Of a DNA stretch of 64,000 nucleotides, positions 1-64,000 are shown piece after piece. The stretch spans positions 2,338,692 to 2,402,691 of the forward strand of contig NZ_CP022463.1 in assembly GCF_002224485.1 (NCBI RefSeq). Direction: 5' to 3'. The notes under the pieces are model-generated. The model was not told the DNA's origin. It ran no database searches and saw nothing but the letters and a program-made list of their open reading frames with translations. Source of the stretch: Sinomonas sp. R1AF57. Its GTDB lineage: Bacteria > Actinomycetota > Actinomycetes > Actinomycetales > Micrococcaceae. A program made the translations under genes and the position numbers. Every line of letters begins with the position of its first letter. Position 1 is the stretch's first letter.

Positions 1-331
1 TGGGCTCCTGGAAGACCATCGCGATGTCCCTGCCCCGGGCCGCGCGCAGGCGCCTGCGGTCCGGGCCGAACAGCTCCTCTCCGGCGAGGCGGACGCTGCC
101 CGAGACGCGGCTGTTGGGGGGAAGGAGCCCCAGCAGGGCCATCGAACTCGCCGACTTGCCGGACCCCGACTCGCCCACGATGGCGAGGACCTCGCCGGCG
201 CGCACCTCGAAGTCGAGGCCTTGCGCTGCGGCCACCCAAGCGCGGTCGACGCCGAAGTCCACGCTCAGGCCGCGGACCTCGAGGACGGGCGCTGCCTCGC
301 GGCCCGCCGCGTACCTGGGACGGTCCGTCAC
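1..331 (-). CDS. Oligopeptide/dipeptide ABC importer ATP-binding protein (DppD/OppD type), 3' end outside window
   Basis: Only the first ~110 codons are in the window; the gene runs off base 1. A GTG start at 331 is preceded by an AGGAGGA-like ribosome site. The protein reads a typical ABC N-terminus with Walker A GESGSGKS, and the visible end enters the Q-loop (IAMVFQEP). In family members this subunit hydrolyses ATP to drive peptide uptake through the two permeases. It would be the fourth cistron of the leftward importer at 1083-5473, but is separated from the permeases by about 750 bp carrying a gene on the other strand, so it probably has its own promoter. Family assignment is secure; substrate is inferred from the neighbours. 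Confidence 0.9.
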   Translation of the reverse strand, partial: MTDRPRYAAGREAAPVLEVRGLSVDFGVDRAWVAAAQGLDFEVRAGEVLAIVGESGSGKSASSMALLGLLPPNSRVSGSVRLAGEELFGPDRRRLRAARGRDIAMVFQEP

Positions 332-399
332 GGCCGTCCTCCTGTCCTCAGCGGCTTCGGGGTGTGGCGACGGCTCCCGCCGTCCTGTTTCATGGGGTC

Positions 400-1041
400 A
401 TGACCGCGCTCAAGCCTGACGTCCTGGAGCACACGGGCCGCGTCGAGACCCTCGCCGCCCGCAGCAGCAGGGCTCTGGCCTGGCTGACGTGGGGCCTCGC
501 CGCGACCGGTCTCGCACTGACGCTGTCCGCGGCGGGACTGGCCGGGGCCCGGTTCGCGGCGCCGTTCCTGCTGCTCGCCGCGGCCGGGTGGGTGCTTTTC
601 TGGCGGCCTGCGGTGGTGGTGAGCGACGCCGGCGTCGAACTCCGCAACCCGCTGCGCAGCATCGGGGTTCCCTGGGACGCCCTGGCCCATGTGGACACGA
701 AGTACGCCCTGACGCTGGTGACCGGGTCCGGCCGCTTCACGGCCTGGGCGGCGCCCGCGCCGGGCATCTGGGGCGCCAGGCATGCGAGGCCCGAGCACCT
801 CGACGGGCTTCCCGAGAGCACGTACGGCCCCGCGCGGTCCATCCGGCCCGGCGACCTCGCCCACACCGACTCGGGACAGGCGGCCGCCGTCGTCCGCCGG
901 CGCTGGGCCGAGGCGCTCGCCTCGGGCACCGCGCATGCCGGACGCGCGGAGCCCACCCCGGTCACCCGCCGCGTCGCGTGGGCCGAGACGGCGGTGACGG
1001 CGGGGCTCGCCGTCGCGACCCTCCTCACCCCCGGGGCGTGA
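400..1041 (+). CDS. PH-domain-like membrane protein of unknown function
   Basis: 213 aa. ATG at 400 is chosen because the following residues (MTALKPDVLE) lead directly into a soluble N-terminus; no strong ribosome site is seen. Two adjacent hydrophobic helices (about residues 28-70) are followed by a stretch (VVVSDAGVELRNPLRSIGV) typical of bacterial PH-like domains (PF10756-type), where a beta-sandwich follows a membrane hairpin. A last hydrophobic segment closes the protein. It lies on the opposite strand between the importer permeases and their ATPase, ending 41 bp from the permease stop (convergent). Function unknown; no catalytic motif is visible. Confidence 0.75.
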   Translation: MTALKPDVLEHTGRVETLAARSSRALAWLTWGLAATGLALTLSAAGLAGARFAAPFLLLAAAGWVLFWRPAVVVSDAGVELRNPLRSIGVPWDALAHVDTKYALTLVTGSGRFTAWAAPAPGIWGARHARPEHLDGLPESTYGPARSIRPGDLAHTDSGQAAAVVRRRWAEALASGTAHAGRAEPTPVTRRVAWAETAVTAGLAVATLLTPGA

Positions 1042-1082
1042 TCCGCGCACGACGGCGCCGGGCGCCCCTCCCGGGGGCGGCG

Positions 1083-2129
1083 TCACCGCCCGCTCCCGGG
1101 ACCGGCGCGGAAAGGCCGCTGGCGCGGGTCGAAGGCGTCGCGCAGGCCGTCTCCGATGACGTTGATGCTCAGGCAGATCAGGACGATGAACGCGCCCGGC
1201 CACCAGAACAGCCACGGTCGCGTGGAGAACGCGTCCTGGTTCTGGGAGATGAGCAGGCCGAGGGAGGTGTCGGGCGCTTTGACGCCGACCCCGAGGTAGC
1301 TGAGCGCCGTCTCGAGCAGGATCGCTGAGCTCATGGTGAGCGTGACGTTCACGATCACGACGCCGATCGCGTTCGGCACGATGTGCCGGACGATGATGCG
1401 CATGCTCGACGCCCCGGACAGGCGGGCGGCGTCGACGAACTCGCGTTCACGCAGCGTCAGGAACTCCCCGCGCACGAGGCGGGCCAGGCCGACCCACAGC
1501 ACGAGGCCGAGGAAGACGCCGAGCACCAGCACGCCGTGCTGCCCCGCGACGGCCCCGAACCAGGTGCCGTCGTCGCGGCGGCCGGCGACTGCGGACAGGA
1601 CGGCAGCGAGCAGGAGGGCCGGGACGATGATCACGATGTCGGTCAGGCGCATGAGGACGGCGTCGGCCCAGCCGCGGAAGTACCCGGCCACGGCCCCGAC
1701 CACGACGCCGATGGCGCCGGCGATGAGCCCGATGACGAGCATGACAATGATGGACTGCTGGGCCCCGCGCATCGTCATCGCGAAGAGGTCACGGCCGATC
1801 CGATCCTGGCCGAAGGGGTGCTCCCCCAGACGGAACGGGGCAAGCGAGAGGGTGGGTGCGCCGTCGTGGACCAGTGGTGCGATGTCCGTGTGGCCGTACC
1901 TCCACCAGCCGGTGAAGGGCCCCCACCCCACCGACGTGAACGCGAGCGCGAGGATCGCGGCAAGGATGGAGACCCCGACGACCGCGCCGCCGTGCCGGAG
2001 GAACCGCTTCCGGACGATCTGGCCCTGGCTGAGGCCCTTCGGCCCGACGGGACCCTCACCGGGCGTCCTCTGACGGGCGAGGGCCTCCCCCTCGGCGAGC
2101 AGCTCACTCTGCTGGGTTGGCTGGGACAC
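1083..2129 (-). CDS. Oligopeptide/dipeptide ABC importer permease (DppC/OppC type)
   Basis: 348 aa, usual length is about 300-350. A cytoplasmic N-terminus leads into one membrane helix, then an extracellular loop (LGEHPFGQDRIGRDLF) characteristic of DppC/OppC, then the conserved core of five helices with the EAA loop around EFVDAARLSGASSMRIIVRH. It starts one base after the stop of the upstream permease, so the two are translationally coupled. With the other permease it forms the membrane channel for peptides delivered by the lipoprotein at 3695-5473. Confidence 0.92.
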   Translation of the reverse strand: MSQPTQQSELLAEGEALARQRTPGEGPVGPKGLSQGQIVRKRFLRHGGAVVGVSILAAILALAFTSVGWGPFTGWWRYGHTDIAPLVHDGAPTLSLAPFRLGEHPFGQDRIGRDLFAMTMRGAQQSIIVMLVIGLIAGAIGVVVGAVAGYFRGWADAVLMRLTDIVIIVPALLLAAVLSAVAGRRDDGTWFGAVAGQHGVLVLGVFLGLVLWVGLARLVRGEFLTLREREFVDAARLSGASSMRIIVRHIVPNAIGVVIVNVTLTMSSAILLETALSYLGVGVKAPDTSLGLLISQNQDAFSTRPWLFWWPGAFIVLICLSINVIGDGLRDAFDPRQRPFRAGPGSGR

Positions 2130-2130
2130 G

Positions 2131-3669
2131 TCACCTCACCCGGATCCGCGGGTCGAGGGCCGAGTACGCGAGGTCGGCAAGGATGTTGAACACCATGGCC
2201 GTCGCCGCTGTGCAGATGAAGACGGCCATGACAGGGTTGGGGTCGACCCGGGTGACACCCTCGAGGAACATCACGCCCATTCCGCGCACCGAGAAGACGG
2301 TCTCGGTGATGACGGCGCCCCCTATGAGGCCGCCGATGTCGAAGGCGACGACCGTGGTGATCGGAAGGAGCGCGTTGCGCAGCGCGTGGCGCAGGACGAT
2401 GTCGCGCTCCCCCACTCCCTTGGCGCGGGCGGTGCGGATGTAGTCCATGGTCATGACCTCGAGCATCGAGGACCGAGTGAAGCGCGCGTAGCCCGCCAGC
2501 GAGACGAGGACGAGCGCGATCGTGGGGAGGACCAGATGGGTGAAGGAGTCGATGCCCACCGTCCAGAAGTCTCCGCCGAGGTTGGGCGTCGATGCGCCGA
2601 TGGTCGCGATCGGCCGGCCGCGCACGGTGCTGTCCGCGACATAGGAGGGCCACGCCTGCATGTAGCGGTCGAGGGCTGTCATCGCGGCCATCGCCAACGC
2701 GGTGGCGACGGCGACGCGCATGTTCTGCCGCCGGTCGTAGCCCCCGGCGAGCCACCCGAGGCCAGCGCCGACGAGCACGGTCACGGCCCCGAGGACGAGG
2801 ACCGTACCCGGCGTGGCGCCGTTGAGGGGCACCTGGATGGGGAAGTACACCGCGAGCCCGACCGCGACGGCCGCGAGCCCGGCCACGAGGGCCCTCCGGT
2901 TCCTCGGCCCGGCGGCCAGTCCCGCGGCAGCGAACGCGAACCCGGTGCCGGCCACGAGGAGGACGATGAGGCCCAATCCGGGGCGGGCGAACCACCGCGT
3001 AGCCGAGGCCAGGGCGAGCAGGCCCGCCGTGAGGACGAAGGCGGTGCCGCCCGCAGCGAGCCGACGCCGGGGCCGCCCACCGACCACTCCGCCCACGCTC
3101 AGGGCCGCCAGGGCGCCCAGGCCCGCGGACACCTGCCACGGGATCTCGGGATCGGCGAGGAAGTCGTTGAACCCGATCGCGCCGTACTCCTTGAGCAGCA
3201 CCGCGACCCAGAAGATCGGCAGGGAGAAGAAGAGGAAGGCCATGAAGGTGACGCCGTAGTCCAGCGCGCTGTGCTGCCGCAGGGCCGTGACGACACCGAG
3301 TGCAACGCCGACGAGGATCGCGAGGACCGCCGCGGCCGTGACCAGGGTGAGCGTCTGGACCAGTGCGACGCCGAGCGCCTCGGTGACCGGCTGGCCCGCG
3401 ACGTTCTTCCCCAGATCACATCCCCCGGCGATGGGAATGAGGCAGCGGGCCGCGCCGCCGAGCCACGTGAAGTAGCGCAGGGGAGCAGGGGTGCCGAGGT
3501 CCAGAAGCTCCGCGCGCGCGTCCATGAGCTGCCTGGCGTTGGGCGCCCCGCTCCCACGGAACTCCTCGAGGGGATCGCCCGAGAGCGCGGTCAGGTTGTA
3601 GACCACGAACGAGGCGCCGAGGAGGATCAGCGCGGCCGTGGCCAGCCGCCGCACAAGGTACGTCAGCAT
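2131..3669 (-). CDS. Oligopeptide/dipeptide ABC importer permease (DppB/OppB type) with an extra internal membrane module
   Basis: 512 aa, against roughly 310-340 for ordinary DppB. The N-terminal part (residues 1-165: anchor helix, extracellular loop, two helices) and the C-terminal part (from about 360: FTHLVLPTIALVL, EAA loop DYIRTARAKGVGERDIVLRH, last two helices) are standard. Between them sit about 190 residues with six or so further hydrophobic segments and Arg-rich short loops, which have no counterpart in ordinary DppB. The reading frame is uninterrupted and codon use matches the flanks, so this is an in-frame insertion, not an assembly artefact. It lies 25 bp after the solute-binding gene. 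Confidence 0.9.
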   Translation of the reverse strand: MLTYLVRRLATAALILLGASFVVYNLTALSGDPLEEFRGSGAPNARQLMDARAELLDLGTPAPLRYFTWLGGAARCLIPIAGGCDLGKNVAGQPVTEALGVALVQTLTLVTAAAVLAILVGVALGVVTALRQHSALDYGVTFMAFLFFSLPIFWVAVLLKEYGAIGFNDFLADPEIPWQVSAGLGALAALSVGGVVGGRPRRRLAAGGTAFVLTAGLLALASATRWFARPGLGLIVLLVAGTGFAFAAAGLAAGPRNRRALVAGLAAVAVGLAVYFPIQVPLNGATPGTVLVLGAVTVLVGAGLGWLAGGYDRRQNMRVAVATALAMAAMTALDRYMQAWPSYVADSTVRGRPIATIGASTPNLGGDFWTVGIDSFTHLVLPTIALVLVSLAGYARFTRSSMLEVMTMDYIRTARAKGVGERDIVLRHALRNALLPITTVVAFDIGGLIGGAVITETVFSVRGMGVMFLEGVTRVDPNPVMAVFICTAATAMVFNILADLAYSALDPRIRVR

Positions 3670-3694
3670 GGCGGCGTGGTGTCCTGGGCGTTCG

Positions 3695-5473
3695 CTACTT
3701 GACCGACCACTCCCAGAAGTTCCACCACACGCCGGTCTTCATCGGGTTGTACGCCACTCCGTCGACCTTGTCGCTGTAGGCCTGGACTCCGGGGGTCTGG
3801 AACAGCGGCAGGCCGTAGGAGGAGTCCCAGACGATCTTGTCTAGCTTCGTCATGATCTCGTTCTGCTTGCCCTTGTCCGTGGTCGCGATCAGCTCGTCCA
3901 TGAGCTTGTCGGCTTCCTCGTTCGAGAACTTGTTGTAGTTCAGGTCGTTGCCCGACTTGAAGATCGCCGGTACGCCTTGGACGCCCACCCCCGGGTTGGA
4001 CCAGGCGAAGATGCTCGCATCGTAGGTGCCCTTGCCCAGCGCCTTGCTCCAGTCCGAGCGGCCGAGCCCACCGTCCACGATCTTGAAGCCAGCCTTCTCG
4101 GCGGACTCCTTGATGAGCGTGAACATGTCTACGCGGTTCGGGTTGTCCTTGTTGTACATGATGCGGATCTCGGGCTGCTTGCCGGCGAGGAGCTGCTTGG
4201 CCTTGTCGAGGTCGACCTTGTCGAACGCGGACGAGCCGTTGTCCTTGACGGAGTTCGCGTAGGCCGTCTGGGCCGGGACGAAGAACTGGGAGTCGAGCGG
4301 CTTGGCCTCGGGGTCGAGCTTCTTGACGATCTTGTCCACAATGTCCTGGCGCGGGACCGCGAGGAGGAACGCCGTCCGGACGTCCTTGTCGGCAAACGGG
4401 CCGGAGAAGTTGAGGTCGAGGTGCTCGTAGGCGAGCTGCTTGTCCTGGAGGACTGTGGCCCCGGGCACGCTCTTGAGCTGGTCGATCGTGTCCGCAGAGG
4501 CCTGCGGGGCGATGATGTCCGCCTCCCCGTTCTTCAGGGCCTGGACCTGCGCCGGCGCAGAGCCGATGTAGCGGACCACGATGGAATCGGCGTTCGGGGT
4601 CGGGCCCCAGGCATAGTCCCTGTTGCGGATGAGCGTCATGGACTGGTCGGGGACAATCTCCTTGACGATGTACGGCCCGTTGGAGAGGAACAGCGAGGTG
4701 TCCGCGGGCAGCGTCTTCGTGTCGAAGCCGGTGTTGTAGAAGTCCGCCGCCTTCTTGAGCGTCTCGTTCGCGGGCTGCGGCTTGGCCGGGTCGCCCTTCT
4801 TCATGCCCCTCATGAGGTCGGTGAGGGCCTTGGCGTCGGGCAGCCCCGCCTTCTTCGCGATCACGTGGGCGGGCACGTCGATGGCTGGGCCGCCGAGCGC
4901 GATCTCCCAGTCGGCGAAGGGCTTGGTGTACTTCAAGGTCAGGGTCCGGTCGTTGTCGGAGATCGTGGGGACCTCCGTGGCGTTGAGCCCGGTCGGGTCA
5001 CCCGCGAACGAGAAGTAGCTCGTGCCGGTCTTCGCGGAGGGGTTCGCGTCGGAGTAGTAGGCGGAGAAGGCGGCCCACTGGAGGAAGAGGTCATGGGCGG
5101 TGACGGGGGTGCCGTCCGACCACTTGACGCCGTCGTTCACGGTGTACTTGACGGTCAGTGGGTCGTCGGAGACCTTCTCCATCTTGCCGAACTTCTCGTT
5201 GCGCACCACATTGAGCTTGTTGTCGATGTAGTAGAAGCCCGAGTGCGTCGGATAGCTGACCTTGGAGTTGATCTCGGCATTGCCGGTCGCGGTGTTCGGG
5301 TTGAAGGAGTTGAAGGCGTTGACCTCGACCACAGTGATCTTGCCGCCCTGCTTGGCGCTCGCCTGTCCTGTGGACGCTCCCGGGGCGGGGCTGTTCTGGG
5401 TCGCGCACGCGCCGAGTGAGAGTACCGCCAGTACGGCAATGCCTACAGCCCTGGAGATACGCCCACGCCGCAT
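3695..5473 (-). CDS. Extracellular solute-binding lipoprotein, family 5 (oligopeptide-binding)
   Basis: 592 aa. ATG at 5473 is preceded by AAGGAG six bases upstream, which rules out a longer start at 5509. The N-terminus has Arg residues, a hydrophobic stretch and a lipobox ending LSLGAC, so the mature protein is lipid-anchored at Cys23. The rest matches SBP_bac_5: VKYTVNDGVKWSDGTPVTAHD near the start of the binding domain, and a C-terminal part that closes the peptide pocket. It is the first gene of the importer operon (binding protein, permease B, permease C) and is expected to present peptides to the channel. Confidence 0.93.
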   Translation of the reverse strand: MRRGRISRAVGIAVLAVLSLGACATQNSPAPGASTGQASAKQGGKITVVEVNAFNSFNPNTATGNAEINSKVSYPTHSGFYYIDNKLNVVRNEKFGKMEKVSDDPLTVKYTVNDGVKWSDGTPVTAHDLFLQWAAFSAYYSDANPSAKTGTSYFSFAGDPTGLNATEVPTISDNDRTLTLKYTKPFADWEIALGGPAIDVPAHVIAKKAGLPDAKALTDLMRGMKKGDPAKPQPANETLKKAADFYNTGFDTKTLPADTSLFLSNGPYIVKEIVPDQSMTLIRNRDYAWGPTPNADSIVVRYIGSAPAQVQALKNGEADIIAPQASADTIDQLKSVPGATVLQDKQLAYEHLDLNFSGPFADKDVRTAFLLAVPRQDIVDKIVKKLDPEAKPLDSQFFVPAQTAYANSVKDNGSSAFDKVDLDKAKQLLAGKQPEIRIMYNKDNPNRVDMFTLIKESAEKAGFKIVDGGLGRSDWSKALGKGTYDASIFAWSNPGVGVQGVPAIFKSGNDLNYNKFSNEEADKLMDELIATTDKGKQNEIMTKLDKIVWDSSYGLPLFQTPGVQAYSDKVDGVAYNPMKTGVWWNFWEWSVK

Positions 5474-5603
5474 TCCGACTCCTTCTTCATCGACACCCAC
5501 GTGCCACACAGCCTAGACGTGACCCTCGTCGCGACCTCGGCGGAGGTTACTCTTCGGGTCCTGTCGTTATGAACCTGCAATCTATCGCGCCGCGCGGGGA
5601 CGG

Positions 5604-8000
5604 TCAGCCCTCCCCGAGCACCCAGTCCCGGATGCCTTCCGGGTCCTCCCCGAACTCCCTCGTGTACGCGCGGACGCGGACCAGCTCGTCCTCGTACCGC
5701 TGCCGCAGGGCGGCGTGCTTGGCCGCAAGCCCGGGGACCCTGTCGATCACGTCGATGGCGAGGTGGAAGCGGTCGATCCGGTTGAGCATCGCCATGTCGA
5801 ACGGGGTCGTCGTCGTGCCCTCCTCGACGTAGCCGCGCACGTGCAGGTTCCCGTGGTTGGCCCGGCGGTAGGTGAGCCGATGGATGAGCCACGGATAGCC
5901 GTGGTACGCGAACACCACCGGCTTGTCGGTGGTGAAGAGGGCGTCGAACTCGCGGTCCGGGAGGCCGTGGGGGTGCTCCCGCTCGTCCTGGAGGCGCATG
6001 AGGTCGACGGCGTTCACCAGGCGGATCTTGAGCCCGGGCAGGTCCCGGCGCAGCATCTGCGCCGCGGCGACGGCCTCCGCTGTCGGGACGTCTCCGGCGC
6101 AGCCCAGCACGACGTCGGGCTCCTCCCCCTCGACCTCGCTCCCGGCGAAGTCCCAGATCCCGATGCCGCGGGCACAGTGAAGCTGCGCCTCCTCGGGCCC
6201 CAGCCACTGCAGCGACGCCGCCTTCCCCGCCACGACCACGTTGACGTAGTCACGGCTGCGCAGGCAGTGGTCCATCGTGGACACAAGGGTGTTCGCATCC
6301 ACGGGAAGGTAGACCCGGATCACGTCCGCCTTCTTGTTGACCACGTGGTCGATGAATCCCGGGTCCTGGTGCGAGAAGCCGTTGTGGTCCTGCTGCCACA
6401 CGTGGCTCGAGAGCAGGTACGTGAGGGAGGCGACCGGCAGGCGCCAGGGCAGCTCCCGGTGCACCTTGAGCCACTTCGCGTGCTGGTTGAACATCGAGTC
6501 CACGATGTGCACGAACGCCTCGTACGAGTTCAGGACCCCGTGCCGCCCCGTGAGGAGATAGCCCTCGAGCCAGCCCTGGCACAGGTGCTCGCTCAGCACC
6601 TCCATGACGCGTCCCGCCCGGGAAAGGTGCTCGTCGACGCCCTCGATGCGCTCCTGCCACACCTTGTCCGTCGCCTCGAACACCGCCTGGAGGCGGTTGG
6701 ACGCCGTCTCGTCCGGGCCGAAGAGCCGGAAGTTCGTCGGATTGGCCCGGATCACCTCGCGCATCCACTCGCCGAGGTTGTGCATCGCCCCGGCACGCAC
6801 GACGCCGGGCGCCTCCGCCGGGATCATGTGCGCCTCGGGGTCGGGGAGCCGCAGGTCGTTGAGCAGGCGCCCCCCGTTTGCGAAGGGCGTGGCACTCATG
6901 CGGCGGTCACCGCGCGGGGCGAGGCTGCCCAGCTCGGGCGAGCGGGCGCCGTCGTGCGTGAAGAGCTCCTCCGGCCGGTAGGAGCGCAGCCACTGCTCGA
7001 GCTGGGCGAGATGCTCGGGGTTCTCGTGGATGCCGCTGAGGGGGACCTGGTGTGCGCGCCAGGTGCCCTCGACCGGCTTGCCGTCCACGACCGCCGGGCC
7101 TGTCCAGCCCTTCGGGGAGCGGAACACGATGAGCGGCCAGGACGCGGCCGGCTCGTCGGCAGGCCGCTCCCCCGCCGAGCGTGCGTGCTCCTGGATGGCG
7201 CGGATCTCGTCGAGGCTGTCATCGAGCGCGGCGGCGAAGTCGCGGTGTGCGCCGTCGTGGTCCTGCGGGTCGTCGACGGTGACGAACCGCGGCGCCCATC
7301 CGAGGCCCTCCAGGTAGGAGCGCAGCTGCGACTCCGGGCGCCGGGCCAGGACCGTGGGGTTGGCGATCTTGTAGCCGTTGAGGTGGAGGATCGGCAGGAC
7401 GGCGCCGTCGCGGGCGGCATCGAGGAAGGCGGTCGACTGCCAGCTGCCGGCCAGGGGGCCGGTCTCGGCCTCGCCGTCTCCCACGACGCACGCGACCACG
7501 AGGTCCGGGTTGTCGAAGGCAGCGCCGAAGGCGTGCGCGAGCGAGTAGCCGAGCTCCCCGCCCTCGCTGATCGAGCCGGGCGTCTCCGGGGCCGCGTGGC
7601 TCGGGATGCCGCCAGGGTACGAGAACTGGCGGAAGAGCTCCCGGAGGCTGTCCTCGTCGTCTCCGAAGCGCGTGTAGATCTCCGAGTAGGTGCCCTCGAG
7701 GTAGGCATTGGCCACGTTTGCGGGGCCGCCGTGTCCGGGCCCCGTCACGAACAGCATCGCCTGGTCACGGGCGATGATGGCACGGTTGAGGTGGGCGTAG
7801 ATGAAGTTCAGGCCTGTGGTGGTGCCCCAGTGGCCGAGGAGGCGCTTCTTGACGTCCGCGGACTCGAGGGGCCTCCTCAGCAGCGGGTTGTCGCGGAGGT
7901 AGATCTGGCCGACGGAGAGATAATTCGCCGCCCGCCACCAGCGCTCGAGATCCTCCATCCCCTGCTCGGTGAGGTGCGTGGTTGGCTCTGTCGTCGTCAC
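5604..8000 (-). CDS. xfp: Phosphoketolase (D-xylulose 5-phosphate / fructose 6-phosphate)
   Basis: 798 aa from a GTG at 8000 ([13 protein letters not shown]); an ATG at 8024 is possible but has no better ribosome site, and the GTG gives the usual family length. It is a thiamine-diphosphate enzyme that splits xylulose 5-phosphate (and often fructose 6-phosphate) with phosphate into acetyl phosphate plus glyceraldehyde 3-phosphate (or erythrose 4-phosphate). Recognisable blocks are [14 protein letters not shown] at the N-terminus, the family signature [15 protein letters not shown], ThDP-binding [16 protein letters not shown], and [12 protein letters not shown] plus [11 protein letters not shown] in the pyrimidine domain. 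It stands alone, with 130 bp to the importer operon. Confidence 0.96.
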
Positions 8001-8187
8001 GTGAGGGGTACCGCCCTTCCGCATCGGCTGCCGCGCGGACACAGCTGGATCTACGCGGCCGGTCGCTGCCCAGCCTAGCCCGGCGAGGTTGCGGGGCCCT
8101 TGAGGCGAATGGCCCTGGAGTGACGTCGGGGAGAACACCTCGTGCGCGCCGGCGTCCGTCCAGGCCAGGCGGGCTTAGAATCTCAGC

Positions 8188-9009
8188 GTGACGGACTCCC
8201 TCGTGGACCACTACGCCGGCTCGGGCGACCTCACTTCTGCGATTGCGGCGGCGCTGGATGCTGCTGGCATCGAGCGGGAGGGCATTGCGACGACGGTCCT
8301 CGCCCCGGTCGACGAGTTCCACATCCGCGGCCGGACCGCGACGCTCGAGATGGCCCGCGCACTGCGGGTGGACGCCACGTCACGGGTGCTCGACATCGGC
8401 AGTGGGCTGGGCGGCCCTGCCCGGACCATCGCCGAGGCCACGGGCGCCCACGTGACAGGGGTCGACCCCACGCCCGCCTTCTCCGCTGCGGCTGCCGACC
8501 TCTCGGCGTGGACCGGCCTGGGCGGGAAGACGGCCTTCCTCGTGGGGGACGCCACGGCCTTGGACTTCCCGGATGCCCACTTCGACGCGGCGCTCACCGT
8601 GCACGTGGGCATGAATGTCGCCGACAAGCCGGCCATGTACCGCTAGGCGCGCCGGGTCCTGGCACCGGGGGCCCGATTCGTCGTGTACGACGTCCTGCAG
8701 GGGCCCGGAGACGAGGTCCACTACCCGGTTCCATGGGCCCGGGACAGTGCGACCAGCTTCCTCGCCTCCCCTGACGAAATGGCGGCATTCCTCGGCGGCG
8801 CCGGGTTCACCATCGTCGGCCAGGCCGACTCTTCGGCCGAGAGCCTCGCATGGTTCGAGACGATGGCCGCGCGCCTTGCGGAGTCGGGTGGGCCCCCGGT
8901 GACGTTCGCGACCTTCCTCGGCAGCGACTTCGGGGACATGACGCGCAATCAGGTCGCGAACCTGCGCGAGGAGCGGATCCGGACCGTTACCTTCGTCTGC
9001 GAGGCGTGA
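8188..9009 (+). pseudogene. Class I SAM-dependent methyltransferase interrupted by an in-frame TAG
   Basis: Reading from the GTG at 8188 gives a methyltransferase with the SAM-binding motif VLDIGSGLGGPARTIAE (about residues 68-85), acidic GVDPT, and the DFPDAHFDAA motif. Codon 153 (8644-8646) is TAG. The same frame continues without further stops to 9009, starting ARRVLAPGARFVVYDVL, which is the expected next strand of the Rossmann fold. A single GAG-to-TAG change would restore MYREARRVLAPG, so this is a one-base nonsense mutation or a base-call error. A TAGAAT box six bases before the GTG suggests a leaderless transcript. It ends 29 bp before attL and was convergent with ychF before the element inserted. 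Confidence 0.85.
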
Positions 9010-9024
9010 CGGCCCTGCTCCCGG

Positions 9025-9048
9025 CTAGACGTTGAAGCGGAACTCGAC
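9025..9048 (-). other. attL: 11-bp core (9038-9048) plus the displaced original 3' end of ychF
   Basis: On the minus strand 9048 to 9025 reads GTC GAG TTC CGC then TTC AAC GTC TAG, i.e. V-E-F-R-F-N-V-stop. This is the usual YchF C-terminus (VEFRFNV). The resident ychF, 13 kb away, shares GTC GAG TTC CG and then diverges. The stranded codons next to the integrase therefore identify the chromosomal half of the attachment site. The integrase gene starts 45 bp further right, as expected for attP adjacent to int. Confidence 0.9.
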
Positions 9049-9093
9049 AGAGTTGCCTAGCTGCGCAACCTGCTGCGGCGTAGCCTTGACGGT

Positions 9094-10443
9094 ATGACCA
9101 CCGCAGCAATCTACCTCCGCCAGTCCCTCGACGCCGCCGGCGACGAGCTAGCCGTCCAGCGCCAGCGCGACGACTGCCGCGCTCTGGCGACGGCCCGGGG
9201 CTGGAGCGTCGTCGAGGAGTACAAGGACAACTCGATCAGCGCCTCAGACCGACGCAAGAAGCGGCCCGACTACGACCGCATGGTCGCCGACTACGAGGCC
9301 GGACGCTTCCAGGCGATCGTGTGCTGGGATCTGGACCGCCTCACGCGCCAGCCGCGCCAGCTGGAGGACTGGATCGACCTCGCCGAGACGCGCGGCCTCC
9401 TGCTGGTCACGGCCAACGGCGAGGCCGACCTCACGACTGACGGCGGGCGCATGTACGCCCGAATCAAGGCAGCGGTCGCCCGAGGCGAGGTTGAGCGGAA
9501 GGCCGCGCGCCAGCGGGCAGCGGCACGGCAGCGCGCCGAGGTAGGACGGCCACCGCTCGGGGTACGCCTCACGGGCTACACGCCGAAGGGCGAGCTCGTC
9601 GCGGCTGAGGCTGACCTCGTGAGGGTGCTCTTCGAGCGGTTCGCCGCTGGCGACTCGCTGCGCGCGCTCGCGGCGTGGGCCCAGCAGCAGGGCGTACCTA
9701 CCCGCCACGGCGCGCCCTGGAACCCGTCGACGGTCCGCACCCTCCTCACGAACCCTCGCTACGCCGGGCGCGCGATCTACCGGGGGCAGCAGACCGGCCG
9801 AGCCGGGGGCTGGACGCCCATCGTGAGTGAGGACCTGTTCACCATCGTCCAGGTGAAGCTGAGCGACCCGCGCCGCCGAACGCATGAGGGCACCGACCGG
9901 AAGCACCTAGGCTCAGGGCTGTACCTGTGCGGCGTCTGCGGCGACGCCCTCACGTCATGGACCGGTGGCCGGTACCGCTGCCCAGCTGGCCACCTGACGC
10001 GCGCCCAGCGCCACATCGACCTCTACGTCGCCGGCGTCGCGGTGGAGTTCCTCAGCGACCCCGACCGGGTAGCCGAGCTTCGGGCTCGCCTGACCGCGCC
10101 GACGAGCGAGAACCGTGAGGCCGCCGAGCAGGTGCGCGTGCTGAGGGAGCGCCTCACGCGGATCGCTGACGAGTACGACTCGGGGCTGATCGACGGTCAC
10201 CGCTTCAGGGTCGCCACCGACCGCGCTCAGGCTGAGCTCGTCACGGCCGAGGCCGCACTGGCGCGAGCGGCGAACCCCGCTGCGGCCGTGCTCCGCGCGT
10301 CTGACCCTGTCGCCTACCTCACCGAGTCGTCGCTCATGATCCGTCGCGGGGTGATCGGTCTGCTGTTCACGGTGAGGGTCCACCCCGCGCCGCGCGGGCG
10401 TAGGGGCTTCGACCCTGAGACGGTCACCTTCGACTGGAGCTGA
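9094..10443 (+). CDS. Large serine recombinase (integrase)
   Basis: 449 aa. N-terminal resolvase-type catalytic domain (about 1-145) with nucleophile Ser11 in YLRQSLD, the VQRQRDDC motif, and DLDRLTRQPRQLEDW. Next comes the recombinase domain (about 150-260; PLGVRLTGY, GVPTRHGAPWNPSTVRTLL, NPRYAGRA), then a zinc ribbon (CGVCGDAL with YRCPAGH), and a C-terminal helical region that probably holds the coiled-coil that controls directionality. It would recombine attP with attB in the ychF 3' end. No recombination directionality factor is recognisable, though one of the small genes may serve. The closest upstream sequence is attL, so the gene is expressed from a short promoter region within the element. 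Confidence 0.95.
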   Translation: MTTAAIYLRQSLDAAGDELAVQRQRDDCRALATARGWSVVEEYKDNSISASDRRKKRPDYDRMVADYEAGRFQAIVCWDLDRLTRQPRQLEDWIDLAETRGLLLVTANGEADLTTDGGRMYARIKAAVARGEVERKAARQRAAARQRAEVGRPPLGVRLTGYTPKGELVAAEADLVRVLFERFAAGDSLRALAAWAQQQGVPTRHGAPWNPSTVRTLLTNPRYAGRAIYRGQQTGRAGGWTPIVSEDLFTIVQVKLSDPRRRTHEGTDRKHLGSGLYLCGVCGDALTSWTGGRYRCPAGHLTRAQRHIDLYVAGVAVEFLSDPDRVAELRARLTAPTSENREAAEQVRVLRERLTRIADEYDSGLIDGHRFRVATDRAQAELVTAEAALARAANPAAAVLRASDPVAYLTESSLMIRRGVIGLLFTVRVHPAPRGRRGFDPETVTFDWS

Positions 10444-10483
10444 GGCCGCGCGCGCCTGGAGCTGAGGCCGCGCGCACCTGGAG
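10434..10483 (+). repeat. 22-bp tandem repeat across the integrase stop codon
   Basis: Two copies of a 22-bp unit (CTGGAGCTGAGGCCGCGCGC plus two bases) at 10434-10455 and 10456-10477, differing at one base, followed by a partial CTGGAG. The TGA stop of the integrase is inside the first copy. Role unknown. Confidence 0.8.
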
Positions 10484-10676
10484 GGCGGCTGCCGTCTCCT
10501 CAGCAGGCCCAGCGCGCTCCCCCGGCTACACCCGTACCCGCAGCCCCACCCCCGCGAGCCCGGCGGAGATCTGAGATCGCCTGCTCGGCGCTTTCGCCGA
10601 CGCCTCACCCCCGGCTCCGGCCTCGCTGAGCGAGTCCGAACGCCTCAGGGCAGCTACTAGCGACAGCACGCTAACC

Positions 10677-10713
10677 GAGAGTATAACTCTCACGTCAGGA
10701 TGTTTGTCCTGAC
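10677..10713. promoter_or_regulatory. Two adjacent palindromes, candidate operator/promoter of the rightward small-gene operon
   Basis: GAGAGT-ATA-ACTCTC (10677-10691) is a perfect 6-bp-arm palindrome with an AT centre. Two bases later GTCAGGA-N6-TCCTGAC (10694-10713) is a perfect 7-bp-arm palindrome. They lie 30-66 bp before the GTG of the first gene of the operon, in the least GC-rich part of this gap. The TATAAC at the centre of the first palindrome could be a -10 box, which would make the palindromes repressor sites. No repressor gene is recognisable in the element. The rest of 10484-10676 shows nothing further. Confidence 0.55.
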
Positions 10714-10742
10714 ATAGGCAACTGAATCTGGAGCTGATCCCC

Positions 10743-11147
10743 GTGACCACGTATCTGCAGAACATCACGATCTACGAGCCCTCCACTGGCGCCCTTCGCA
10801 CCGCCGCAGGCGTCCGCCGGGCCGACACCGTCCATCGCATCAAGGAGCTCGGTGGCGATCACGAGGAATTTCTCGTCGACGTCGTGAAGGGCGAGCCTGA
10901 GCGCCGTGCCCCCTGGACCTCGAAGAGCGGCAACACCGTCGTCGTGTTCCAGCCTCAGCGTGAGGACCCCCGCAACGAGTGGGAGCCGGAGCCTGGGGCG
11001 GTGGGCGGCGCCACGACCGCGAACACGAAGCGCTTCCGCTGCACCGAATGCGGCCGCGAGTCGAACGCGGGCGGGCTGGCGCTCCACCACAAGGCGTCCG
11101 GCCACTCGGGCTCCGTCCCCGTCGTCGCCGCTGAGGCTGAGGCGTGA
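10743..11147 (+). CDS. Small protein with a C-terminal C2H2-type zinc-binding motif
   Basis: 134 aa, GTG start with GGAG nine bases upstream. The N-terminal 80 residues look like a compact alpha/beta fold (ITIYEPSTGALRTA, HEEFLVDVVKGEPERRAPW, NTVVVFQPQ). Near the C-terminus FRCTECGRESNAGGLALHHKASGH holds Cys-X2-Cys and two His spaced as in a C2H2 finger. First of five genes whose ends overlap or nearly touch; the next start overlaps its stop by 4 bp. Function unknown; a DNA-binding role is a guess from the finger. Confidence 0.75.
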   Translation: MTTYLQNITIYEPSTGALRTAAGVRRADTVHRIKELGGDHEEFLVDVVKGEPERRAPWTSKSGNTVVVFQPQREDPRNEWEPEPGAVGGATTANTKRFRCTECGRESNAGGLALHHKASGHSGSVPVVAAEAEA

Positions 11148-11422
11148 GCGGCGTGCCGCGCCTGAGCCGTATGGCGCGCCTCACGGTCACCGACCCGACC
11201 GTGAGGCTGCCGCGTCGGCCTCGCCGCTCCCCTGAGCGCCACCCCGACGACACCGTCACGATCACTGTCGACGCCACCGTGATGCGGGTCGCTAAGCGCC
11301 TCGCGGGGGGCGACCTCGCCCGACTGATCATCCTGCACGACGGCGCTGTCGTCGTCGCCAACTCCCCCGAACACCGCAGGGCGCTGAGCGCCCGGCTCAC
11401 CCAGAGGACTGACCCATCATGA
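11144..11422 (+). CDS. Hypothetical protein, second gene of the element's rightward operon
   Basis: 92 aa, starting by a 4-bp ATGA/GTGA-type overlap with the previous stop, which implies translational coupling. The first 35 residues are Arg/Pro-rich and basic (RLPRRPRRSPERH); the remainder (DTVTITVDATVMRVAKRLAG, ARLIILHDGAVVV) has beta-alpha character. No recognised domain. Confidence 0.65.
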   Translation: MSGVPRLSRMARLTVTDPTVRLPRRPRRSPERHPDDTVTITVDATVMRVAKRLAGGDLARLIILHDGAVVVANSPEHRRALSARLTQRTDPS

Positions 11423-11799
11423 CCACCCTCACGCTGACCCGCACGCAGGTTCGCTGCCTGAGGAGGCTCGCGCAGGCGGGCAAGGACGCCTGGAGCGCCG
11501 TCGAGGAGGCGAAGGACGCGGCCCGAGCCGCCCAGTCGAGGCTGGACAGCGGTGGCGACGCCTTCGCGGTCGCCCACTTCGACCGAGCGACCAAGGCGCT
11601 CACCACCTTCCAGGCGGTCGCGGACACGGCGGTGTTCGCGCTGTTCACGCTCACCGAGGACGACGACCTCAGGGCTCGCACGCTCATCGCCTCAGCGCGC
11701 ACGGGCGACCTCCACGAGGCGCTCTACGACGGACGCCTGGAGCGGGCTGAGGGCGGCACGTACCGGCTCGCCCTCGAAGTGCTGGAGGCGGCGCGATGA
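11419..11799 (+). CDS. Hypothetical helical protein, third gene of the rightward operon
   Basis: 126 aa, start overlapping the previous stop by 4 bp. Almost entirely helical by composition, with Ala/Arg/Glu-rich stretches (WSAVEEAKDAARAAQSRL, FDRATKALTTFQAVADTA). No known motif. Overlaps the next start by 4 bp. Confidence 0.65.
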   Translation: MTTLTLTRTQVRCLRRLAQAGKDAWSAVEEAKDAARAAQSRLDSGGDAFAVAHFDRATKALTTFQAVADTAVFALFTLTEDDDLRARTLIASARTGDLHEALYDGRLERAEGGTYRLALEVLEAAR

Positions 11800-12002
11800 G
11801 CGCGCGGTTCCGTCCAGGCCAGCTCATCGTCGTTGCGTACGGGGGCGGCAACGTGCTCATGGTGCGCGGCGTCGAGGAGCTATTCGGCAGCGAGGTGTAC
11901 GTACTCGTGAGCGCGGGCTGCGACGACGAGTTTCGCCGTCCGGTCGAGCTCATAGACCGCCGCTTCCAGATGGTGATCAGCGATGACATGTGGCCCAACT
12001 GA
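11796..12002 (+). CDS. Hypothetical small protein, fourth gene of the rightward operon
   Basis: 68 aa, ATG overlapping the previous stop by 4 bp. It begins FRPGQLIVVAYGGGNVLMVRGVEE, a beta-rich pattern reminiscent of small SH3-like barrels, and resembles in layout the fifth product (RKGDVFAVYGVTYLATG), so the two may share a fold. Function unknown. Confidence 0.65.
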   Translation: MSARFRPGQLIVVAYGGGNVLMVRGVEELFGSEVYVLVSAGCDDEFRRPVELIDRRFQMVISDDMWPN

Positions 12003-12012
12003 GGGGCGGGGC

Positions 12013-12219
12013 GTGAGCGCCCGCACGATCCGGAAGGGCGACGTGTTCGCGGTCTACGGCGTCACGTACCTCGCTACGGGGGACGCCCGTGAGGCCTCAC
12101 GCGGGGGCACGGCGATAGCGGTGCTCGACGGCGACGGCGGGGGGCTGCTCTTCGTGCCTGAGCGGCTGACGGTCGATCGGGTGGCGCCTGAGGCTGAGGG
12201 TCGCGCGCCGCCCGCGTGA
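12013..12219 (+). CDS. Hypothetical small protein, last gene of the rightward operon
   Basis: 68 aa from a GTG at 12013, preceded by a purine-rich GAGGGGCGGGG. An upstream ATG at 11983 would add ten residues inside the previous gene and is less likely. Beta-rich: IRKGDVFAVYGVTYLATG, GTAIAVLDGDGGGLLFVP. The stop codon TGA (12217-12219) is the first three bases of a 33-bp tandem repeat. Confidence 0.6.
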   Translation: MSARTIRKGDVFAVYGVTYLATGDAREASRGGTAIAVLDGDGGGLLFVPERLTVDRVAPEAEGRAPPA

Positions 12220-12282
12220 GGTGCCCGCTGGCGGTCCTCTGGCTCCGGCTGAGGTGCCCGCTGGCGGTCCTCTGGCTCCGGC
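12217..12282 (+). repeat. 33-bp tandem repeat, two perfect copies
   Basis: The 33-bp unit beginning TGAGGTGCCCGCTGGCGGTC occurs at 12217-12249 and exactly again at 12250-12282, followed by TGAGGGCTCC. The first copy contains the stop of the preceding gene. The rest of the 12220-12652 gap holds only the terminator at 12578 and no convincing gene. Confidence 0.9.
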
Positions 12283-12577
12283 TGAGGGCTCCGCGACGGC
12301 TGGAATCGCTTTGTCACATTCGTCGAGGAGGAGCCGGAGACGCCCTACTGACCGCTCCAGGCGTGGGCGTAGCATTGCCGCCGTGAGGAGGGGGGCTGCT
12401 GGTCGGGGTGACGTAGGCGGGTGGGCGCGGTGAGGCCGCCGATTCCCCCGGGATCAGGCTGAGCGGCTCCCCTCCCCCTCAGCGCCGAGGGCGGCGTGGG
12501 AACGAGCGAGTTCCCTCATCCAGCGTGTCTCGGTGGAAGCGTGACCGCGTCGCCCTCGGCACCCCTCCAGGCGTAGC

Positions 12578-12609
12578 GAAGCCCCGGTCCACTGGAAAAC
12601 CGGGGCTTC
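12578..12609. terminator. Bidirectional terminator between the element's two convergent operons
   Basis: Perfect 11-bp arms GAAGCCCCGGT (12578-12588) and ACCGGGGCTTC (12599-12609) with a 10-nt loop. It lies between the rightward operon ending at 12219 and the leftward operon ending at 12653. There is no long T-run, as is usual in high-GC actinobacteria. Confidence 0.8.
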
Positions 12610-12652
12610 ACTCGTCCTACCGTCGCGGGGAGATGCACCGCTGGGTAGGGGC

Positions 12653-12808
12653 TCAGTCGGCGCGGCGCGGGTGGAAGCGCTCGAACAGAGCGCGCCCGGC
12701 GTCGATACCCTCCGACTCGTGCTCCTCGTCCTCACGCTCGGCGTCACCCTCACGCGGGCGGGGGTGCGTCTCGTAGTAGAGGGCGCGCCCCTCCTCGACC
12801 CCGCTCAT
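12653..12808 (-). CDS. Small acidic hypothetical protein
   Basis: 51 aa, ATG at 12808 overlapping the stop of the upstream gene by 4 bp. Two similar segments (EEGRALYYETHPRPREGD and DAGRALFERFHPRR) flank an acidic stretch (EREDEEHESEG), so it looks like an internal duplication of a G-R-A-L-[YF]-x2-[TF]-H-P-R motif. Short, but supported by coupling and the internal repeat. Last gene of the leftward operon. Confidence 0.6.
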   Translation of the reverse strand: MSGVEEGRALYYETHPRPREGDAEREDEEHESEGIDAGRALFERFHPRRAD

Positions 12809-13053
12809 GCGAAGTTCACCTGAGCGTTGAGCTCGGACACGAGCGCGTTCGCCGCGTTCAGCTCGGCCTGCGCGCGGTTCACGGCGTCGGCCTGCGTGTC
12901 GACGGTGGCCTGCGTCGGGGTGGTGCCGGCGATGAAGGCAGCCCGGAGCGTCGAGCGAAGGCTGTCCTTCGCGGTCTGCAGTGTGGTGGCTGCCGTAGCG
13001 GCCCACGCTGCCGCTCGGCCAGCAGCAGCGGTGAGGGTGGCCTTGTCTTCCAT
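12805..13053 (-). CDS. Small Ala/Thr-rich helical hypothetical protein
   Basis: 82 aa, starting MEDKATLTAAAG, with heptad-like spacing of small and hydrophobic residues to the end (VNRAQAELNAANALVSELNAQV), suggesting a coiled coil. A ribosome site (AGAGAGGAACCCAAACC) precedes the ATG. Coupled by a 4-bp overlap to the next gene. Function unknown. Confidence 0.6.
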   Translation of the reverse strand: MEDKATLTAAAGRAAAWAATAATTLQTAKDSLRSTLRAAFIAGTTPTQATVDTQADAVNRAQAELNAANALVSELNAQVNFA

Positions 13054-13068
13054 GGTTTGGGTTCCTCT

Positions 13069-14112
13069 CTAGCGATTGACGAAGGGGACTGTGTGGCGGA
13101 AGGCCGGTCGGCCCTGCGCCCGCTCAGGCGGCAGCGGCGGTGCCCCGGCGCTCAGGTAGCCGGTCACGTCCTCCAGGCGGTGGAGCCAGCGGATACCGGC
13201 CTCAGCGTCACGGGGGCTGAGGGCGTTCCCCTCGGTGGTGAAGTTCGCCTGCTCGTAGGCGGTGGTCAGCTGCTCGATGCTGGGCAGCCACGGCGTGGCC
13301 CGGCTGACGATGAGCGCGAGCGCCCGGGCCTGATCGGCGACGCTGCCCGACGGCAGAGGGGCGAGCCACGTGAGGGCATCGAGCACCGGCTCGCCGGGGC
13401 GGGTCAGCCAGCCCCTCAGGGCGTGCTGCTCCTTGGACAGCCGGCCGAGGTCATGCGGCCAGCGCCCCTGCGCCACCCGGCGGTCGAGCCATGCCCGCTC
13501 ACGGTCGATGAAGTCGGCCACCTGACCGGCGACGAGGTACATACGCTGACCGTGGTCGGTGCCCCGTGAGGTGCACGCCGCGCGCACCAGCGCCCGCTGG
13601 ACGGCCCGAATGGCCGAGTAGCGAGCGGTGAGGGCGTCAGCGTCGCGCAGCAGCTGAGCGGCGGCGGGGTCATGCAGGGCCGAGTCGGCGTTGAGTACCC
13701 GCAGCGCGGTGGCGCGCTCACGCACGGCGGCGACGGTCTCGTCCAGGTGAGGGCGCAGCCAGCCCAGCCCGGCGTCAGCGCCGTGCTCCAGGGCGGCGGC
13801 CTGCCGCGCCTTCGCGTCAGCGAGGAACTGGCCGGCCATCTGAAGCGACTGCGCCAGATCGTACCCGGCGTGCTCCCCCTCACGCACCCGGCGCGGCAGG
13901 TCGAGCGGGAAGGGCTGGCCGGCCGAGGCCGCAGCGCGCAGCTCAGCCTGAGGGTCGAGTGGGGCCGGGGGCGGCGTCTCGCGAAGCGCCCTCATCCATT
14001 CCACAGCGATGGCGACGTCGCGTGAGGCAGCGTCGTACCCGGGCACGTGCGAGTAGGCGGCTGCCGTGAGGTCGGCGGTCGGCACCGCGAAGTCGAGGGG
14101 TGTGGCGGTCAT
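13069..14112 (-). CDS. Hypothetical helical protein (347 aa)
   Basis: Start ATG overlaps the preceding stop by 4 bp. Composition is Ala/Arg/Leu-rich and predicted largely helical over its whole length, with conserved-looking aromatic pockets (AVEWMRALRETPP, GWLRPHLDETVAAVRERATAL, RALVRAACTSRGTDHGQRMYLV). No signal peptide, membrane segment, Walker or nuclease motif seen. It is the longest unassigned gene in the element. Phage scaffold or portal proteins do not obviously match. Confidence 0.7.
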   Translation of the reverse strand: MTATPLDFAVPTADLTAAAYSHVPGYDAASRDVAIAVEWMRALRETPPPAPLDPQAELRAAASAGQPFPLDLPRRVREGEHAGYDLAQSLQMAGQFLADAKARQAAALEHGADAGLGWLRPHLDETVAAVRERATALRVLNADSALHDPAAAQLLRDADALTARYSAIRAVQRALVRAACTSRGTDHGQRMYLVAGQVADFIDRERAWLDRRVAQGRWPHDLGRLSKEQHALRGWLTRPGEPVLDALTWLAPLPSGSVADQARALALIVSRATPWLPSIEQLTTAYEQANFTTEGNALSPRDAEAGIRWLHRLEDVTGYLSAGAPPLPPERAQGRPAFRHTVPFVNR

Positions 14113-14315
14113 GAGCGTGTTCCTTCCGTGAACAGCAGCGCGGCGATCCGGTCGAGCTGCTCGGGGCTGAGGCGAACCTCGGCCAGCGTGTGGGTCAGGA
14201 ACTGCTCGATCTTCGCCGCTGCGAGCGCGGCGCGGGCATCGGCCTCAGCCTCAGGGTCATGGCGGCGAACCGCCACGCCGACGAGCGACCTTGCCTTCGC
14301 GACTTCGGTGGACAC
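14109..14315 (-). CDS. Small hypothetical protein, paralogue of the product of 21475-21774
   Basis: 68 aa, GTG start at 14315 with GGAGGAAGGGAG upstream. The pattern EVAKARSLVGVAVRRHDPEA then ALAAAKIEQFL then LSPEQLDRIAALLF is matched in the product of 21475-21774 (EVSRARSVVAVAS; LAEAKIARFV; LTPEAADRIAALML). I recall small proteins of this type from actinophages and prophages, with no known function. Confidence 0.7.
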   Translation of the reverse strand: MSTEVAKARSLVGVAVRRHDPEAEADARAALAAAKIEQFLTHTLAEVRLSPEQLDRIAALLFTEGTRS

Positions 14316-14552
14316 CGAGGGCTCCCTTCCTCCGATGGAAACGAGAGCAAGGCTACCGCTTAGACCCGAGGTGGGGGTAATCGCGTCAGGCGCCAGCGGC
14401 GCGGGTAAGCATGGGGTGTGGTGCGTCTCGGCTTCCCCCCAAGCCGGGGCGCACCCGTCTGAGGCTCAGCGTGGGAGTCGTGCTCAGCCTCGGCAGGTCT
14501 CCTGCCTGCGAGCTGGCAGCACCAAGCGGATACGGGCGTACCCTCCGACGCC

Positions 14553-15017
14553 TCAGCGGCGCTCAGCGCGGCGACGGACGACCCGGGCGCGGGCCTCGGC
14601 CAGCCGGTCGGCGAAGGGGATCGCGTCCTTCTGCGCCTTCAGGTCGGCGATGCGCTGGACGAGCTCTTCGCGGCGGCGGCTCAGCGCGGGAACCTCACGC
14701 GGCAGGGCCCGGCTCAGGGCGGTCATGACTAGGCGATAGTCCTCACGGGCGTCCGTGAGGGGGTTGGGGTCGGACGCGTCATCGCCGGGCGTGAGGGGGA
14801 GGTCCGCCACGGGGGCAAGCCTCACCGCGCTGCCGAGCCGGCGAGCGTCGTCGGCCCGGGCGCGGGCCTTCTGCGCCCTGACCCTGCGCTTCCGCTGGCG
14901 CTCCAGGCTGGCCTCCTTGTTGGCGCGGGCACACAGATCATCGACCGGCTCGCCGCGACGGCGGTGGCGGTCATACGCGGCGGGCGTACCGCAAGGGGCT
15001 AGCCTTCGCTCGCTCAT
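14553..15017 (-). CDS. Basic hypothetical protein with an N-terminal CGTPAAYDRHRRRGE motif
   Basis: 154 aa, ATG with GAGGAAGG upstream. The start LAPCGTPAAYDRHRRRGE followed by a second Cys (DDLCARANK) is a pattern common in small actinophage proteins (CGTxxAYxRHxRxGE). A long basic helix follows (RQRKRRVRAQKARARADDARR), and the C-terminus is again helical. Probably nucleic-acid binding by charge; function unknown. A 237-bp gap to the next leftward gene shows no other feature. Confidence 0.65.
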   Translation of the reverse strand: MSERRLAPCGTPAAYDRHRRRGEPVDDLCARANKEASLERQRKRRVRAQKARARADDARRLGSAVRLAPVADLPLTPGDDASDPNPLTDAREDYRLVMTALSRALPREVPALSRRREELVQRIADLKAQKDAIPFADRLAEARARVVRRRAERR

Positions 15018-15645
15018 CGGTGCTCACCTTCCTCGATCAGGGCCTGCATTCAAAGCCTAGGCCGGTAGGCGTATCGGGGGGTTGAAGTCTGGACTTGCGC
15101 GGATCCGCTAAGCCCGGAAGGCGGGCAGCTCATCGGGGGGCCGGGGGCTACGGGGGGTAGGGTGACCCGGCTTCGCTGCGCCTTCGCCGCGCCCGCCATC
15201 GGCCTTCGCCGTTGCCCCGTCGTTCGGTTCCTCGTTCACTCGGCTCATCGTTCGTTCGCGCGCTCGTATCGTTCGGTTCGTCGGTTCGTTCGGCTTCGCC
15301 TCAGCCGCGCGACCTTCGGTATAGGCCTCGTGCCTCCAGGTCTTCAGCCGCTCAGCCTCACCCCGAGCCGCCCGATACCCGGCTCAGCCTGCCCCGCTCA
15401 GCCTTGGCGCCGCGACGTGAGCCCGGCGTCGAGGTGGTGGCTTCGAGGTGGTGCGACTGAGCCTGGAGCGACTGCGACTGAGCGACTGAGCCTGGAGCAG
15501 TGAGCACCTGGAGCAGTGAGCACCTGGAGCAGTGAGCGACTGAGGCTGAGCGCTGAGCGGCTGAAGGCTGAGCGCCTTGGGCTGAGCGACTGAGCCTGAG
15601 CCTGAGCAGCCACGGTCAGCCACCCCCTGCCCTCCGGGTAGACCC
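15018..15645. repeat. Non-coding repeat-rich region inside the element
   Basis: No convincing gene in 628 bp. At 15221-15292 the hexamer CGTTCG recurs about five times, including two copies of CGTTCGGTTC (15221-15230, 15270-15279). At 15491-15538 a 16-bp unit (CCTGGAGCAGTGAGCA) is present three times in tandem, within 15440-15605 where GAGC and TGAG repeat almost continuously. Open frames here are low-complexity. This may be a second protein-binding or replication-related site; there is no direct evidence for either. Confidence 0.6.
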
Positions 15646-15969
15646 TCACTCACCCACCCCCTCACCCCGGCTGCCGCACCCGGGGTAGCCGCCACGAGGT
15701 ACCCGGGGCGGCTCGTCCAGAACCCGGCCGATAGCGTCGATCAGGGCGAGGGCGTTAGCCCGAGTGAGGGTCAGCCTCACGACGTCGTTGACCGTGACCG
15801 CTACACCCCCGGCGGGCTCACCTATCCCCCGGGGCGGCACGATTGCTGCCCGGATCGCGCCTACCTCGGCTGCCGTGATGCGTCCATACTCATGAGGGGC
15901 GGTCACATGCACATTCCTAAGCGGTTTCGTCCACGCCCGGGCCGGATCGTCTCGGAACACCCGGCTCAC
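15646..15969 (-). CDS. Hypothetical protein, leftward operon of the element
   Basis: 107 aa, GTG start overlapping the upstream stop by 4 bp. An Arg/Thr-rich N-terminus leads into ITAAEVGAIRAAIVPP and VVRLTLTRANALALIDAIGRVL; the C-terminal 20 residues are Gly/Arg-rich and look disordered. No domain recognised. Confidence 0.6.
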   Translation of the reverse strand: MSRVFRDDPARAWTKPLRNVHVTAPHEYGRITAAEVGAIRAAIVPPRGIGEPAGGVAVTVNDVVRLTLTRANALALIDAIGRVLDEPPRVPRGGYPGCGSRGEGVGE

Positions 15970-16511
15970 CGCGTGCCGTCCTCTGGTGCTACCTCGTCGG
16001 TCTCCGGCCTGACCTCCTCGGTCAGCCTCAGCTGGTACGGACGGTTCGGGGGTGGGCAGTGAGGCACTCGCTGGCCGAGGTCGCCGCTCAGGTCAAGGCC
16101 ACCGCTGCCGTGAGCGTGGAGGCCACCGCAGTAGGGGCACCGAACCGTCAGCAGCCAGTGCGACTCGTGGCGGCTTCGCCGTGCCGCCCGGAGGACGGGG
16201 GCGGTGGGCGCGTACTGGGGAAGGCCGGCACCCGGCGTGTCCTCGGGCCTGAGGGAGCCAGGCCACCACAGCCCCTCCCGCCACTCGATCCACCCTAGGG
16301 CCTCTGCTCGGTCGATCATTGCCTCAGCCGGCACCTGTACGACCACTGAGCGGGGGCGACGAGCGACCGGCCTGAGGCTGGCGGTGGAGCGACCGCCTCC
16401 GTGGCCACGGGCGTAGTGGAACACCGCCTCCCACACGGCGTGGGCTCCGAGCGCCGTCTGGTACTCCCATGCGTGGGCGCGGGCAGCGCCCTCCGCGATC
16501 TCAGCCTTCAT
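15966..16511 (-). CDS. Hypothetical protein with a CPYCGGLHAHG zinc-binding motif
   Basis: 181 aa from ATG at 16511, preceded by GAGGAGGACCACC; a start at 16604 would lie far inside the upstream gene. The middle contains RAEALGWIEWREGLWW, like the end of the product of 17418-17999 (HAEAEGWIEWDDDGERW), so both may share a small winged-helix-like module. Near the C-terminus RCPYCGGLHAHG plus HCPPP suggests zinc coordination. This CPYC-GG-H pattern is frequent in actinophage hypotheticals. Function unknown. Confidence 0.65.
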   Translation of the reverse strand: MKAEIAEGAARAHAWEYQTALGAHAVWEAVFHYARGHGGGRSTASLRPVARRPRSVVVQVPAEAMIDRAEALGWIEWREGLWWPGSLRPEDTPGAGLPQYAPTAPVLRAARRSRHESHWLLTVRCPYCGGLHAHGSGGLDLSGDLGQRVPHCPPPNRPYQLRLTEEVRPETDEVAPEDGTR

Positions 16512-17421
16512 GGTGGTCCTCCTCGGGGGTTGGGTTGTGTAGGCGTGATTCGCGAGCCTGCGGAGACTCTGCCGAGCGTGAGGGGGACTTCTGGCAGAAC
16601 TCACAGCCGGGCTTCCGGATGCCGCGATTGGTATGCCACCGGGTGTGGCGTCCGCGCTCCAGGGCCTCGTCTACGCGCGCGCGGAATTCAGGATCAGCCC
16701 ACTGTGCCTTCGCGGATTCGCTGATCCGCGCCCGATACTCAGGGGCGGTCCAATTGGCCTTCGATGCCTCGCTGAGCCGCGCCCGCACCGCAGGGTCTGC
16801 CATCTGGGCCCTCGCGGCTTCTCGCATCCGCGCGCGGTGCTCGGGGTCAGTCCACAAGGCCTTCGATGCCTCACTGATCCGTGCCCGGTACTCAGGGGCG
16901 GTCCAATTGGCCCTCGCGGCTTCGCTCTGCCGTGCTCTCGCCTCGGGGTCGGCCCACATGGCCTTTGAGGCCTCGCTGACTCGCTCGCGGGACTCAGGGC
17001 GGCTCATTGCCTCCCCGATCGCCTTTGTGAGCTTCTCCTTCGCCTCGGGGTCGGCCCACATGGCCTTGGCGCGGGCGCTTCGCCGTGCCCGCTCTACGGC
17101 GGTCACCTCACGCGTCGTGCTCCGCGCCACCGTGTTCAGATTCACGTCCGGGTACTCGGCGCGTGACCGCGCTATCCACTCGGCCTCAGCGTCATCCATC
17201 GACGCGCCCTCGGGCACCTCGTGAAGGGTGACTGCGACTACTGACTCGATACCCGCCTCGCGCATCCAGGTGTGGACGGGCTGCGTGGATCCGGCGCGGG
17301 CCGTCCCCCGGTGGCCGCTCAGCCGCCCTGCGATACCCGCCTTGCTCTGCCCGACGTAGCGGATCACGCCGTCGCCACCGTGCAGGCCGTAGATCACTCC
17401 AGGGCCAAGCCGCCCGCTCAC
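16501..17421 (-). CDS. GIY-YIG nuclease with a C-terminal array of NUMOD-like repeats
   Basis: 306 aa from a GTG at 17421 that overlaps the upstream stop by 4 bp. The first ~90 residues form a GIY-YIG domain: GVIYGL (8-13), RYVGQS (21-26), Arg33 and His37 in GRLSGHR, and a later Glu and NLN. Residues ~110-260 contain six or seven ~16-17-residue repeats of the form [SR]EA[SA][KR]A-x-[WM]-[AT]-D/A-PE-x-RAR, resembling NUMOD3 modules of homing endonucleases, which bind DNA. The C-terminus has a Cys pair (CEFC). No intron or intein is visible, so it is a free-standing GIY-YIG gene; it could process the element's DNA or attack a competitor's. Confidence 0.85.
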   Translation of the reverse strand: MSGRLGPGVIYGLHGGDGVIRYVGQSKAGIAGRLSGHRGTARAGSTQPVHTWMREAGIESVVAVTLHEVPEGASMDDAEAEWIARSRAEYPDVNLNTVARSTTREVTAVERARRSARAKAMWADPEAKEKLTKAIGEAMSRPESRERVSEASKAMWADPEARARQSEAARANWTAPEYRARISEASKALWTDPEHRARMREAARAQMADPAVRARLSEASKANWTAPEYRARISESAKAQWADPEFRARVDEALERGRHTRWHTNRGIRKPGCEFCQKSPSRSAESPQARESRLHNPTPEEDHHEG

Positions 17422-17999
17422 TTCGACGCCCCCTTCTTGGTCAGGATCCAGCGCTCCCCGTCGTCGTCCCACTCGATCCAGCCCTCGGCTTCGGCGTGCC
17501 GGATGCCTGGCGCCATGAAGCGGTCGCTGAGCCCGGCGCCAGCGAGGGCGCGCCGGTAGCACTCGTCATCATCGGTAAAGTCCGGCCCCGGGTGCTGGGC
17601 CTCGGCGTGAGCCCTGGCTGCGGCGAGGACGGCGCGTCCGGCCTCTGGGGCCCACTTCTCCTGGGCCTGGGCTCGGGTCAGGCCTTCACGCTCGGCGCGC
17701 TGTTCCCACTTGGGGCGACGCCGAAGCCAGCGGGCCCGGTAGCGGCGCGCCATATCCTCCGTGTCGCTGTCCTCAGTGTCCACGGACGGGTCAATCACCG
17801 CTCCCGTGAAGCCGACACCAGCCTCGACTGCCGAGCACACCCGCCCGTCAATGGGGGACACAACGGCGGGGTGGATGCTATGGCCCATCTGGATCCAGCC
17901 GGCGATGTCCCGCCACTCGTCCTTATCCGGCCGCGCGGGCTCATGAGCGAACAGGGCGCGCCAGCCGGGCGCGGCGGGGGTGAACTTCTCAATGGACAT
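17418..17999 (-). CDS. Hypothetical protein next to the candidate origin
   Basis: 193 aa, ATG with AAGGAGAG upstream. The N-terminal part (APGWRALFAHEPARPD; GRVCSAVEAGVGFTGAVID) is unassigned; a basic middle (ARRYRARWLRRRPKWEQR) and a C-terminal module ending EGWIEWDDDGERWILTKKG look winged-helix-like and resemble part of the product of 15966-16511. It is the first gene downstream of the iteron region. A DNA-binding function is plausible but unproved. Confidence 0.65.
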   Translation of the reverse strand: MSIEKFTPAAPGWRALFAHEPARPDKDEWRDIAGWIQMGHSIHPAVVSPIDGRVCSAVEAGVGFTGAVIDPSVDTEDSDTEDMARRYRARWLRRRPKWEQRAEREGLTRAQAQEKWAPEAGRAVLAAARAHAEAQHPGPDFTDDDECYRRALAGAGLSDRFMAPGIRHAEAEGWIEWDDDGERWILTKKGASK

Positions 18000-18045
18000 G
18001 GTGCTCTCCTTCTACGGGTTGGCTGGGGTGTACTGGCTGCACGGG

Positions 18046-18372
18046 GGTACCCTCCGGGGTTCGGGGTACCTGAGTGGGGGTACCGCCCCAGTTCCCGACA
18101 TCTGCTCGGGGGTACCCGGGGTACCGGGGGTACCGAGGGGGTGGGGCAGGTGCAACACCCTCACGCCCGCCCATATAAATAGATAGATAGAATTGTTGAT
18201 TTTCTAACGCGCGAGCTGAGGCGCGCTGAGGGCGTGGGGGTACCCGACCGGTACCCCAGGTACCCCCGATACTTCCCGAGGCCTGCTCGGTTCTTGGGCG
18301 GGTACCCCCCATCAGGTGTTTCGGGTACCCCCCGCCGCATCCCGAGGCCTGCTCGGTTTTGGGGCGGGTACC
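18046..18372. other. Candidate replication origin: twelve GGTACC sites around an AT-rich core
   Basis: GGTACC occurs at 18046, 18065, 18079, 18111, 18120 and 18129, then 18239, 18250, 18259, 18301, 18324 and 18367. Most copies extend to GGGGGTACC or GGTACCCCC, so the left arm is G-rich before and the right arm C-rich after the hexamer. The centre (18171-18210) is strikingly AT-rich for this genome (ATATAAATAGATAGATAG, then AATTGTTGATTTTCTA). Two longer direct repeats (CCCGAGGCCTGCTCGGTT plus about 14 bp ending in GGTACCC) start near 18275 and 18341. Iterons plus an unwinding element beside a primase gene is classic origin architecture, but function is not shown. The 18000-18383 gap has no gene. 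Confidence 0.7.
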
Positions 18373-18383
18373 CTCTGACCCCC

Positions 18384-20765
18384 TCATGCCTTCCCTCCTT
18401 GCCTGCTCGGCTCCGGCTTCGGCTTCGAGGGCCCAAGCAGCCAGCGATTGACCTCGTCGACCTGCTTCTCGATGACCCACTCCTCGTCCTTGGCGAGCTG
18501 CGTCGCCTCGGATCGGAACTCGTCGAAGTGCCTCAGCGCGTGGTAGACGCACCTGTTCGTGCACCCCGCGTCTCGGGTGTGCTTCTGCCGGGGGTTGGGC
18601 TTGTCGGTGTCGGGCTCGCTGTTGGCGTGGTCATGCACAACCTTCCAGATCGCCCTCGCGGCCTTCTCCACCTTCCCGCGCCGATATGCGGCCTCCCCCT
18701 CCTTCCGGACCGCGTCCTCCCGGCCTCGGGCGAGGGTCAGCTTTGCCGCCTCATCCGCCAGCACCCTCAGGCACTCCGCCTGGACCCCCATCGAGCCGCG
18801 CACCAGCACCTCGGCAATGTCCCACCACTGGTCCTTGATCGCCGTGTCCCCGTGGAGCAGCGCCAGCGCCGTGGCAACCTTCAGCTGCGTGAGCAGGCGG
18901 TGGCCCTCCAGGGACCCGGCGTCCTCGCTCAGCAGCCCCGCTCGGCTCGCTCGGAGGTGCTCAGCGCGCACCTCCCTCTTGATGTGCTCGGGGTAGTCGA
19001 TCTCCGCCGGCCACTCATCGGGGTCCGCCCAGTCGAGCGATCCGGGCCACTCGGGCGGCTCGTCGGGGATAGTGGGGTCCTGCGCGCTCACCCACAGCAG
19101 CCGCTGAGGCGTTCCCGCGTCAGCGTCGCGCAGTAGCGCGGCGGCTCGCGTCGGCTGGACCCCGAGCAGCAGCACCAGTCGGTAGGCACCGCCCGGTACG
19201 TGACGCCTCCGCTCCTGGTCTGCGTTGGCGGAGCCGAGCGCGCCGCCGCTGAGCGCCGTGCGGAGGACGGGCCACAGGGTCGAGCCGCTTCGGCTGCCCA
19301 CTGCCGCGATCTGGTCCACCTCGTCGGCGATCATGATCCGCCGGGGGTCTTCGACGAGCACCTTGCGGCCGGTCTTCCTCAGTCCCCCCTGAGGGGTGGC
19401 CACGGTCTCATCCTGGAGGAAGCTCTCCGCAATGCCCTCACCTGAGCCGATGACCCGCTCGATCTCCTGCTGCTCGTCGTAGCCGAGGGGCCCAATCCCC
19501 GCCAGCTCCCGTGACGCTGCCAGCATCGAGGACTTCCCGCGCCCGGCTCGCCCCACAATGGCGACTCCGAGGTTCAGGGGGGCTGGGGCGCCGATGACTG
19601 CGGGCAGCACCACGCCCGGGGGTACCTCAGCCAGCACCCGCGCGAGCACGTAGCACAGCATCGCCGGGGCGCTGAGGGTACGCGAGTGGGCGGCCTGGCG
19701 GATGTGCTGGAGCGTCGGGGTGGCCCACAGGTCCTCCTGATCTGCGTCGGCGAAGTCCTCTGCCGCTGTGGAGCAGCCGCAGCCCTGCTCCTCCTCGGGG
19801 CTCGGGCTGCCCACTACGCCCCCGACCGCACCTGCCACCATTCGCTGGAACTCGCCGTTGTCGCGCCGGTCCCCGTTGAGTGAGGCCGTGAACATCGCCT
19901 CCAGCGTGCCCAGCGCCGTCGGTACCCCCGGGTGACCCTTCTCACCGAGCCTGACCAGCGCCATCGTGCGCGCCAGTGCGACGCCGTGCCGCGAGCCCGC
20001 GCTCGCCTCGCTGTTGAGCCGCAGCTCGGCCTTCTCGAGCTCAGCCTCCACGGCACGGCACGGTTCGCCGTCGGGCAGTGCCCGTAGCCACTCGCCCACT
20101 GCCGGGGTGTCCAGGTCAGCCTTGACAGTGCGGTCGTCAGCCGGGCCACGGTCCAGCTCAGCCGTCCACGCCTCAGGCAGGGTGGGCAGGTCTGCAACAG
20201 CGGGCGGGCCGCACGGCTCACCCTCAGCGTTGTACCACTGGTACTCGCGCTCGGTGTCCGGGTGTACTGACGGCCACACGACCGCGTACCGATGGCCGTG
20301 GTGGATGGTCTCAACACAGCCGCCGCTGAGCTCGCCGGCCCACTGCCTGCCAGCCGGTACCCGATAGAAGCGGATGCCGCTCACGCCTGGACCACGTGAC
20401 GACGAGCGGAAGGTAGGTGGCAGCGCCCCGAGCCGCGCCTCAGCCGCGCTCAGGGTGTCCGCGCCGGACTTCTTGCCGTACTCGTCCACGTCGAGGCCGA
20501 GCACGGTATCCGGCATCCGCAGCGCGATGTTTCTGCGACCGGCACGGCTCCAGGTGGCGACCGTCTCGTCGTCCGGGTATGCGCCGCTGTAGCCGGTGTA
20601 CCCCGAGGGCGGCGCGCTCTTCTTGCCGTAGGGGAGCGTGAGCGTCCCCGCCCAGCCGAGCGCCCGGTAGTCGAGGGCGGCGTCAGCATAGGGGCTGGTC
20701 TTAGTGCCTTGCAGGTGACGCTGCTGGGGGTTCTCGCGCCCATTCGCCGCTTCCTTGTGCGTCAT
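18384..20765 (-). CDS. Bifunctional primase-polymerase with C-terminal P-loop ATPase/helicase domain
   Basis: 793 aa, ATG overlapping the preceding stop by 4 bp. Residues 1-200 match Prim-Pol (PF09250-type): catalytic acidic pair LDVD (91-94), SSRGPGVSGIRFYRVP (122-137), and PSVHP with His168. A linker leads to an ATPase domain with Walker A GRAGRGKSS (405-413) and Walker B RIMIADEVDQ (476-485), then a long helical C-terminus containing a CTNRCVYHAL motif. Such proteins initiate and prime replication of actinobacterial integrative elements, plasmids and satellites. It lies just upstream of the candidate origin. No separate helicase loader or polymerase is present, so the host fork would complete replication. 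Confidence 0.9.
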   Translation of the reverse strand: MTHKEAANGRENPQQRHLQGTKTSPYADAALDYRALGWAGTLTLPYGKKSAPPSGYTGYSGAYPDDETVATWSRAGRRNIALRMPDTVLGLDVDEYGKKSGADTLSAAEARLGALPPTFRSSSRGPGVSGIRFYRVPAGRQWAGELSGGCVETIHHGHRYAVVWPSVHPDTEREYQWYNAEGEPCGPPAVADLPTLPEAWTAELDRGPADDRTVKADLDTPAVGEWLRALPDGEPCRAVEAELEKAELRLNSEASAGSRHGVALARTMALVRLGEKGHPGVPTALGTLEAMFTASLNGDRRDNGEFQRMVAGAVGGVVGSPSPEEEQGCGCSTAAEDFADADQEDLWATPTLQHIRQAAHSRTLSAPAMLCYVLARVLAEVPPGVVLPAVIGAPAPLNLGVAIVGRAGRGKSSMLAASRELAGIGPLGYDEQQEIERVIGSGEGIAESFLQDETVATPQGGLRKTGRKVLVEDPRRIMIADEVDQIAAVGSRSGSTLWPVLRTALSGGALGSANADQERRRHVPGGAYRLVLLLGVQPTRAAALLRDADAGTPQRLLWVSAQDPTIPDEPPEWPGSLDWADPDEWPAEIDYPEHIKREVRAEHLRASRAGLLSEDAGSLEGHRLLTQLKVATALALLHGDTAIKDQWWDIAEVLVRGSMGVQAECLRVLADEAAKLTLARGREDAVRKEGEAAYRRGKVEKAARAIWKVVHDHANSEPDTDKPNPRQKHTRDAGCTNRCVYHALRHFDEFRSEATQLAKDEEWVIEKQVDEVNRWLLGPSKPKPEPSRQGGKA

Positions 20766-21478
20766 GCCTTCACCGCCTTCAGCTCGTCGTCGTCCTTGTC
20801 GAGGTAGTAGAGGAGCGACATAGCGACGTCGTTATCGAAGGCGATTGCCAAGAAGTGAACGTAGATTCCGACGAACAGGTAGCCATGGCCCCGGCCTCTC
20901 GCCCCAGGGTGCGCCCAGTGCGCCAACTCGTGGAGGATAAGCCTCCGGCTGAGCTCGTCAGGGTTGAAGTGTATTGACCCATCACTGTCGTGATACCGCC
21001 CCACAAACGGGAAGTCGTCCTGCGTCATGTCGAACACCAGCGTGGGGCGGTCCGGCTTCGCCAACAGGTATGGGAGGTACGACTGGGCCAGCACGCCGGC
21101 GATGAATCCGGGCGTCCGATCACGCGTGAACGCAGCATTGAGGCGTGGATGCTGCTCAGCCCACACATCCTCAGCGAGGTAGAGGTGGCGGGTGGTTCGC
21201 CGAGCTGCCTCGACGTCAGCATTATGCTCAGCTATGGCCTCTTCCAGGGCCCAGTTACGCTCGGGCTCCGACTCGGCTTCCCTGAGCCACTCCTCTTCCG
21301 CCAGCCTGTAGGCGCCGCCCGACAGATCTGGCGTCTGGCCAGTGACCGACCCCCTCTCAGCCCTCCGAGCTACCCTTGTAGCTGAGGGGTCGACTGAGCG
21401 GTCGTCATTTCCTTCCTTGGTGGAGCCTCGGGACACCGTCCCCGGGGCTCCTCCCCTGTCCGGGGGCGGCTTCTTCAT
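20762..21478 (-). CDS. Putative zinc metallopeptidase (HELAH...GHG)
   Basis: 238 aa, ATG overlapping the upstream stop by 4 bp and its own stop overlapping the primase start. The N-terminal ~55 residues are basic and disordered. The core ends with RRLILHELAHWAH (HExxH, residues 183-187) and GHG (197-199), followed by a helix (YLFVGIYVHFLAIAFD). This arrangement is like the TIGR04338 metallohydrolases of actinobacteria and, more loosely, SprT/IrrE-type zincins. Its tight coupling to the replication gene suggests a role in replication or induction, for example cleaving a regulator, but the substrate is unknown. Confidence 0.75.
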   Translation of the reverse strand: MKKPPPDRGGAPGTVSRGSTKEGNDDRSVDPSATRVARRAERGSVTGQTPDLSGGAYRLAEEEWLREAESEPERNWALEEAIAEHNADVEAARRTTRHLYLAEDVWAEQHPRLNAAFTRDRTPGFIAGVLAQSYLPYLLAKPDRPTLVFDMTQDDFPFVGRYHDSDGSIHFNPDELSRRLILHELAHWAHPGARGRGHGYLFVGIYVHFLAIAFDNDVAMSLLYYLDKDDDELKAVKA

Positions 21479-21774
21479 CGCGCCTCACCGCCGTCCTTCG
21501 GGGCGAGCATCAGGGCAGCGATGCGGTCGGCGGCCTCAGGCGTCAGCGGTGGCGCCTCAGCGACGACCTGCTTCACGAATCGGGCAATCTTCGCCTCGGC
21601 CAGGAAGCGGCGGGCCTCCTCGACCTCCTCCGGCGAGTATCCGGCCTTCTTCGGAGGGTGCTTCATCGAGGCAACGGCGACTACTGAGCGCGCGCGGCTG
21701 ACCTCGGGGTCGTACGGCGTGAGGCGGGAGATACGGTTGAACGGGTTCGCGTGACCAGCTCGGGGTTCGGACAT
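21475..21774 (-). CDS. Small hypothetical protein, first gene of the replication operon, paralogue of 14109-14315
   Basis: 99 aa from ATG at 21774, with GGAAGG about 10 bases upstream; a GTG at 21786 is too close to that site. The motifs EVSRARSVVAVAS, LAEAKIARFV and LTPEAADRIAALML match the 68-aa product of 14109-14315. The N-terminal 30 residues (PFNRISRLTPYD) are absent from that paralogue. Function unknown; overlaps the metallopeptidase start by 4 bp. Confidence 0.7.
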   Translation of the reverse strand: MSEPRAGHANPFNRISRLTPYDPEVSRARSVVAVASMKHPPKKAGYSPEEVEEARRFLAEAKIARFVKQVVAEAPPLTPEAADRIAALMLAPKDGGEAR

Positions 21775-21948
21775 GAGGGACAACACCTTCCGGTGATCGT
21801 CCCCTCTATGACCAGGTGCACGTTTTTCCGAATTTACGCGAGGGGGTGGACTATCGGGGTTCTCCTACGCACCGTCACCCGCCACTCTCGTAGTTGGCGG
21901 GCCGCATGAGCTTCCCGTAGCCGGTATGTGATTCTGCGTACAACCTAA

Positions 21949-21976
21949 CCCTACTCTGCCGAAAGCAGAAGTAGGG
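21949..21976. promoter_or_regulatory. Stem-loop in the promoter region of the replication operon
   Basis: CCCTACTCTGC (21949-21959) pairs with GCAGAAGTAGGG (21965-21976, one bulged base) around a short CGAAA loop. It lies in a 500-bp non-coding gap (21775-22274) between the replication operon and attR, about 175 bp upstream of the first gene. It could be a terminator for transcription entering from the attR side or an operator. The flanking sequence is the most AT-rich part of the gap. Nothing else coding is seen there. Confidence 0.5.
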
Positions 21977-22274
21977 CGGTATTGTCTATCTGGCTAAAAC
22001 ATCGCATCGGTTCCGGCGCTCCGCCTTCACCCTCAGCCGCTCCGCGCATCGTGCGTCAGCGTCGCTCAGCGTTCGCCTGCGTCTCGAACAGCCGACCCCC
22101 GATAAGGGCGTAGCCGGGGCGACCTGGAGCGAGGCCCTGAGGGCTCCCCTCACGCTGGACCCCCTGGAGCCCGAGGGCGAACAGCGGCGGAACGGTGGAC
22201 AGCGGTGCACCGGGGTTCCAGGCTGCGCCTGAGGGCCCGGCCCGCGCTGAGCCCTACAGCCGAGCGCTGCCGAG

Positions 22275-23381
22275 CTATTTGGCCTTGCCGCCTGAGGTTG
22301 TGTTGTGACGGAACTCGACCACGTCGCCGTCGGCCATGACATAGTCCTTGCCCTCGATGCGGACCTTGCCGCGGGACTTGGCCTCGGCCATGGAGCCGGC
22401 CTCGACCAGGTCCTCGAAGTGGACCACCTCGGCCTTGATGAAGCCGCGCTGGAAGTCGGTGTGGATGACACCTGCGGCCTGCGGCGCCGTGTCTCCGCGG
22501 TGGATGGTCCAGGCGCGCGTTTCCTTGGGGCCGGCCGTGAGGTAGGTCTGGAGGCCGAGGGTGTGGAAGCCGACGCGCGCGAGCTGGTCGAGGCCAGATT
22601 CCTCCTGGCCGTTCATCTCGAGCATCTCACGGGCTTCCTCCTCGGAGAGCTCCACGAGGTCGGACTCGAGCTTGGCGTCGAGGAAGATCGCGTCGGCGGG
22701 GGCCACGAGAGCGCGCAGCTCCTCCTGCTTCTCGGGGCTCGTGAGGATGCCCTCGTCGGCGTTGAAGACGTAGATGAACGGCTTGGCCGTGAGGAGGTTG
22801 AGCTCCCTGAGGTGGTCCATGTCGAGCTTGTCGGATGCGATGGACGAGAAGATGGTGTCCCCGCGCTCGAGGACCTTCTTCGCGGCCTCGATCGCGGCGA
22901 GCTCCGCGGCGTCGCGCTTCTTGATCTTGACTTCCTTCTCGACGCGCGGAAGGGCCTTCTCGATGGTCTGGAGGTCGGCGAGGATCAGCTCGGTGTTGAT
23001 GGTCTCCATGTCGGAGCGCGGGTCCACCTTGCCGTCGACGTGCACCACGTCTGGGTCGTCGAAGACCCGGATGACCTGGGCGATGGCCTGGGCCTCGCGG
23101 ATGTTCGCGAGGAACTGGTTGCCGAGCCCCTCGCCCTCGGAGGCGCCCTTGACGATTCCGGCGATGTCCACGAAGGAGACGGTGGCGGGGAGGATGCGCG
23201 CGCTGCCGAAAATCTCGGCGAGCTTGTCCAGACGGGGGTCGGGGAGGCTCACCACGCCGACGTTCGGCTCGATGGTGGCGAACGGGTAGTTCGCCGCAAG
23301 GACCTGGTTGCGGGTCAGCGCGTTGAAGAGCGTCGACTTGCCGACGTTGGGGAGACCGACGATTCCGATAGTGAGAGCCAC
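22275..23381 (-). CDS. ychF: Redox-regulated ATPase YchF (Obg family), C-terminus replaced by the element
   Basis: 368 aa from a GTG at 23381 (VALTIGIVGLPNVGKS, matching the family start); an ATG two codons earlier is possible. G1 motif GLPNVGKST, G3 region VDIAGIVKGASEGEGLGN, and NADE in place of the usual NKxD, which in this family shifts specificity to ATP. The C-terminal TGS domain ends VMADGDVVEFR. The family normally continues FNV-stop; here it reads HNTTSGGKAK-stop, encoded by the integrated element. The original codons are at 9025-9036. The conserved core is intact, so activity is probably kept. Confidence 0.95.
   Translation of the reverse strand: MALTIGIVGLPNVGKSTLFNALTRNQVLAANYPFATIEPNVGVVSLPDPRLDKLAEIFGSARILPATVSFVDIAGIVKGASEGEGLGNQFLANIREAQAIAQVIRVFDDPDVVHVDGKVDPRSDMETINTELILADLQTIEKALPRVEKEVKIKKRDAAELAAIEAAKKVLERGDTIFSSIASDKLDMDHLRELNLLTAKPFIYVFNADEGILTSPEKQEELRALVAPADAIFLDAKLESDLVELSEEEAREMLEMNGQEESGLDQLARVGFHTLGLQTYLTAGPKETRAWTIHRGDTAPQAAGVIHTDFQRGFIKAEVVHFEDLVEAGSMAEAKSRGKVRIEGKDYVMADGDVVEFRHNTTSGGKAK
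22309..22319. other. attR core (CGGAACTCGAC) inside ychF
   Basis: Identical to 9038-9048 and in the same orientation. To the right is chromosomal ychF; to the left is element sequence that supplies the last codons and stop of the gene. Outside the 11 bp the two junctions share no obvious homology, as expected for serine-integrase sites. Confidence 0.9.
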
Positions 23382-23445
23382 GGTCATCCATCATACCGGC
23401 GCGGATCCGGCCAGAAATGTCGGTGGCCCGTGCGAGTGTGGGCGC

Positions 23446-24768
23446 ATGGACGGAACGCAGACTCTCGTGGTGGTTCTTGTGGCGCTGCTCGCTCTCCTTG
23501 TGGGGTGGGTGGCCGGCGCCGTGTGGGCGCGGAGGCGCGCAGCGCACGACGGCGGGGACCTCCCCGCGCTGCAGTCCCGCCTCTCGTCGGTGGAGGCCCA
23601 GCTCGCGGCCGCGAGCGCCGAACGCGACCTGCTCGCGCGCCAGAACGCCGCCCTGACGTCACTGGACGAGCAGGAGAACACGGTGCTCCACGCGCTGGCC
23701 CCGGTGGCCGAGAAGCTCGGCGCCGTCCAGCGCGCCGTGGCCCTGCTCGAGCGCGACCGCGTCGAGCAGTTCGGTCAGCTCGCGCAGCAGCTGCAGGAGG
23801 CGCGGAACTCCGATGCGGCAATCCTGCAGTCGGCCCATGCCCTCACCGCGGCGCTGGCCAACAACGCCTCTCGCGGCACGTGGGGCGAGGTCCAGCTGCG
23901 TCGTGTCGTCGAGGCCGCCGGGATGCTCGACCGGGTCGACTTCGCGGAGCAGGTCGCGACGTCCGGGGAGGCGGGTGCTGTCCGTCCCGACCTCGTCGTG
24001 TCGCTGCCGGGCGGCAAGCAGATCGTCGTCGATGCCAAGGTCCCGCTGGGTGCGTACCTGAGGGCGCAGGAGCACGCCCAGGATGCGAGCCCTGCGGGGA
24101 TCGCGGCACGGGAGAAGCACCTCGCGGAGCACGCCAAGGCCCTGCGCGCGCACGTGGACGTGCTGGGGAGCAAGAAGTACTGGGAAGCGGTCGGCGCGAG
24201 CCCCGAGCTGGTCGTGTGCTTCCTGCCGGCGGAGTCCTTCCTCGCGGAGGCGCTGCGCGCAGACGCGGGCCTCCTCGATTACGCGTTCACCCGGAACGTC
24301 GCGCTGGCCTCCCCTGCCACGCTCATGGCCCTGCTCAAGGGCGTTGCTTTCGGGTGGCGGCAGGAGCTCCTCACCGAGAACGCCCGCGAGCTGTTCGACC
24401 TGTCCCAGCAGCTGTACGGCCGGCTGAGCACGATGGGCGGCCACGTCGCGCGGCTCGGCGCGTCGCTCAAGGGGTCGGTCGAGCGGTACAACGCGTTCAT
24501 CGGCGCGCTGGAGTCGCGTGTGCTGCCCACGGCCCGGCGCATCAGCGCCCTGGACCTCGGTGCCCGCGAGACGCTTCCGGAGCTGCCCCCGGTCGAGACG
24601 ACGCCCCGCGTGCTCAGCGCGAGCGAGCTCCTGGACGAGCAGATGTGGCGGGACAACGGGATCGCTCCGCTGCCCGGGACGCTGGGAGGTGGCTCGGTCG
24701 ATCTGGGCGACGACTCCCGAGATGCGCGCGACGGCCAGCACGGGGCAGGCCACCGGCACTCGGCCTGA
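23446..24768 (+). CDS. rmuC: DNA recombination protein RmuC
   Basis: 440 aa, ATG at 23446 giving an immediate membrane anchor (LVVVLVALLALLVGWVAGA). A coiled-coil follows (about 35-130), then the RmuC nuclease-like domain with GTWGEVQLRRVVEAAGM, LPGGKQIVVDAKVPLGAYL and ESFLAEAL. In family members it limits inversions between short repeats. Divergent from ychF with a 64-bp gap. Confidence 0.93.
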   Translation: MDGTQTLVVVLVALLALLVGWVAGAVWARRRAAHDGGDLPALQSRLSSVEAQLAAASAERDLLARQNAALTSLDEQENTVLHALAPVAEKLGAVQRAVALLERDRVEQFGQLAQQLQEARNSDAAILQSAHALTAALANNASRGTWGEVQLRRVVEAAGMLDRVDFAEQVATSGEAGAVRPDLVVSLPGGKQIVVDAKVPLGAYLRAQEHAQDASPAGIAAREKHLAEHAKALRAHVDVLGSKKYWEAVGASPELVVCFLPAESFLAEALRADAGLLDYAFTRNVALASPATLMALLKGVAFGWRQELLTENARELFDLSQQLYGRLSTMGGHVARLGASLKGSVERYNAFIGALESRVLPTARRISALDLGARETLPELPPVETTPRVLSASELLDEQMWRDNGIAPLPGTLGGGSVDLGDDSRDARDGQHGAGHRHSA

Positions 24769-25024
24769 TCGGCCTGATCGGCGCCAGGGTCGCTCGGGGT
24801 AGACCGACGCTGCCCGCTCGGCGCTGCTCGGCGCGCGAGCCGGCAACGCGCGGAGACCGCTCGACGCGGCGCTGCGGTGCGGCAGCCGTGCCTGGCCAGA
24901 CGCCGGGCACCGCCGCCTCGGGCCGGCAACGCCGAGGCCAGGTGCCGCGCCGGGGCCAGGTGCCGCGGCGGCGAGAAGGGCTGTGGCCCCAACAATCACG
25001 CGTTGAGAAGGCACCTAGCATCGA

Positions 25025-25085
25025 GAAGTGCCGTTCTGCGGGAGAAGTGGCCCTTTCGTGCACTTCTCGCACAGAACGGCACTTC
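25025..25085. repeat. Large imperfect palindrome (25-nt arms), probable extragenic repeat/terminator
   Basis: The arm at 25025-25049 (GAAGTGCCGTTCTGCG then GGAGAAGTG) is the reverse complement of 25061-25085 with two mismatches, around an 11-nt loop. Each arm itself contains GAAGTG at both ends. It lies between the convergent rmuC and ispH genes and may terminate both. Its elaborate form suggests a dispersed extragenic palindrome. The remainder of 24769-25024 is GC-rich with short repeats (GGCCAGGTGCCGCG twice) and no gene. Confidence 0.8.
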
Positions 25086-25138
25086 CTGGCACGGGCGACG
25101 CCCCTAGGGTGACCCCGTCACGGGCCACACCCCCTACG

Positions 25139-25232
25139 GGTGACCTCGGCACCACACCCGGTGACCTCGACGCCACACCCGGTGACCTCGACGCCACACC
25201 CGGTGACCTCGACGCCACACGGGGTGACCTCG
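25139..25232. repeat. 21-bp tandem repeat, four copies plus a partial one
   Basis: Unit GGTGACCTCGACGCCACACC plus one base at 25139, 25160, 25181 and 25202, with a truncated fifth from 25223. The first copy differs at two positions and the middle two are identical. It ends just before the stop of ispH (25246) and is not part of a gene. Confidence 0.9.
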
Positions 25233-25245
25233 GCTGGGGTAGGCC

Positions 25246-26331
25246 TCAGCTCTGGGGGCGCTGACCTCTGCCGCCGAGGCCCCGGCTCGAGTCGCCGGCT
25301 TCCTTGAGCGTGCTGCGAAGCTCCTTGGGCAGGGAGAAGAGGATGTCCTCTTCAGCGGTCACGACCTCCTCGACGGTGCCGAAGCCGTAGTCGGCGGCGA
25401 GCCTGAGGACGTCCTGGACCAGGACCTCGGGCACGGACGCGCCGGAGGTCACGCCGATGGTCGAGACGCCCTCGAACCATGACTCGTCCACCTCGTTCGC
25501 GAAGTCCACCCGGTACGCGGCCTTGGCACCGTACTCGAGCGCAACCTCGACGAGACGCACGGAATTCGAGGAGTTCGCGGACCCCACGACGATCACCAGA
25601 TCAGCCTGCGGCGCGATCTTCTTGATAGCGGCCTGCCGGTTGGAGGTCGCGTAGCAGATGTCGTCGCTGGGCGGGTCCTGCAGGTTCGGGAAGCGCTCCC
25701 GGAGGCGCCGGACGGTCTCCATCGTCTCGTCGACGGACAGCGTGGTCTGGGAGAGCCAGATGAGCTTGTCGGGGTCGCGGACCTGGATGGTGTCGGCTTC
25801 CTCCGGCGAGTTGACGATCTGGGTGTGGTCCGGGGCCTCGCCGTACGTCCCCTCGACCTCCTCGTGGCCGACGTGGCCGATGAGCAGGATCTCGTAGTCG
25901 CCCTTCGCGAAGCGGACGGCCTCGCGGTGCACCTTCGTCACCAGGGGGCACGTTGCATCGATGGTGCGGAGGCCGCGGTCGGCCGCCGACTGGACCACGG
26001 CCGGGCTCACTCCATGGGCGGAGAACACGACCAGGGCACCTTCCGGCACCTCGTCGGTCTCTTCGACGAAGACCGCCCCGCGCTCCTCGAGGGTCTCCAC
26101 GACGTGCCGGTTGTGGACGATCTGCTTGCGCACGTAGACCGGGGCACCATAGTGCTCCAACGCCTTCTCGACGGCGATGACGGCCCGGTCGACCCCGGCG
26201 CAGTAGCCGCGGGGCGCGGCGAGCAGGACCTTCTTCTCACCCTCGACCGGAGCCACGGCAGCCACGTCCTCGGGCGAGCGGCGGCGCCGCGGGACCGTGG
26301 GCATAGACAAGGCAACGGGGGTTGAGGTCAT
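25246..26331 (-). CDS. ispH: 4-hydroxy-3-methylbut-2-enyl diphosphate reductase (IspH/LytB)
   Basis: 361 aa. Last enzyme of the MEP isoprenoid pathway, an iron-sulfur enzyme that reduces HMBPP to IPP and DMAPP. The three cluster cysteines are in [25 protein letters not shown] and [11 protein letters not shown]; the HNRHVVETL and SAHGVSP motifs are present. A 40-residue Pro/Arg-rich N-terminal extension precedes the core. TAGCAT lies six bases before the ATG, suggesting a leaderless mRNA. Confidence 0.97.
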
Positions 26332-26358
26332 GCCACTATGCTACCGGCGCCGGTCCGG

Positions 26359-27192
26359 CTACTGCGGCGCCGGACGCCTCCGCTGACGCGCTCCTAGCAC
26401 CAGGCCCACGACCAGGAAGACCGCGCCGACGGCGGCAACACCGACGATCCACGGCCCGAACGCGTCCGCCAGGAGCTGCCCTGCGCGCTGGGCGAACACG
26501 CCGGCCACGCTTCCCTGGGAGCCCTGTGAGCCGGCCACCGAGGCCATGAGGAAGGTTCCGGCGCCGAGGAGCCCTGCCACCACGAGGAGGCCGCCGCCGG
26601 CCCAGGCGAGGGCGGTTCCGCGCCGACGCGCGAAGAGCAGGCCGAGCAGGAGCGCGAGCACGGCGCCGGCCGACAGCGGCAGGGCCAGGGCGGCCGCGTC
26701 CTGCGCGAAGGTGAGCGCTGCGCGCTGCTGAGCGTTTCCGACGGGCACCGTGATGCTCGGCGCATCCGAGAAGCCGACACCGAGGCCGGCGCCGAGGCGG
26801 TCCAGGACGACGTCGGCCAGGGGCCGGAGCTCGAGGGTGAAGGCTGACGTCGAAGCGGTGGCGGGACTGAAGTTCAGCCTGTGGCTCTCCCGGAGGGTCG
26901 ACTCCCACGCGGAAGGGAAGGCCGGGTCGGACGTCAGTCCCTCGAGGGTCTTCTCGGCGAGCTCGGTGGCCGCGGGCCTCAGCGGAGCGGGCACTCCCGA
27001 GGCCGAGACCGCCGTCGCTGTCAACGACTTGCCCAGCGCTGCCTGGAAGTCAGCGTCCCGGTTCAACGGGGCCAGGAGCCGCACGAAGCCGTCCTCGTTC
27101 ACGACGTTCCGCTCGATCCAGAGCGACGGCACGGCAGCCGCGGTAAGGACGACGGCGAGCAGCACGGAGAGGGCAGAGAGCACAGTACGCAT
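26359..27192 (-). CDS. Membrane protein of unknown function
   Basis: 277 aa. An N-terminal hydrophobic helix (LSVLLAVVLTAAAVPSLW) is followed by about 150 residues predicted outside the membrane (DGFVRLLAPLNRDADFQAALG), two membrane helices near 170-210, and a last helix near 245-270 with an Arg-rich cytoplasmic tail. No enzymatic motif. It sits between ispH (same strand, 28 bp) and the divergent xseA. Confidence 0.75.
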   Translation of the reverse strand: MRTVLSALSVLLAVVLTAAAVPSLWIERNVVNEDGFVRLLAPLNRDADFQAALGKSLTATAVSASGVPAPLRPAATELAEKTLEGLTSDPAFPSAWESTLRESHRLNFSPATASTSAFTLELRPLADVVLDRLGAGLGVGFSDAPSITVPVGNAQQRAALTFAQDAAALALPLSAGAVLALLLGLLFARRRGTALAWAGGGLLVVAGLLGAGTFLMASVAGSQGSQGSVAGVFAQRAGQLLADAFGPWIVGVAAVGAVFLVVGLVLGARQRRRPAPQ

Positions 27193-27299
27193 GGACTTCC
27201 CGGGGTCGGCAACGCGCCCATCCTATCGGCGGCGCCTAACGGGTTCCGCATGCGAGGACTGTCGGTGCCGCGTGATACTGGTTGGCTATGGTGGCAGGG

Positions 27300-28646
27300 A
27301 TGGAAGAACCGGACCTCTCGACGCTGCCCGCGCGGGCCGCGGACACGACGCCGGAGAACCCGTGGCCCCTGCACGTGCTCTCCCGCAAGCTCAAGGAGCA
27401 CATCGAGCGTTCGCCGCAGGTGTGGATCGAGGGCCAGGTGATCGAGCTGAACCGCAGGGGCCAGACGGCGTACCTGACACTCCGCGACGTCGACGCGGAG
27501 ATCTCGCTCCCCGCGTCCGCATGGGGGACGGTGATGGCGAGGCTACGCGAACCGATCGAGCGCGGTTCCCGTGTGGTGGCCCTCGTCAAGCCCGAAATGT
27601 GGCTCAAGACGGGCCGGCTCACCATGGCCGTGCGCGACATGCGCCCGGTGGGCCTCGGAGACCTGCTGGCGCGCATCGAGCGGCTGCGGCAGGCACTCGG
27701 GTCGGAGGGGCTCTTCGCCGACCACCGCAAGAGGCCCCTCCCGATGCTCCCCCACCGCATCGGCCTCATTACGGGCCGGGACTCTGACGCCAAGAAGGAC
27801 GTGCTGCGCAATGCGGCGCTGCGCTGGCCGGCCGTCCAGTTCGAGATCCGTGAGGTCGCGGTCCAGGGCGCAAGCGCCGTCTCGGAGGTCCTCGGCGCGC
27901 TCCGCGAACTCGACGGCCTGGCAGAGGTGGACGTCATCGTCATCGCCCGCGGCGGCGGCTCCCTCGAGGACCTCCTGCCCTTCAGCAACGAATCTCTCGT
28001 GCGGGCCGTCGCGGAAGCGGTGACCCCGGTCGTCAGCGCGATCGGGCACGAGGCCGACCGGCCGATCCTGGACGACGTCGCCGACCTGCGCGCCTCGACG
28101 CCCACGGACGCCGCGAAGCGCATCGTCCCGGACGTGACCGAAGAGCTGGCTCGGGTGCGGCAATGCCGAGAGCGGTTCGAGCGGCAGGTCAGGCTCCTGG
28201 TGGAGCGGGAGTCCGACCGGCTCGCCTCGATACGCAGCCGCCCGGCGCTCTCGTGCCCCGACACCATGGTCGAGGGCCGGCACGACGAGCTCCAGCGCCT
28301 CCGGGGCCGCTCGCTCGCCGCGGTGAGTACCGCCGTCGCACGCGCGTCCGACGGCGTGGCGCACCTTCGTGCCCAGATGCGTGCCCTCTCGCCGCAGCAG
28401 ACGCTCGACCGCGGGTACGCCGTCGTGCAGCTCGCCGCGGGCGTGCCGGGAACCGAGGCTCACCCCGGAGCAGTGGTCTTCGATCCGGACCAGGCGCCCG
28501 CGGGCACCGCCCTGCGGCTCCGGCTTGCCCGGGGCGAACTCGCGGCACGCTCCGAGGGCGCACAGCCCGCTGCCGCCTCCGGTCCCCCGCACCCGAACGC
28601 CACCCTGTCGTCGACCAACCACGAGGAGGACCCCCGCGATGGCTGA
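27300..28646 (+). CDS. xseA: Exodeoxyribonuclease VII large subunit
   Basis: 448 aa from ATG at 27300, which sits six bases after TATGGT (leaderless arrangement); in-frame ATG at 27288 and TTG at 27282 are alternatives. N-terminal OB fold ([23 protein letters not shown]), then the nuclease domain with [23 protein letters not shown] and the signature [16 protein letters not shown], and a C-terminal coiled-coil that binds the small subunit. Degrades single-stranded DNA. Overlaps xseB by 8 bp. Confidence 0.95.
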
Positions 28647-28905
28647 AGCATCCGGACCACAGCAGAACGGCTCGTCGCCGGCGGGCTCGGCCCGCGCGGC
28701 GGAGGGGCTCGACAGCCTGTCCTATGAGGAGGCCCGCGAGCAGCTCGTCGCCGTAGTATCCCGGCTCGAGGCCGGCGGGGTGAGCCTCGAGGAGTCGTTG
28801 GCGCTGTGGGAACGCGGTGAGGCGCTCGCCAATCGCTGTGAGGAATGGCTCGAGGGAGCGCGACGCCGCCTCGACGCCGCACGCCGCCCGCCAGAGGAAG
28901 GCTGA
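28639..28905 (+). CDS. xseB: Exodeoxyribonuclease VII small subunit
   Basis: 88 aa. A disordered N-terminal 25 residues precede the family core [37 protein letters not shown], two helices that coat the large subunit. GAGGAGGA lies about 8 bases before the ATG. Start overlaps the end of xseA, so the two are coupled. Confidence 0.93.
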
Positions 28906-28910
28906 CCCAC

Positions 28911-28973
28911 AGTCCGGCACAGGGGCCACGCAGTCCGGCACAGGGGCCACGCAGTCCGGCACGGGGGCCACGC
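28911..28973. repeat. 21-bp tandem repeat, three copies
   Basis: Unit AGTCCGGCACAGGGGCCACG plus one base at 28911-28931, 28932-28952 and 28953-28973 (one change in the last). Begins 5 bp after the xseB stop; convergent gap, non-coding. Confidence 0.9.
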
Positions 28974-29010
28974 ACTCGGCGCGCGGCGGCCTCGAGGCCG
29001 GTAGAGGGAC

Positions 29011-30678
29011 CTATCCCTCCAGCCGGAGCGCCTCTACTCTTTCCCCGGGCCCCACGAGGACAAGCGCCCTGCGGGAGCGGATCCCTTCGAGGGCCCTTGC
29101 CACGGCCTCGGCGCTCGGCCCCTCAGGCTGCGCGTGGGGCTCCTGGTCCCTGGGCAGCCCGTTGCCGCTGCGCCAGACCGTGACGGTGGCCCCGGTCGCC
29201 TCGGTGATGGCGCGCGAGAACGGCTCGGGGTCAAGCGCGGTGACCAGGATCGCCTTGCCGATCGACGGCCTCGCGGCGTGGGCGGGGAACTCTGCGCGGT
29301 CGTGCCGCCACACCGCGTAGTGATAGCTCGCCGCGAGCGCGGTGGCGACCAGGATGCCGAGTGGAACCCTGATGTCGGCGATCAGGGCCAGTCCGCCGCC
29401 CCCGGCGAGCCATGACCGGAAGACCTGGAAGCCGATCACCAGCAAGGTGACGAGGGCAGCGACGGCGCTCACGCCGAAGACGACCACGAGGTAGATGCGC
29501 CGTCCAGGCGGCTGGCCCGCCAGCGGTTCGGAGAGCACGTGGGTGGGCTTCCAGACGAGCCACCAGACCAGCCCGCCGACGGCCAGCGACGCGAATCCTC
29601 CCAGCAGGAGCGCACGGGCGCCGGTGCCGGCCAGCGGTGCGCTCACCAGGGAGAGGAGGGCATTGATGATCACGCCGACGCCCGACGCGGCGCCGACGAG
29701 GGCAATGCCAGCGGTCACGAGCCGGGCGGCCTGCCGGGCGGAGACGGAGCGGGCGGCGACGAGCGGGCGGTGGTAGGCCCAGACGAGCCACCCGATGGTC
29801 CCGGCTGCCAGCGCCGCCGGCAGCGGATCCAGCAGGGACAGCACCGGAGCGGCCGCCTCGTCACGGTCGAACAGGAGCCGGAGGACGACGAAGAGCGCCG
29901 TTCCAGCACCACTCAGGGCCGCGACGCCCGCCGCGAAGATGCCGACGAGGACGAGGACCACGTCGCTGAAGTCCGTGCGGAGCCTGCGCCCGCCCTCGAC
30001 GATCCAGTGCCAGAGCCACACCAGGGCCCCGCCCGCTGCCCAGACCGCCGCAGCCAGCACCCCGCCCCACCACGTCCTGCTCTCGCCCTGTCCGGCGAGA
30101 ACTGCCACCTGGTCGCCCGAGAGGGCCTGGACTGCTGCCCTGAGGAGCCGCGTGAGCGCGGTTCCGGCCATGGCCGCACCGAGCGTGAGGCCGAAGCCCC
30201 CGCCGACGACGGCGGGCACGTCCGCGAGCAGGAGGGGGCCCTTCTCCCTGCTCCGCCACATCCACCGATGCCACGTCAGCACGCCCGCCCACACCACAGC
30301 GGTGGCCAGGAGGCCGTTCCAGCCCTCGGTCCGCCCCTCGACGAGCCCCGCCAGGAGCGCGAGGAGCTGGGTCGACGCCACGACCAGCGCGACGCTGTAC
30401 AGGCCTGCGACGTACAGGTCCCAGGCCGTTGAGCGCCGCTCCTCGGGGTCCGCGAGGCGCCTCCAGACGAACCACCACAGCAGCGCCGCGAGCGGCGCAC
30501 CGATCACCGTGAAGGCGAGCGACTGCGCGAGTCCTGCTGTGCCATCCCCGGCAAGGACCTGCCCCGACGGGAGGACCCGGGTGAGCAGACCGCTGAGTCC
30601 GCTCGCGGCGATCACCACGAGGGCAAAGAGGAGCACGTAGAGGATGAGCCGCCGGACGGCAGGAAGGGCGGAGCTCAT
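29011..30678 (-). CDS. Polytopic membrane protein with repeated DUF5671-like modules
   Basis: 555 aa from ATG at 30678, overlapping the upstream stop by 4 bp. About twelve membrane helices, arranged as repeats of a four-helix unit; the hallmark [LI]W-x-[VL]-x-R segment after each unit recurs (ALLWWFVWRRLADPEERR, IGWLVWAYHRPLV, GLVWWLVWKPTHVL). A cytoplasmic C-terminal domain (about 470-555; FSRAITEATGATVTVWRSG, RRALVLVGPGERVEALRL) follows. Function unknown; cotranscribed with the following gene. Confidence 0.75.
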   Translation of the reverse strand: MSSALPAVRRLILYVLLFALVVIAASGLSGLLTRVLPSGQVLAGDGTAGLAQSLAFTVIGAPLAALLWWFVWRRLADPEERRSTAWDLYVAGLYSVALVVASTQLLALLAGLVEGRTEGWNGLLATAVVWAGVLTWHRWMWRSREKGPLLLADVPAVVGGGFGLTLGAAMAGTALTRLLRAAVQALSGDQVAVLAGQGESRTWWGGVLAAAVWAAGGALVWLWHWIVEGGRRLRTDFSDVVLVLVGIFAAGVAALSGAGTALFVVLRLLFDRDEAAAPVLSLLDPLPAALAAGTIGWLVWAYHRPLVAARSVSARQAARLVTAGIALVGAASGVGVIINALLSLVSAPLAGTGARALLLGGFASLAVGGLVWWLVWKPTHVLSEPLAGQPPGRRIYLVVVFGVSAVAALVTLLVIGFQVFRSWLAGGGGLALIADIRVPLGILVATALAASYHYAVWRHDRAEFPAHAARPSIGKAILVTALDPEPFSRAITEATGATVTVWRSGNGLPRDQEPHAQPEGPSAEAVARALEGIRSRRALVLVGPGERVEALRLEG

Positions 30679-31187
30679 GGTGCGACACTCTTCATGAGCG
30701 GCGGGCAGACCGCGATCATCGGCGGCGCCGACACGATCGCCCACTGGTTGTTCGCCTTGACGAGCTGGAAGTCACCCGGCGTCGAGTAGTCGGAGGGGCC
30801 GAACGGTCCTCCCTGCGCCGTCTGGACGAGCGCCACCCGTACCGTGGCCGTCGATTCGCGCTCGGTGGTCGAGCGCAATTCCACGCGCACGTTCTCCAGG
30901 AACTGGGGGCTCTGCTGATAGCTGCCGGGATAGGAGGCGCACTGCTTCCGGGCATCGTCCGAGAGCGTGGACAGGGCCGTTGCCGTATCGCCGGCGAGGT
31001 AGGCCTCTGCATACTTCTGCACGACCCCGGCGGGCGTGGACGGGTCGACCGGCGGCGGTGCACCCCGGGAGAGGATGAGGGCCACCGAGGCCACGACGAG
31101 CACTCCGATGAGCGAGAGGACCACCGCGAGAACACGCCCGGGACCCCGCGTCCGCGTGGAACCTCCTGCCGCGCTGCTGTCCGTCAT
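30675..31187 (-). CDS. Membrane-anchored hypothetical protein with an NTF2-like extracytoplasmic domain
   Basis: 170 aa from ATG at 31187. One membrane helix (VLAVVLSLIGVLVVASVALIL), then an extracytoplasmic domain beginning TPAGVVQKYAEAYLAGDTATALSTL, the pattern of DUF4878/NTF2-like domains, ending in strands (ATVRVALVQT, FQLVKANNQWAIV). First gene of a two-gene operon with the DUF5671-like protein. Confidence 0.75.
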   Translation of the reverse strand: MTDSSAAGGSTRTRGPGRVLAVVLSLIGVLVVASVALILSRGAPPPVDPSTPAGVVQKYAEAYLAGDTATALSTLSDDARKQCASYPGSYQQSPQFLENVRVELRSTTERESTATVRVALVQTAQGGPFGPSDYSTPGDFQLVKANNQWAIVSAPPMIAVCPPLMKSVAP

Positions 31188-31247
31188 GGCGACAGTCTGC
31201 GGCGTCACGGACCGCGCGGACAGGGCACTACGTCCCCGAGAGCGGGC

Positions 31248-32099
31248 TCAGCTGGCGAGGACGCGTGCCCGCTCCCGCTCCAGGCTGTACGAGGGCTCCG
31301 GCCAGTCCGGCGTGATGCTCTTGAACGCGCCGATGAGGAGCTCGAGGACGGCGATGCGCGCGTACCACTTCCGGTCGGCCGGGACGACGTGCCATGGAGC
31401 CCACGGCGTGGAGGTCATGTCGATCGCCTTCTGGTACGCGTCCATGTAGGCACCCCAGTGCTGGCGCTCGTCGACGTCGCCGGGGTTGTACTTCCAGCGC
31501 TTGACCGGGTCCTCGAGCCGGGCAAGGAGCCGACGCTTCTGCTCCTCCTTGGAAATGTGCAGCATGACCTTCACGATGGTCGTCCCGCGCGCGGCGACGC
31601 CCTGCTCGAAGTCCCGGATCTCGCGGTACCGCCGCTGGATCGTGGCTTCGTCCGCCCAGCCGTGGACCCGATGGATCAGGACTTCCTCGTAGTGCGAGCG
31701 GTCGAAGACGCCGAGCATCCCGGGCCCCGGCAGCTCGCGCTCGACCCTCCAGAGGAAGTCGTGCTGCTTCTCCTCGTCGGTGGGCGCCTTGAACGCCTTC
31801 AGGTGGACTCCCTGGACGTCCACGCCGCCCACGACGTGGCTGACGATCCCGCCCTTGCCGGCGGTGTCCATGGCCTGGAGGATCAGCAGGACCGACGGGG
31901 CATCGCCGTCGCGTCCCGCGGCGTACAGCCGCTCCTGGTACTCAGCGAGCACGATGTCCCGCCGGGCGAGGTGGACCTTGCCCTCGGCCTTGTCGCCCGA
32001 GAAGCCGGGGGTGGCGGCCGGGTCGACGTCGCCCAGATGGAAGTTCCTGCCGACACGGAGCAGGTCGCCGACATCCTTGGCGAAGCCCTTGGATCCCAT
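31248..32099 (-). CDS. ppk2: Polyphosphate kinase 2 family protein
   Basis: 283 aa from ATG at 32099, with GGAAGG five bases upstream. Single PPK2 domain: Walker A-like QAMDTAGKGG, lid region HVVGGVDVQGVHLKAFKAP, Walker B FDRSHYEEVL, then KYNPGDVDERQHW and TPWAPWHVVPADRKWYARI. Such enzymes transfer phosphate between polyphosphate and nucleotides, usually favouring NDP or NMP phosphorylation. Nucleotide preference cannot be told from the sequence alone. Confidence 0.93.
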   Translation of the reverse strand: MGSKGFAKDVGDLLRVGRNFHLGDVDPAATPGFSGDKAEGKVHLARRDIVLAEYQERLYAAGRDGDAPSVLLILQAMDTAGKGGIVSHVVGGVDVQGVHLKAFKAPTDEEKQHDFLWRVERELPGPGMLGVFDRSHYEEVLIHRVHGWADEATIQRRYREIRDFEQGVAARGTTIVKVMLHISKEEQKRRLLARLEDPVKRWKYNPGDVDERQHWGAYMDAYQKAIDMTSTPWAPWHVVPADRKWYARIAVLELLIGAFKSITPDWPEPSYSLERERARVLAS

Positions 32100-32132
32100 C
32101 ACGCCTTCCTTCCCCGCACCGAGCGGCCTTCC

Positions 32133-33353
32133 TCAGTTGCCCTTGTACCTGCCGAGGAAGTCTGCCATACGGGTGATGGCCTCTTCGATGTCCGCCACGG
32201 CGGGGAGGGTCACCATGCGGAAGTGGTCCGGCGCGGTCCAGTTGAACGCGCGGCCGTGGGAGACGAGGATCTTCTGCTCGCGCAGGAGGTCGAGGACGAA
32301 CTTCTCGTCGTCCCGGATCGGATACACCTCCGGGTCGAGCCGCGGGAACAGGTACAGGGCGCCTTTGGCCTGCTTCGTGGAGACGCCGGGAATGGCATTG
32401 AGCATCTCGTACGCCTTGTTGCGCTGCTCGAGCAGGCGGCCTCCGGGGAGGATGAGGTCGTTGATGCTCTGGTAGCCGCCGAGCGCGGTCTGGATGGCGT
32501 GCTGCGCGGGAACGTTCGCGCACAGGCGCATGTTCGCGAGCAGGTTGATGCCCTCGAGGTAGTCCGCGGCGTCCTTCTTGGGGCCCGAGATCGCCATCCA
32601 CCCCGCCCGGTAGCCGCACACGCGGTACGCCTTGGACAGGCCCGAGAAGGTCAGGCACAGCACGTCCTCGCCGGTGAAGGCGGCCAGGTTCGTGTGGGTT
32701 GCGCCGTCGTAGAGGATCTTCTCGTAGATCTCGTCCGCGAAGATGATGAGCCCGTGCTTCTCGGCGAGCTCGACGATGCGGCGCAGCGTCGCATCCGAGT
32801 ACAGGGCGCCGGTCGGGTTGTTCGGGTTGATCACGACGATGCCCTTGGTGCGGGGGCTGATCTTCGCTTCGAGGTCCTCGAGGTCGGGCTCCCAGTCCTG
32901 CTCCTCGTCGCAGAGGTAGTGGACAGCGCGTCCCCCGGCGAGGGAGACCGACGCCGTCCACAGGGGGTAGTCCGGGGTCGGCACGAGGATCTCGTCGCCC
33001 TGCTCGAGGAGGGCCATGAGGGACATCGTGATCAGCTCCGACACCCCGTTGCCGAGGTAGATGTCGTCGACGTGGATGTTCTGGATTCCCCGGGTCTGGT
33101 AGTACTGCGAGACCGCCGTGCGTGCCGAGAAGATGCCGCGGGAGTCGCTGTAGCCCTGTGCGTGCGGCAGGTGGCGGATCATGTCGACGAGGATCGCGTC
33201 CGGGGCCTCGAAGCCGAACGGCGCCGGGTTCCCGATGTTCAGCTTGAGGATCCTGTGGCCCTCTGCCTCCATCTGCTGGGCAGCCTCCAGAATTGGCCCC
33301 CTGATGTCGTAGAGCACGTTGTGGAGCTTGGTCGACTGCAGAAACTGGGCCAT
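32133..33353 (-). CDS. PLP-dependent aminotransferase, AlaA-type (alanine/glutamate)
   Basis: 406 aa, the size of E. coli AlaA. Fold type I: substrate-site YLGNGVSEL, PTPDYPLW, NPNNPTGALYS (cofactor-binding Asn), Asp-Glu of IFADEIYEKILYDG, PLP lysine in FSGLSKAYRVCGYRAGW, and GRAFNW near the C-terminal Arg region. Likely interconverts pyruvate and alanine with glutamate as donor. A CATATT box six bases before the ATG suggests a leaderless transcript. Confidence 0.9.
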   Translation of the reverse strand: MAQFLQSTKLHNVLYDIRGPILEAAQQMEAEGHRILKLNIGNPAPFGFEAPDAILVDMIRHLPHAQGYSDSRGIFSARTAVSQYYQTRGIQNIHVDDIYLGNGVSELITMSLMALLEQGDEILVPTPDYPLWTASVSLAGGRAVHYLCDEEQDWEPDLEDLEAKISPRTKGIVVINPNNPTGALYSDATLRRIVELAEKHGLIIFADEIYEKILYDGATHTNLAAFTGEDVLCLTFSGLSKAYRVCGYRAGWMAISGPKKDAADYLEGINLLANMRLCANVPAQHAIQTALGGYQSINDLILPGGRLLEQRNKAYEMLNAIPGVSTKQAKGALYLFPRLDPEVYPIRDDEKFVLDLLREQKILVSHGRAFNWTAPDHFRMVTLPAVADIEEAITRMADFLGRYKGN

Positions 33354-33429
33354 TGTCCAAATATGCCACAGGGTGCGAGCCGCGCCCTGCGACGCTGCTC
33401 ACACCCTGCTGCCCCTGCGGATGGGCGGG

Positions 33430-34377
33430 TCAGGAGGCGAGGCCCTTGTCCTTCAGCCATGCCTTCGCGGCGTCGGCAGGGCTCTGCTTCTGCGCTCCGC
33501 CCACGGCGCGGTTGAGGTTCATGAGGTCCTGCGTCGTGAGCTTCTCCGAGACGGCGTTGAGTGCGTTCTTCGCGGCGTCGGACATCGATGCGTTCCTGAC
33601 GAGCGGCACCACCTGCTGCGCGATGAAGTTGTTCTTCGGATCGTCGAGCACCACGAGGTCGTTGTCCGCGATCGCGGGCGTGGTCGTGTAGATGTCCGCG
33701 ACCTGGACCTGGTCGGACAGGAGTGCCCTGACGGTCAGCGGGCCGCCGCCGTCGCTGAACGGCTCGAGCTTCTTCGGCACGCAGCTGTACTTGTCCTTGA
33801 GTCCCGGCAGGCCGTACGCGCGCTCGGCGAACGTCGCGGGGGCGCCGAGCGTGAGCTCCGAGCAGACCTTGGCCATGTCCTCGATGCTCTTGAGCTGGTA
33901 CTTGGCGGCCGTGGCGCGGGTGACGACCATCGCGTCCTTGTCCTCGGCCTTGGCGGCGTTGAGGACAGCGAGGCCCTCGGGCAGCTTGCCGGGGAGCGCC
34001 TTGGCGATGTCCTCCGCGGTGATCTGGGTGGCGCTCTTGTCCACGTAGAGGAGGAGGTTGCCCGTGTAGTCCGGCACGACGTCGACCGAGCCGTCCTGGA
34101 CCGCCTTGAAGTAGACCTCGCGGGCGCCGATGTTCGGCTTGGTCGTGGCCTGGACACCTGCGGCGTTGAGGGCGCCGGCGTAGACCTCGGCGAGGATCTG
34201 GCTCTCGGTGAAGTCGGCCGACCCGATCACGAGGGCGTTGCCGGACCCTCCGCTCGCACCGCCGGACTGGGTCGACAGCGGGTTGGAGGAGGCACCGCAG
34301 GCGGAGAGCGTGATCGCCAGCGCGGCGCTCGCCGCGAGCGCCGCGAGGGCGCTGCGGCGGGTGGGAGACTTCATCAT
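33430..34377 (-). CDS. opuCC: Osmoprotectant (glycine betaine/choline) ABC importer substrate-binding lipoprotein
   Basis: 315 aa from ATG at 34377 (AAGGA six bases upstream). Lipobox LSAC gives Cys27 as the anchor. The mature protein matches ProX/OpuCC: VIGSADFTESQILAEVYAGAL at the start, GSVDVVPDYTGNLLLYV, and late ADIYTTTPAIADNDLVVLDDPKN. Last gene of a four-gene operon; its start overlaps the upstream permease stop by 4 bp. Confidence 0.93.
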   Translation of the reverse strand: MMKSPTRRSALAALAASAALAITLSACGASSNPLSTQSGGASGGSGNALVIGSADFTESQILAEVYAGALNAAGVQATTKPNIGAREVYFKAVQDGSVDVVPDYTGNLLLYVDKSATQITAEDIAKALPGKLPEGLAVLNAAKAEDKDAMVVTRATAAKYQLKSIEDMAKVCSELTLGAPATFAERAYGLPGLKDKYSCVPKKLEPFSDGGGPLTVRALLSDQVQVADIYTTTPAIADNDLVVLDDPKNNFIAQQVVPLVRNASMSDAAKNALNAVSEKLTTQDLMNLNRAVGGAQKQSPADAAKAWLKDKGLAS

Positions 34378-35126
34378 CGTGTTCCTTCCTCTTCGGCGGC
34401 CACGGGAGGCGCGGCTGCTGCGAGCGTGGCGCGCGACGCCGGGCTGGCGCCGCGCGGGAGGGGTTCGCCCGGGCGGTGCCGGGCTGACAGGGCGCGATGG
34501 AGCGCCCCGAGGGCGAGGTCGACTGCCACCGCAAGCACGGAGACGAGCGCGGATCCGGCGAGCATGCGCGGGTAGTCGGAGAGGGCGAGCCCGTCGAAGA
34601 TGTACCGGCCGAGGCCGCCCAGGTTGATGTAGGCGACGATCGTGGCGGTCGCGACGACCTGGAGGACGGCGGCGCGCAGGCCGCCGAAGATGACCGGCAG
34701 GGCGAGCGGGAGCTCGACCCCGAAGAGGATCTGGTCCTCCCGCATGCCCTGGGCGCGGGCGGCGTCGACGACGGCGCGGTCGACGGCGGCGATGCCGGCC
34801 GAGGCGCCCGCCAGGAGCGGTGGCACGGCGAGGACGACGAGCGCCCAGATGGGCGGCATGAGCCCGGCCCCCGCGAGCAGCACGAACAGCACGAGCAGGC
34901 CCAGGGACGGAATGGCGCGGAGCGCGCCGGCCCCGGCGACCACGGCGACCCGTCCCCTGCCCGTGTGCCCCACCCAGGCCCCTGCCGGAAGGGCGATGGC
35001 AGCGGCGATGCCGACGGCCAGGAGCGTGTAGAGGAGATGCTCCCCCACCCGCGCCGGGATCCCGGTGTCGCCCGCCCAGTGGGAGGGGTCCGGGAGCCAC
35101 GCCCACGTGGCCTCGAGCAGGCTCAT
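34374..35126 (-). CDS. opuCD: Osmoprotectant ABC importer permease
   Basis: 250 aa, six hydrophobic segments with the EAA-type loop VDAARAQGMREDQILFGVELP. It has an unusual 30-residue Pro/Ala-rich cytoplasmic tail. Starts 4 bp within the end of the neighbouring permease, so the operon is tightly coupled. Pairs with the second permease to form the channel. Confidence 0.92.
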   Translation of the reverse strand: MSLLEATWAWLPDPSHWAGDTGIPARVGEHLLYTLLAVGIAAAIALPAGAWVGHTGRGRVAVVAGAGALRAIPSLGLLVLFVLLAGAGLMPPIWALVVLAVPPLLAGASAGIAAVDRAVVDAARAQGMREDQILFGVELPLALPVIFGGLRAAVLQVVATATIVAYINLGGLGRYIFDGLALSDYPRMLAGSALVSVLAVAVDLALGALHRALSARHRPGEPLPRGASPASRATLAAAAPPVAAEEEGTR

Positions 35127-35770
35127 CCGCGCACCGCCGCTGCCCGGTCCCACGGCGCGAGGAGGCGCCCGAGGAGGACCAGGACCAGGTCGAGCGCGAG
35201 CGCGAGGGCGAGGATGGCGATCAGTCCCACGGCGATCTCCTCGGGGAAGTCCCGCTGGAGGCCCTCCGTGAACAGGATGCCGAGATTCGGCATCCCCACG
35301 AGCGCGGCCACGGACACGAGCGAGACGTTGCTCACCGACACGGCACGCAGTCCCGCGACGAGCACCGGCAGCGACAGGGGCAGGTCGACGCGGAGGTACC
35401 GGCTGAGGGGGGTGTGCCCGAGCGCGACGGCCACGTCGCTGAACTGGCCGGCCACGGAGTCCAGGGCGTCGAGGGCCGTGCGCACCAGGAGGGCCACGGC
35501 GTAGACGGTGAGGGCCACGATCACGTTCAGGGGGTCCAGGATCCGGGTCCCGAGGACGACCGGCAGGATGATGAAAAGTGCCAGCGACGGGACGGTGTAC
35601 AGCACCGAGCTCGCGGCGAGCACGACGGCGCGTCCCCGCCTCCGCGCCGCCACGAACCGCGCGAGCGGGAGGGCGACCACGAGGCCGGCCACGAGCGGCA
35701 CCACCGCGAGCAGGAGATGCTGCCCCGCCAAGGACAGGATCCGGTCGGCGTTGGCGAACGCCCACTCCAT
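35123..35770 (-). CDS. opuCB: Osmoprotectant ABC importer permease
   Basis: 215 aa, about six membrane helices (HLLLAVVPLVAGLVVALPLA, VIVALTVYAVALLVRTALDAL), EAA-type loop VAVALGHTPLSRYLRVDLPL, and GMPNLGILFTEG typical of OpuCB. ATG is one base into the stop codon of the ATPase gene (TGATG). Confidence 0.92.
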   Translation of the reverse strand: MEWAFANADRILSLAGQHLLLAVVPLVAGLVVALPLARFVAARRRGRAVVLAASSVLYTVPSLALFIILPVVLGTRILDPLNVIVALTVYAVALLVRTALDALDSVAGQFSDVAVALGHTPLSRYLRVDLPLSLPVLVAGLRAVSVSNVSLVSVAALVGMPNLGILFTEGLQRDFPEEIAVGLIAILALALALDLVLVLLGRLLAPWDRAAAVRG

Positions 35771-36855
35771 CAGGCCTCCCCCGGACTCTCGCCGGCGAGC
35801 GCCGGGGAGGCGGCGCGGGCGGCCGCGAGCACTGCCTCCGGGGCCACCGTCCCCACGAGCCTGCCGGCGGCGTCGACCACCACGCCGCGCCCGGAGGGCG
35901 AGGACAGCGCGGCGTCGAGCGCCGTGCGCAGGCTGTCCCCTTCCCTGTGCAGCGAGCCGCCCGTCACGAGCACCCCCGGCCGGGCCGGGTCGGCCCACCC
36001 GAGCGGGTGCCCGCCGTCGTCCGTCACGACGGCCCACTCGGCAGGCCGCGCGGCCTCGAGACGCGCGGCGGTGACCGACTCGCCTCGCTCGGTCTCGAGG
36101 CCGGCGTCCGGGAAGAAGCCGAGGTGCCTGAACCCGCGGTCACGGCCGATGAACGAGGCCACGAAGTCGTCGGCCGGCTCGCGCAGGAGCGCCTCGGGCG
36201 TGGCGTACTGGGCGAGCCGGCCGCCCTGGGCGAAGACGGCGATCCGGTCGCCGAGCATGACCGCCTCGTCGATGTCATGGGTCACGAACAGGATGGTCTT
36301 CCCGAGCTCGCGCTGGAGGCCGAGGAGCTCGCGCTGGAGGTCGTGGCGCACGAGCGGGTCGACGGCGCTGAACGGCTCGTCCATGAGGAGCACGGGCGGG
36401 TCCGCGGCGAGCGCCCGCGCGACGCCGACGCGCTGCTGCTGGCCGCCGGAGAGCTGGGCGGGCCAGCGGGAGGCGGCGTCCGCCGGAAGGCCCACGAGTT
36501 CGAGCAGCTCGAGCGCCCGGGCCCGCGACTCCTGGCGGGATACCCCGTTGAGGCGCGGGACGGTGGCGATGTTGTCCGCGACGGTCCTGTGGGGAAGGAG
36601 CCCGGCGGACTGCATGACGTACCCGAGCGAGCGCCGGAGCGCCGGCGCCGGCCCGTCCCCGACGTCGCGCCCGTCCAGGAGGACTGTTCCCTCGGTGGGA
36701 GTCACCATGCGGTTGACCATGCGCAGCGAGGTCGTCTTGCCGCACCCCGACGGTCCCACGAACACGGTGATCCCGCCCCGGTCCACGCTCAGGTTCAGGC
36801 GGTCGACCGCGGTCCGGTCGCCGTACCGCTTGGACACCTCGCGGAACTCGATCAT
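35770..36855 (-). CDS. opuCA: Osmoprotectant ABC importer ATP-binding protein with CBS domain
   Basis: 361 aa from ATG at 36855 (MIEFREVSKRYGD); an upstream ATG adds six residues. Walker A GPSGCGKTT, Q-loop VMQSAGLLPH, signature LSGGQQQR, Walker B VLLMDEPF. The C-terminal ~100 residues form a CBS pair (DDGGHPLGW, GRGVVVDAAGRLVGTV), which in OpuA/OpuC senses ionic strength or nucleotides. First gene of the operon. Confidence 0.94.
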   Translation of the reverse strand: MIEFREVSKRYGDRTAVDRLNLSVDRGGITVFVGPSGCGKTTSLRMVNRMVTPTEGTVLLDGRDVGDGPAPALRRSLGYVMQSAGLLPHRTVADNIATVPRLNGVSRQESRARALELLELVGLPADAASRWPAQLSGGQQQRVGVARALAADPPVLLMDEPFSAVDPLVRHDLQRELLGLQRELGKTILFVTHDIDEAVMLGDRIAVFAQGGRLAQYATPEALLREPADDFVASFIGRDRGFRHLGFFPDAGLETERGESVTAARLEAARPAEWAVVTDDGGHPLGWADPARPGVLVTGGSLHREGDSLRTALDAALSSPSGRGVVVDAAGRLVGTVAPEAVLAAARAASPALAGESPGEA

Positions 36856-36965
36856 GGGCTCTGGCACGTGCACCTCGATTGTGTGGAACGCGTTCGGGTG
36901 ATGCTCCGGTCAATGCACCGCGCCCCGCTGCCGGAGCGCGCTGGTGCGAGCCTATCAGCGGCGGC

Positions 36966-37874
36966 TCACGCCGGGTGGGAGCGGGCTGCGAGCTCGATGG
37001 TGCCGAAGATCGGGTCGCGGTCCAGGATCCGCACGTCCTCGATGCCCTCCTGTGCCAGGGCGGCACGGAACCCGTCCTGGAGCCGGCGCACGTGCATGCC
37101 GAGGCCGCTGCCCAGGATCACGGGACCGTCGATGCCGAGCTGGCGGGCCACCTGGGCGGCCATGCGGGCGAGGTCGTGGGCGGCCTGGTCCACGAGGAAC
37201 CTTGCGCCGGCGTGGCCGGCGTCCGCGGCCTCCGTGACGACCCGCGAACGCTGCGCCCAGTAGCGCCGGCCCGTCTCCGGGTCGTGGAAGTGGGCGATGA
37301 GCTGGCTCGGCTCGGACAGCCCCGTGCCGTCGAGGAGGGCCTGCGTGAGCTCGTCCGGGGCGAAGCCGAGGTTCATCCGGTGCAGCGAGTACCGCACCGC
37401 TTCCCGGACGAGCCAGTAGCCGCTCCCCTCGTCGCCGAGCAGGTACCCCCACCCGCCCGCGCGGGCCTCGTCGCCGTCGGCATTGGTGCCCCACGCTGCC
37501 GATCCCGTCCCGGCGATGACCGCGACCCCGCTGCGGGCCCGGCCGGCGGCGAGCAGGAGGCGCGAGTCGTGGACGACCGTGACGTGGGCGCGGGGTGCGT
37601 GGGGGCGGATGAGCGCGGCGAGGGCTTCCGCATCCGCGTCGGTGTCGATGCCTCCGGAGCCGGCGAAGACACGGGCGGCCTCGCCGGCGTCGAGCGCCGC
37701 GAACAGCTCCGCGAGGTTCGTCGCCGCCGTCTCCCGGCTCACGTTCTGGACGTTGGCGCTGCCGACCTCGCGATCGGCCACGACCTCGCCGTCGACCACG
37801 GCGATGCCGCGGGTCTTGGTGCCGCCGATGTCGAGCCCGACCATCAGGCCGGCTGGGGCATTCTGGGTGCTCAC
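36966..37874 (-). CDS. BadF/BadG/BcrA/BcrD-type ATPase, N-acetylglucosamine-kinase-like
   Basis: 302 aa from GTG at 37874, six bases after TACGCT (leaderless). Actin-like ATPase fold: phosphate-1 loop GLDIGGTKTRGI, VVHDSRLLLAAG, phosphate-2 loop VIAGTGSAAWG, GGWGYLLGDEGSGYWL and adenosine loop VILGSGLGM. GGWGYLLGDEGSG is characteristic of N-acetylglucosamine kinases of this family. Sugar identity is inferred from the family only. Confidence 0.85.
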   Translation of the reverse strand: MSTQNAPAGLMVGLDIGGTKTRGIAVVDGEVVADREVGSANVQNVSRETAATNLAELFAALDAGEAARVFAGSGGIDTDADAEALAALIRPHAPRAHVTVVHDSRLLLAAGRARSGVAVIAGTGSAAWGTNADGDEARAGGWGYLLGDEGSGYWLVREAVRYSLHRMNLGFAPDELTQALLDGTGLSEPSQLIAHFHDPETGRRYWAQRSRVVTEAADAGHAGARFLVDQAAHDLARMAAQVARQLGIDGPVILGSGLGMHVRRLQDGFRAALAQEGIEDVRILDRDPIFGTIELAARSHPA

Positions 37875-37948
37875 CCGCCTAGCGTACTGACGTGCCCGCC
37901 GCACCGTCCCCGCGCGGCCCCGAGCCCACGAGGCCTAGGGTGGTGGCC

Positions 37949-38962
37949 ATGAGTGCGATCCTGCCTGAGGACCTGTTCGGATCCGGCGTCGTGGCGGCGC
38001 CCATGGCCGGTGGGCCGAGCCGCCCCGAGCTCGCTGCCGCCGTCGGGCGTGCGGGGGACCTCGGCTTCCTCGGCGGCGGCTACAAGTCCCCCGCCGCCCT
38101 CGCCGCGGAGCTGGACGCCATGGACCCGTCCCTGCCCTTCGGCGTGAACCTCTTCGTTCCGGGCGCCGCGCTGGTCGACCGCGACGCCGTGCTCGCGTAC
38201 CGCGAGCGGCTGCTCCCGGAGGCGGCGGCCGTGGGCGCCGAGGTGCCCGAGCCGCGGTGGGAGGACGACGACGCGTACCCGGCCAAGCTCGAGCTCCTCC
38301 TGGCGCGCACCCCCGCAGCCGTGTCGTTCACGTTCGGCACGCCGCGGCCGGACGCGGTCGCCGCCCTGAGGAAGGCCGGGGCGTTCGTGCTCCAGACCGT
38401 GACGTCCCCCGAGGAGGCGACCGTGGCCGCGGAGCTGGGAGTCGACGCACTCGTCGTCCAGCACCCGGACGCCGGCGGCCACTCGGGGGCATTCCTGGAC
38501 CTGCCGCCGTTCGCGGGCACGCTGCCCGAGCTCGTCGCGGCGGTGCGCGCCGCCGTCGTGCTCCCCCTCGTCGCCGCCGGCGGCATCGGCACGCACGACG
38601 ACGCCGCCGCCGCCCGCGCCGCGGGCGCCTCCGCCCTCCAGCTCGGGACGGCCTTCCTGCGCACGCCGGAGGCCGGCACCAATCCGGTGCTCCGCGCCGC
38701 GCTGGCGGACCCGCGGTTCGAGCGGACCGCTCCGACGCGCGCGTTCTCCGGCAAGTGGGCGCGTGGGCTCGAGAACGGCTTCATGCGCAGGTTCCCGGAC
38801 GCCCCCGAGGCATACCCGGTCATCCACCACCTCACCGGGCCCCTGCGTGCGGCGTCGGTCGCCGCCGGCAGTCCGGAGCGGACGAACCTGTGGGCCGGTG
38901 CGGGCTGGCGCGGGGCACGCGAGGAGGCCGCCGCGGACGTCGTGGCCCGGTTCGCCGCCTGA
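37949..38962 (+). CDS. Nitronate monooxygenase (FMN-dependent, NPD family)
   Basis: 337 aa; ATG at 37949, seven bases after TAGGGT. TIM-barrel: N-terminal VVAAPMAGGPSRPEL, FMN-binding QHPDAGGHSGAF and VAAGGIGTHDDAAAARAAGA, then LQLGTAFLRTPEAG. Oxidises nitronates such as propionate 3-nitronate. The active-site His in GGHSG is present. Confidence 0.9.
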   Translation: MSAILPEDLFGSGVVAAPMAGGPSRPELAAAVGRAGDLGFLGGGYKSPAALAAELDAMDPSLPFGVNLFVPGAALVDRDAVLAYRERLLPEAAAVGAEVPEPRWEDDDAYPAKLELLLARTPAAVSFTFGTPRPDAVAALRKAGAFVLQTVTSPEEATVAAELGVDALVVQHPDAGGHSGAFLDLPPFAGTLPELVAAVRAAVVLPLVAAGGIGTHDDAAAARAAGASALQLGTAFLRTPEAGTNPVLRAALADPRFERTAPTRAFSGKWARGLENGFMRRFPDAPEAYPVIHHLTGPLRAASVAAGSPERTNLWAGAGWRGAREEAAADVVARFAA

Positions 38963-39015
38963 CATTCGGGCCGCCGCGGGTCCCCTCAGGCAGGATGCCG
39001 TCCTAGGCTGGGCAC

Positions 39016-39846
39016 ATGACTACTGCCCCGCTCGTCCAGCTGGCCTCCGGTCACTCCATCCCGCAGATCGGCCTCGGCACCTGGCCCCTCGACGACGCCC
39101 AGGCGGCGGACGTCGTCGCGAAGGCGCTCGACCTCGGATACCGGCACATCGACACCGCCGAGAACTACGGCAATGAGGCCGGCGTGGGCGAGGGGCTGCG
39201 CCGCTCCGGGCTGGCGCGCGGGGACGTCTTCATCACGACCAAGTTCAACCGCGAGTGGCACAGCGTCGACGGCGTGCACACCGCCTGGGAGAACGCCGTG
39301 CGCCGGCTCGGGGTCGAGTACCTCGACCTGTTCCTCATCCACTGGCCGAATCCCGCCCAGGACACGTACCTGGCGGCATGGGAGGGCCTGATCAAGCTCC
39401 GGGCCGAGGGCAAGGTCCGCTCGATCGGCGTCTCGAACTTCTTCCCGGACCACTCAGCGCGGCTCATCGACGCGACCGGGGTGGCGCCCGATGTGGACCA
39501 GCTCCAGATCAGCCCGTACTGGGTCAAGGACGCCATGCGCGCGTTCAACATCGGCCACGGTACGGTCACCGAGTCCTACACGCCGATCGGCAGGGGCAAG
39601 GAGCTGCTCGCCGAGCCTGCGGTCGTCGCGGCGGCCGAGGCCCACGGCGTGACGCCGGGCCAAGCGGTCCTCCGCTGGCACACCCAGCAGGGCCTTGTGG
39701 CAATCCCCAAGTCCTCCCACCCCGAGCGGCTGGCCCAGAACCTGGACGTGTTCGGGTTCGACCTCACGGCCGAGGAGATCGCGGCGTTCAACGCGCTAGA
39801 CGGCACGGGGCCCGAGGCCGCGGACCCGGAGTCCTTCGGCCACTGA
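39016..39846 (+). CDS. Aldo/keto reductase (2,5-diketo-gluconate reductase-like)
   Basis: 276 aa. NADPH-dependent carbonyl reductase. Catalytic tetrad visible: Asp and Tyr in HIDTAENYGNE, Lys in TTKFNRE, His in LFLIHWPNP. SIGVSNF and GLVAIPKSSHPERLAQN bind the cofactor. ATG six bases after TAGGCT. Substrate unknown. Confidence 0.92.
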   Translation: MTTAPLVQLASGHSIPQIGLGTWPLDDAQAADVVAKALDLGYRHIDTAENYGNEAGVGEGLRRSGLARGDVFITTKFNREWHSVDGVHTAWENAVRRLGVEYLDLFLIHWPNPAQDTYLAAWEGLIKLRAEGKVRSIGVSNFFPDHSARLIDATGVAPDVDQLQISPYWVKDAMRAFNIGHGTVTESYTPIGRGKELLAEPAVVAAAEAHGVTPGQAVLRWHTQQGLVAIPKSSHPERLAQNLDVFGFDLTAEEIAAFNALDGTGPEAADPESFGH

Positions 39847-39856
39847 CCCCGCCGCG

Positions 39857-40840
39857 CTAACGGCCGAAGGCGTCGGCGAGCAGCCCGGCGTCAAGGCCGA
39901 GGACGTGGTCGCGGAACATCCTCACCTGCGGCGGTTCCCCCACGACCCGGGGCCACACGAGGCCGATCTCGCGGTAGGCGCCCTCGTCCTCGAGGGCGAG
40001 CTCGGCCCAGCCGAGCCCGCTCCCGTGGCGCACCGATCCATAGACGGCGCCGTGCCCGCCGCTCGACGGCGGCACGAGGGCCACGCCGAGCCCCGCGGAC
40101 ACAAGCCCGAGGAGGGTGCGCGAGTCCTGCCCGGAGAAGGCGATGTCGGGCTTGAAGCCGGCCTCGCGTCCGAGGCGGTCGAGGATGCTGCGCATGCCGA
40201 AGCCGCGTTCGAGCGCCACGAACGGCTCCCCGGCGACCTCGGCCATCCTGACCGAGCGCCGCTCGGCGAGCCGGTGTCCCGCGGGGACGGCGAGCCGGAC
40301 GGGCTGCACGTGGAGGGTCGCGCTGTCGATGTCCCGCGTCGGCTCCGGCCGGGGCGAGACGATCGAGAGGTCCACACGCCCCTCGGCCAGCGCGTCGAGG
40401 CAGTGCTGCCGCGAGCCCTGGACGAGTTCGAAGCGCACATCCGGATGCCGCGCCCGGAAGCCGCTGACGAACACCGGTACCGCCGACTCGCCGAATGTCA
40501 TCTGGAAGCTCAGCCGCACCACGCCGCGGGCCTGCAGCTGCCGTTCGTGGAGGGCGTCGAGGCCGTGCTGCAGCTCCTGGAGCGCGGTGCGCACCGCGGG
40601 GAGGAGCTGTTCGGCGGCCGGCGTCAGCCGGATGCCTCGGCCGTCCTTCCGCACCAGCTCCACGCCCACGACGGCGGCGGCACGCGTGAGCGCCCGGCTC
40701 ACCGTCGGCTGGGGCACGCCGAGCAGCTCCGCGGCTGCGGTGACATGGCGCGTCTGCCCGACGGCGTCGAGGACCGGCAGCAGCGGCAGGAGGCGCGCGA
40801 GCTCCCCGTGGAGGGGCGCGGGCGGGCGAACGGGCTCCAC
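39857..40840 (-). CDS. LysR-family transcriptional regulator
   Basis: 327 aa from a GTG at 40840 with a purine-rich GGAGGGAAG upstream; an ATG at 40903 would place the start inside the intergenic operator. Winged helix: FDAV-like LLPVLDAVGQTRHVTAAAELLGVPQPTVSRAL, RLTPAAEQLLP. The effector domain follows (VRFELVQGSRQHCLDALAEGRVDLSI). Divergent from the MFS gene, which it probably controls, like ynfL/ynfM of E. coli. Confidence 0.9.
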   Translation of the reverse strand: MEPVRPPAPLHGELARLLPLLPVLDAVGQTRHVTAAAELLGVPQPTVSRALTRAAAVVGVELVRKDGRGIRLTPAAEQLLPAVRTALQELQHGLDALHERQLQARGVVRLSFQMTFGESAVPVFVSGFRARHPDVRFELVQGSRQHCLDALAEGRVDLSIVSPRPEPTRDIDSATLHVQPVRLAVPAGHRLAERRSVRMAEVAGEPFVALERGFGMRSILDRLGREAGFKPDIAFSGQDSRTLLGLVSAGLGVALVPPSSGGHGAVYGSVRHGSGLGWAELALEDEGAYREIGLVWPRVVGEPPQVRMFRDHVLGLDAGLLADAFGR

Positions 40841-40885
40841 GGCAGCTTCCCTCCGGCTGGACCGTACGCGATAACCATGCACGGT

Positions 40886-40913
40886 TGGTATACGTTGTTG
40901 CAATCAGTGTATT
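40886..40913. promoter_or_regulatory. Candidate LysR operator/promoter between regulator and MFS gene
   Basis: AT-rich patch in the 109-bp divergent gap. ATAC (40890-40893) and GTAT (40909-40912) form an inverted repeat spaced by 15 bp, with a further palindromic GTATAC at 40888. LysR proteins typically bind such ATAC/GTAT half-sites. The MFS gene itself has TAGGCT seven bases before its ATG. Confidence 0.5.
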
Positions 40914-40949
40914 GGACGCATGCATCCCGCCGTTCCTAGGCTGGAGTGC

Positions 40950-42191
40950 ATGAGTTCAGCGCCCCGCACAGCACCGGCAGCAGCCCGCTGGGACGGCCAC
41001 CCCAAGGGAAGCCCTGGCTATCGCCGGCTCATCGCCGCCCTCGCCTGCGCCGGAGTCGCGACCTTCGCGCAGCTGTACTCGACCCAGGCCCTCCTGCCCC
41101 GGCTCTCCGCCGACCTCTCCGTGGACCCGGCGCGGGCGGCCCTCACGGTCTCCCTCGCCACCATCGGGCTCGCGGTGGCCGTGCTCCCGTGGTCGTTCGT
41201 CGCAGACCGGATCGGACGCGTCGCGGCCATGCGCGCCGGGATCCTCGCGGCGACCGTGATGGGCCTTGCCGGCCCGCTCGCCCCGACCTTCGATGCGCTC
41301 CTGACGCTGCGGTTCCTCGAGGGCGCCGCCCTCGGCTCGGTGCCCGCGATCGCCGTCGCGTACCTGAGCGAGGAGGTGAGCCGCCGTCACGCCGCGATGG
41401 CCGCCGGAACGTACATCGCCGGCACGACCGTGGGCGGGCTAGCGGGCCGCCTCGTCGCCGGCCCGCTCGCCGATGTCCTCGGCTGGCGCCTCGCGGTGCT
41501 GGCCGTCTCGGTGCTCGGCGCCGGGGCCGCCGTCGCCTTCATCGCCCTCGCTCCGACGTCCCGCGGCTTCTCCCCGGCGCCTCGGGCTCCGGGCGGACTG
41601 CGGGGCGCGGCGGGCGCGGTGGCCCGGAGGCTGGGCGCCCAGCTCCGGAGCGGCCGACTCGTCATGCTCTACACTCAGGCGTTCCTGCTCATGGGGTCGT
41701 TCGTGGCCGTGTACAACTACCTCGGGTTCCGCCTTGAGGCCGCGCCCTTCTGGCTCCCCGCGAGCCTTGCGAGCCTCGCCTTCCTCGCCTACCTCTCCGG
41801 CACGTTCAGCTCCGGGTACGCCGCCCGGCTGAGCCTGCGCTTCGGGCGGCGGACCGTGGTGGTCGCGAGCACGGTCGCGATGGCGGCGGGCGCCGTCGTC
41901 ATGCTCGCCGACTGGCTGCCCGTGGTCCTGGCCGGGCTCCTGGTCTTCACGGCGGGCTTCTTCGCCGCGCACGGCATCGCGTCGGGGTGGACCGGGGCGA
42001 TCGCCGCGTCGGGCAGGGCGCAGGCGGCCTCGCTGTACAACCTGGGCTACTACGGTGGCTCGAGCGTGCTGGGCTGGGCGGGCGGCCTCGTGTTCCACGT
42101 GTGGGGCTGGGGCGCGCTCGCGCTCTCGGTCGCGGCGGTCGCCCTCACGACGGCGGGCGCGTCCTGGGCTGTGCACCACTCCGAGCGCTGA
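40950..42191 (+). CDS. MFS transporter (YnfM-like drug/arabinose efflux type)
   Basis: 413 aa, twelve membrane helices. ATG at 40950 lies seven bases after TAGGCT. Loop 2-3 signature VADRIGRVAAMRAG, then RFLEGAALGSVPAIAVAYLSEEV; second half SLRFGRRTVVVAS and FFAAHGIASGWTGA...ASLYNLGYYGGSSVLGW, which resembles YnfM. Probably exports a small organic compound under control of the divergent LysR protein. Confidence 0.88.
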   Translation: MSSAPRTAPAAARWDGHPKGSPGYRRLIAALACAGVATFAQLYSTQALLPRLSADLSVDPARAALTVSLATIGLAVAVLPWSFVADRIGRVAAMRAGILAATVMGLAGPLAPTFDALLTLRFLEGAALGSVPAIAVAYLSEEVSRRHAAMAAGTYIAGTTVGGLAGRLVAGPLADVLGWRLAVLAVSVLGAGAAVAFIALAPTSRGFSPAPRAPGGLRGAAGAVARRLGAQLRSGRLVMLYTQAFLLMGSFVAVYNYLGFRLEAAPFWLPASLASLAFLAYLSGTFSSGYAARLSLRFGRRTVVVASTVAMAAGAVVMLADWLPVVLAGLLVFTAGFFAAHGIASGWTGAIAASGRAQAASLYNLGYYGGSSVLGWAGGLVFHVWGWGALALSVAAVALTTAGASWAVHHSER

Positions 42192-42261
42192 CCCGCCGGG
42201 ACGCCAGGGCGTGACCCCGCTCGCATATCATGGGGGTCGCGCCCCTTCAGGAGGAGACCCC

Positions 42262-42777
42262 TTGACGACTCCGAGCACGTCCCGACCCCCGACCGCCGCG
42301 GCCCATGCGCCGGGCGGCGAACTGCTCGACGAGGTGGACCGGCGGATCCTGGCGGCTCTGGTCGAGGACGCGCGCATCACGAACAAGCAGCTCGCCGAGC
42401 GGGTGGGGATCGCGCCGTCGACCGCGCTGATGCGCACCCGGGCCCTGTCCGAGCGCGGCATCATCACGGGCTTCGAGGCCAAGGTGGACCTGGCCGCCGT
42501 GGGCCGCAGCGTGCAGGCGCTCATCTCCGTGCGGCTCCGGGCCCACGACCGGGATCAGATCGACTCCTTCACGTCCCGCGTGCCGCACCTGCCGGGCGTC
42601 CTCGCGACCTTCCACACCTCGGGCGCGGTGGACTACCTCCTTCACATCGCGGTGGGCAGCACGGAGGAACTGCGTGACTGGGTCCTCGACAACCTCACGA
42701 CCGATCCCGTGGTGGGCCACACCGAGACCACGCTCGTCTTCGAGCAGATCCCGGGTCGCGGGCCGCTGCCGGAGTAG
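42262..42777 (+). CDS. Lrp/AsnC-family transcriptional regulator
   Basis: 171 aa from TTG at 42262, preceded by CAGGAGGAGA eight bases upstream; no ATG or GTG fits as well. Helix-turn-helix at about 25-75 (LDEVDRRILAALVEDARITNKQLAERVGIAPSTALMRTRALSERGII is the region), then the RAM ligand domain (AHDRDQIDSF...AVDYLLHIAVGS). Lies between the MFS and corA genes; target unknown. Confidence 0.9.
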   Translation: MTTPSTSRPPTAAAHAPGGELLDEVDRRILAALVEDARITNKQLAERVGIAPSTALMRTRALSERGIITGFEAKVDLAAVGRSVQALISVRLRAHDRDQIDSFTSRVPHLPGVLATFHTSGAVDYLLHIAVGSTEELRDWVLDNLTTDPVVGHTETTLVFEQIPGRGPLPE

Positions 42778-42798
42778 GCCCGAGGACATAATGGCCCA

Positions 42799-44893
<2,095 letters not shown>

Positions 44894-44935
44894 ACACCGG
44901 CGCGGGAGCGGACCCGGCGAAGACATCGGGACAGC

Positions 44936-44972
44936 AGAAAGGGCCCCAGCCGTACAGGCTGGGGCCCTTTCT
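44936..44972. terminator. Strong bidirectional terminator after mdh and the tRNA gene
   Basis: Perfect 16-bp arms (AGAAAGGGCCCCAGCC at 44936-44951, its complement at 44957-44972), 5-nt loop, with T-run at the 3' side (CCCTTTCT) and A-run at the 5' side. It can stop mdh transcription rightward and the tRNA leftward. Confidence 0.92.
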
Positions 44973-44994
44973 GTGCGCCTTCTGCGGGCAGCTG

Positions 44995-45067
44995 TGGAGC
45001 CTAGGGGATTTGAACCCCTGACCTCTTCGATGCGAACGAAGCGCTCTACCAACTGAGCTAAGACCCC
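44995..45067 (-). tRNA. tRNA-Ala (anticodon CGC)
   Basis: 73 nt without encoded CCA. Acceptor stem starts GGGGTCT and ends AGGCTCC with the G3-U70 pair that defines tRNA-Ala; D arm TAGCTCAGTTGGTAGAGC; anticodon arm CTTCG-TTCGCAT-CGAAG (CGC, reads GCG); T arm AGGGGTTCAAATCCCCT. No integrated element at this gene. Confidence 0.97.
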
Positions 45068-45137
45068 TCGGTGCGGGAACTACGTTACTGGGCAGGGGGC
45101 CAAAATCCAAATCGGGAAGGCCTTCCCCAGAGGGGTC

Positions 45138-45941
45138 TCAGCCGCGCGGATCGGCGCGGGCAATGGCCCTACGCGCGAGCCACTGCTCGAACGTCACGGT
45201 CCCGAAGGCGGCGTCCGCCATGAGGTTGCGGCCCTCGGCCAGGGAGCGGCCGATCCTGCCCGGCACGGGCAGGTCGACGACCCTCGCGGTGGATCCCGTC
45301 GCGGTCCGCCAGGCCCCGGCGAGCGAGCGCATCGAGCGTACCTCGGGACCGCAGGCGGCAGTCAGGAGGAACCCGCCGGCCGGGGCCTGCGCCGCATCCA
45401 CCAGGGCGCGGGCGACGTCGGAGAGGTCGATCGGCTGCAGCCGGGCTTGCGGGAGTATGGGAAGGAATCCGAAGCGCTCTCCCCTCTCGAACAGGGACCC
45501 CAGCACATCGTGGAACTGCCCGCACCGAACGACCGTCGTAGGCAAGGCGTGCGCAGCGTAGACCTGCTCCTTGGCCACCTTGGACCTGTAGTACCGCAAG
45601 GGGAACTGGTCGCAGGCCATGATCGAAACTGAGACCGCCCTGTCCACGCCGGATCCCCTCGCCGCGTCGAGGAGGCGCCTCCCAGCGAGGGGGTAGCCCC
45701 TGAGCGCCCGGCCACGACGCGCCTCGAGGGTATCGATGACGACCTCCACGCCGTCGAGTGCCGCCGCCAGGCCGCTGCCCGAGGCGGCGTCCGCGCGCAC
45801 GTACTCGACGCCGTCGAGCACCCTCGTCGGCGCAGGCAGGGTCCTGCTGAGCGACCTCACCTGCCAGCCCCGCCCGAGCGCCTCGCGTGCGGTTGCCCGC
45901 CCTGCCGCACCGGTCCCGCCGGCGACGAGTAGAAGAGCCAC
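45138..45941 (-). CDS. NAD(P)-binding atypical SDR / NmrA-like protein
   Basis: 267 aa from GTG at 45941, seven bases after TAGGCT, giving an immediate dinucleotide-binding motif LLLVAGGTGAAGRATARE. Other features: EYVRADAASG, SVSIMACDQFPLRYYRSKVAKEQV (substrate-site region of atypical SDRs), and PIDLSDVARALVDAA. No classic YxxxK pair. Reaction unknown. Confidence 0.85.
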   Translation of the reverse strand: MALLLVAGGTGAAGRATAREALGRGWQVRSLSRTLPAPTRVLDGVEYVRADAASGSGLAAALDGVEVVIDTLEARRGRALRGYPLAGRRLLDAARGSGVDRAVSVSIMACDQFPLRYYRSKVAKEQVYAAHALPTTVVRCGQFHDVLGSLFERGERFGFLPILPQARLQPIDLSDVARALVDAAQAPAGGFLLTAACGPEVRSMRSLAGAWRTATGSTARVVDLPVPGRIGRSLAEGRNLMADAAFGTVTFEQWLARRAIARADPRG

Positions 45942-46016
45942 GTGCCGAAGCCTACCCGCAGGACCGGGCATTGGATCAGGGGCGGCGACGGCAGAATGGG
46001 GGCCGATGAACCGAGA

Positions 46017-46973
46017 TCAGGCGCGGCGTCGGCGCAGCACGTCGTCGAGATTGCCCAGCGCGCCGGCCTGCCCGGTGGGGCGGGGCGCAAGCGCCGGGAC
46101 GCCGGGCACGGAGGCGGGCTCCGGAGCCTCGGGCGTGGGCTTCAGGACAGGACGGCCCTCGGGCTTCGGATCCTCCCGGGCAGGGAGCGGCTCCGGCTCG
46201 GGACGCTCCGCCTTGGCCGCGTCCATGTACGACGGCTTGGGCACGCCGACAGGCACCCAGGTCTCCTCCGAGTCGGCACCGCTGGCCTTGGCCGCCGCAT
46301 CGGCACTCGCCTGCGACGCACGGGCCACTTCGAGGGCGACGGCGCGCAACTCCTCCCGGGTGAGGACCTTCGGAGCGGGCGCGGGGCTGTCCCCCCGGTC
46401 GAACACCTCGCTCGGAGCGGGCGGACGCTGACGCTGGGCCGGCGCGGGTCCGGGCTCCCTCATGGCGGCACGGAACGCGGCATCGACGCGCCGGCGCTGG
46501 TCGCGGACGGCGAGGGAGCGCAGCACGGTGGCTGAGGCCGCCGTACCGGCAGCGAACACGAGCGGGAGCCAGAGCGGCACGCCGAGGACCAGGAGGCCCA
46601 GGCAGACGACCGACGCCAGGAGCATCGCCAGGCCGATGCCGGCGAGGACGACCCGTCCCCACCGGATCCGGAACGGGCGCGGAGCTGTCCTGCTCGCCGC
46701 GGCGGAGGCGGCGGGAGCCCCGGCATCGTGGTCCTGGAGCTTACCGGCCCGCTCCGACCCTGCCGACCGGACAGCGGGGTCAAGGTCCAAGGAGGAAGCT
46801 GCGCCGGCCAGGCCGCCGTCCTGAGGGTCCCCCGGCGCCGCCTCGGAAAGCAGTGCGGCCTCAGCGGCGGCGCGGGGCGGCCTGCGCCTCTTGAGGAGGT
46901 AGGGGGCAACCCACAGCAGCCACAGGAGCACGGCCGCGCCGAGCACCATCGAACTGCTGAGGGCGAAATCCAT
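46017..46973 (-). CDS. Membrane protein of unknown function
   Basis: 318 aa. Membrane helix at 8-26 (VLGAAVLLWLLWVAPYLL) followed by a basic patch KRRRPPR; two more helices at about 108-148 (VVLAGIGLAMLLASVVCLGLLVLG, WLPLVFAAGTAASATVLR). The long C-terminal half is Pro/Glu/Ala-rich and disordered. TACGGT seven bases before the ATG. Function unknown. Confidence 0.75.
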   Translation of the reverse strand: MDFALSSSMVLGAAVLLWLLWVAPYLLKRRRPPRAAAEAALLSEAAPGDPQDGGLAGAASSLDLDPAVRSAGSERAGKLQDHDAGAPAASAAASRTAPRPFRIRWGRVVLAGIGLAMLLASVVCLGLLVLGVPLWLPLVFAAGTAASATVLRSLAVRDQRRRVDAAFRAAMREPGPAPAQRQRPPAPSEVFDRGDSPAPAPKVLTREELRAVALEVARASQASADAAAKASGADSEETWVPVGVPKPSYMDAAKAERPEPEPLPAREDPKPEGRPVLKPTPEAPEPASVPGVPALAPRPTGQAGALGNLDDVLRRRRA

Positions 46974-47114
46974 ACCTGAAACCGTAGGAGTATCCTCGGG
47001 GCCGGTGCCGGATTACCTTCGGTGTGTCGCGAGAACCCCCGCAGGCGATGGGGGGTGCCCCGGGCGTGCCGCCGCGATCCGGCGTGAAGGCGGGCACGCG
47101 CCGTCGTGCGTCGG

Positions 47115-47735
47115 TCAGCCGCGGGAGGCCAGCCACCGGCCGAGGAGGCCGCCCGGCGGGACTTCCTCGACCGTCAGCGCGAAGGATTCGTGGTCGGCCC
47201 AGGCACCGTTGATGTGGAGGAACCGCGGACGGAGTCCCTCGTAGCGGAACCCCAGCTTCTCCACGACGCGGAGGCTGGCCGCGTTCTCGGGCCGGATGTT
47301 GATCTCCATACGGTGCAGTCCGAGCTCACTGAAGCAGTGGTCCGTGGCGAGCGCCACGGAGGTCGGAGCGATTCCCCGCCCCGCGTGCCCCTTGTCGACC
47401 CAGTAGCCCAGCGTGGCGGTGAGCGCCGAGCCCCACACGATCGAGGACACGGTCAGCTGGCCGACGATGGGAGCTCGCCGGGCACGCGGCTCGTCCAGTG
47501 TGATGACGAAGGGAAGGGCAGAACCCTCGCGGGCCTGATGGGTCAGGGAGCGGACCATCTCACGGAAGGTCGGCAGGCCCCCCTCAGGCTGCGGATTCGA
47601 CGCCTCCCACGGCGCTAGCCACTCCTTGTTGCGGCCCCGCAGCGCCATCCACTCCGACCTGTCTGCCTGACGCAGGGGCCTGAGCGCGAGGTCGCCGCTG
47701 CGGAGCGTCACGGGCCACAGGCCCGAACCCCACAT
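47115..47735 (-). CDS. GNAT N-acetyltransferase, RimJ/RimL-type
   Basis: 206 aa. Acetyl-CoA-binding signature GYWVDKGHAGRGIAPTSVAL and the RimJ-like HRMEINIRPENAASLRVVEKLGF. Likely acetylates a protein N-terminus or a small molecule. It starts 8 bp after the galU stop and so probably is cotranscribed with it. Confidence 0.9.
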   Translation of the reverse strand: MWGSGLWPVTLRSGDLALRPLRQADRSEWMALRGRNKEWLAPWEASNPQPEGGLPTFREMVRSLTHQAREGSALPFVITLDEPRARRAPIVGQLTVSSIVWGSALTATLGYWVDKGHAGRGIAPTSVALATDHCFSELGLHRMEINIRPENAASLRVVEKLGFRYEGLRPRFLHINGAWADHESFALTVEEVPPGGLLGRWLASRG

Positions 47736-47742
47736 CGGCCGG

Positions 47743-48663
47743 TCAGGACGTCGCGGTGGGCTGGTCCGCCCCGTCCGCCACGAATCCCTCGAGCCACGAG
47801 CGAAGTTCCGAGCCGAATTCGTCCCGACCGCACGCCAGGGTCACTACGGCCTTGAGGTAGGACAGCTTGTCACCGGTGTCGTACCGCCGCCCGCGGAACA
47901 CCACGCCGTACACGCCACCGCCCTCGCCTTCGCGCCGGGCGAGGGTCTGAAGTGCATCCGTGAGCTGGATCTCCCCGCCGCGCCCGGGCTCCGTGTGGTG
48001 GAGCACCTCGAAGACGGCGGGGTGCAGCACGTAGCGGCCGATGATTGCGAGATTGCTCGGAGCGTCCTCCGGCGCGGGCTTCTCGACGAGGCCGTGGACG
48101 CGGACGTAGTCCTCGCCCTCGACCTGCTCGACGTCGGCGCACCCGTACGCCGAGACCTGGTCCTGGGGGACCTCCATGAGAGCCACGACGGACCCGCCGG
48201 TGGCCTGCTGGACGCGGATCATCTCTGCGAGGAGTTCGTCGCGCTCGTCGATGAGGTCGTCGCCGAGCAGCACCGCGAACGGCTCCTTGCCGACGTGGCG
48301 TTCGGCGCACAGCACCGCGTGGCCGAGTCCCTTCGGATCGCCCTGGCGGACGTAGTGGATGTCGCCGAGGTTGTTCGACTGCTGGATCGCCGCGAGCTTC
48401 TTGCTGTCACCCTTGGCCTCGAGTGTCGCCTCGAGCGAGGGCACACGGTCGAAGTGGTCCTCGAGGGCGCGCTTGTTGCGCCCAGTGATCATCAGGATGT
48501 CCGAGATGCCGACTCCGACAGCCTCTTCGACCACGTACTGGATCGCGGGCTTGTCGACGACAGGCAGCATCTCCTTCGGCATCGCCTTCGTCACCGGCAG
48601 GAAGCGGGTGCCGAGGCCGGCCACGGGGATGACGGCTTTCTTCACGGCAGAGCTTGTAGACAC
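47743..48663 (-). CDS. galU: UTP-glucose-1-phosphate uridylyltransferase
   Basis: 306 aa, GTG start six bases after TAGAGT. N-terminal KKAVIPVAGLGTRFLPVTKAMPKEMLP region; PAIQYVVEEAV; GLGHAVLCA; LLGDDLI metal site; VEKP and GEIQLTDAL. Makes UDP-glucose for glycogen, trehalose and surface polysaccharides. Divergent from the cyclo-ligase gene with 40 bp between. Confidence 0.96.
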   Translation of the reverse strand: MSTSSAVKKAVIPVAGLGTRFLPVTKAMPKEMLPVVDKPAIQYVVEEAVGVGISDILMITGRNKRALEDHFDRVPSLEATLEAKGDSKKLAAIQQSNNLGDIHYVRQGDPKGLGHAVLCAERHVGKEPFAVLLGDDLIDERDELLAEMIRVQQATGGSVVALMEVPQDQVSAYGCADVEQVEGEDYVRVHGLVEKPAPEDAPSNLAIIGRYVLHPAVFEVLHHTEPGRGGEIQLTDALQTLARREGEGGGVYGVVFRGRRYDTGDKLSYLKAVVTLACGRDEFGSELRSWLEGFVADGADQPTATS

Positions 48664-48703
48664 GCTGACACTCTATACGACGACTCTCGATTAGAGTCGG
48701 GGC

Positions 48704-49339
48704 ATGCAGGCCGCAGAGGAGAAGTCCGCCCTGCGCTCAGCCATCTGGGCCGAGCGCCGCGCAGCGGACCCGGAACGCCGTGCCGCCGCTGGCGAATTGC
48801 TCGCCGCGCACGGGCTCGAATGGGCTCTCGCCCATGTCCCCGAGGGGGGAACGCTGACGGCGTACCTCGGTGTTGGGGCGGAGCCGCCCACCGCGCCGCT
48901 CCTGGAACGGCTCCACAGCGCGGGGCTGCGGGTGTTCCTTCCCGTGTGCCTGCCGGAACGGCAGCTCGCGTGGGTCCAGTGGGCCCCGGGCATTCCCTTC
49001 GCCCGGAGCCGGTTCGCGCCCGTGCAGGAACCTGTCGGGCCTGTGCTCACCACCGAGGAACTCGCCACGGGCGACGGCGCGCGCTCGCCTCTCGCCGCGG
49101 TGCTCCTCCCAGCGACGGCCCTCGATACCGAAGGCCGACGGCTCGGGCAGGGCGGCGGGTACTACGACCGGTTCCTCGCGCGGCTCGAGGGGCTCGGCCT
49201 GCGCCCGCCGACGGCGGCCGTGGTGTTCGACAACGAGGTGCTCCCGGCCGAGGCAGTGCCCGTTGAGGCGCTCGACCGCCGGGTCGGCGCTGCGGTGACG
49301 CCCTCGGCGCTGCGGGCGCTGTGGCCGAAGCCTTCCTGA
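48704..49339 (+). CDS. 5-formyltetrahydrofolate cyclo-ligase
   Basis: 211 aa. KSALRSAIWAERRA at the start and the ATP/folate-site motif LGQGGGYYDRFLARL, LLPATALDTEG upstream of it. Converts 5-formyl-THF to 5,10-methenyl-THF using ATP. TAGAGT six bases before the ATG. Confidence 0.93.
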   Translation: MQAAEEKSALRSAIWAERRAADPERRAAAGELLAAHGLEWALAHVPEGGTLTAYLGVGAEPPTAPLLERLHSAGLRVFLPVCLPERQLAWVQWAPGIPFARSRFAPVQEPVGPVLTTEELATGDGARSPLAAVLLPATALDTEGRRLGQGGGYYDRFLARLEGLGLRPPTAAVVFDNEVLPAEAVPVEALDRRVGAAVTPSALRALWPKPS

Positions 49340-49389
49340 GCCGCAGGGCCCGGGATAGCCGGAATAGAGCAAGCGCCCCGGCTGTTAGA

Positions 49390-49418
49390 ATTGGCAGTCG
49401 AGGCCTATGACTGCCAAT
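49390..49418. promoter_or_regulatory. CIRCE-like palindrome upstream of the FmdB-type gene
   Basis: ATTGGCAGTC (49390-49399) and GACTGCCAAT (49409-49418) are perfect 10-bp arms around exactly 9 bp. CIRCE, the HrcA operator, is TTAGCACTC, N9, GAGTGCTAA; the inner nine bases of the left arm agree at 7 of 9 positions and the spacing is identical. A TTAGAAT box abuts it on the left, where a -10 would be. It ends 60 bp before the GTG of the zinc-ribbon gene. Confidence 0.55.
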
Positions 49419-49478
49419 GAGCGCGATGACGCCGCAGAGGTGGTCCATGGCCTCCGCCGTGCCCATGAAGGAGTTCTA

Positions 49479-49742
49479 GTGCCTACATACGCCTACGCCT
49501 GCAAAGACTGCAACCACGCGTTCGAGACTGTCCAGTCGTTCAGCGACGCCTCGCTGACCGTCTGCCCCGAGTGTGGCGGCACGCTCCGCAAGAAGTTCAA
49601 CAGTGTGGGTGTCGTCTTCAAGGGCGGCGGCTTCTACCGCACGGACTCCCGCAGCGGCAGCAGCAGCGTTCCGGCCTCCTCCGGCTCCTCGGAGAAGTCC
49701 TCGGGCTCGTCGGACAAGGCACCGGCCGCGGCCGCCAGCTGA
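49479..49742 (+). CDS. FmdB-family zinc-ribbon regulatory protein
   Basis: 87 aa from GTG at 49479, with AAGGAG seven bases upstream. The family core is PTYAYACKDCNHAFETVQSF followed by CPECGG, four zinc-binding Cys. A Ser/Gly-rich tail of about 35 residues is low complexity. Role unknown in most organisms; here a heat-shock-like operator may control it. Confidence 0.92.
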   Translation: MPTYAYACKDCNHAFETVQSFSDASLTVCPECGGTLRKKFNSVGVVFKGGGFYRTDSRSGSSSVPASSGSSEKSSGSSDKAPAAAAS

Positions 49743-49836
49743 CACCTTCTCCTCCACAGGATCCGCGGCCGGCGTGTCGTCCACATACGACGGCGGGCGG
49801 TCGCCTCGGGCAATGCTGCGCTCCTAGCGTCGGTGC

Positions 49837-50601
49837 ATGACCCGATCCGCCTCCGCCCGTAGCGGCCGCGCTCCGCACTCACACACTCCGCGGGGCCAGG
49901 CGCCTGTCCGCGGCTCGGCCAGGAGACGACCCACGCCGTGGGCAGCAGCCGACCGTGGTCCGCTGCGACGGTTCATCGACCGGCGGCGGCGGACCCTCGC
50001 CGCAGCGTTCCTGTGCCTTGCGGCCGGCGCTGCCGTCTACCAGCTGACCCCTGCCTCCGCCGCGATGGTTCCCGTGGCGGTCGCAGCGCATGACGTGGCC
50101 TCAGGCGCGACCCTCTCCCCCGCTGACATCAGGCTGTCGCGCCTCCCGGCCGATTCCATGCCTCAGGGCGCCGAGCCGGACCCTTCGCGGCTTTCGGGGC
50201 AGCGGATGGCTGGCCCCGTGCGGCGCGGCGAGCCGATCACCGACGCCTCGCTCGTGGGTCCGGGACTGCTGACGGGAACTCCACCGGGCACCGCGGCAGT
50301 GCCCGTTCGCATCGCAGATCCCGGCTCCATAGGCCTCCTGAGCCCGGGCCAGCTCGTCGACCTCGTGCTCAGCCCTGACACCGGTGGGCAGGCGGCCGCC
50401 GGGACGACTCTCGCCGCGCGCGTCCCGGTACTGTCCACGGGGGCCGGAGCTCCGGGAAGCGCGGCCGGGGCGTGGCTGGGACAACGGGAGGCGGAGGGCC
50501 TCCTGGTCGTCGCGGCCTCGCCCGAGCAGGCCCTCCGCATCGCGGGGGCGTCGACGCGCGGGAAGGTCTTCTTCGTGCTTGTCGAGGCCGGCCCGAGGTG
50601 A
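49837..50601 (+). CDS. SAF-domain protein, Flp pilus assembly CpaB/RcpC-like
   Basis: 254 aa; ATG six bases after TAGCGT. Basic disordered N-terminus, one membrane helix (LAAAFLCLAAGAAVYQL), then SAF domain (VPVAVAAHDVASGATLSPADIRLSRLPADSMP) and an RcpC-like domain (DPGSIGLLSPGQLVDLVL). In CpaB proteins it sits in the envelope of the tight-adherence pilus; no other pilus gene is near. Confidence 0.85.
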   Translation: MTRSASARSGRAPHSHTPRGQAPVRGSARRRPTPWAAADRGPLRRFIDRRRRTLAAAFLCLAAGAAVYQLTPASAAMVPVAVAAHDVASGATLSPADIRLSRLPADSMPQGAEPDPSRLSGQRMAGPVRRGEPITDASLVGPGLLTGTPPGTAAVPVRIADPGSIGLLSPGQLVDLVLSPDTGGQAAAGTTLAARVPVLSTGAGAPGSAAGAWLGQREAEGLLVVAASPEQALRIAGASTRGKVFFVLVEAGPR

Positions 50602-50645
50602 CAGCCCCGGCGGCATCCGGAGGCCTCCTCAGGCCCGGCGCGAGT

Positions 50646-53600
50646 TCACCCCCAGTGAGGGGGCCGCTGTTCCTTGAGCCACCTGTCGCGGTCGCGTTCA
50701 CGGTACGCAGACCAGTCGGCGCGTCGCCGGCCGGACTCGGCCGGCGTCTCGTCCTCGTCCGCGGAGGTCGGGCCTGTCCCGGGGACGCTGACCCGGCGCT
50801 GGCCGCGGGGCCTCCGCAGCGGCGCCTCAGCCTCGTCGGCCACTCCGTCCTCGGACAGCGCGCCGCCCTCGGGCGCCGCTCCGGAGTCGGCCTCGGGGGC
50901 TTCGGGTGCTGCGTCGGCGGAGGCGTCGGATTCCTCCGCCCCCACGGGCTCCCCAGGAGCCTCGCGCTCGTCCGGCCTCGGCTCGCTGGCTTCAGCGTCC
51001 ATGCCGCTGGCCTCCTCTCCCTGGGCCCCGTGCTGGTCCACGTGCAGCGGCGCGGCCAGGTCGGTGTCGTCGGCGGCGTGGCTGCCTCGTGTGTGGGCCT
51101 CGGACGGGGTGGACTCCCCTTCGCGAGCACCATAGGGGTCGCTGCCGGTGCGCGCTTCGATGGCGCTGTCGACGCGCGAGGCGATGTCGGCGGGCGTCCC
51201 GAGGAGGAAACCGGCGGAACCGCCCTCGTCGGCGTGGGTCTCGAGGCCGAGGTCCGCCGCGATCATGTCCGCACAGCTGCTCGGGTCCGTGAACACCTCG
51301 ATCGTCCACAGCGTCATATGCTTCCAGCCGAGCCGCTCGAACAGTTCCGGCCTCTGCCGGGTGCGCTCGCGCACGCTCATGCGCCGGTAGCGCTCTGTCC
51401 CGTCGGACTCCACGGCGACGGGGATGCTCGCCTCATGGTCGTCGCGGCCCATGGTCAGGAGCGGGTCTATGGCCGCCGCCATGTCGACCGCGCCGTCGTA
51501 GTGGTGCCAGACCCGGGCCCCGCGGGACGCAAGCCGGTCACCGAGGTCGGTCACGAGCGGGTCGGCACCGAGCGCCTCAGCGCTCGCTGCGGCGCGGGTT
51601 GCCCTCGTCCCGAGATCCGTGGTGCCCGCGATCTCACGGTCGAGCAACTCGTAGAAGTCCACTGCGCCCTCGCTGAGGCGAGTGACATCCAGTTCGGAGG
51701 GCTGGAAGCAGCTCAGCACGTGCATGCTGTGCCGCGCACGGCTCATGGCGAGGGCGAAGCGGCGGCGGCCTCCCGGCTCGCTGAGGGGACCGAAGTGGTG
51801 CATCGCCCGGCCATGGGGCGTCCGGCCGAACCCGAGCGAGAAGATGACGTGGTCCCGGACGAGCCCCCCGGCGCGGTCGACGTGCACGACCCGGAACGGC
51901 TCGTCTCCCCCACTGAAGAAGTCCCCCAGGTCGGGGTGGTTGGCCATCTGGAGGCGGATTGCCTCCCCGATCCGGGCAGCATGGTGGGCGCTCGCCGTGA
52001 CGACGCCCAACGAGACTCCCGGCCGGTGGTACGCGTGCTCGAAGACGAGGTCGACGACCCTGTTCACCTCCGCCGCCACGGACTCGACACCGCCGTCCTC
52101 CCCGCTCGGCAGCCCCGTGCCGTCGGGAAGGTACTCGAGCACGAACGGACGGTCGAGGCCCGTCACGCTCGGCCCGTCCGGGAGCGCGCGGAGGGCGCCG
52201 TTGTAGAAGCGGTGGCTGAGCTGGAGCCCGAGGTCCTCATCGACGCCGCGGTACACCGTCCGCAGGGCACCCCGCGGAAGCACGCGCTTGAGCGCTCCGA
52301 GGGCGCTCTCGACCGGGGCCGTCGGCGCCTGGCCGGGCTGCTGCTCGACGCCCACGGAGAACGGACGGGGATTGGCCACCTGCGCGTCACCGAAGGCAAC
52401 GACCTGGGTGGCCCGGCCCACGGCCGGGAGGGCCGCCCTGAGCGGCATGGAGTCCGCATCGAGGATGACGACGGCGTCGAACCGATGGTCGGCCGGCAGC
52501 GCGGCCGAGAGGGCATAGGGGCTGCAGGTCCAGACCGGGACCAACGGCCGCAGGAGCCGGGGCGACTGGCGCTCGAGGGCGGCCAGGCTGATGCGCCCGT
52601 CCTTGAGCAGGGACCTCAGCGCGTCGGCCTCCCGCGGGTGGCGCTCGATCGCGTCTGCCCACTCGCGGGCAAGCCTCCACCTGAGCTTGGCGCTCCCGCT
52701 GGCGATGTGGGCGCGGTCGGCGCGCCGGAACTCGGACTCGGCCCTGCGGAGCTGCTCGCCGTCGGACATGGCCAGATAGTCGTCGCCGCTGATCATGGCC
52801 TCGAGGACCGACTGCCACCACGCGAGCTCGAGCTCGGCGGCGACGACGGATGCGGGCGCCTCACGTTCGGACAGGTCGGCCAGCAGGTCCCCGAGTCCGC
52901 GTTCGCGGAGCTGGTCCTCAAGCAGGGTCCGCTCCGGGAGCGACTGGAGGGTCGGCGAGTCCTCGGCCAGGGCAGCGAGCCGGGCCTTCAGCTGCTCGAC
53001 CGGGGCCTCGAGGAGGCGCCCACCGCCCGCCGTGGGGCGCAGCACGGCGCCGAGGCGGTCGAGGCCCTTGGCAGCGGCGACGTACGCCTCCCGGAGCTCC
53101 GCAAGGCCGGAGGGCACCGAGGGGTGCCGCTGCGACGTCGCATACGCTGCCCAGCGCTCCCGCTGGGCCTGCACGAGGATGAGCGAGCTGTGGAGGTCGG
53201 CCAGGTGGACGCCCGGGCGGACGTACTCCTTCGCCACCCGGCGGAGGCGCGAGCGCTGCATCGCGGTCACCTCGATGCCGCGTTCCCTGCGCCAGGCGGA
53301 GGGGGCCGTCGCGGCGATCAGGTCGTTGACCGGCCTGTCGAAGATGTCCGGGGTGAACTTGTCCAGACTCTCCCGCACCGCGACCAGGAGCTCGAGCTGC
53401 TCGCCCCAGCCGCCGACCGTCGTCTCGAGCCGGATCGACGCATGCTCCGCCACGGCGGCCATGCGCTCTCCCAGGGCGGGAACGTCCTCCGCCAGGCGGC
53501 TCGCGAGCTCGCGCGCGTCGTCCGTCTCGCGCCGGGTCAGCAGCCGGGCGCCGTGCCAGGGGCTGTCCGCAGCCTCAGGGCTGAAGCTTCCGAGCTCGGC

Positions 53601-54995
53601 GGCCCTGCGGAGCCTTTCGCTGAGCTCGGCCCGGTCCTTGATGCTGTCCAGCACGCTGCGCTTGAGCCGCACGGTCGTGGCGGGAGCCGGATGGAGGGAC
53701 GTGAGGGCCGCGAGGGACTGCATGGCCTGGTAGGGCGAGCAGCCCCAGCGCTCGCGCACGTTGTGGAGGGACGCGACATGGTCGACCAGCTGGTGCCGGC
53801 GCTCCCGCAGCACGCGGTGGATGTTCTCGAGCCGCGGCTTCTCCGACTTCTCGTTGCGCACGATCGCGCGGACGATCTGCTGGCGCAGCTGGCCTGCCGT
53901 GATCGTTGCCCCGAGCTGCAGCACGAGGGAGCCGAGCCCGAGGGATTCGCACGCGCGGTGCAGCTCGGCGAGGCTCGCGCGCCGTTCGGCCACCACCAGC
54001 ACGGACCGGCCGGCATCGACCAGGGCCGCGAGGGCGTTCACTGCCGTCTGGGTCTGTCCCGTCCCGGGCGGTGCCTCCACCACGAGCGACTGCCCGTCCC
54101 TGACCGCGTCGACGACGAGCTGCTGGTCCTCGTCGGCGTCGAGGACGAGGAACTCGTCCGCCGGGTCCCGCTCGTCCAGTCCCGGGAAGCGGTCCACATC
54201 GAGCGGCTCCGGGGCGGGATGGAGCGAGCCATCCGTGGAGGCGAGCGCAGCCAGGACGGGGTGCGCCGAGGTGATCGACGGGTCCTCGAGGGACTCCTCG
54301 AGGTCGGCGAACGTCGAGACGAGGAGCCGCGGGTCGACCTGGGCGCCGGCAATGGGGTGGAGGAGCGCACGGACGCGCTCGATGACAGGCTGCGGGTCGA
54401 GGCGTGCCGTGCTGTAGGCCGAGCGCTCGATCGCCGCGACGTCGACCTCCATCCGGTGCACCGAGCGGAGGTGCCGCACGAGGGCGGGGTTGAGGCGAGC
54501 CTGCTCGGTGAGCTTGAGCTCGAAGTCGTCCTGCTCTGGCCGCACGGTGAGCGCGACGGCGGCGAGCAGCACGGGTGCACTGACCCGGCGGGGGCGCCCG
54601 CCGACCGCGGAGGTCCAGCTCGCGAGGCCTGCAGCGAGGTGGCCGGCGTCCACTCCGCGCTCGTTGGCGAGCTCGTACGATTTCGCCCGCAGGTTCCGGG
54701 CCGCGCGGGCGGCACGGGTGTACTCCTGCCGGTCCCGCAGCAGTGTGGAGAGGCGGGTCCGGCGGCCGGCCAGGAGCTGCGCGAGCCCGGAGGCGTGCGC
54801 GTGCGTCAGGTCGATGCTTCCGTCGGCGCCCGGGTAGTAGGAGAGCATCGTGTCCGGGCCCGTGACGCCGGGCAGCGCGGACAGCCACGCCTCGAGGCGG
54901 GCGTCGGCCTCCGGATTCGTCGTCTCGGACACGTGTGGGCTCTCCTCCGCGCCAGCGAGGGCGCTGGCTCGCTTGCCTGTGGACCATCTCGGCAT
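50646..54995 (-). CDS. Giant SF1-helicase-like protein with degenerate ATPase motifs and a Vsr-like nuclease tail
   Basis: 1449 aa, ATG seven bases after TAACCT. N-terminal DUF4011-like region (about 130-185: VSAPVLLAAVALTVRPEQDD, ARLNPALVRHLR). Motif I is APPGTGQTQTAVN (309-321), with Gln in place of the Walker Lys. Motif II reads VVILDADSMP instead of DEAS, losing the Glu. Motif III-like VVAFGDAQVANP, motif V-like GLVRDHVIFSLGFG and motif VI-like RFALAMSRARHSMHVL are present. At ~1230-1290 VAVESDGTERY, RERTRQRPELFERLGW and TLWTIEVFTDP look like a Vsr/PD-(D/E)XK nuclease. The last 130 residues are acidic and disordered. Nucleic-acid binding and cleavage are likely; ATP hydrolysis is doubtful. 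Confidence 0.85.
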   Translation of the reverse strand: MPRWSTGKRASALAGAEESPHVSETTNPEADARLEAWLSALPGVTGPDTMLSYYPGADGSIDLTHAHASGLAQLLAGRRTRLSTLLRDRQEYTRAARAARNLRAKSYELANERGVDAGHLAAGLASWTSAVGGRPRRVSAPVLLAAVALTVRPEQDDFELKLTEQARLNPALVRHLRSVHRMEVDVAAIERSAYSTARLDPQPVIERVRALLHPIAGAQVDPRLLVSTFADLEESLEDPSITSAHPVLAALASTDGSLHPAPEPLDVDRFPGLDERDPADEFLVLDADEDQQLVVDAVRDGQSLVVEAPPGTGQTQTAVNALAALVDAGRSVLVVAERRASLAELHRACESLGLGSLVLQLGATITAGQLRQQIVRAIVRNEKSEKPRLENIHRVLRERRHQLVDHVASLHNVRERWGCSPYQAMQSLAALTSLHPAPATTVRLKRSVLDSIKDRAELSERLRRAAELGSFSPEAADSPWHGARLLTRRETDDARELASRLAEDVPALGERMAAVAEHASIRLETTVGGWGEQLELLVAVRESLDKFTPDIFDRPVNDLIAATAPSAWRRERGIEVTAMQRSRLRRVAKEYVRPGVHLADLHSSLILVQAQRERWAAYATSQRHPSVPSGLAELREAYVAAAKGLDRLGAVLRPTAGGGRLLEAPVEQLKARLAALAEDSPTLQSLPERTLLEDQLRERGLGDLLADLSEREAPASVVAAELELAWWQSVLEAMISGDDYLAMSDGEQLRRAESEFRRADRAHIASGSAKLRWRLAREWADAIERHPREADALRSLLKDGRISLAALERQSPRLLRPLVPVWTCSPYALSAALPADHRFDAVVILDADSMPLRAALPAVGRATQVVAFGDAQVANPRPFSVGVEQQPGQAPTAPVESALGALKRVLPRGALRTVYRGVDEDLGLQLSHRFYNGALRALPDGPSVTGLDRPFVLEYLPDGTGLPSGEDGGVESVAAEVNRVVDLVFEHAYHRPGVSLGVVTASAHHAARIGEAIRLQMANHPDLGDFFSGGDEPFRVVHVDRAGGLVRDHVIFSLGFGRTPHGRAMHHFGPLSEPGGRRRFALAMSRARHSMHVLSCFQPSELDVTRLSEGAVDFYELLDREIAGTTDLGTRATRAAASAEALGADPLVTDLGDRLASRGARVWHHYDGAVDMAAAIDPLLTMGRDDHEASIPVAVESDGTERYRRMSVRERTRQRPELFERLGWKHMTLWTIEVFTDPSSCADMIAADLGLETHADEGGSAGFLLGTPADIASRVDSAIEARTGSDPYGAREGESTPSEAHTRGSHAADDTDLAAPLHVDQHGAQGEEASGMDAEASEPRPDEREAPGEPVGAEESDASADAAPEAPEADSGAAPEGGALSEDGVADEAEAPLRRPRGQRRVSVPGTGPTSADEDETPAESGRRRADWSAYRERDRDRWLKEQRPPHWG

Positions 54996-55107
54996 AGCTT
55001 CGAGGTTAGCCTGTCAAGACCCGCTCCCGGGCCGTGCAACGCTGTGGGTTGCGGAAACATGGCCGCGGCCGTGGCCGGAAACCGGCGGAAGGCCAGCGCA
55101 CAGAGCG

Positions 55108-55141
55108 ACGGCCGGCGCTCCAGAAGCGGAGTGCCGGCCGT
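55108..55141. terminator. Putative terminator of guaA
   Basis: ACGGCCGGCGCTCC (55108-55121) and GGAGTGCCGGCCGT (55128-55141) form a 14-bp stem with one G-T mismatch and a 6-nt loop, starting 17 bp past the guaA stop. No T-run. Confidence 0.7.
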
Positions 55142-55157
55142 GCGGGGCCCGAGGGGG

Positions 55158-56768
55158 CTATTCCCATTCGATGGTTCCCGGGGGCTTGCTCGTGACGTCC
55201 AGAACGACCCGGTTGACCCCGTCGACCTCGTTGGTGATGCGGTTCGAGATCCGAGCGAGCAGGTCGAAGGGGAGCCGGGACCAGTCGGCGGTCATGGCGT
55301 CCTCGCTCGAGACGGGGCGCAGCACGATCGGGTGGCCGTAGGTGCGGCCATCGCCCTGGACGCCCACGCTGCGGACGTCGGCGAGGAGGACCACGGGCAT
55401 CTGCCAGACCTCGTTGTCGAGGCCGGCGGCCGTGAGCTCGGCGCGGCCGATCGCGTCGGCCTTGCGGAGGAGTTCGAGCCGCTCCGCCGTGACCTCTCCG
55501 ACGATGCGGATGCCGAGGCCAGGCCCCGGGAACGGCTGGCGGCCGACAATCTCCTCGGGCAGGCCCAGCTGGCGGCCCACGGCACGGACCTCGTCCTTGA
55601 AGAGCGTCCGCAGCGGCTCGACGAGCTCGAAGCGGAGGTCCTCGGGGAGCCCCCCGACGTTGTGGTGGCTCTTGATGTTGGCCGCGCCCTCGCCCCCGCC
55701 GGACTCGACGACGTCGGGGTAGAGCGTGCCCTGGACGAGGAACTTGATCTGCTCGCCGGAGGCCTTGGCCTCGGCGATGATGGCCCGCTCGGCCTCCTCG
55801 AAGGCACGGATGAACTCGCGCCCGATGATCTTTCGCTTCTGCTCCGGATCGGTGACGCCCGCAAGAGCGGACAGGAAGCGCTCCTGCTCGTTCGCGACAT
55901 ACAGGTTGACGCCCGTAGCGGCGACGAAGTCGCGCTCGACCTGCTCTGCCTCGCCCTCGCGGAGGAGGCCGTGGTCGACGAAGACGCAGGTGAGCTGGTC
56001 GCCGACAGCGCGCTGGACGAGTGCTGCGGCGACGGCAGAGTCGACGCCGCCGGACAGGCCGCAGATGACGCGCGCGTGGCCGACCTGCTGGCGGATCCGC
56101 TCGACCTGCTCCTCGACGATGTTGCCCGTGGTCCAGTTGGGCTCGAGCCCGGCCACCTCGAAGAGGAAGTTCTCGAGGACCTTCTGTCCGAACTCGGAGT
56201 GCTTGACCTCCGGGTGCCACTGGACACCGCCGAGGGACTTCTCCGGGTTCACGAACGCAGCGACGGGCGCCCCCGCAGTCGTGGCGAGGATCTCGAAGCC
56301 CTCAGGCGCGGTGTGCACCGAGTCTCCGTGGCTCATCCACGTGTTCTGGACCGCCGGGATGCCGGCCAGGAGGGAATGCGGGTCGCCGACGGCGGTCGCG
56401 ACAGTCGAGCCGTATTCGCGCAGCCCCGTCTGCGCCACGGTGCCGCCGAGGGCATTGGCCATGGCCTGGAACCCGTAGCAGATGCCGAAGACCGGCACGC
56501 CGCCCTCGAAGAGGTCGGCGCCGACGCGCGGGGCGCCCTCGGCGTAGACGCTCGAGGGTCCCCCGGAGAGGATGATGGCGGCGGGATTCTTGGCCAGGAT
56601 CTGCTCGGTGGTCAGCGTGTGCGGGACGATCTCCGAATACACGTTGGCCTCGCGCACGCGGCGCGCGATGAGCTGCGCGTACTGGGCCCCGTAGTCCACC
56701 ACCAGCACCGGCCTGTGGGCGGTCTGCACCGGGTGCGATTCCGCCGAGGTCTGGGAAGCTGTAGTCAC
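55158..56768 (-). CDS. guaA: GMP synthase (glutamine-hydrolysing)
   Basis: 536 aa from GTG at 56768, where TACCCT lies seven bases upstream. Class I glutaminase domain with [15 protein letters not shown] and nucleophile Cys in [15 protein letters not shown]-pyrophosphatase P-loop [27 protein letters not shown] [13 protein letters not shown] and the C-terminal dimer domain ending [24 protein letters not shown] region. Aminates XMP to GMP. Confidence 0.97.
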
Positions 56769-56856
56769 CCTATCTAGGGTAGCGGAACACCCGCGGCCGC
56801 CCGTGGCCGCGGTGGCCTGCGTCTCATCCCCGCGGGACCCCGCCACCCCCGGATCG

Positions 56857-57342
56857 TCAGTAGCGCTGGCCGGCGTCCGGGTGCGCCTCGAGCTCGCGCT
56901 CGGCCTCGGCATGCATGCGCTTCTCGACGAAGAAGCTCAGGAACGGCACGACGCCGCCGAGCGCCATGAGCACGAAGCGTCCGAACGGCCAGCGCATGAG
57001 CGACCAGAGGCGGAAGTTCGAGATGATGTACACGACGTACATCCAGCCGTGGACGATGAGGATCGCGAGGGACACGTTCAGCCCGCCGAGGACCCCGGCC
57101 GGCTCGGCGTCCGCGAATCCGAAGCCGAAGGGCGCGCCGGTGAAAGCGTCGGTGCCGCCGGCATAGAGGAACTTCCCGAAGCCGTAGCGGGCGATCATCT
57201 CGGCGCACAGCAGGAGCAGCATGGTGCCCGTCGCGTAGGCGAGCACGCGGTAGAACTTCAGGGCCGAGCGGATCTGGGCGACGGTTCCGCCGAAGCGGCG
57301 CTGCCCTGTGGTGCCGCCGGTCGCGGGCTTGGGTTCGATCAC
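56857..57342 (-). CDS. DUF3817-family integral membrane protein
   Basis: 161 aa, GTG with GGAGGAAC upstream, its GTG overlapping the SURF1 stop. Three membrane helices; family segments [20 protein letters not shown] and [19 protein letters not shown]. Function unknown; commonly found next to SURF1 in actinobacteria. Confidence 0.88.
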
Positions 57343-58169
57343 GGTGTTCCTCCGGTCTCGGTCGGCTGGGGGCTTCCCTCCGACTCTGCGTCTGCCCGCG
57401 CATCGGCGAGGGCGTCCTGGGTCCGCTCGTAGTCATCCCGCACGAGGCGCCACCACAGGAAGAGGGCGAAGCCTGCGAACACGACCCACTCGACGGCGTA
57501 GAAGATGTTGAGCCAGTTCACCGGCTGCTCAGCCGGCTGGGCGGCCACCGAGAGCGGCTCGAGGCTGCCCTGCGCGGGCAGGGGATGCCCGTCGGACGCC
57601 GCCACGGTCTCGGTGGCGGTCACGAAGCCCGGGTAGCTGGGCACGTCCCACAGGTTGATGAGCTGGGCGACCGAGAGGGCGCCGACCTCGCCGTCGAATG
57701 CGTCCTGGACCGGTTTGGGAGCCTCCGAGGGCAGGAGCCTCCCGGTGAGGCGCACCGCGCCCGACGGCGGCGGGCCCGCCTGCTCGGGGGAGGCAATCCA
57801 GCCTCGCGCCACCGGGATGACGGTGCCGCCCTCGCCCCCGACCTGGGGCGCGCCGTCGACCGTGAACGCGCTGACGACCCACCATCCCTTGCGGCCGTCC
57901 TGCAGCCGGTCGCGGACGAGGACCTGACGGGAGGCATCGAAGGACCCGGTCGCGGTGACCATCTGGTCAGCGGCGGTGGCGGGGAAGAACTGCCCGGGGT
58001 CGAGGACGCCGGTGAGCGGGCGCGTCTCCTCGGTCGTCGACACAGCTGGCGGCGCCTCCGACACGGAGCGGGAGAACTGCCACTGGCTGAGGGCCACAAA
58101 AACCCACGAGACGAGGAGCGCTCCCACCAGGGCCGCGATCCACTTGGGTTTGAGGGCGGTACGGAGCAC
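57339..58169 (-). CDS. SURF1-family cytochrome oxidase assembly protein
   Basis: 276 aa from GTG six bases after TACCGT. Two membrane helices flank the domain (IAALVGALLVSWVFVALSQWQFSR at the start; VVFAGFALFLWWRL near the end). Core motifs VTATGSFDASRQVLVRDRL and GWWVVSAF, VARGWIAS. SURF1 assists haem insertion into subunit I of aa3-type oxidase. Confidence 0.92.
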   Translation of the reverse strand: MLRTALKPKWIAALVGALLVSWVFVALSQWQFSRSVSEAPPAVSTTEETRPLTGVLDPGQFFPATAADQMVTATGSFDASRQVLVRDRLQDGRKGWWVVSAFTVDGAPQVGGEGGTVIPVARGWIASPEQAGPPPSGAVRLTGRLLPSEAPKPVQDAFDGEVGALSVAQLINLWDVPSYPGFVTATETVAASDGHPLPAQGSLEPLSVAAQPAEQPVNWLNIFYAVEWVVFAGFALFLWWRLVRDDYERTQDALADARADAESEGSPQPTETGGTP

Positions 58170-58229
58170 CCATTAACGGTACTCCGACAAGCTGTAGAAA
58201 ACCCAAATGGCCCCGGCCCGGGGGATCCC

Positions 58230-58721
58230 CTAGTGGTCGGCGAAGACGAGCGAGGAGTTGATCAGCTCGGAGATGATGTCCGCGTCGTTCGCCCGCCGGA
58301 GCGACTCGCGGTAGCCCTCCTTGGACAGCGAGCGGGCGAGGTCGGCGAGGACCTCCAGGTGCGCAGAGAAGGACGCCGCGGGCGTCGCGATGAGGAGGAC
58401 CACGTTGGCGGGGCCGTCGAGGGCACCGAAGTCGAGGGCGTGCCCGTACTTCGTCACCCCGACCGCGATGGACGGCACGGTGACGTGCTGGCTCCGGGCA
58501 TGGGGAAGCCCGATCCCTCCCGGGAGGCCAGTGGCGAGCTGGTGCTCGCGCGCGCTGACGTCGGCCAGGAACGCGTCGAGGTCGTCGATCCGCCCTTCGG
58601 CGTACAGCCTCGCTGCGAGCTGGCGGGCCGCATCCACCCGGTCCTCCGCGACCATTTCGAGGATGACCAGGCCCGGCGTGGTGAGCTGGGCGTCATAGCG
58701 GTCGAATGGTCCTTGGGGCAT
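58230..58721 (-). CDS. PTS EIIA domain protein (fructose/mannitol type)
   Basis: 163 aa. One EIIA-2 domain with phosphorylated His in GGIGLPHARS and VLLIATPAASFSAHLEVLADLAR. Whether it serves sugar transport or PtsN-like regulation cannot be told. TAAAGT six bases before the ATG lies within the end of glpD, so it has its own promoter there. Confidence 0.9.
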   Translation of the reverse strand: MPQGPFDRYDAQLTTPGLVILEMVAEDRVDAARQLAARLYAEGRIDDLDAFLADVSAREHQLATGLPGGIGLPHARSQHVTVPSIAVGVTKYGHALDFGALDGPANVVLLIATPAASFSAHLEVLADLARSLSKEGYRESLRRANDADIISELINSSLVFADH

Positions 58722-58725
58722 GGGC

Positions 58726-60447
58726 CTACTTTACCGGGAGGATGTCGTCGACCCCCATCCGGGCGGCGTCCGCGGACTCGTCGTCCGGCTGCTGCTGGCT
58801 CAGGCGCTCGGCGCGGACTCGCGCGAGGTAGTGGGCCACCTCGTTGTCCCTCTGGACCTGGCTCCAGCCGAGCAGCGGCGCCATGAGGTCGGCGACCACC
58901 GGGACGGCAGAGACGCCCCGGTCCCAGGCCTCGATGGAGATCCGCGTGCGTCGGGTCAGGACGTCGTGGACGTGCCGGGCGCCCTCGTGGGTGGTGGCGT
59001 ACACGACCTCGGCGCCGAGGTAGTCGTCGGCCCCCGGGAGGGGCTCGGCGAGCTCGGGCCGGGCCTTGATGAGGTCTAGGACCTCCCCCGCGAGCGACCC
59101 GTACCGGTTGAGGAGGTGCTCGACCCTCGCGACGTGGACGCCGGCCCGGTCGGCGAGCCGCTGGCGGCGGTTCCAGACTGCGCGGAAGCCGTCCGCGCCG
59201 AGGAGGGGAATGCGGTCGGTGCAGCTGGCGGGGACGCGCTCGTCCATGGCTCGGGTGGCCTCGTCCACGGCGTCCCGGGCCATCACCCGGTAGGTGGTGA
59301 ACTTGCCCCCGGCGACGACGACGAGGCCCGGCACCGGATGGGCGACGACGTGCTCGCGGGAGAGCTTCGCGGTGGAGTCGTTCTCGCCCGCGAGGAGCGG
59401 CCGGAGTCCCGCGTACACGCCCTCGACATCCTCACGGGTGAGCGGCCGCTTGAGGACCTTGTTGACCCGCTCGAGGACGTAGTCGATGTCCTTGCTCGAC
59501 GCCGCCGGGTGGGCCTTGTCGAGCCTCCAGTCGGTGTCCGTGGTGCCGATGATCCAGTGGCGGCCCCACGGGATGACGAACAGCACCGACTTCTCGGTGC
59601 GCAGGATGAGCCCGACGGTGGACTGGAAGCGGTCACGCGGGACGACGAGGTGGATGCCCTTGGACGCCCGGACCTTGAGCTGGCCGCGGTCGGTCACGAG
59701 GGCCTGCGTCTCGTCGGTCCACACCCCGGTGGCGTTGATGACCTGCTTGGCCCGGATGTCGAACTCCGTGCCGTCCTCCTGGTTCTTCACGCGGGCCCCG
59801 ACGACGTGCTCGCCCTCGTGGAGGAAGTCGACGACGGCGAGCCGGTTCACGGCGTGGGCGCCGTAGTGCGCCGCGGTGCGCACGACGTTCACGACCATGC
59901 GGGCGTCGTCGACCTGCGCGTCGTAGTAGCGCACGGAGCCGACCATCACGTCGTCGCGCAGGCTCGGGGCCGCGCGCAGGGTGCCGCGCCTGAACAGGTG
60001 CTTGTGGACCGGGACGCCGTTCGAGCGCCCGCCCGTGAGGCCGAGCGTGTCGTAGAGGAGCATCCCCATGCCGACGTAGGGGCGCTCCCAGAAGCGGTGG
60101 GTGAGCGGGTAGAGGAACGGCACCGGGCGGACCAGGTGCGGCGCGATGCGGGTCAGCAGCAGGCTGCGCTCCTGGAGCGCTTCCTGCACGAGCCCGAAGT
60201 CGAGCATCTCGAGGTAGCGCAGGCCGCCGTGGATGAGCTTCGAGGAGCGCGACGACGTCCCCGAGGACCAGTCGCGCTGCTCGACGATCCCGACCTCGAG
60301 CCCGCGGGTCGCGGCGTCGAGGGCGGCGCCGGCGCCGACGATCCCGCCGCCGACGATCAGGACATCGAGTTCCTTGCCGGGCTCGACGCTCTCCCGCAGA
60401 CGGGCGAGCGAGGCGTCGCGGTATTCCGGGCTGAGCTGTCCTGTCAT
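58726..60447 (-). CDS. glpD: Glycerol-3-phosphate dehydrogenase (aerobic, FAD)
   Basis: 573 aa from ATG at 60447 with AGGGGGC eight bases upstream; a longer frame upstream is spurious. FAD-binding VLIVGGGIVGAGAALDAATR, SSGTSSRSSKLIHGGLRYLE, VLFVIPWGRHWIIGTTDTDW and VVAGGKFTTYRVMARDAVDEA. Oxidises glycerol 3-phosphate to DHAP, feeding the respiratory quinone pool. The EIIA gene follows in the same direction. Confidence 0.95.
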   Translation of the reverse strand: MTGQLSPEYRDASLARLRESVEPGKELDVLIVGGGIVGAGAALDAATRGLEVGIVEQRDWSSGTSSRSSKLIHGGLRYLEMLDFGLVQEALQERSLLLTRIAPHLVRPVPFLYPLTHRFWERPYVGMGMLLYDTLGLTGGRSNGVPVHKHLFRRGTLRAAPSLRDDVMVGSVRYYDAQVDDARMVVNVVRTAAHYGAHAVNRLAVVDFLHEGEHVVGARVKNQEDGTEFDIRAKQVINATGVWTDETQALVTDRGQLKVRASKGIHLVVPRDRFQSTVGLILRTEKSVLFVIPWGRHWIIGTTDTDWRLDKAHPAASSKDIDYVLERVNKVLKRPLTREDVEGVYAGLRPLLAGENDSTAKLSREHVVAHPVPGLVVVAGGKFTTYRVMARDAVDEATRAMDERVPASCTDRIPLLGADGFRAVWNRRQRLADRAGVHVARVEHLLNRYGSLAGEVLDLIKARPELAEPLPGADDYLGAEVVYATTHEGARHVHDVLTRRTRISIEAWDRGVSAVPVVADLMAPLLGWSQVQRDNEVAHYLARVRAERLSQQQPDDESADAARMGVDDILPVK

Positions 60448-60481
60448 GGTCGGTGCCCCCTGATTCGCGTGGTCGGGTCCG

Positions 60482-61618
60482 TCAGCTCCCGGAGTGCGGC
60501 GAGACGACGACGTCGACCCGCTGGAACTCCTTGAGGTCCGAGTACCCCGTGGTGGCCATGGCGCGGCGGAGCATCCCGATGAGGTTGCTCGTGCCGTCGG
60601 TGTGATGGCCGGGACCGAAGAGGACCTCCTCCATGGGCCCGACCGTGCCGACGTTGACGCGCTCTCCGCGCGGCGTCTCGAGGTGGTGCGCCTCCGCACC
60701 CCAGTGCCATCCGCGGCCGGGCGCCTCCTCGGCGCGGGCGAGCGCGGAGCCGAGCATGACGGCGTCCGCCCCCATCGCGATGGCCTTGACGATGTCGCCC
60801 GAGGTGCCCATCCCGCCGTCGGCGATCACGTGCACGTAGCGGCCGCCGGACTCGTCCATGTAGTCGCGGCGCGCGGCAGCGGCATCGCTGATCGCCGAGG
60901 CGAGCGGCGAGTGGATGCCGAGCGCGCGGCGGGTCGTCGTCGTCGCGCCTCCGCCGAAGCCGACCAGGACGCCCGCGGCGCCGGTGCGCATGAGGTGCAG
61001 GGCCGGGGTGTAGCCGGCGGCGCCGCCGACGATCACGGGGACGTCGAGCTCGTAGATGAACTTCTTGAGGTTGAGCGGCTCCTGGTTCTTGGAGACGTGC
61101 TCGGCCGAGACGGTGGTGCCGCGGATCACGAAGAGGTCGACGCCGGCGGCGAGGACGGTCTTGTAGTGCTGGACGGTGCCCGACGGCGTGAGGGCGCCCG
61201 CGACCGTGACGCCCGAGGCGCGGATCTCTTCCAGGCGCGCCGTGATGAGCTCCGGATTCACGGGCTGGGTGTAGATCTCCTGGAGCCTGCGCGTGACGGC
61301 CGAGCCCGCGGGCTCTCCCCTCAGGCCCGAGATCTCCTCGAGCACAGGCTGCGGGTCCTCGTAGCGGGTCCACAGCCCCTCGAGGTCGAGCACGCCGAGG
61401 CCGCCGAGCTTGCCCATCGTGATGGCCGAGGCCGGCGACATGACGGAGTCCATCGGAGCGGCGATCACCGGCATCTCGAAGCGGTACGCATCGATCTGCC
61501 ACGAGACGGACACGTCCTGGGGGTCGCGGGTCCGGCGGTTCGCGACGATCGCAATGTCGTCGAGGGAATAGGCGCGGCGCCCGCGCTTGCCGCGGCCGAT
61601 CTCGATCTCGTAAGTCAC
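60482..61618 (-). CDS. guaB3: GuaB3-type IMP dehydrogenase-related protein without the catalytic Cys
   Basis: 378 aa, no CBS insert. GTG six bases after TAAGCT. N-terminal IAAPMDSVMSPASAITMGKLGGLGVLDLEG, barrel end IADGGMGTSGDIVKAIAMGADAVMLG. The loop that is GPGSICTTR in IMP dehydrogenase here reads GGGATTTTR, with Thr at the Cys position, and the whole protein contains no Cys. It therefore cannot use the standard covalent mechanism. Real function unknown; expressed alongside glpD on the same strand. Confidence 0.9.
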   Translation of the reverse strand: MTYEIEIGRGKRGRRAYSLDDIAIVANRRTRDPQDVSVSWQIDAYRFEMPVIAAPMDSVMSPASAITMGKLGGLGVLDLEGLWTRYEDPQPVLEEISGLRGEPAGSAVTRRLQEIYTQPVNPELITARLEEIRASGVTVAGALTPSGTVQHYKTVLAAGVDLFVIRGTTVSAEHVSKNQEPLNLKKFIYELDVPVIVGGAAGYTPALHLMRTGAAGVLVGFGGGATTTTRRALGIHSPLASAISDAAAARRDYMDESGGRYVHVIADGGMGTSGDIVKAIAMGADAVMLGSALARAEEAPGRGWHWGAEAHHLETPRGERVNVGTVGPMEEVLFGPGHHTDGTSNLIGMLRRAMATTGYSDLKEFQRVDVVVSPHSGS

Positions 61619-61719
61619 GGCCCTAGCTTACGTGAGCGGCTCGCCCTGCCCCGGTCCCGGCCGCCTCCTCGCCGCGTCGAGGCATGCGGCTGCGCAAGGT
61701 GACAGAAGGCGAAGAGCCA

Positions 61720-61748
61720 TTTACAGAATGTGACAGGGTGCGTAGTGT
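61720..61748 (+). promoter_or_regulatory. Sigma-70-type promoter of the secreted protease
   Basis: TTTACA (61720-61725) and TAGTGT (61743-61748) are separated by exactly 17 bp. The promoter is 38 bp before the ATG, so the transcript has a short leader with a GAGGAGA ribosome site. TGACAG occurs on both sides of the -35 box, which may be an operator half-site pair. Confidence 0.6.
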
Positions 61749-61785
61749 GGTCTGCTGTTCCGAGGCCACCACCACGAGGAGAGCC

Positions 61786-63999
61786 ATGGGGAACATCGCA
61801 CGTCGTATCCAGGTCGCGGTCGCGGCTGCAGCACTCGCCGCCGCCGGCGCCGTCTCGGCCACCCCCGCGACGGCCGCGCCGGACGCGGGAGGCACGGCCC
61901 CGCCGTCGTCCGCGCCGGCGGCCAGCGTCCAGAACGCCCTCCCGGGGCAGCGCTACTCGCAGTTCATCGCCCAGTACAGGCCCGGCCCCCCGAGCGCCAG
62001 CGCGAGCGAGCGGGCCAAGGCCTGGGGCCGCGCGGCCCAGCGGCTGGGGATCAGCCCCCGCGAGGTCCGCACGCTCGCGACGGGCGCGACCCTCATCGCC
62101 GTGGACAGGACGCTCGACGACGCCGAGGCCACCGGCTTCATGAACGATCTGGCGGCCTCGGGCGCGATCGAGTACGTCGAGCCTGACGCCCGCATGACGG
62201 CGAGCCTGACACCCAACGACCCGGGATACCCGCAGCAGTGGGACTTCAGCGGGACGAACGGGATGCGCATCCCCGGCGCGTGGGACGTCTCGACAGGGAC
62301 CGGCGCCGTCGTGGCCGTCCTCGACACGGGCATCACCGCCCACCCCGACCTCGACGCGAACGTCCTGCCCGGCTATGACTTCGTCTCCGACCCGGCAACG
62401 GCGCGCGACGGCGACGGCCGCGACCCGTTCCCGCAGGACGAGGGCGACTGGTACGCGGCCGGGGAATGCGGCGGGACGGCGGCCGCGAACTCGTCGTGGC
62501 ATGGCACCCATGTGGCGGGGACGGTGGCGGCCGTGACGGGCAACGGCACGGGAGTCGCCGGGACCGCGCCCGACGCCCGCGTCGAACCGCTGCGGGTGCT
62601 GGGCAAATGCGGGGGCATGCTCTCGGACATCGCCGATGCCATCGTGTGGGCCGCGGGCGGGGACGTGGCCGGCGTCCCCCCGAACCTCTTCCCCGCCGCC
62701 GTGGTCAACATGAGCCTCGGCGGCCCCGGGACGTGCGGGGCCACGTACCAGAACGCGATCGACGCCGCGGTCGCCCGGGGCACCACAGTGGTCGTGGCCG
62801 CCGGGAACGAGGCGCAGGACGCCGCGAACGTGCGCCCGGCCAACTGCGCGAACGTCGTCACGGTCGCGGCGAGCAACCCGAGCGGGGGTCTCTCCTACTA
62901 CTCCAACTACGGCGCCTCGGTGGACCTCACGGCGCCGGGCGGAGACGTGCGCGTCTCGGGAGGGGGCATCCTCTCGACCCTCAACACGGGCAAGACGGTG
63001 CCCGCGGACCCGGCGTACGCGTTCTACCAGGGCACGTCCATGGCCGCCCCGCACGTTGCCGGCCTGGCGGCGCTGCTGAAGTCGGCGAATCCCTCGCTCA
63101 CCCCTGCGCAGGTGGAGTCGACGCTCAAGCAGGGGGCCCGCCCCCTCCCCGGCTGCTCGCTGGGCTGCGGTGCTGGGCTCTCCGACGCGACGGCGACCAT
63201 GGCCCTGATCAATGCGCCGGTCCCCGCGCCGAATGTGCCCGCGGTGGTTCCGTGGAAGGACTACACCAAGGACGGCAAGAACGACGTCGTGGCGATCGAG
63301 TCCGGCGGCACCGGCTGGGTCTACCCCGGCAACGGCACCGGCGGCTGGCTCACCCGCATCAGCTCCGGAACCTGGACCGGCCTGTCCCTGACCACCGCCA
63401 CCCGCGACCTCGACGGCGACGGCATCAGCGACCTCGTCGCCCGCGACACCAACGGCACCCTCTGGCTCTACCCCGGCAACGGCACCGGCGGCTGGAAGGC
63501 ACGCACCCAGCTCGCCACCGCCCTGGGCACCGCCAACCTCATCACCGCCCCCGGAGACTTCACCGGCGACGGCAAGAGCGACCTCCTGGCCCGCGACACC
63601 ACCGGCGCCCTCTGGCTCTACCCCGGCACCGGCACCGGCACCCTCGCCACCCGCACCCAGGTCGGCTGGGGCTGGGACACCATGAACGCCATCACCAGCA
63701 CCGGGGACTTCAACGGCGACGGCAAGAGCGACGTCCTCGCCCGCGACGCCAACGGCGCCCTCTGGCTCTACCCCGGCACCGGCACCGGAGGCTTCGGCAC
63801 CCGCACCCAGGTCGGCTCCGGCTGGGGCGTCATGAACGCCATCCTCGGCATCGGCGACTTCAACGGCGACGGCAAGAACGACATCCTCGCCCGCGACACC
63901 GCCTCCGGAGGCCTCTACCTCTACCCCGGCAACGGCACCGGCGGCTGGCTCACCCGCACCCAGGTCGGCTGGGGCTGGAACGGCCTCACCCTCCCCTGA
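61786..63999 (+). CDS. Secreted subtilisin-like serine protease (S8) with C-terminal VCBS/FG-GAP repeats
   Basis: 737 aa with a GAGGAGA site before the ATG. Signal peptide (RRIQVAVAAAALAAAGAVSATPATA). Inhibitor I9-like propeptide (about 45-135). Catalytic triad: Asp in VAVLDTGI, His in HGTHVAGT, Ser in GTSMAAPHVAG; oxyanion Asn in VVAAGNEAQD. From about residue 490 four to five 50-residue repeats with Ca-binding motifs (DLDGDGISD, DFTGDGKSD, DFNGDGKSD) and WLYPG. A family that is secreted and digests protein outside the cell. The gene ends one base before the window edge. Confidence 0.94.
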   Translation: MGNIARRIQVAVAAAALAAAGAVSATPATAAPDAGGTAPPSSAPAASVQNALPGQRYSQFIAQYRPGPPSASASERAKAWGRAAQRLGISPREVRTLATGATLIAVDRTLDDAEATGFMNDLAASGAIEYVEPDARMTASLTPNDPGYPQQWDFSGTNGMRIPGAWDVSTGTGAVVAVLDTGITAHPDLDANVLPGYDFVSDPATARDGDGRDPFPQDEGDWYAAGECGGTAAANSSWHGTHVAGTVAAVTGNGTGVAGTAPDARVEPLRVLGKCGGMLSDIADAIVWAAGGDVAGVPPNLFPAAVVNMSLGGPGTCGATYQNAIDAAVARGTTVVVAAGNEAQDAANVRPANCANVVTVAASNPSGGLSYYSNYGASVDLTAPGGDVRVSGGGILSTLNTGKTVPADPAYAFYQGTSMAAPHVAGLAALLKSANPSLTPAQVESTLKQGARPLPGCSLGCGAGLSDATATMALINAPVPAPNVPAVVPWKDYTKDGKNDVVAIESGGTGWVYPGNGTGGWLTRISSGTWTGLSLTTATRDLDGDGISDLVARDTNGTLWLYPGNGTGGWKARTQLATALGTANLITAPGDFTGDGKSDLLARDTTGALWLYPGTGTGTLATRTQVGWGWDTMNAITSTGDFNGDGKSDVLARDANGALWLYPGTGTGGFGTRTQVGSGWGVMNAILGIGDFNGDGKNDILARDTASGGLYLYPGNGTGGWLTRTQVGWGWNGLTLP

Positions 64000-64000
64000 C

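Follow-up and report, generated by a model that had tools for sequence, protein, structure and literature searches.

Mirrored GGTACC iterons 3' of a Prim-Pol/MCM-like helicase gene: a likely replication origin of an actinobacterial integrative element and its widespread relatives

Introduction

The origin of a classical theta-type iteron plasmid consists of direct repeats in a single orientation beside an AT-rich region. A design closer to the one considered here is found in the PICIs, where two sets of iterons surround an AT-rich region 3' of the initiator gene (PMC6092414; this and the other published systems are drawn on here from extracts of the papers cited), and for SaPI Rep and Cch2 two hexamers have been proposed (PMC7581432). 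A further class of candidate initiators joins a Prim-Pol domain to an MCM-like helicase. Such proteins occur frequently in the phages and integrative elements of actinobacteria (170 proteins among the candidates that we scored, and 267 phage records), and the literature surveyed, as far as the extracts extend, yielded no defined origin for them.

In this study, we analysed a stretch of 64,000 nucleotides from Sinomonas sp. R1AF57 (contig NZ_CP022463.1), referred to throughout as the window. An initial annotation had singled out a cluster of GGTACC hexamers beside a Prim-Pol gene as a candidate origin and regarded such a design as unusual. The cluster departs from the classical theta arrangement in that its copies lie on both sides of a core and in mirrored orientation. 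It shares the two-set layout of the PICIs, with six and six copies around a core that holds a 40-mer of 72.5% AT. The design is not, in fact, without precedent, since it belongs to a widespread family and since the PICIs have two iteron sets around an AT-rich region (PMC6092414).

Results

An integrative element with its own Prim-Pol/helicase gene

The cluster lies in an integrative element (Table 1) inserted at the 3' end of ychF (22275-23387), which is its attachment site; the present ychF end reads ...EFRHNTTSGGKAK. To the left of the same attachment core, the sequence is different in two further genomes of the genus (L222, L223), which suggests that other elements occupy this site there. 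An origin of the host chromosome was set aside, as a search of 14 other genomes from the genus recovered no copy of the Prim-Pol and the element is equipped with attachment sites of its own. Adjoining the element at 8188-9009 is a SAM-methyltransferase-like gene with an in-frame TAG (8644-8646) and a frame that is open on both sides of it.

Ten element ORFs each were scanned against Pfam and PHROGs, some small ORFs lying outside the scan, and among those scanned we recognised no partition, terminase or similar protein, no FtsK/Tra (FtsK/SpoIIIE-type) gene and no match to terminase, AlpA or interference functions. The minus-strand ORF at 16501-17562 encodes a protein that contains many short repeats and is GIY-YIG-like (Pfam score below cut-off); in PHROGs it matches a homing endonuclease (E 8.5e-5). 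Immediately upstream of the Prim-Pol gene, with a 4-bp overlap, 20762-21478 (minus strand) encodes a protein with a HELAH motif. This protein presumably resembles a zinc-peptidase-type regulator, and neither Pfam nor PHROGs gave a match within the thresholds applied. Across the cluster from the Prim-Pol gene lies a 193-aa ORF that had been offered in the initial annotation as a possible binder of the repeats. This is unlikely, and the candidate was set aside: the protein search returned only the query itself, no Pfam family scored above cut-off, and we think that the ORF is not part of the mechanism.

Table 1. Coordinates of the element, the iteron cluster and the neighbouring genes within the window
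Feature	Coordinates	Strand	Remarks
Integrative element	9038..22319	.	13.28 kb; bounded by the 11-bp repeat CGGAACTCGAC
11-bp bounding repeats	9038-9048 and 22309-22319		
Serine recombinase (integrase) gene of the element	9094..10443	+	
193-aa ORF	17418..17999	-	far side of the cluster; no homologue detected
Left half-set	18043..18134	.	GGTACC starts 18046, 18065, 18079, 18111, 18120, 18129; distal to the Prim-Pol gene
Core between half-sets	18135..18238	.	104 bp; predicted melting region
AT-richest 40 bp of the segment	18173..18212	.	72.5% AT; contains the GATA repeat
Right half-set	18239..18372	.	GGTACC starts 18239, 18250, 18259, 18301, 18324, 18367; adjoins the Prim-Pol gene
Two 45-nt direct repeats	18263-18307, 18329-18373 (span 18263..18373)	+	87% alike
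Prim-Pol/MCM-like helicase gene	18384..20765	-	793 aa; likely initiator
C-terminal helix-helix-strand-strand domain	18429..18563	-	about residues 735-779; predicted iteron-binding winged helix
MCM-like AAA+ domain	18762..19724	-	residues 348-668
Prim-Pol domain	20202..20678	-	residues 30-188; PF09250

The Prim-Pol gene, we infer, encodes the replication initiator of the element. Its ATPase domain has the MCM fold of an MCM-like AAA+ helicase, and D92, D94, K411, E482 and R555, which we take to be the catalytic residues, are invariant across 55 aligned homologues. The C-terminal domain of a relative is predicted to adopt a winged-helix fold, and it was with this relative's domain that the match was obtained. 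The C-terminus of the window protein itself belongs to a divergent subclass, KH..GCTxxC, whose members are the window protein, L007, L010, L013, L015 and L018, with L017 a looser member, and whose alignment to the main (RDR) class described below is uncertain.

A mirrored cluster of twelve iterons

Recounting confirmed that twelve GGTACC hexamers fall within 327 bp (18046-18372), six on each side of the 104-bp core. As had been noted, the cluster borders the Prim-Pol gene: it lies directly 3' of it, the last GGTACC being 11 bp from the end of the ORF. The AT-rich stretch of about 40 bp with a GATA repeat was likewise recovered, as the 40-mer at 18173; it stands within a core of 42% AT overall, and only 6 of the 63,960 40-mers of the window are equally AT-rich. 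The claim of a mirrored six-plus-six design held for the number of copies and for the left half, where the longer flanking tract is on the G side in 6/6 copies. On the right, it is on the C side in only 4/6, on the G side at 18239 and even at 18367, so that the flank mirror is clear though imperfect. Each of the two 45-nt direct repeats terminates in an outer iteron of the right half-set.

The window contains 22 GGTACC in total, compared with a mean of 8.3 (sd 2.9, maximum 16) in 100 dinucleotide shuffles, and in 100 shuffled versions of the window three copies was the most that any 327 bp contained. A motif of three closely spaced copies is unique to the cluster across the 3.94-Mb genome. The longer word GGGGGTACC occurs 29 times in the genome, 8 times in the cluster, twice within the Prim-Pol gene and 19 times elsewhere, where it is unclustered.

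Mirrored clusters downstream of related genes

Prim-Pol/helicase loci were found in 3 of 295 genomes of the family (the source genome included), and 80 were kept from 101 matches in named genomes; sets of 9 and 72 viral contigs and 10 phage regions supplied further loci, and two wider searches matched 25/394 and 14/396 genomes. The expanded set comprised 215 loci, with the gene obtained in 192, 171 unique C-termini and 161 with enough sequence for analysis.

In a first round, an 8-mer was over-represented within 600 bp past the stop codon in 44/87 loci (p 0.005, the lowest value attainable with 200 shuffles), and in 33/87 (32 of them within the 44) the downstream 8-mer exceeded that of all other 600-bp windows of its own locus. 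The word itself varies: it is GGGGGTACC in the window and GGGGTGGACA, GGGGTGTACA, GGGTAGGAC, GGGGGTTGGAA, TGGGGGCC, GGTTTGCTGG and others in relatives. Along the gene strand, the common order is forward, forward, reverse, followed after about 100 bp by forward, reverse, reverse. A strict search for this order (FFR, 55-150 bp, FRR; any 8-mer, at most one mismatch) found it in 22/97 downstream regions, against 0/1940 shuffles and 0/5943 other windows of the same loci, and a looser mirror definition was satisfied by 33/97 regions, against 1/1940 shuffles and 18/5943 control windows. Over the expanded set, the strict form occurred in 41/161 unique regions (0/7540 control windows), and either the mirror or the strict form in 66/161 (21/7540 control windows); the mirrored layout was absent in the other 95 of the 161 loci.

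The 41 strict loci use 30 distinct 8-mers around cores of 81-147 bp (median 104), and the core is AT-richer than its own locus in 40 of them. Their proteins fall into 25 clusters at 50% identity and 35 at 70%. A Pfam Prim-Pol domain shares the ORF in only 14 of the 41 genes, and DUF3987, predicted to be a helicase (PMC5862659), is present in 27; for this reason we conclude that the layout follows the helicase/C-terminal part of the gene. The gene after the cluster varies among relatives. Read along the gene strand, the window cluster has the pattern FFR, 102 bp, RRR, with three extra copies outside each half. It falls under the mirror definition rather than the strict form, its inner right copy being R and not F, and is an expanded variant of this widespread family. 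Two relatives from its own subclass lend little support, as the repeats of L010 differ between the two sides and L013 has none.

Inspected by eye, five of the ten phage regions have such repeats (Hibiscus, prophiGD05-1, DelRio, TPA4, WheatThin) and five do not (Zakhe101, REQ1, Fury, Butterscotch, Zion). The last four of these match the window protein in the Prim-Pol part only, and Zakhe101 matches it in both parts.

Other arrangements were also seen. In L079 and L087 (Promicromonospora), the word TGCCAGGGCTG is arranged as RFF, 40 bp, RRRF, with a short core, perhaps a second geometry. In L078 (Mycobacterium alsense), nine copies of CCGAAACA/TGTTTCGG lie within 600 bp downstream of the gene; the layout search found no mirrored layout among them, and the motif presumably recalls the repeats of cluster O mycobacteriophages. 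L034 (Nocardia brevicatena) has eleven exact copies of GGTAGGAC in the 600 bp downstream, with several changes of orientation and no single core.

Covariation between the iteron word and the C-terminal domain

We compared distances between iteron words with distances between parts of the protein at 44 loci, the words having been entered by hand from consensus lines and the comparison being, to that extent, hand-set. Iteron distance correlated with the C-terminal 70 residues (rho 0.29, 0/500 permutations) and equally with residues 601-720, the long helical part that precedes the C-terminal domain (rho 0.287, 0/500). The correlation was lower for the helicase (rho 0.21, 8/500) and absent for the linker (rho 0.06, 78/500) and for the Prim-Pol domain (rho -0.04, 330/500, from 370 comparable pairs as against 933).

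The C-termini of many relatives contain a motif xRDR, and from the first set of loci we recorded a rule before adding more: the iteron has GTGGAC where x is S or G, and GTGTAC where x is Y, H or A. Residue tables were called by script. In the first set, S/G occurred with GGAC in 10/10 and the other residues with GTAC in 5/6, 2 loci being uncalled. Among the new loci, all 12 called cases with S/G had G (4 more uncalled), and 3 of the 4 with other residues had T (1 more uncalled); among these others, A was found twice with T and once with G, and K, which is absent from the recorded rule, once with T. The rule recorded in advance therefore held in 15/16 called new loci. Over all 61 called loci, whatever the remainder of the motif, S/G accompanied 42 G and 1 T, and other residues 4 G and 14 T (Fisher 1.9e-9).

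Independent pairs were taken on a helicase tree built without the C-terminus. In 14 pairs the base differed, and of these 11 were concordant, none was discordant and 3 showed no residue difference; among 19 same-base pairs, the residue class still differed in 3. An unguided scan of 407 aligned columns placed the residue before RDR (720 of L054) first, with z 13.2 and the next column at 5.3. This residue stands at the start of the third helix of the predicted C-terminal winged helix. For the base two positions upstream, the strongest association was with residue 723, again first of 407 (z 11.0, next 6.9), a second letter that was found post hoc. At 56 called loci, T there goes with R in 34/34 and G with K in 11/17, and among 7 independent T/G pairs 4 differ R/K as expected, 2 have the same residue and 1 has another.

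L015, L034, L089, L150 and L177 are exceptions to the code. Within the KH..GCTxxC subclass, given its uncertain alignment, the window (H, T) and L018 fit the rule and L015 (N, G) does not. Because this subclass aligns uncertainly to the RDR class, the correspondence, as read from aligned sequences, is demonstrated in the relatives and not for the window protein.

Several subclasses are recorded here in their own right. Seven GRDK proteins (L148, L151, L154, L162, L164, L167, L202) have iterons of the GGGGGAC type, with K for R and G for T, and cores of 122-127 bp in L148, L151, L162, L164 and L167; L173 and L177 (GRDK) and L170 and L171 (SRDK) have other words. Proteins with ATLR, SELR, SDLK or SDKR (L034, L055, L094, L206) are paired with AGGAC words, a hint that the code may have another letter.

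Discussion

In this study, we sought to account for a cluster of short repeats beside a replication gene. The reading of the initial annotation, an origin with iterons for the Prim-Pol protein, is the best supported, because relatives hold mirrored clusters built from other words and because the word changes in step with the end of the protein that is predicted to bind DNA. We consider it highly probable that the segment is the replication origin of the 13-kb element; the predicted reader of its GGTACC iterons is the Prim-Pol/helicase that the element itself encodes, acting through its C-terminal winged helix. That the iterons are sites for this protein appears very likely from the conserved layout 3' of the gene, which persists while the words vary, and from the covariation between residue and base.

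One alternative is that the origin is recognised by shape, the inverted halves extruding a long stem-loop that the Prim-Pol protein would read as proposed for pRN1, with the hexamers merely forming the stem. In support of this, the strand folds better than all 100 shuffles (z -4.64), the cluster contains inverted arms of 22 to 31 nt, and the pRN1 origin, which occupies the same place relative to its Prim-Pol gene, is a stem-loop with poor sequence conservation (PMC4234260). Good folding is, however, expected of any mirrored iterons. Recognition of shape also does not predict that single residues should track single bases of the iteron. The copies recur as short words in a fixed order of orientations, with words that differ between loci, and we regard this alternative as unlikely.

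The repeats could instead be an operator array, for instance repressor sites that regulate the 193-aa gene or the Prim-Pol operon and have no part in replication. The cluster does lie just upstream of the 193-aa ORF, on its strand. Yet the gene that follows the cluster differs from relative to relative and the 193-aa protein has no relative, whereas the layout stays with the helicase gene in 66/161 loci; the word varies together with the helicase C-terminus, and an operator would need no AT-rich core of about 100 bp between mirrored sets. Regulation as the function of the cluster is thus very improbable. Clustered short repeats also serve as partition centromeres or packaging sites, and the cluster resembles such sites to this extent, but no partition or terminase protein was recognised (10 ORFs in Pfam, 10 in PHROGs) and the covariation is with a replication protein, so that we give this possibility hardly any credence. 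Chance or simple-sequence drift, for which it might be said that GGTACC with G or C tracts arises easily in a genome of 70% GC, is refuted by the shuffles, by the uniqueness of the three-copy pattern in the genome and by relatives that share the layout with other words.

If the cluster is an origin, replication could proceed as follows. Once the element has excised, the winged helix would attach the protein to each half-set, and the opposed half-sets would load two MCM-like rings that face each other across the core. Melting of the AT-rich stretch by these rings would open the strands on which the Prim-Pol domain would prime, allowing copying in both directions. We infer head-to-head loading from the symmetry of the cluster and, by analogy, from SaPI Rep and Cch2, for which two hexamers have been proposed (PMC7581432). 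A Thermus element that lacked its Ppol still replicated (PMC7693054), which speaks against a general need for Prim-Pol in copying.

Taken more broadly, the loci probably represent a large, previously undescribed class of origins in actinobacteria and their phages, with two opposed pads of three iterons (FFR, about 100 bp of AT-rich sequence, FRR), a Prim-Pol/MCM-like initiator, and an iteron that can be read in part from two residues at the beginning of the recognition helix. If this is so, element origins and the compatibility of initiators would be predictable from sequence, and the conserved geometry together with the code would make the origins of these elements open to test. The class would show how an initiator can switch to a different recognition word and still keep its origin. 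For hosts with few vectors, it would be a source of small, self-contained replicons. The head-to-head placing of MCM rings is otherwise studied in archaea and eukaryotes, and here a single bacterial protein would provide a model for it.

Several described systems share parts of this design. The NrS-1 phage PrimPol also starts DNA synthesis at short template motifs (TTTGGTTA, GTG), but there recognition is attributed to a helix bundle beside the Prim-Pol domain, acting on single strands, in place of a C-terminal winged helix on duplex iterons (PMC8718748). For PolpTN2, the Prim-Pol of plasmid pTN2, origin recognition by a C-terminal winged helix has been proposed; the proposal is a speculation for another Prim-Pol family and, in the extracted text, comes with no iterons or code (PMC5862659). 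ORF904 of pRN1 likewise unites Prim-Pol, helicase and C-terminal winged helix in one protein, and its origin, better conserved in shape than in sequence, is just 3' of the gene; it differs in being an archaeal plasmid with an SF3 helicase and one stem-loop without iterons (PMC4234260). The window, by comparison, has twelve iterons where pRN1 has a single large stem-loop, though its strand folds well.

Actinomycete ICEs with a Prim-Pol are, like the present element, actinobacterial integrative elements with an integrase and a Prim-Pol replication gene (PMC3218068). They have an FtsK/SpoIIIE-type transfer protein, which had no match among the element ORFs scanned, and an origin with a layout of the FFR/FRR type is not described in the portion of that paper drawn on (PMC3218068). 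In the Prim-Pol AICEs the next gene is SCO4618-like or RepAM; here the next ORF encodes 193 aa without homologue or Pfam family. In SCCmec, the mobile-element helicase Cch2 uses its C-terminal domain to bind short repeats that lie immediately downstream of the gene encoding it, and it is on this DNA that a primase starts (PMC7581432). This system differs in its host (Staphylococcus), its separate primase-polymerase and its three short iterons in a 23-bp direct-repeat region, and mirrored halves are not described in the extracts of that source (PMC7581432).

The PICI and SaPI origins remain the nearest, lying, as here, directly 3' of the initiator gene (PMC6092414, PMC7581432). Whole PICIs are defined by their gene set and by induction and packaging through a helper phage; the present element is small and has an integrase and a primase-helicase and, in ten ORFs each by Pfam and PHROGs, no terminase, AlpA or interference match. 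C-terminal iteron binding of the PICI type may occur here as well, as covariation in relatives and a predicted winged helix suggest, the window's own subclass aligning poorly. The setting differs, in that the present family inhabits actinobacteria and their phages and has an MCM-like helicase, with a Prim-Pol on the same ORF in 14/41 strict cases, and a fixed FFR/FRR order and a residue-base code are not described for PICIs or SaPIs in the extracts cited, the primary SaPI origin papers aside. Altogether, the family is an origin of the PICI kind in a new setting, and what is new is that setting, the FFR/FRR geometry and the code.
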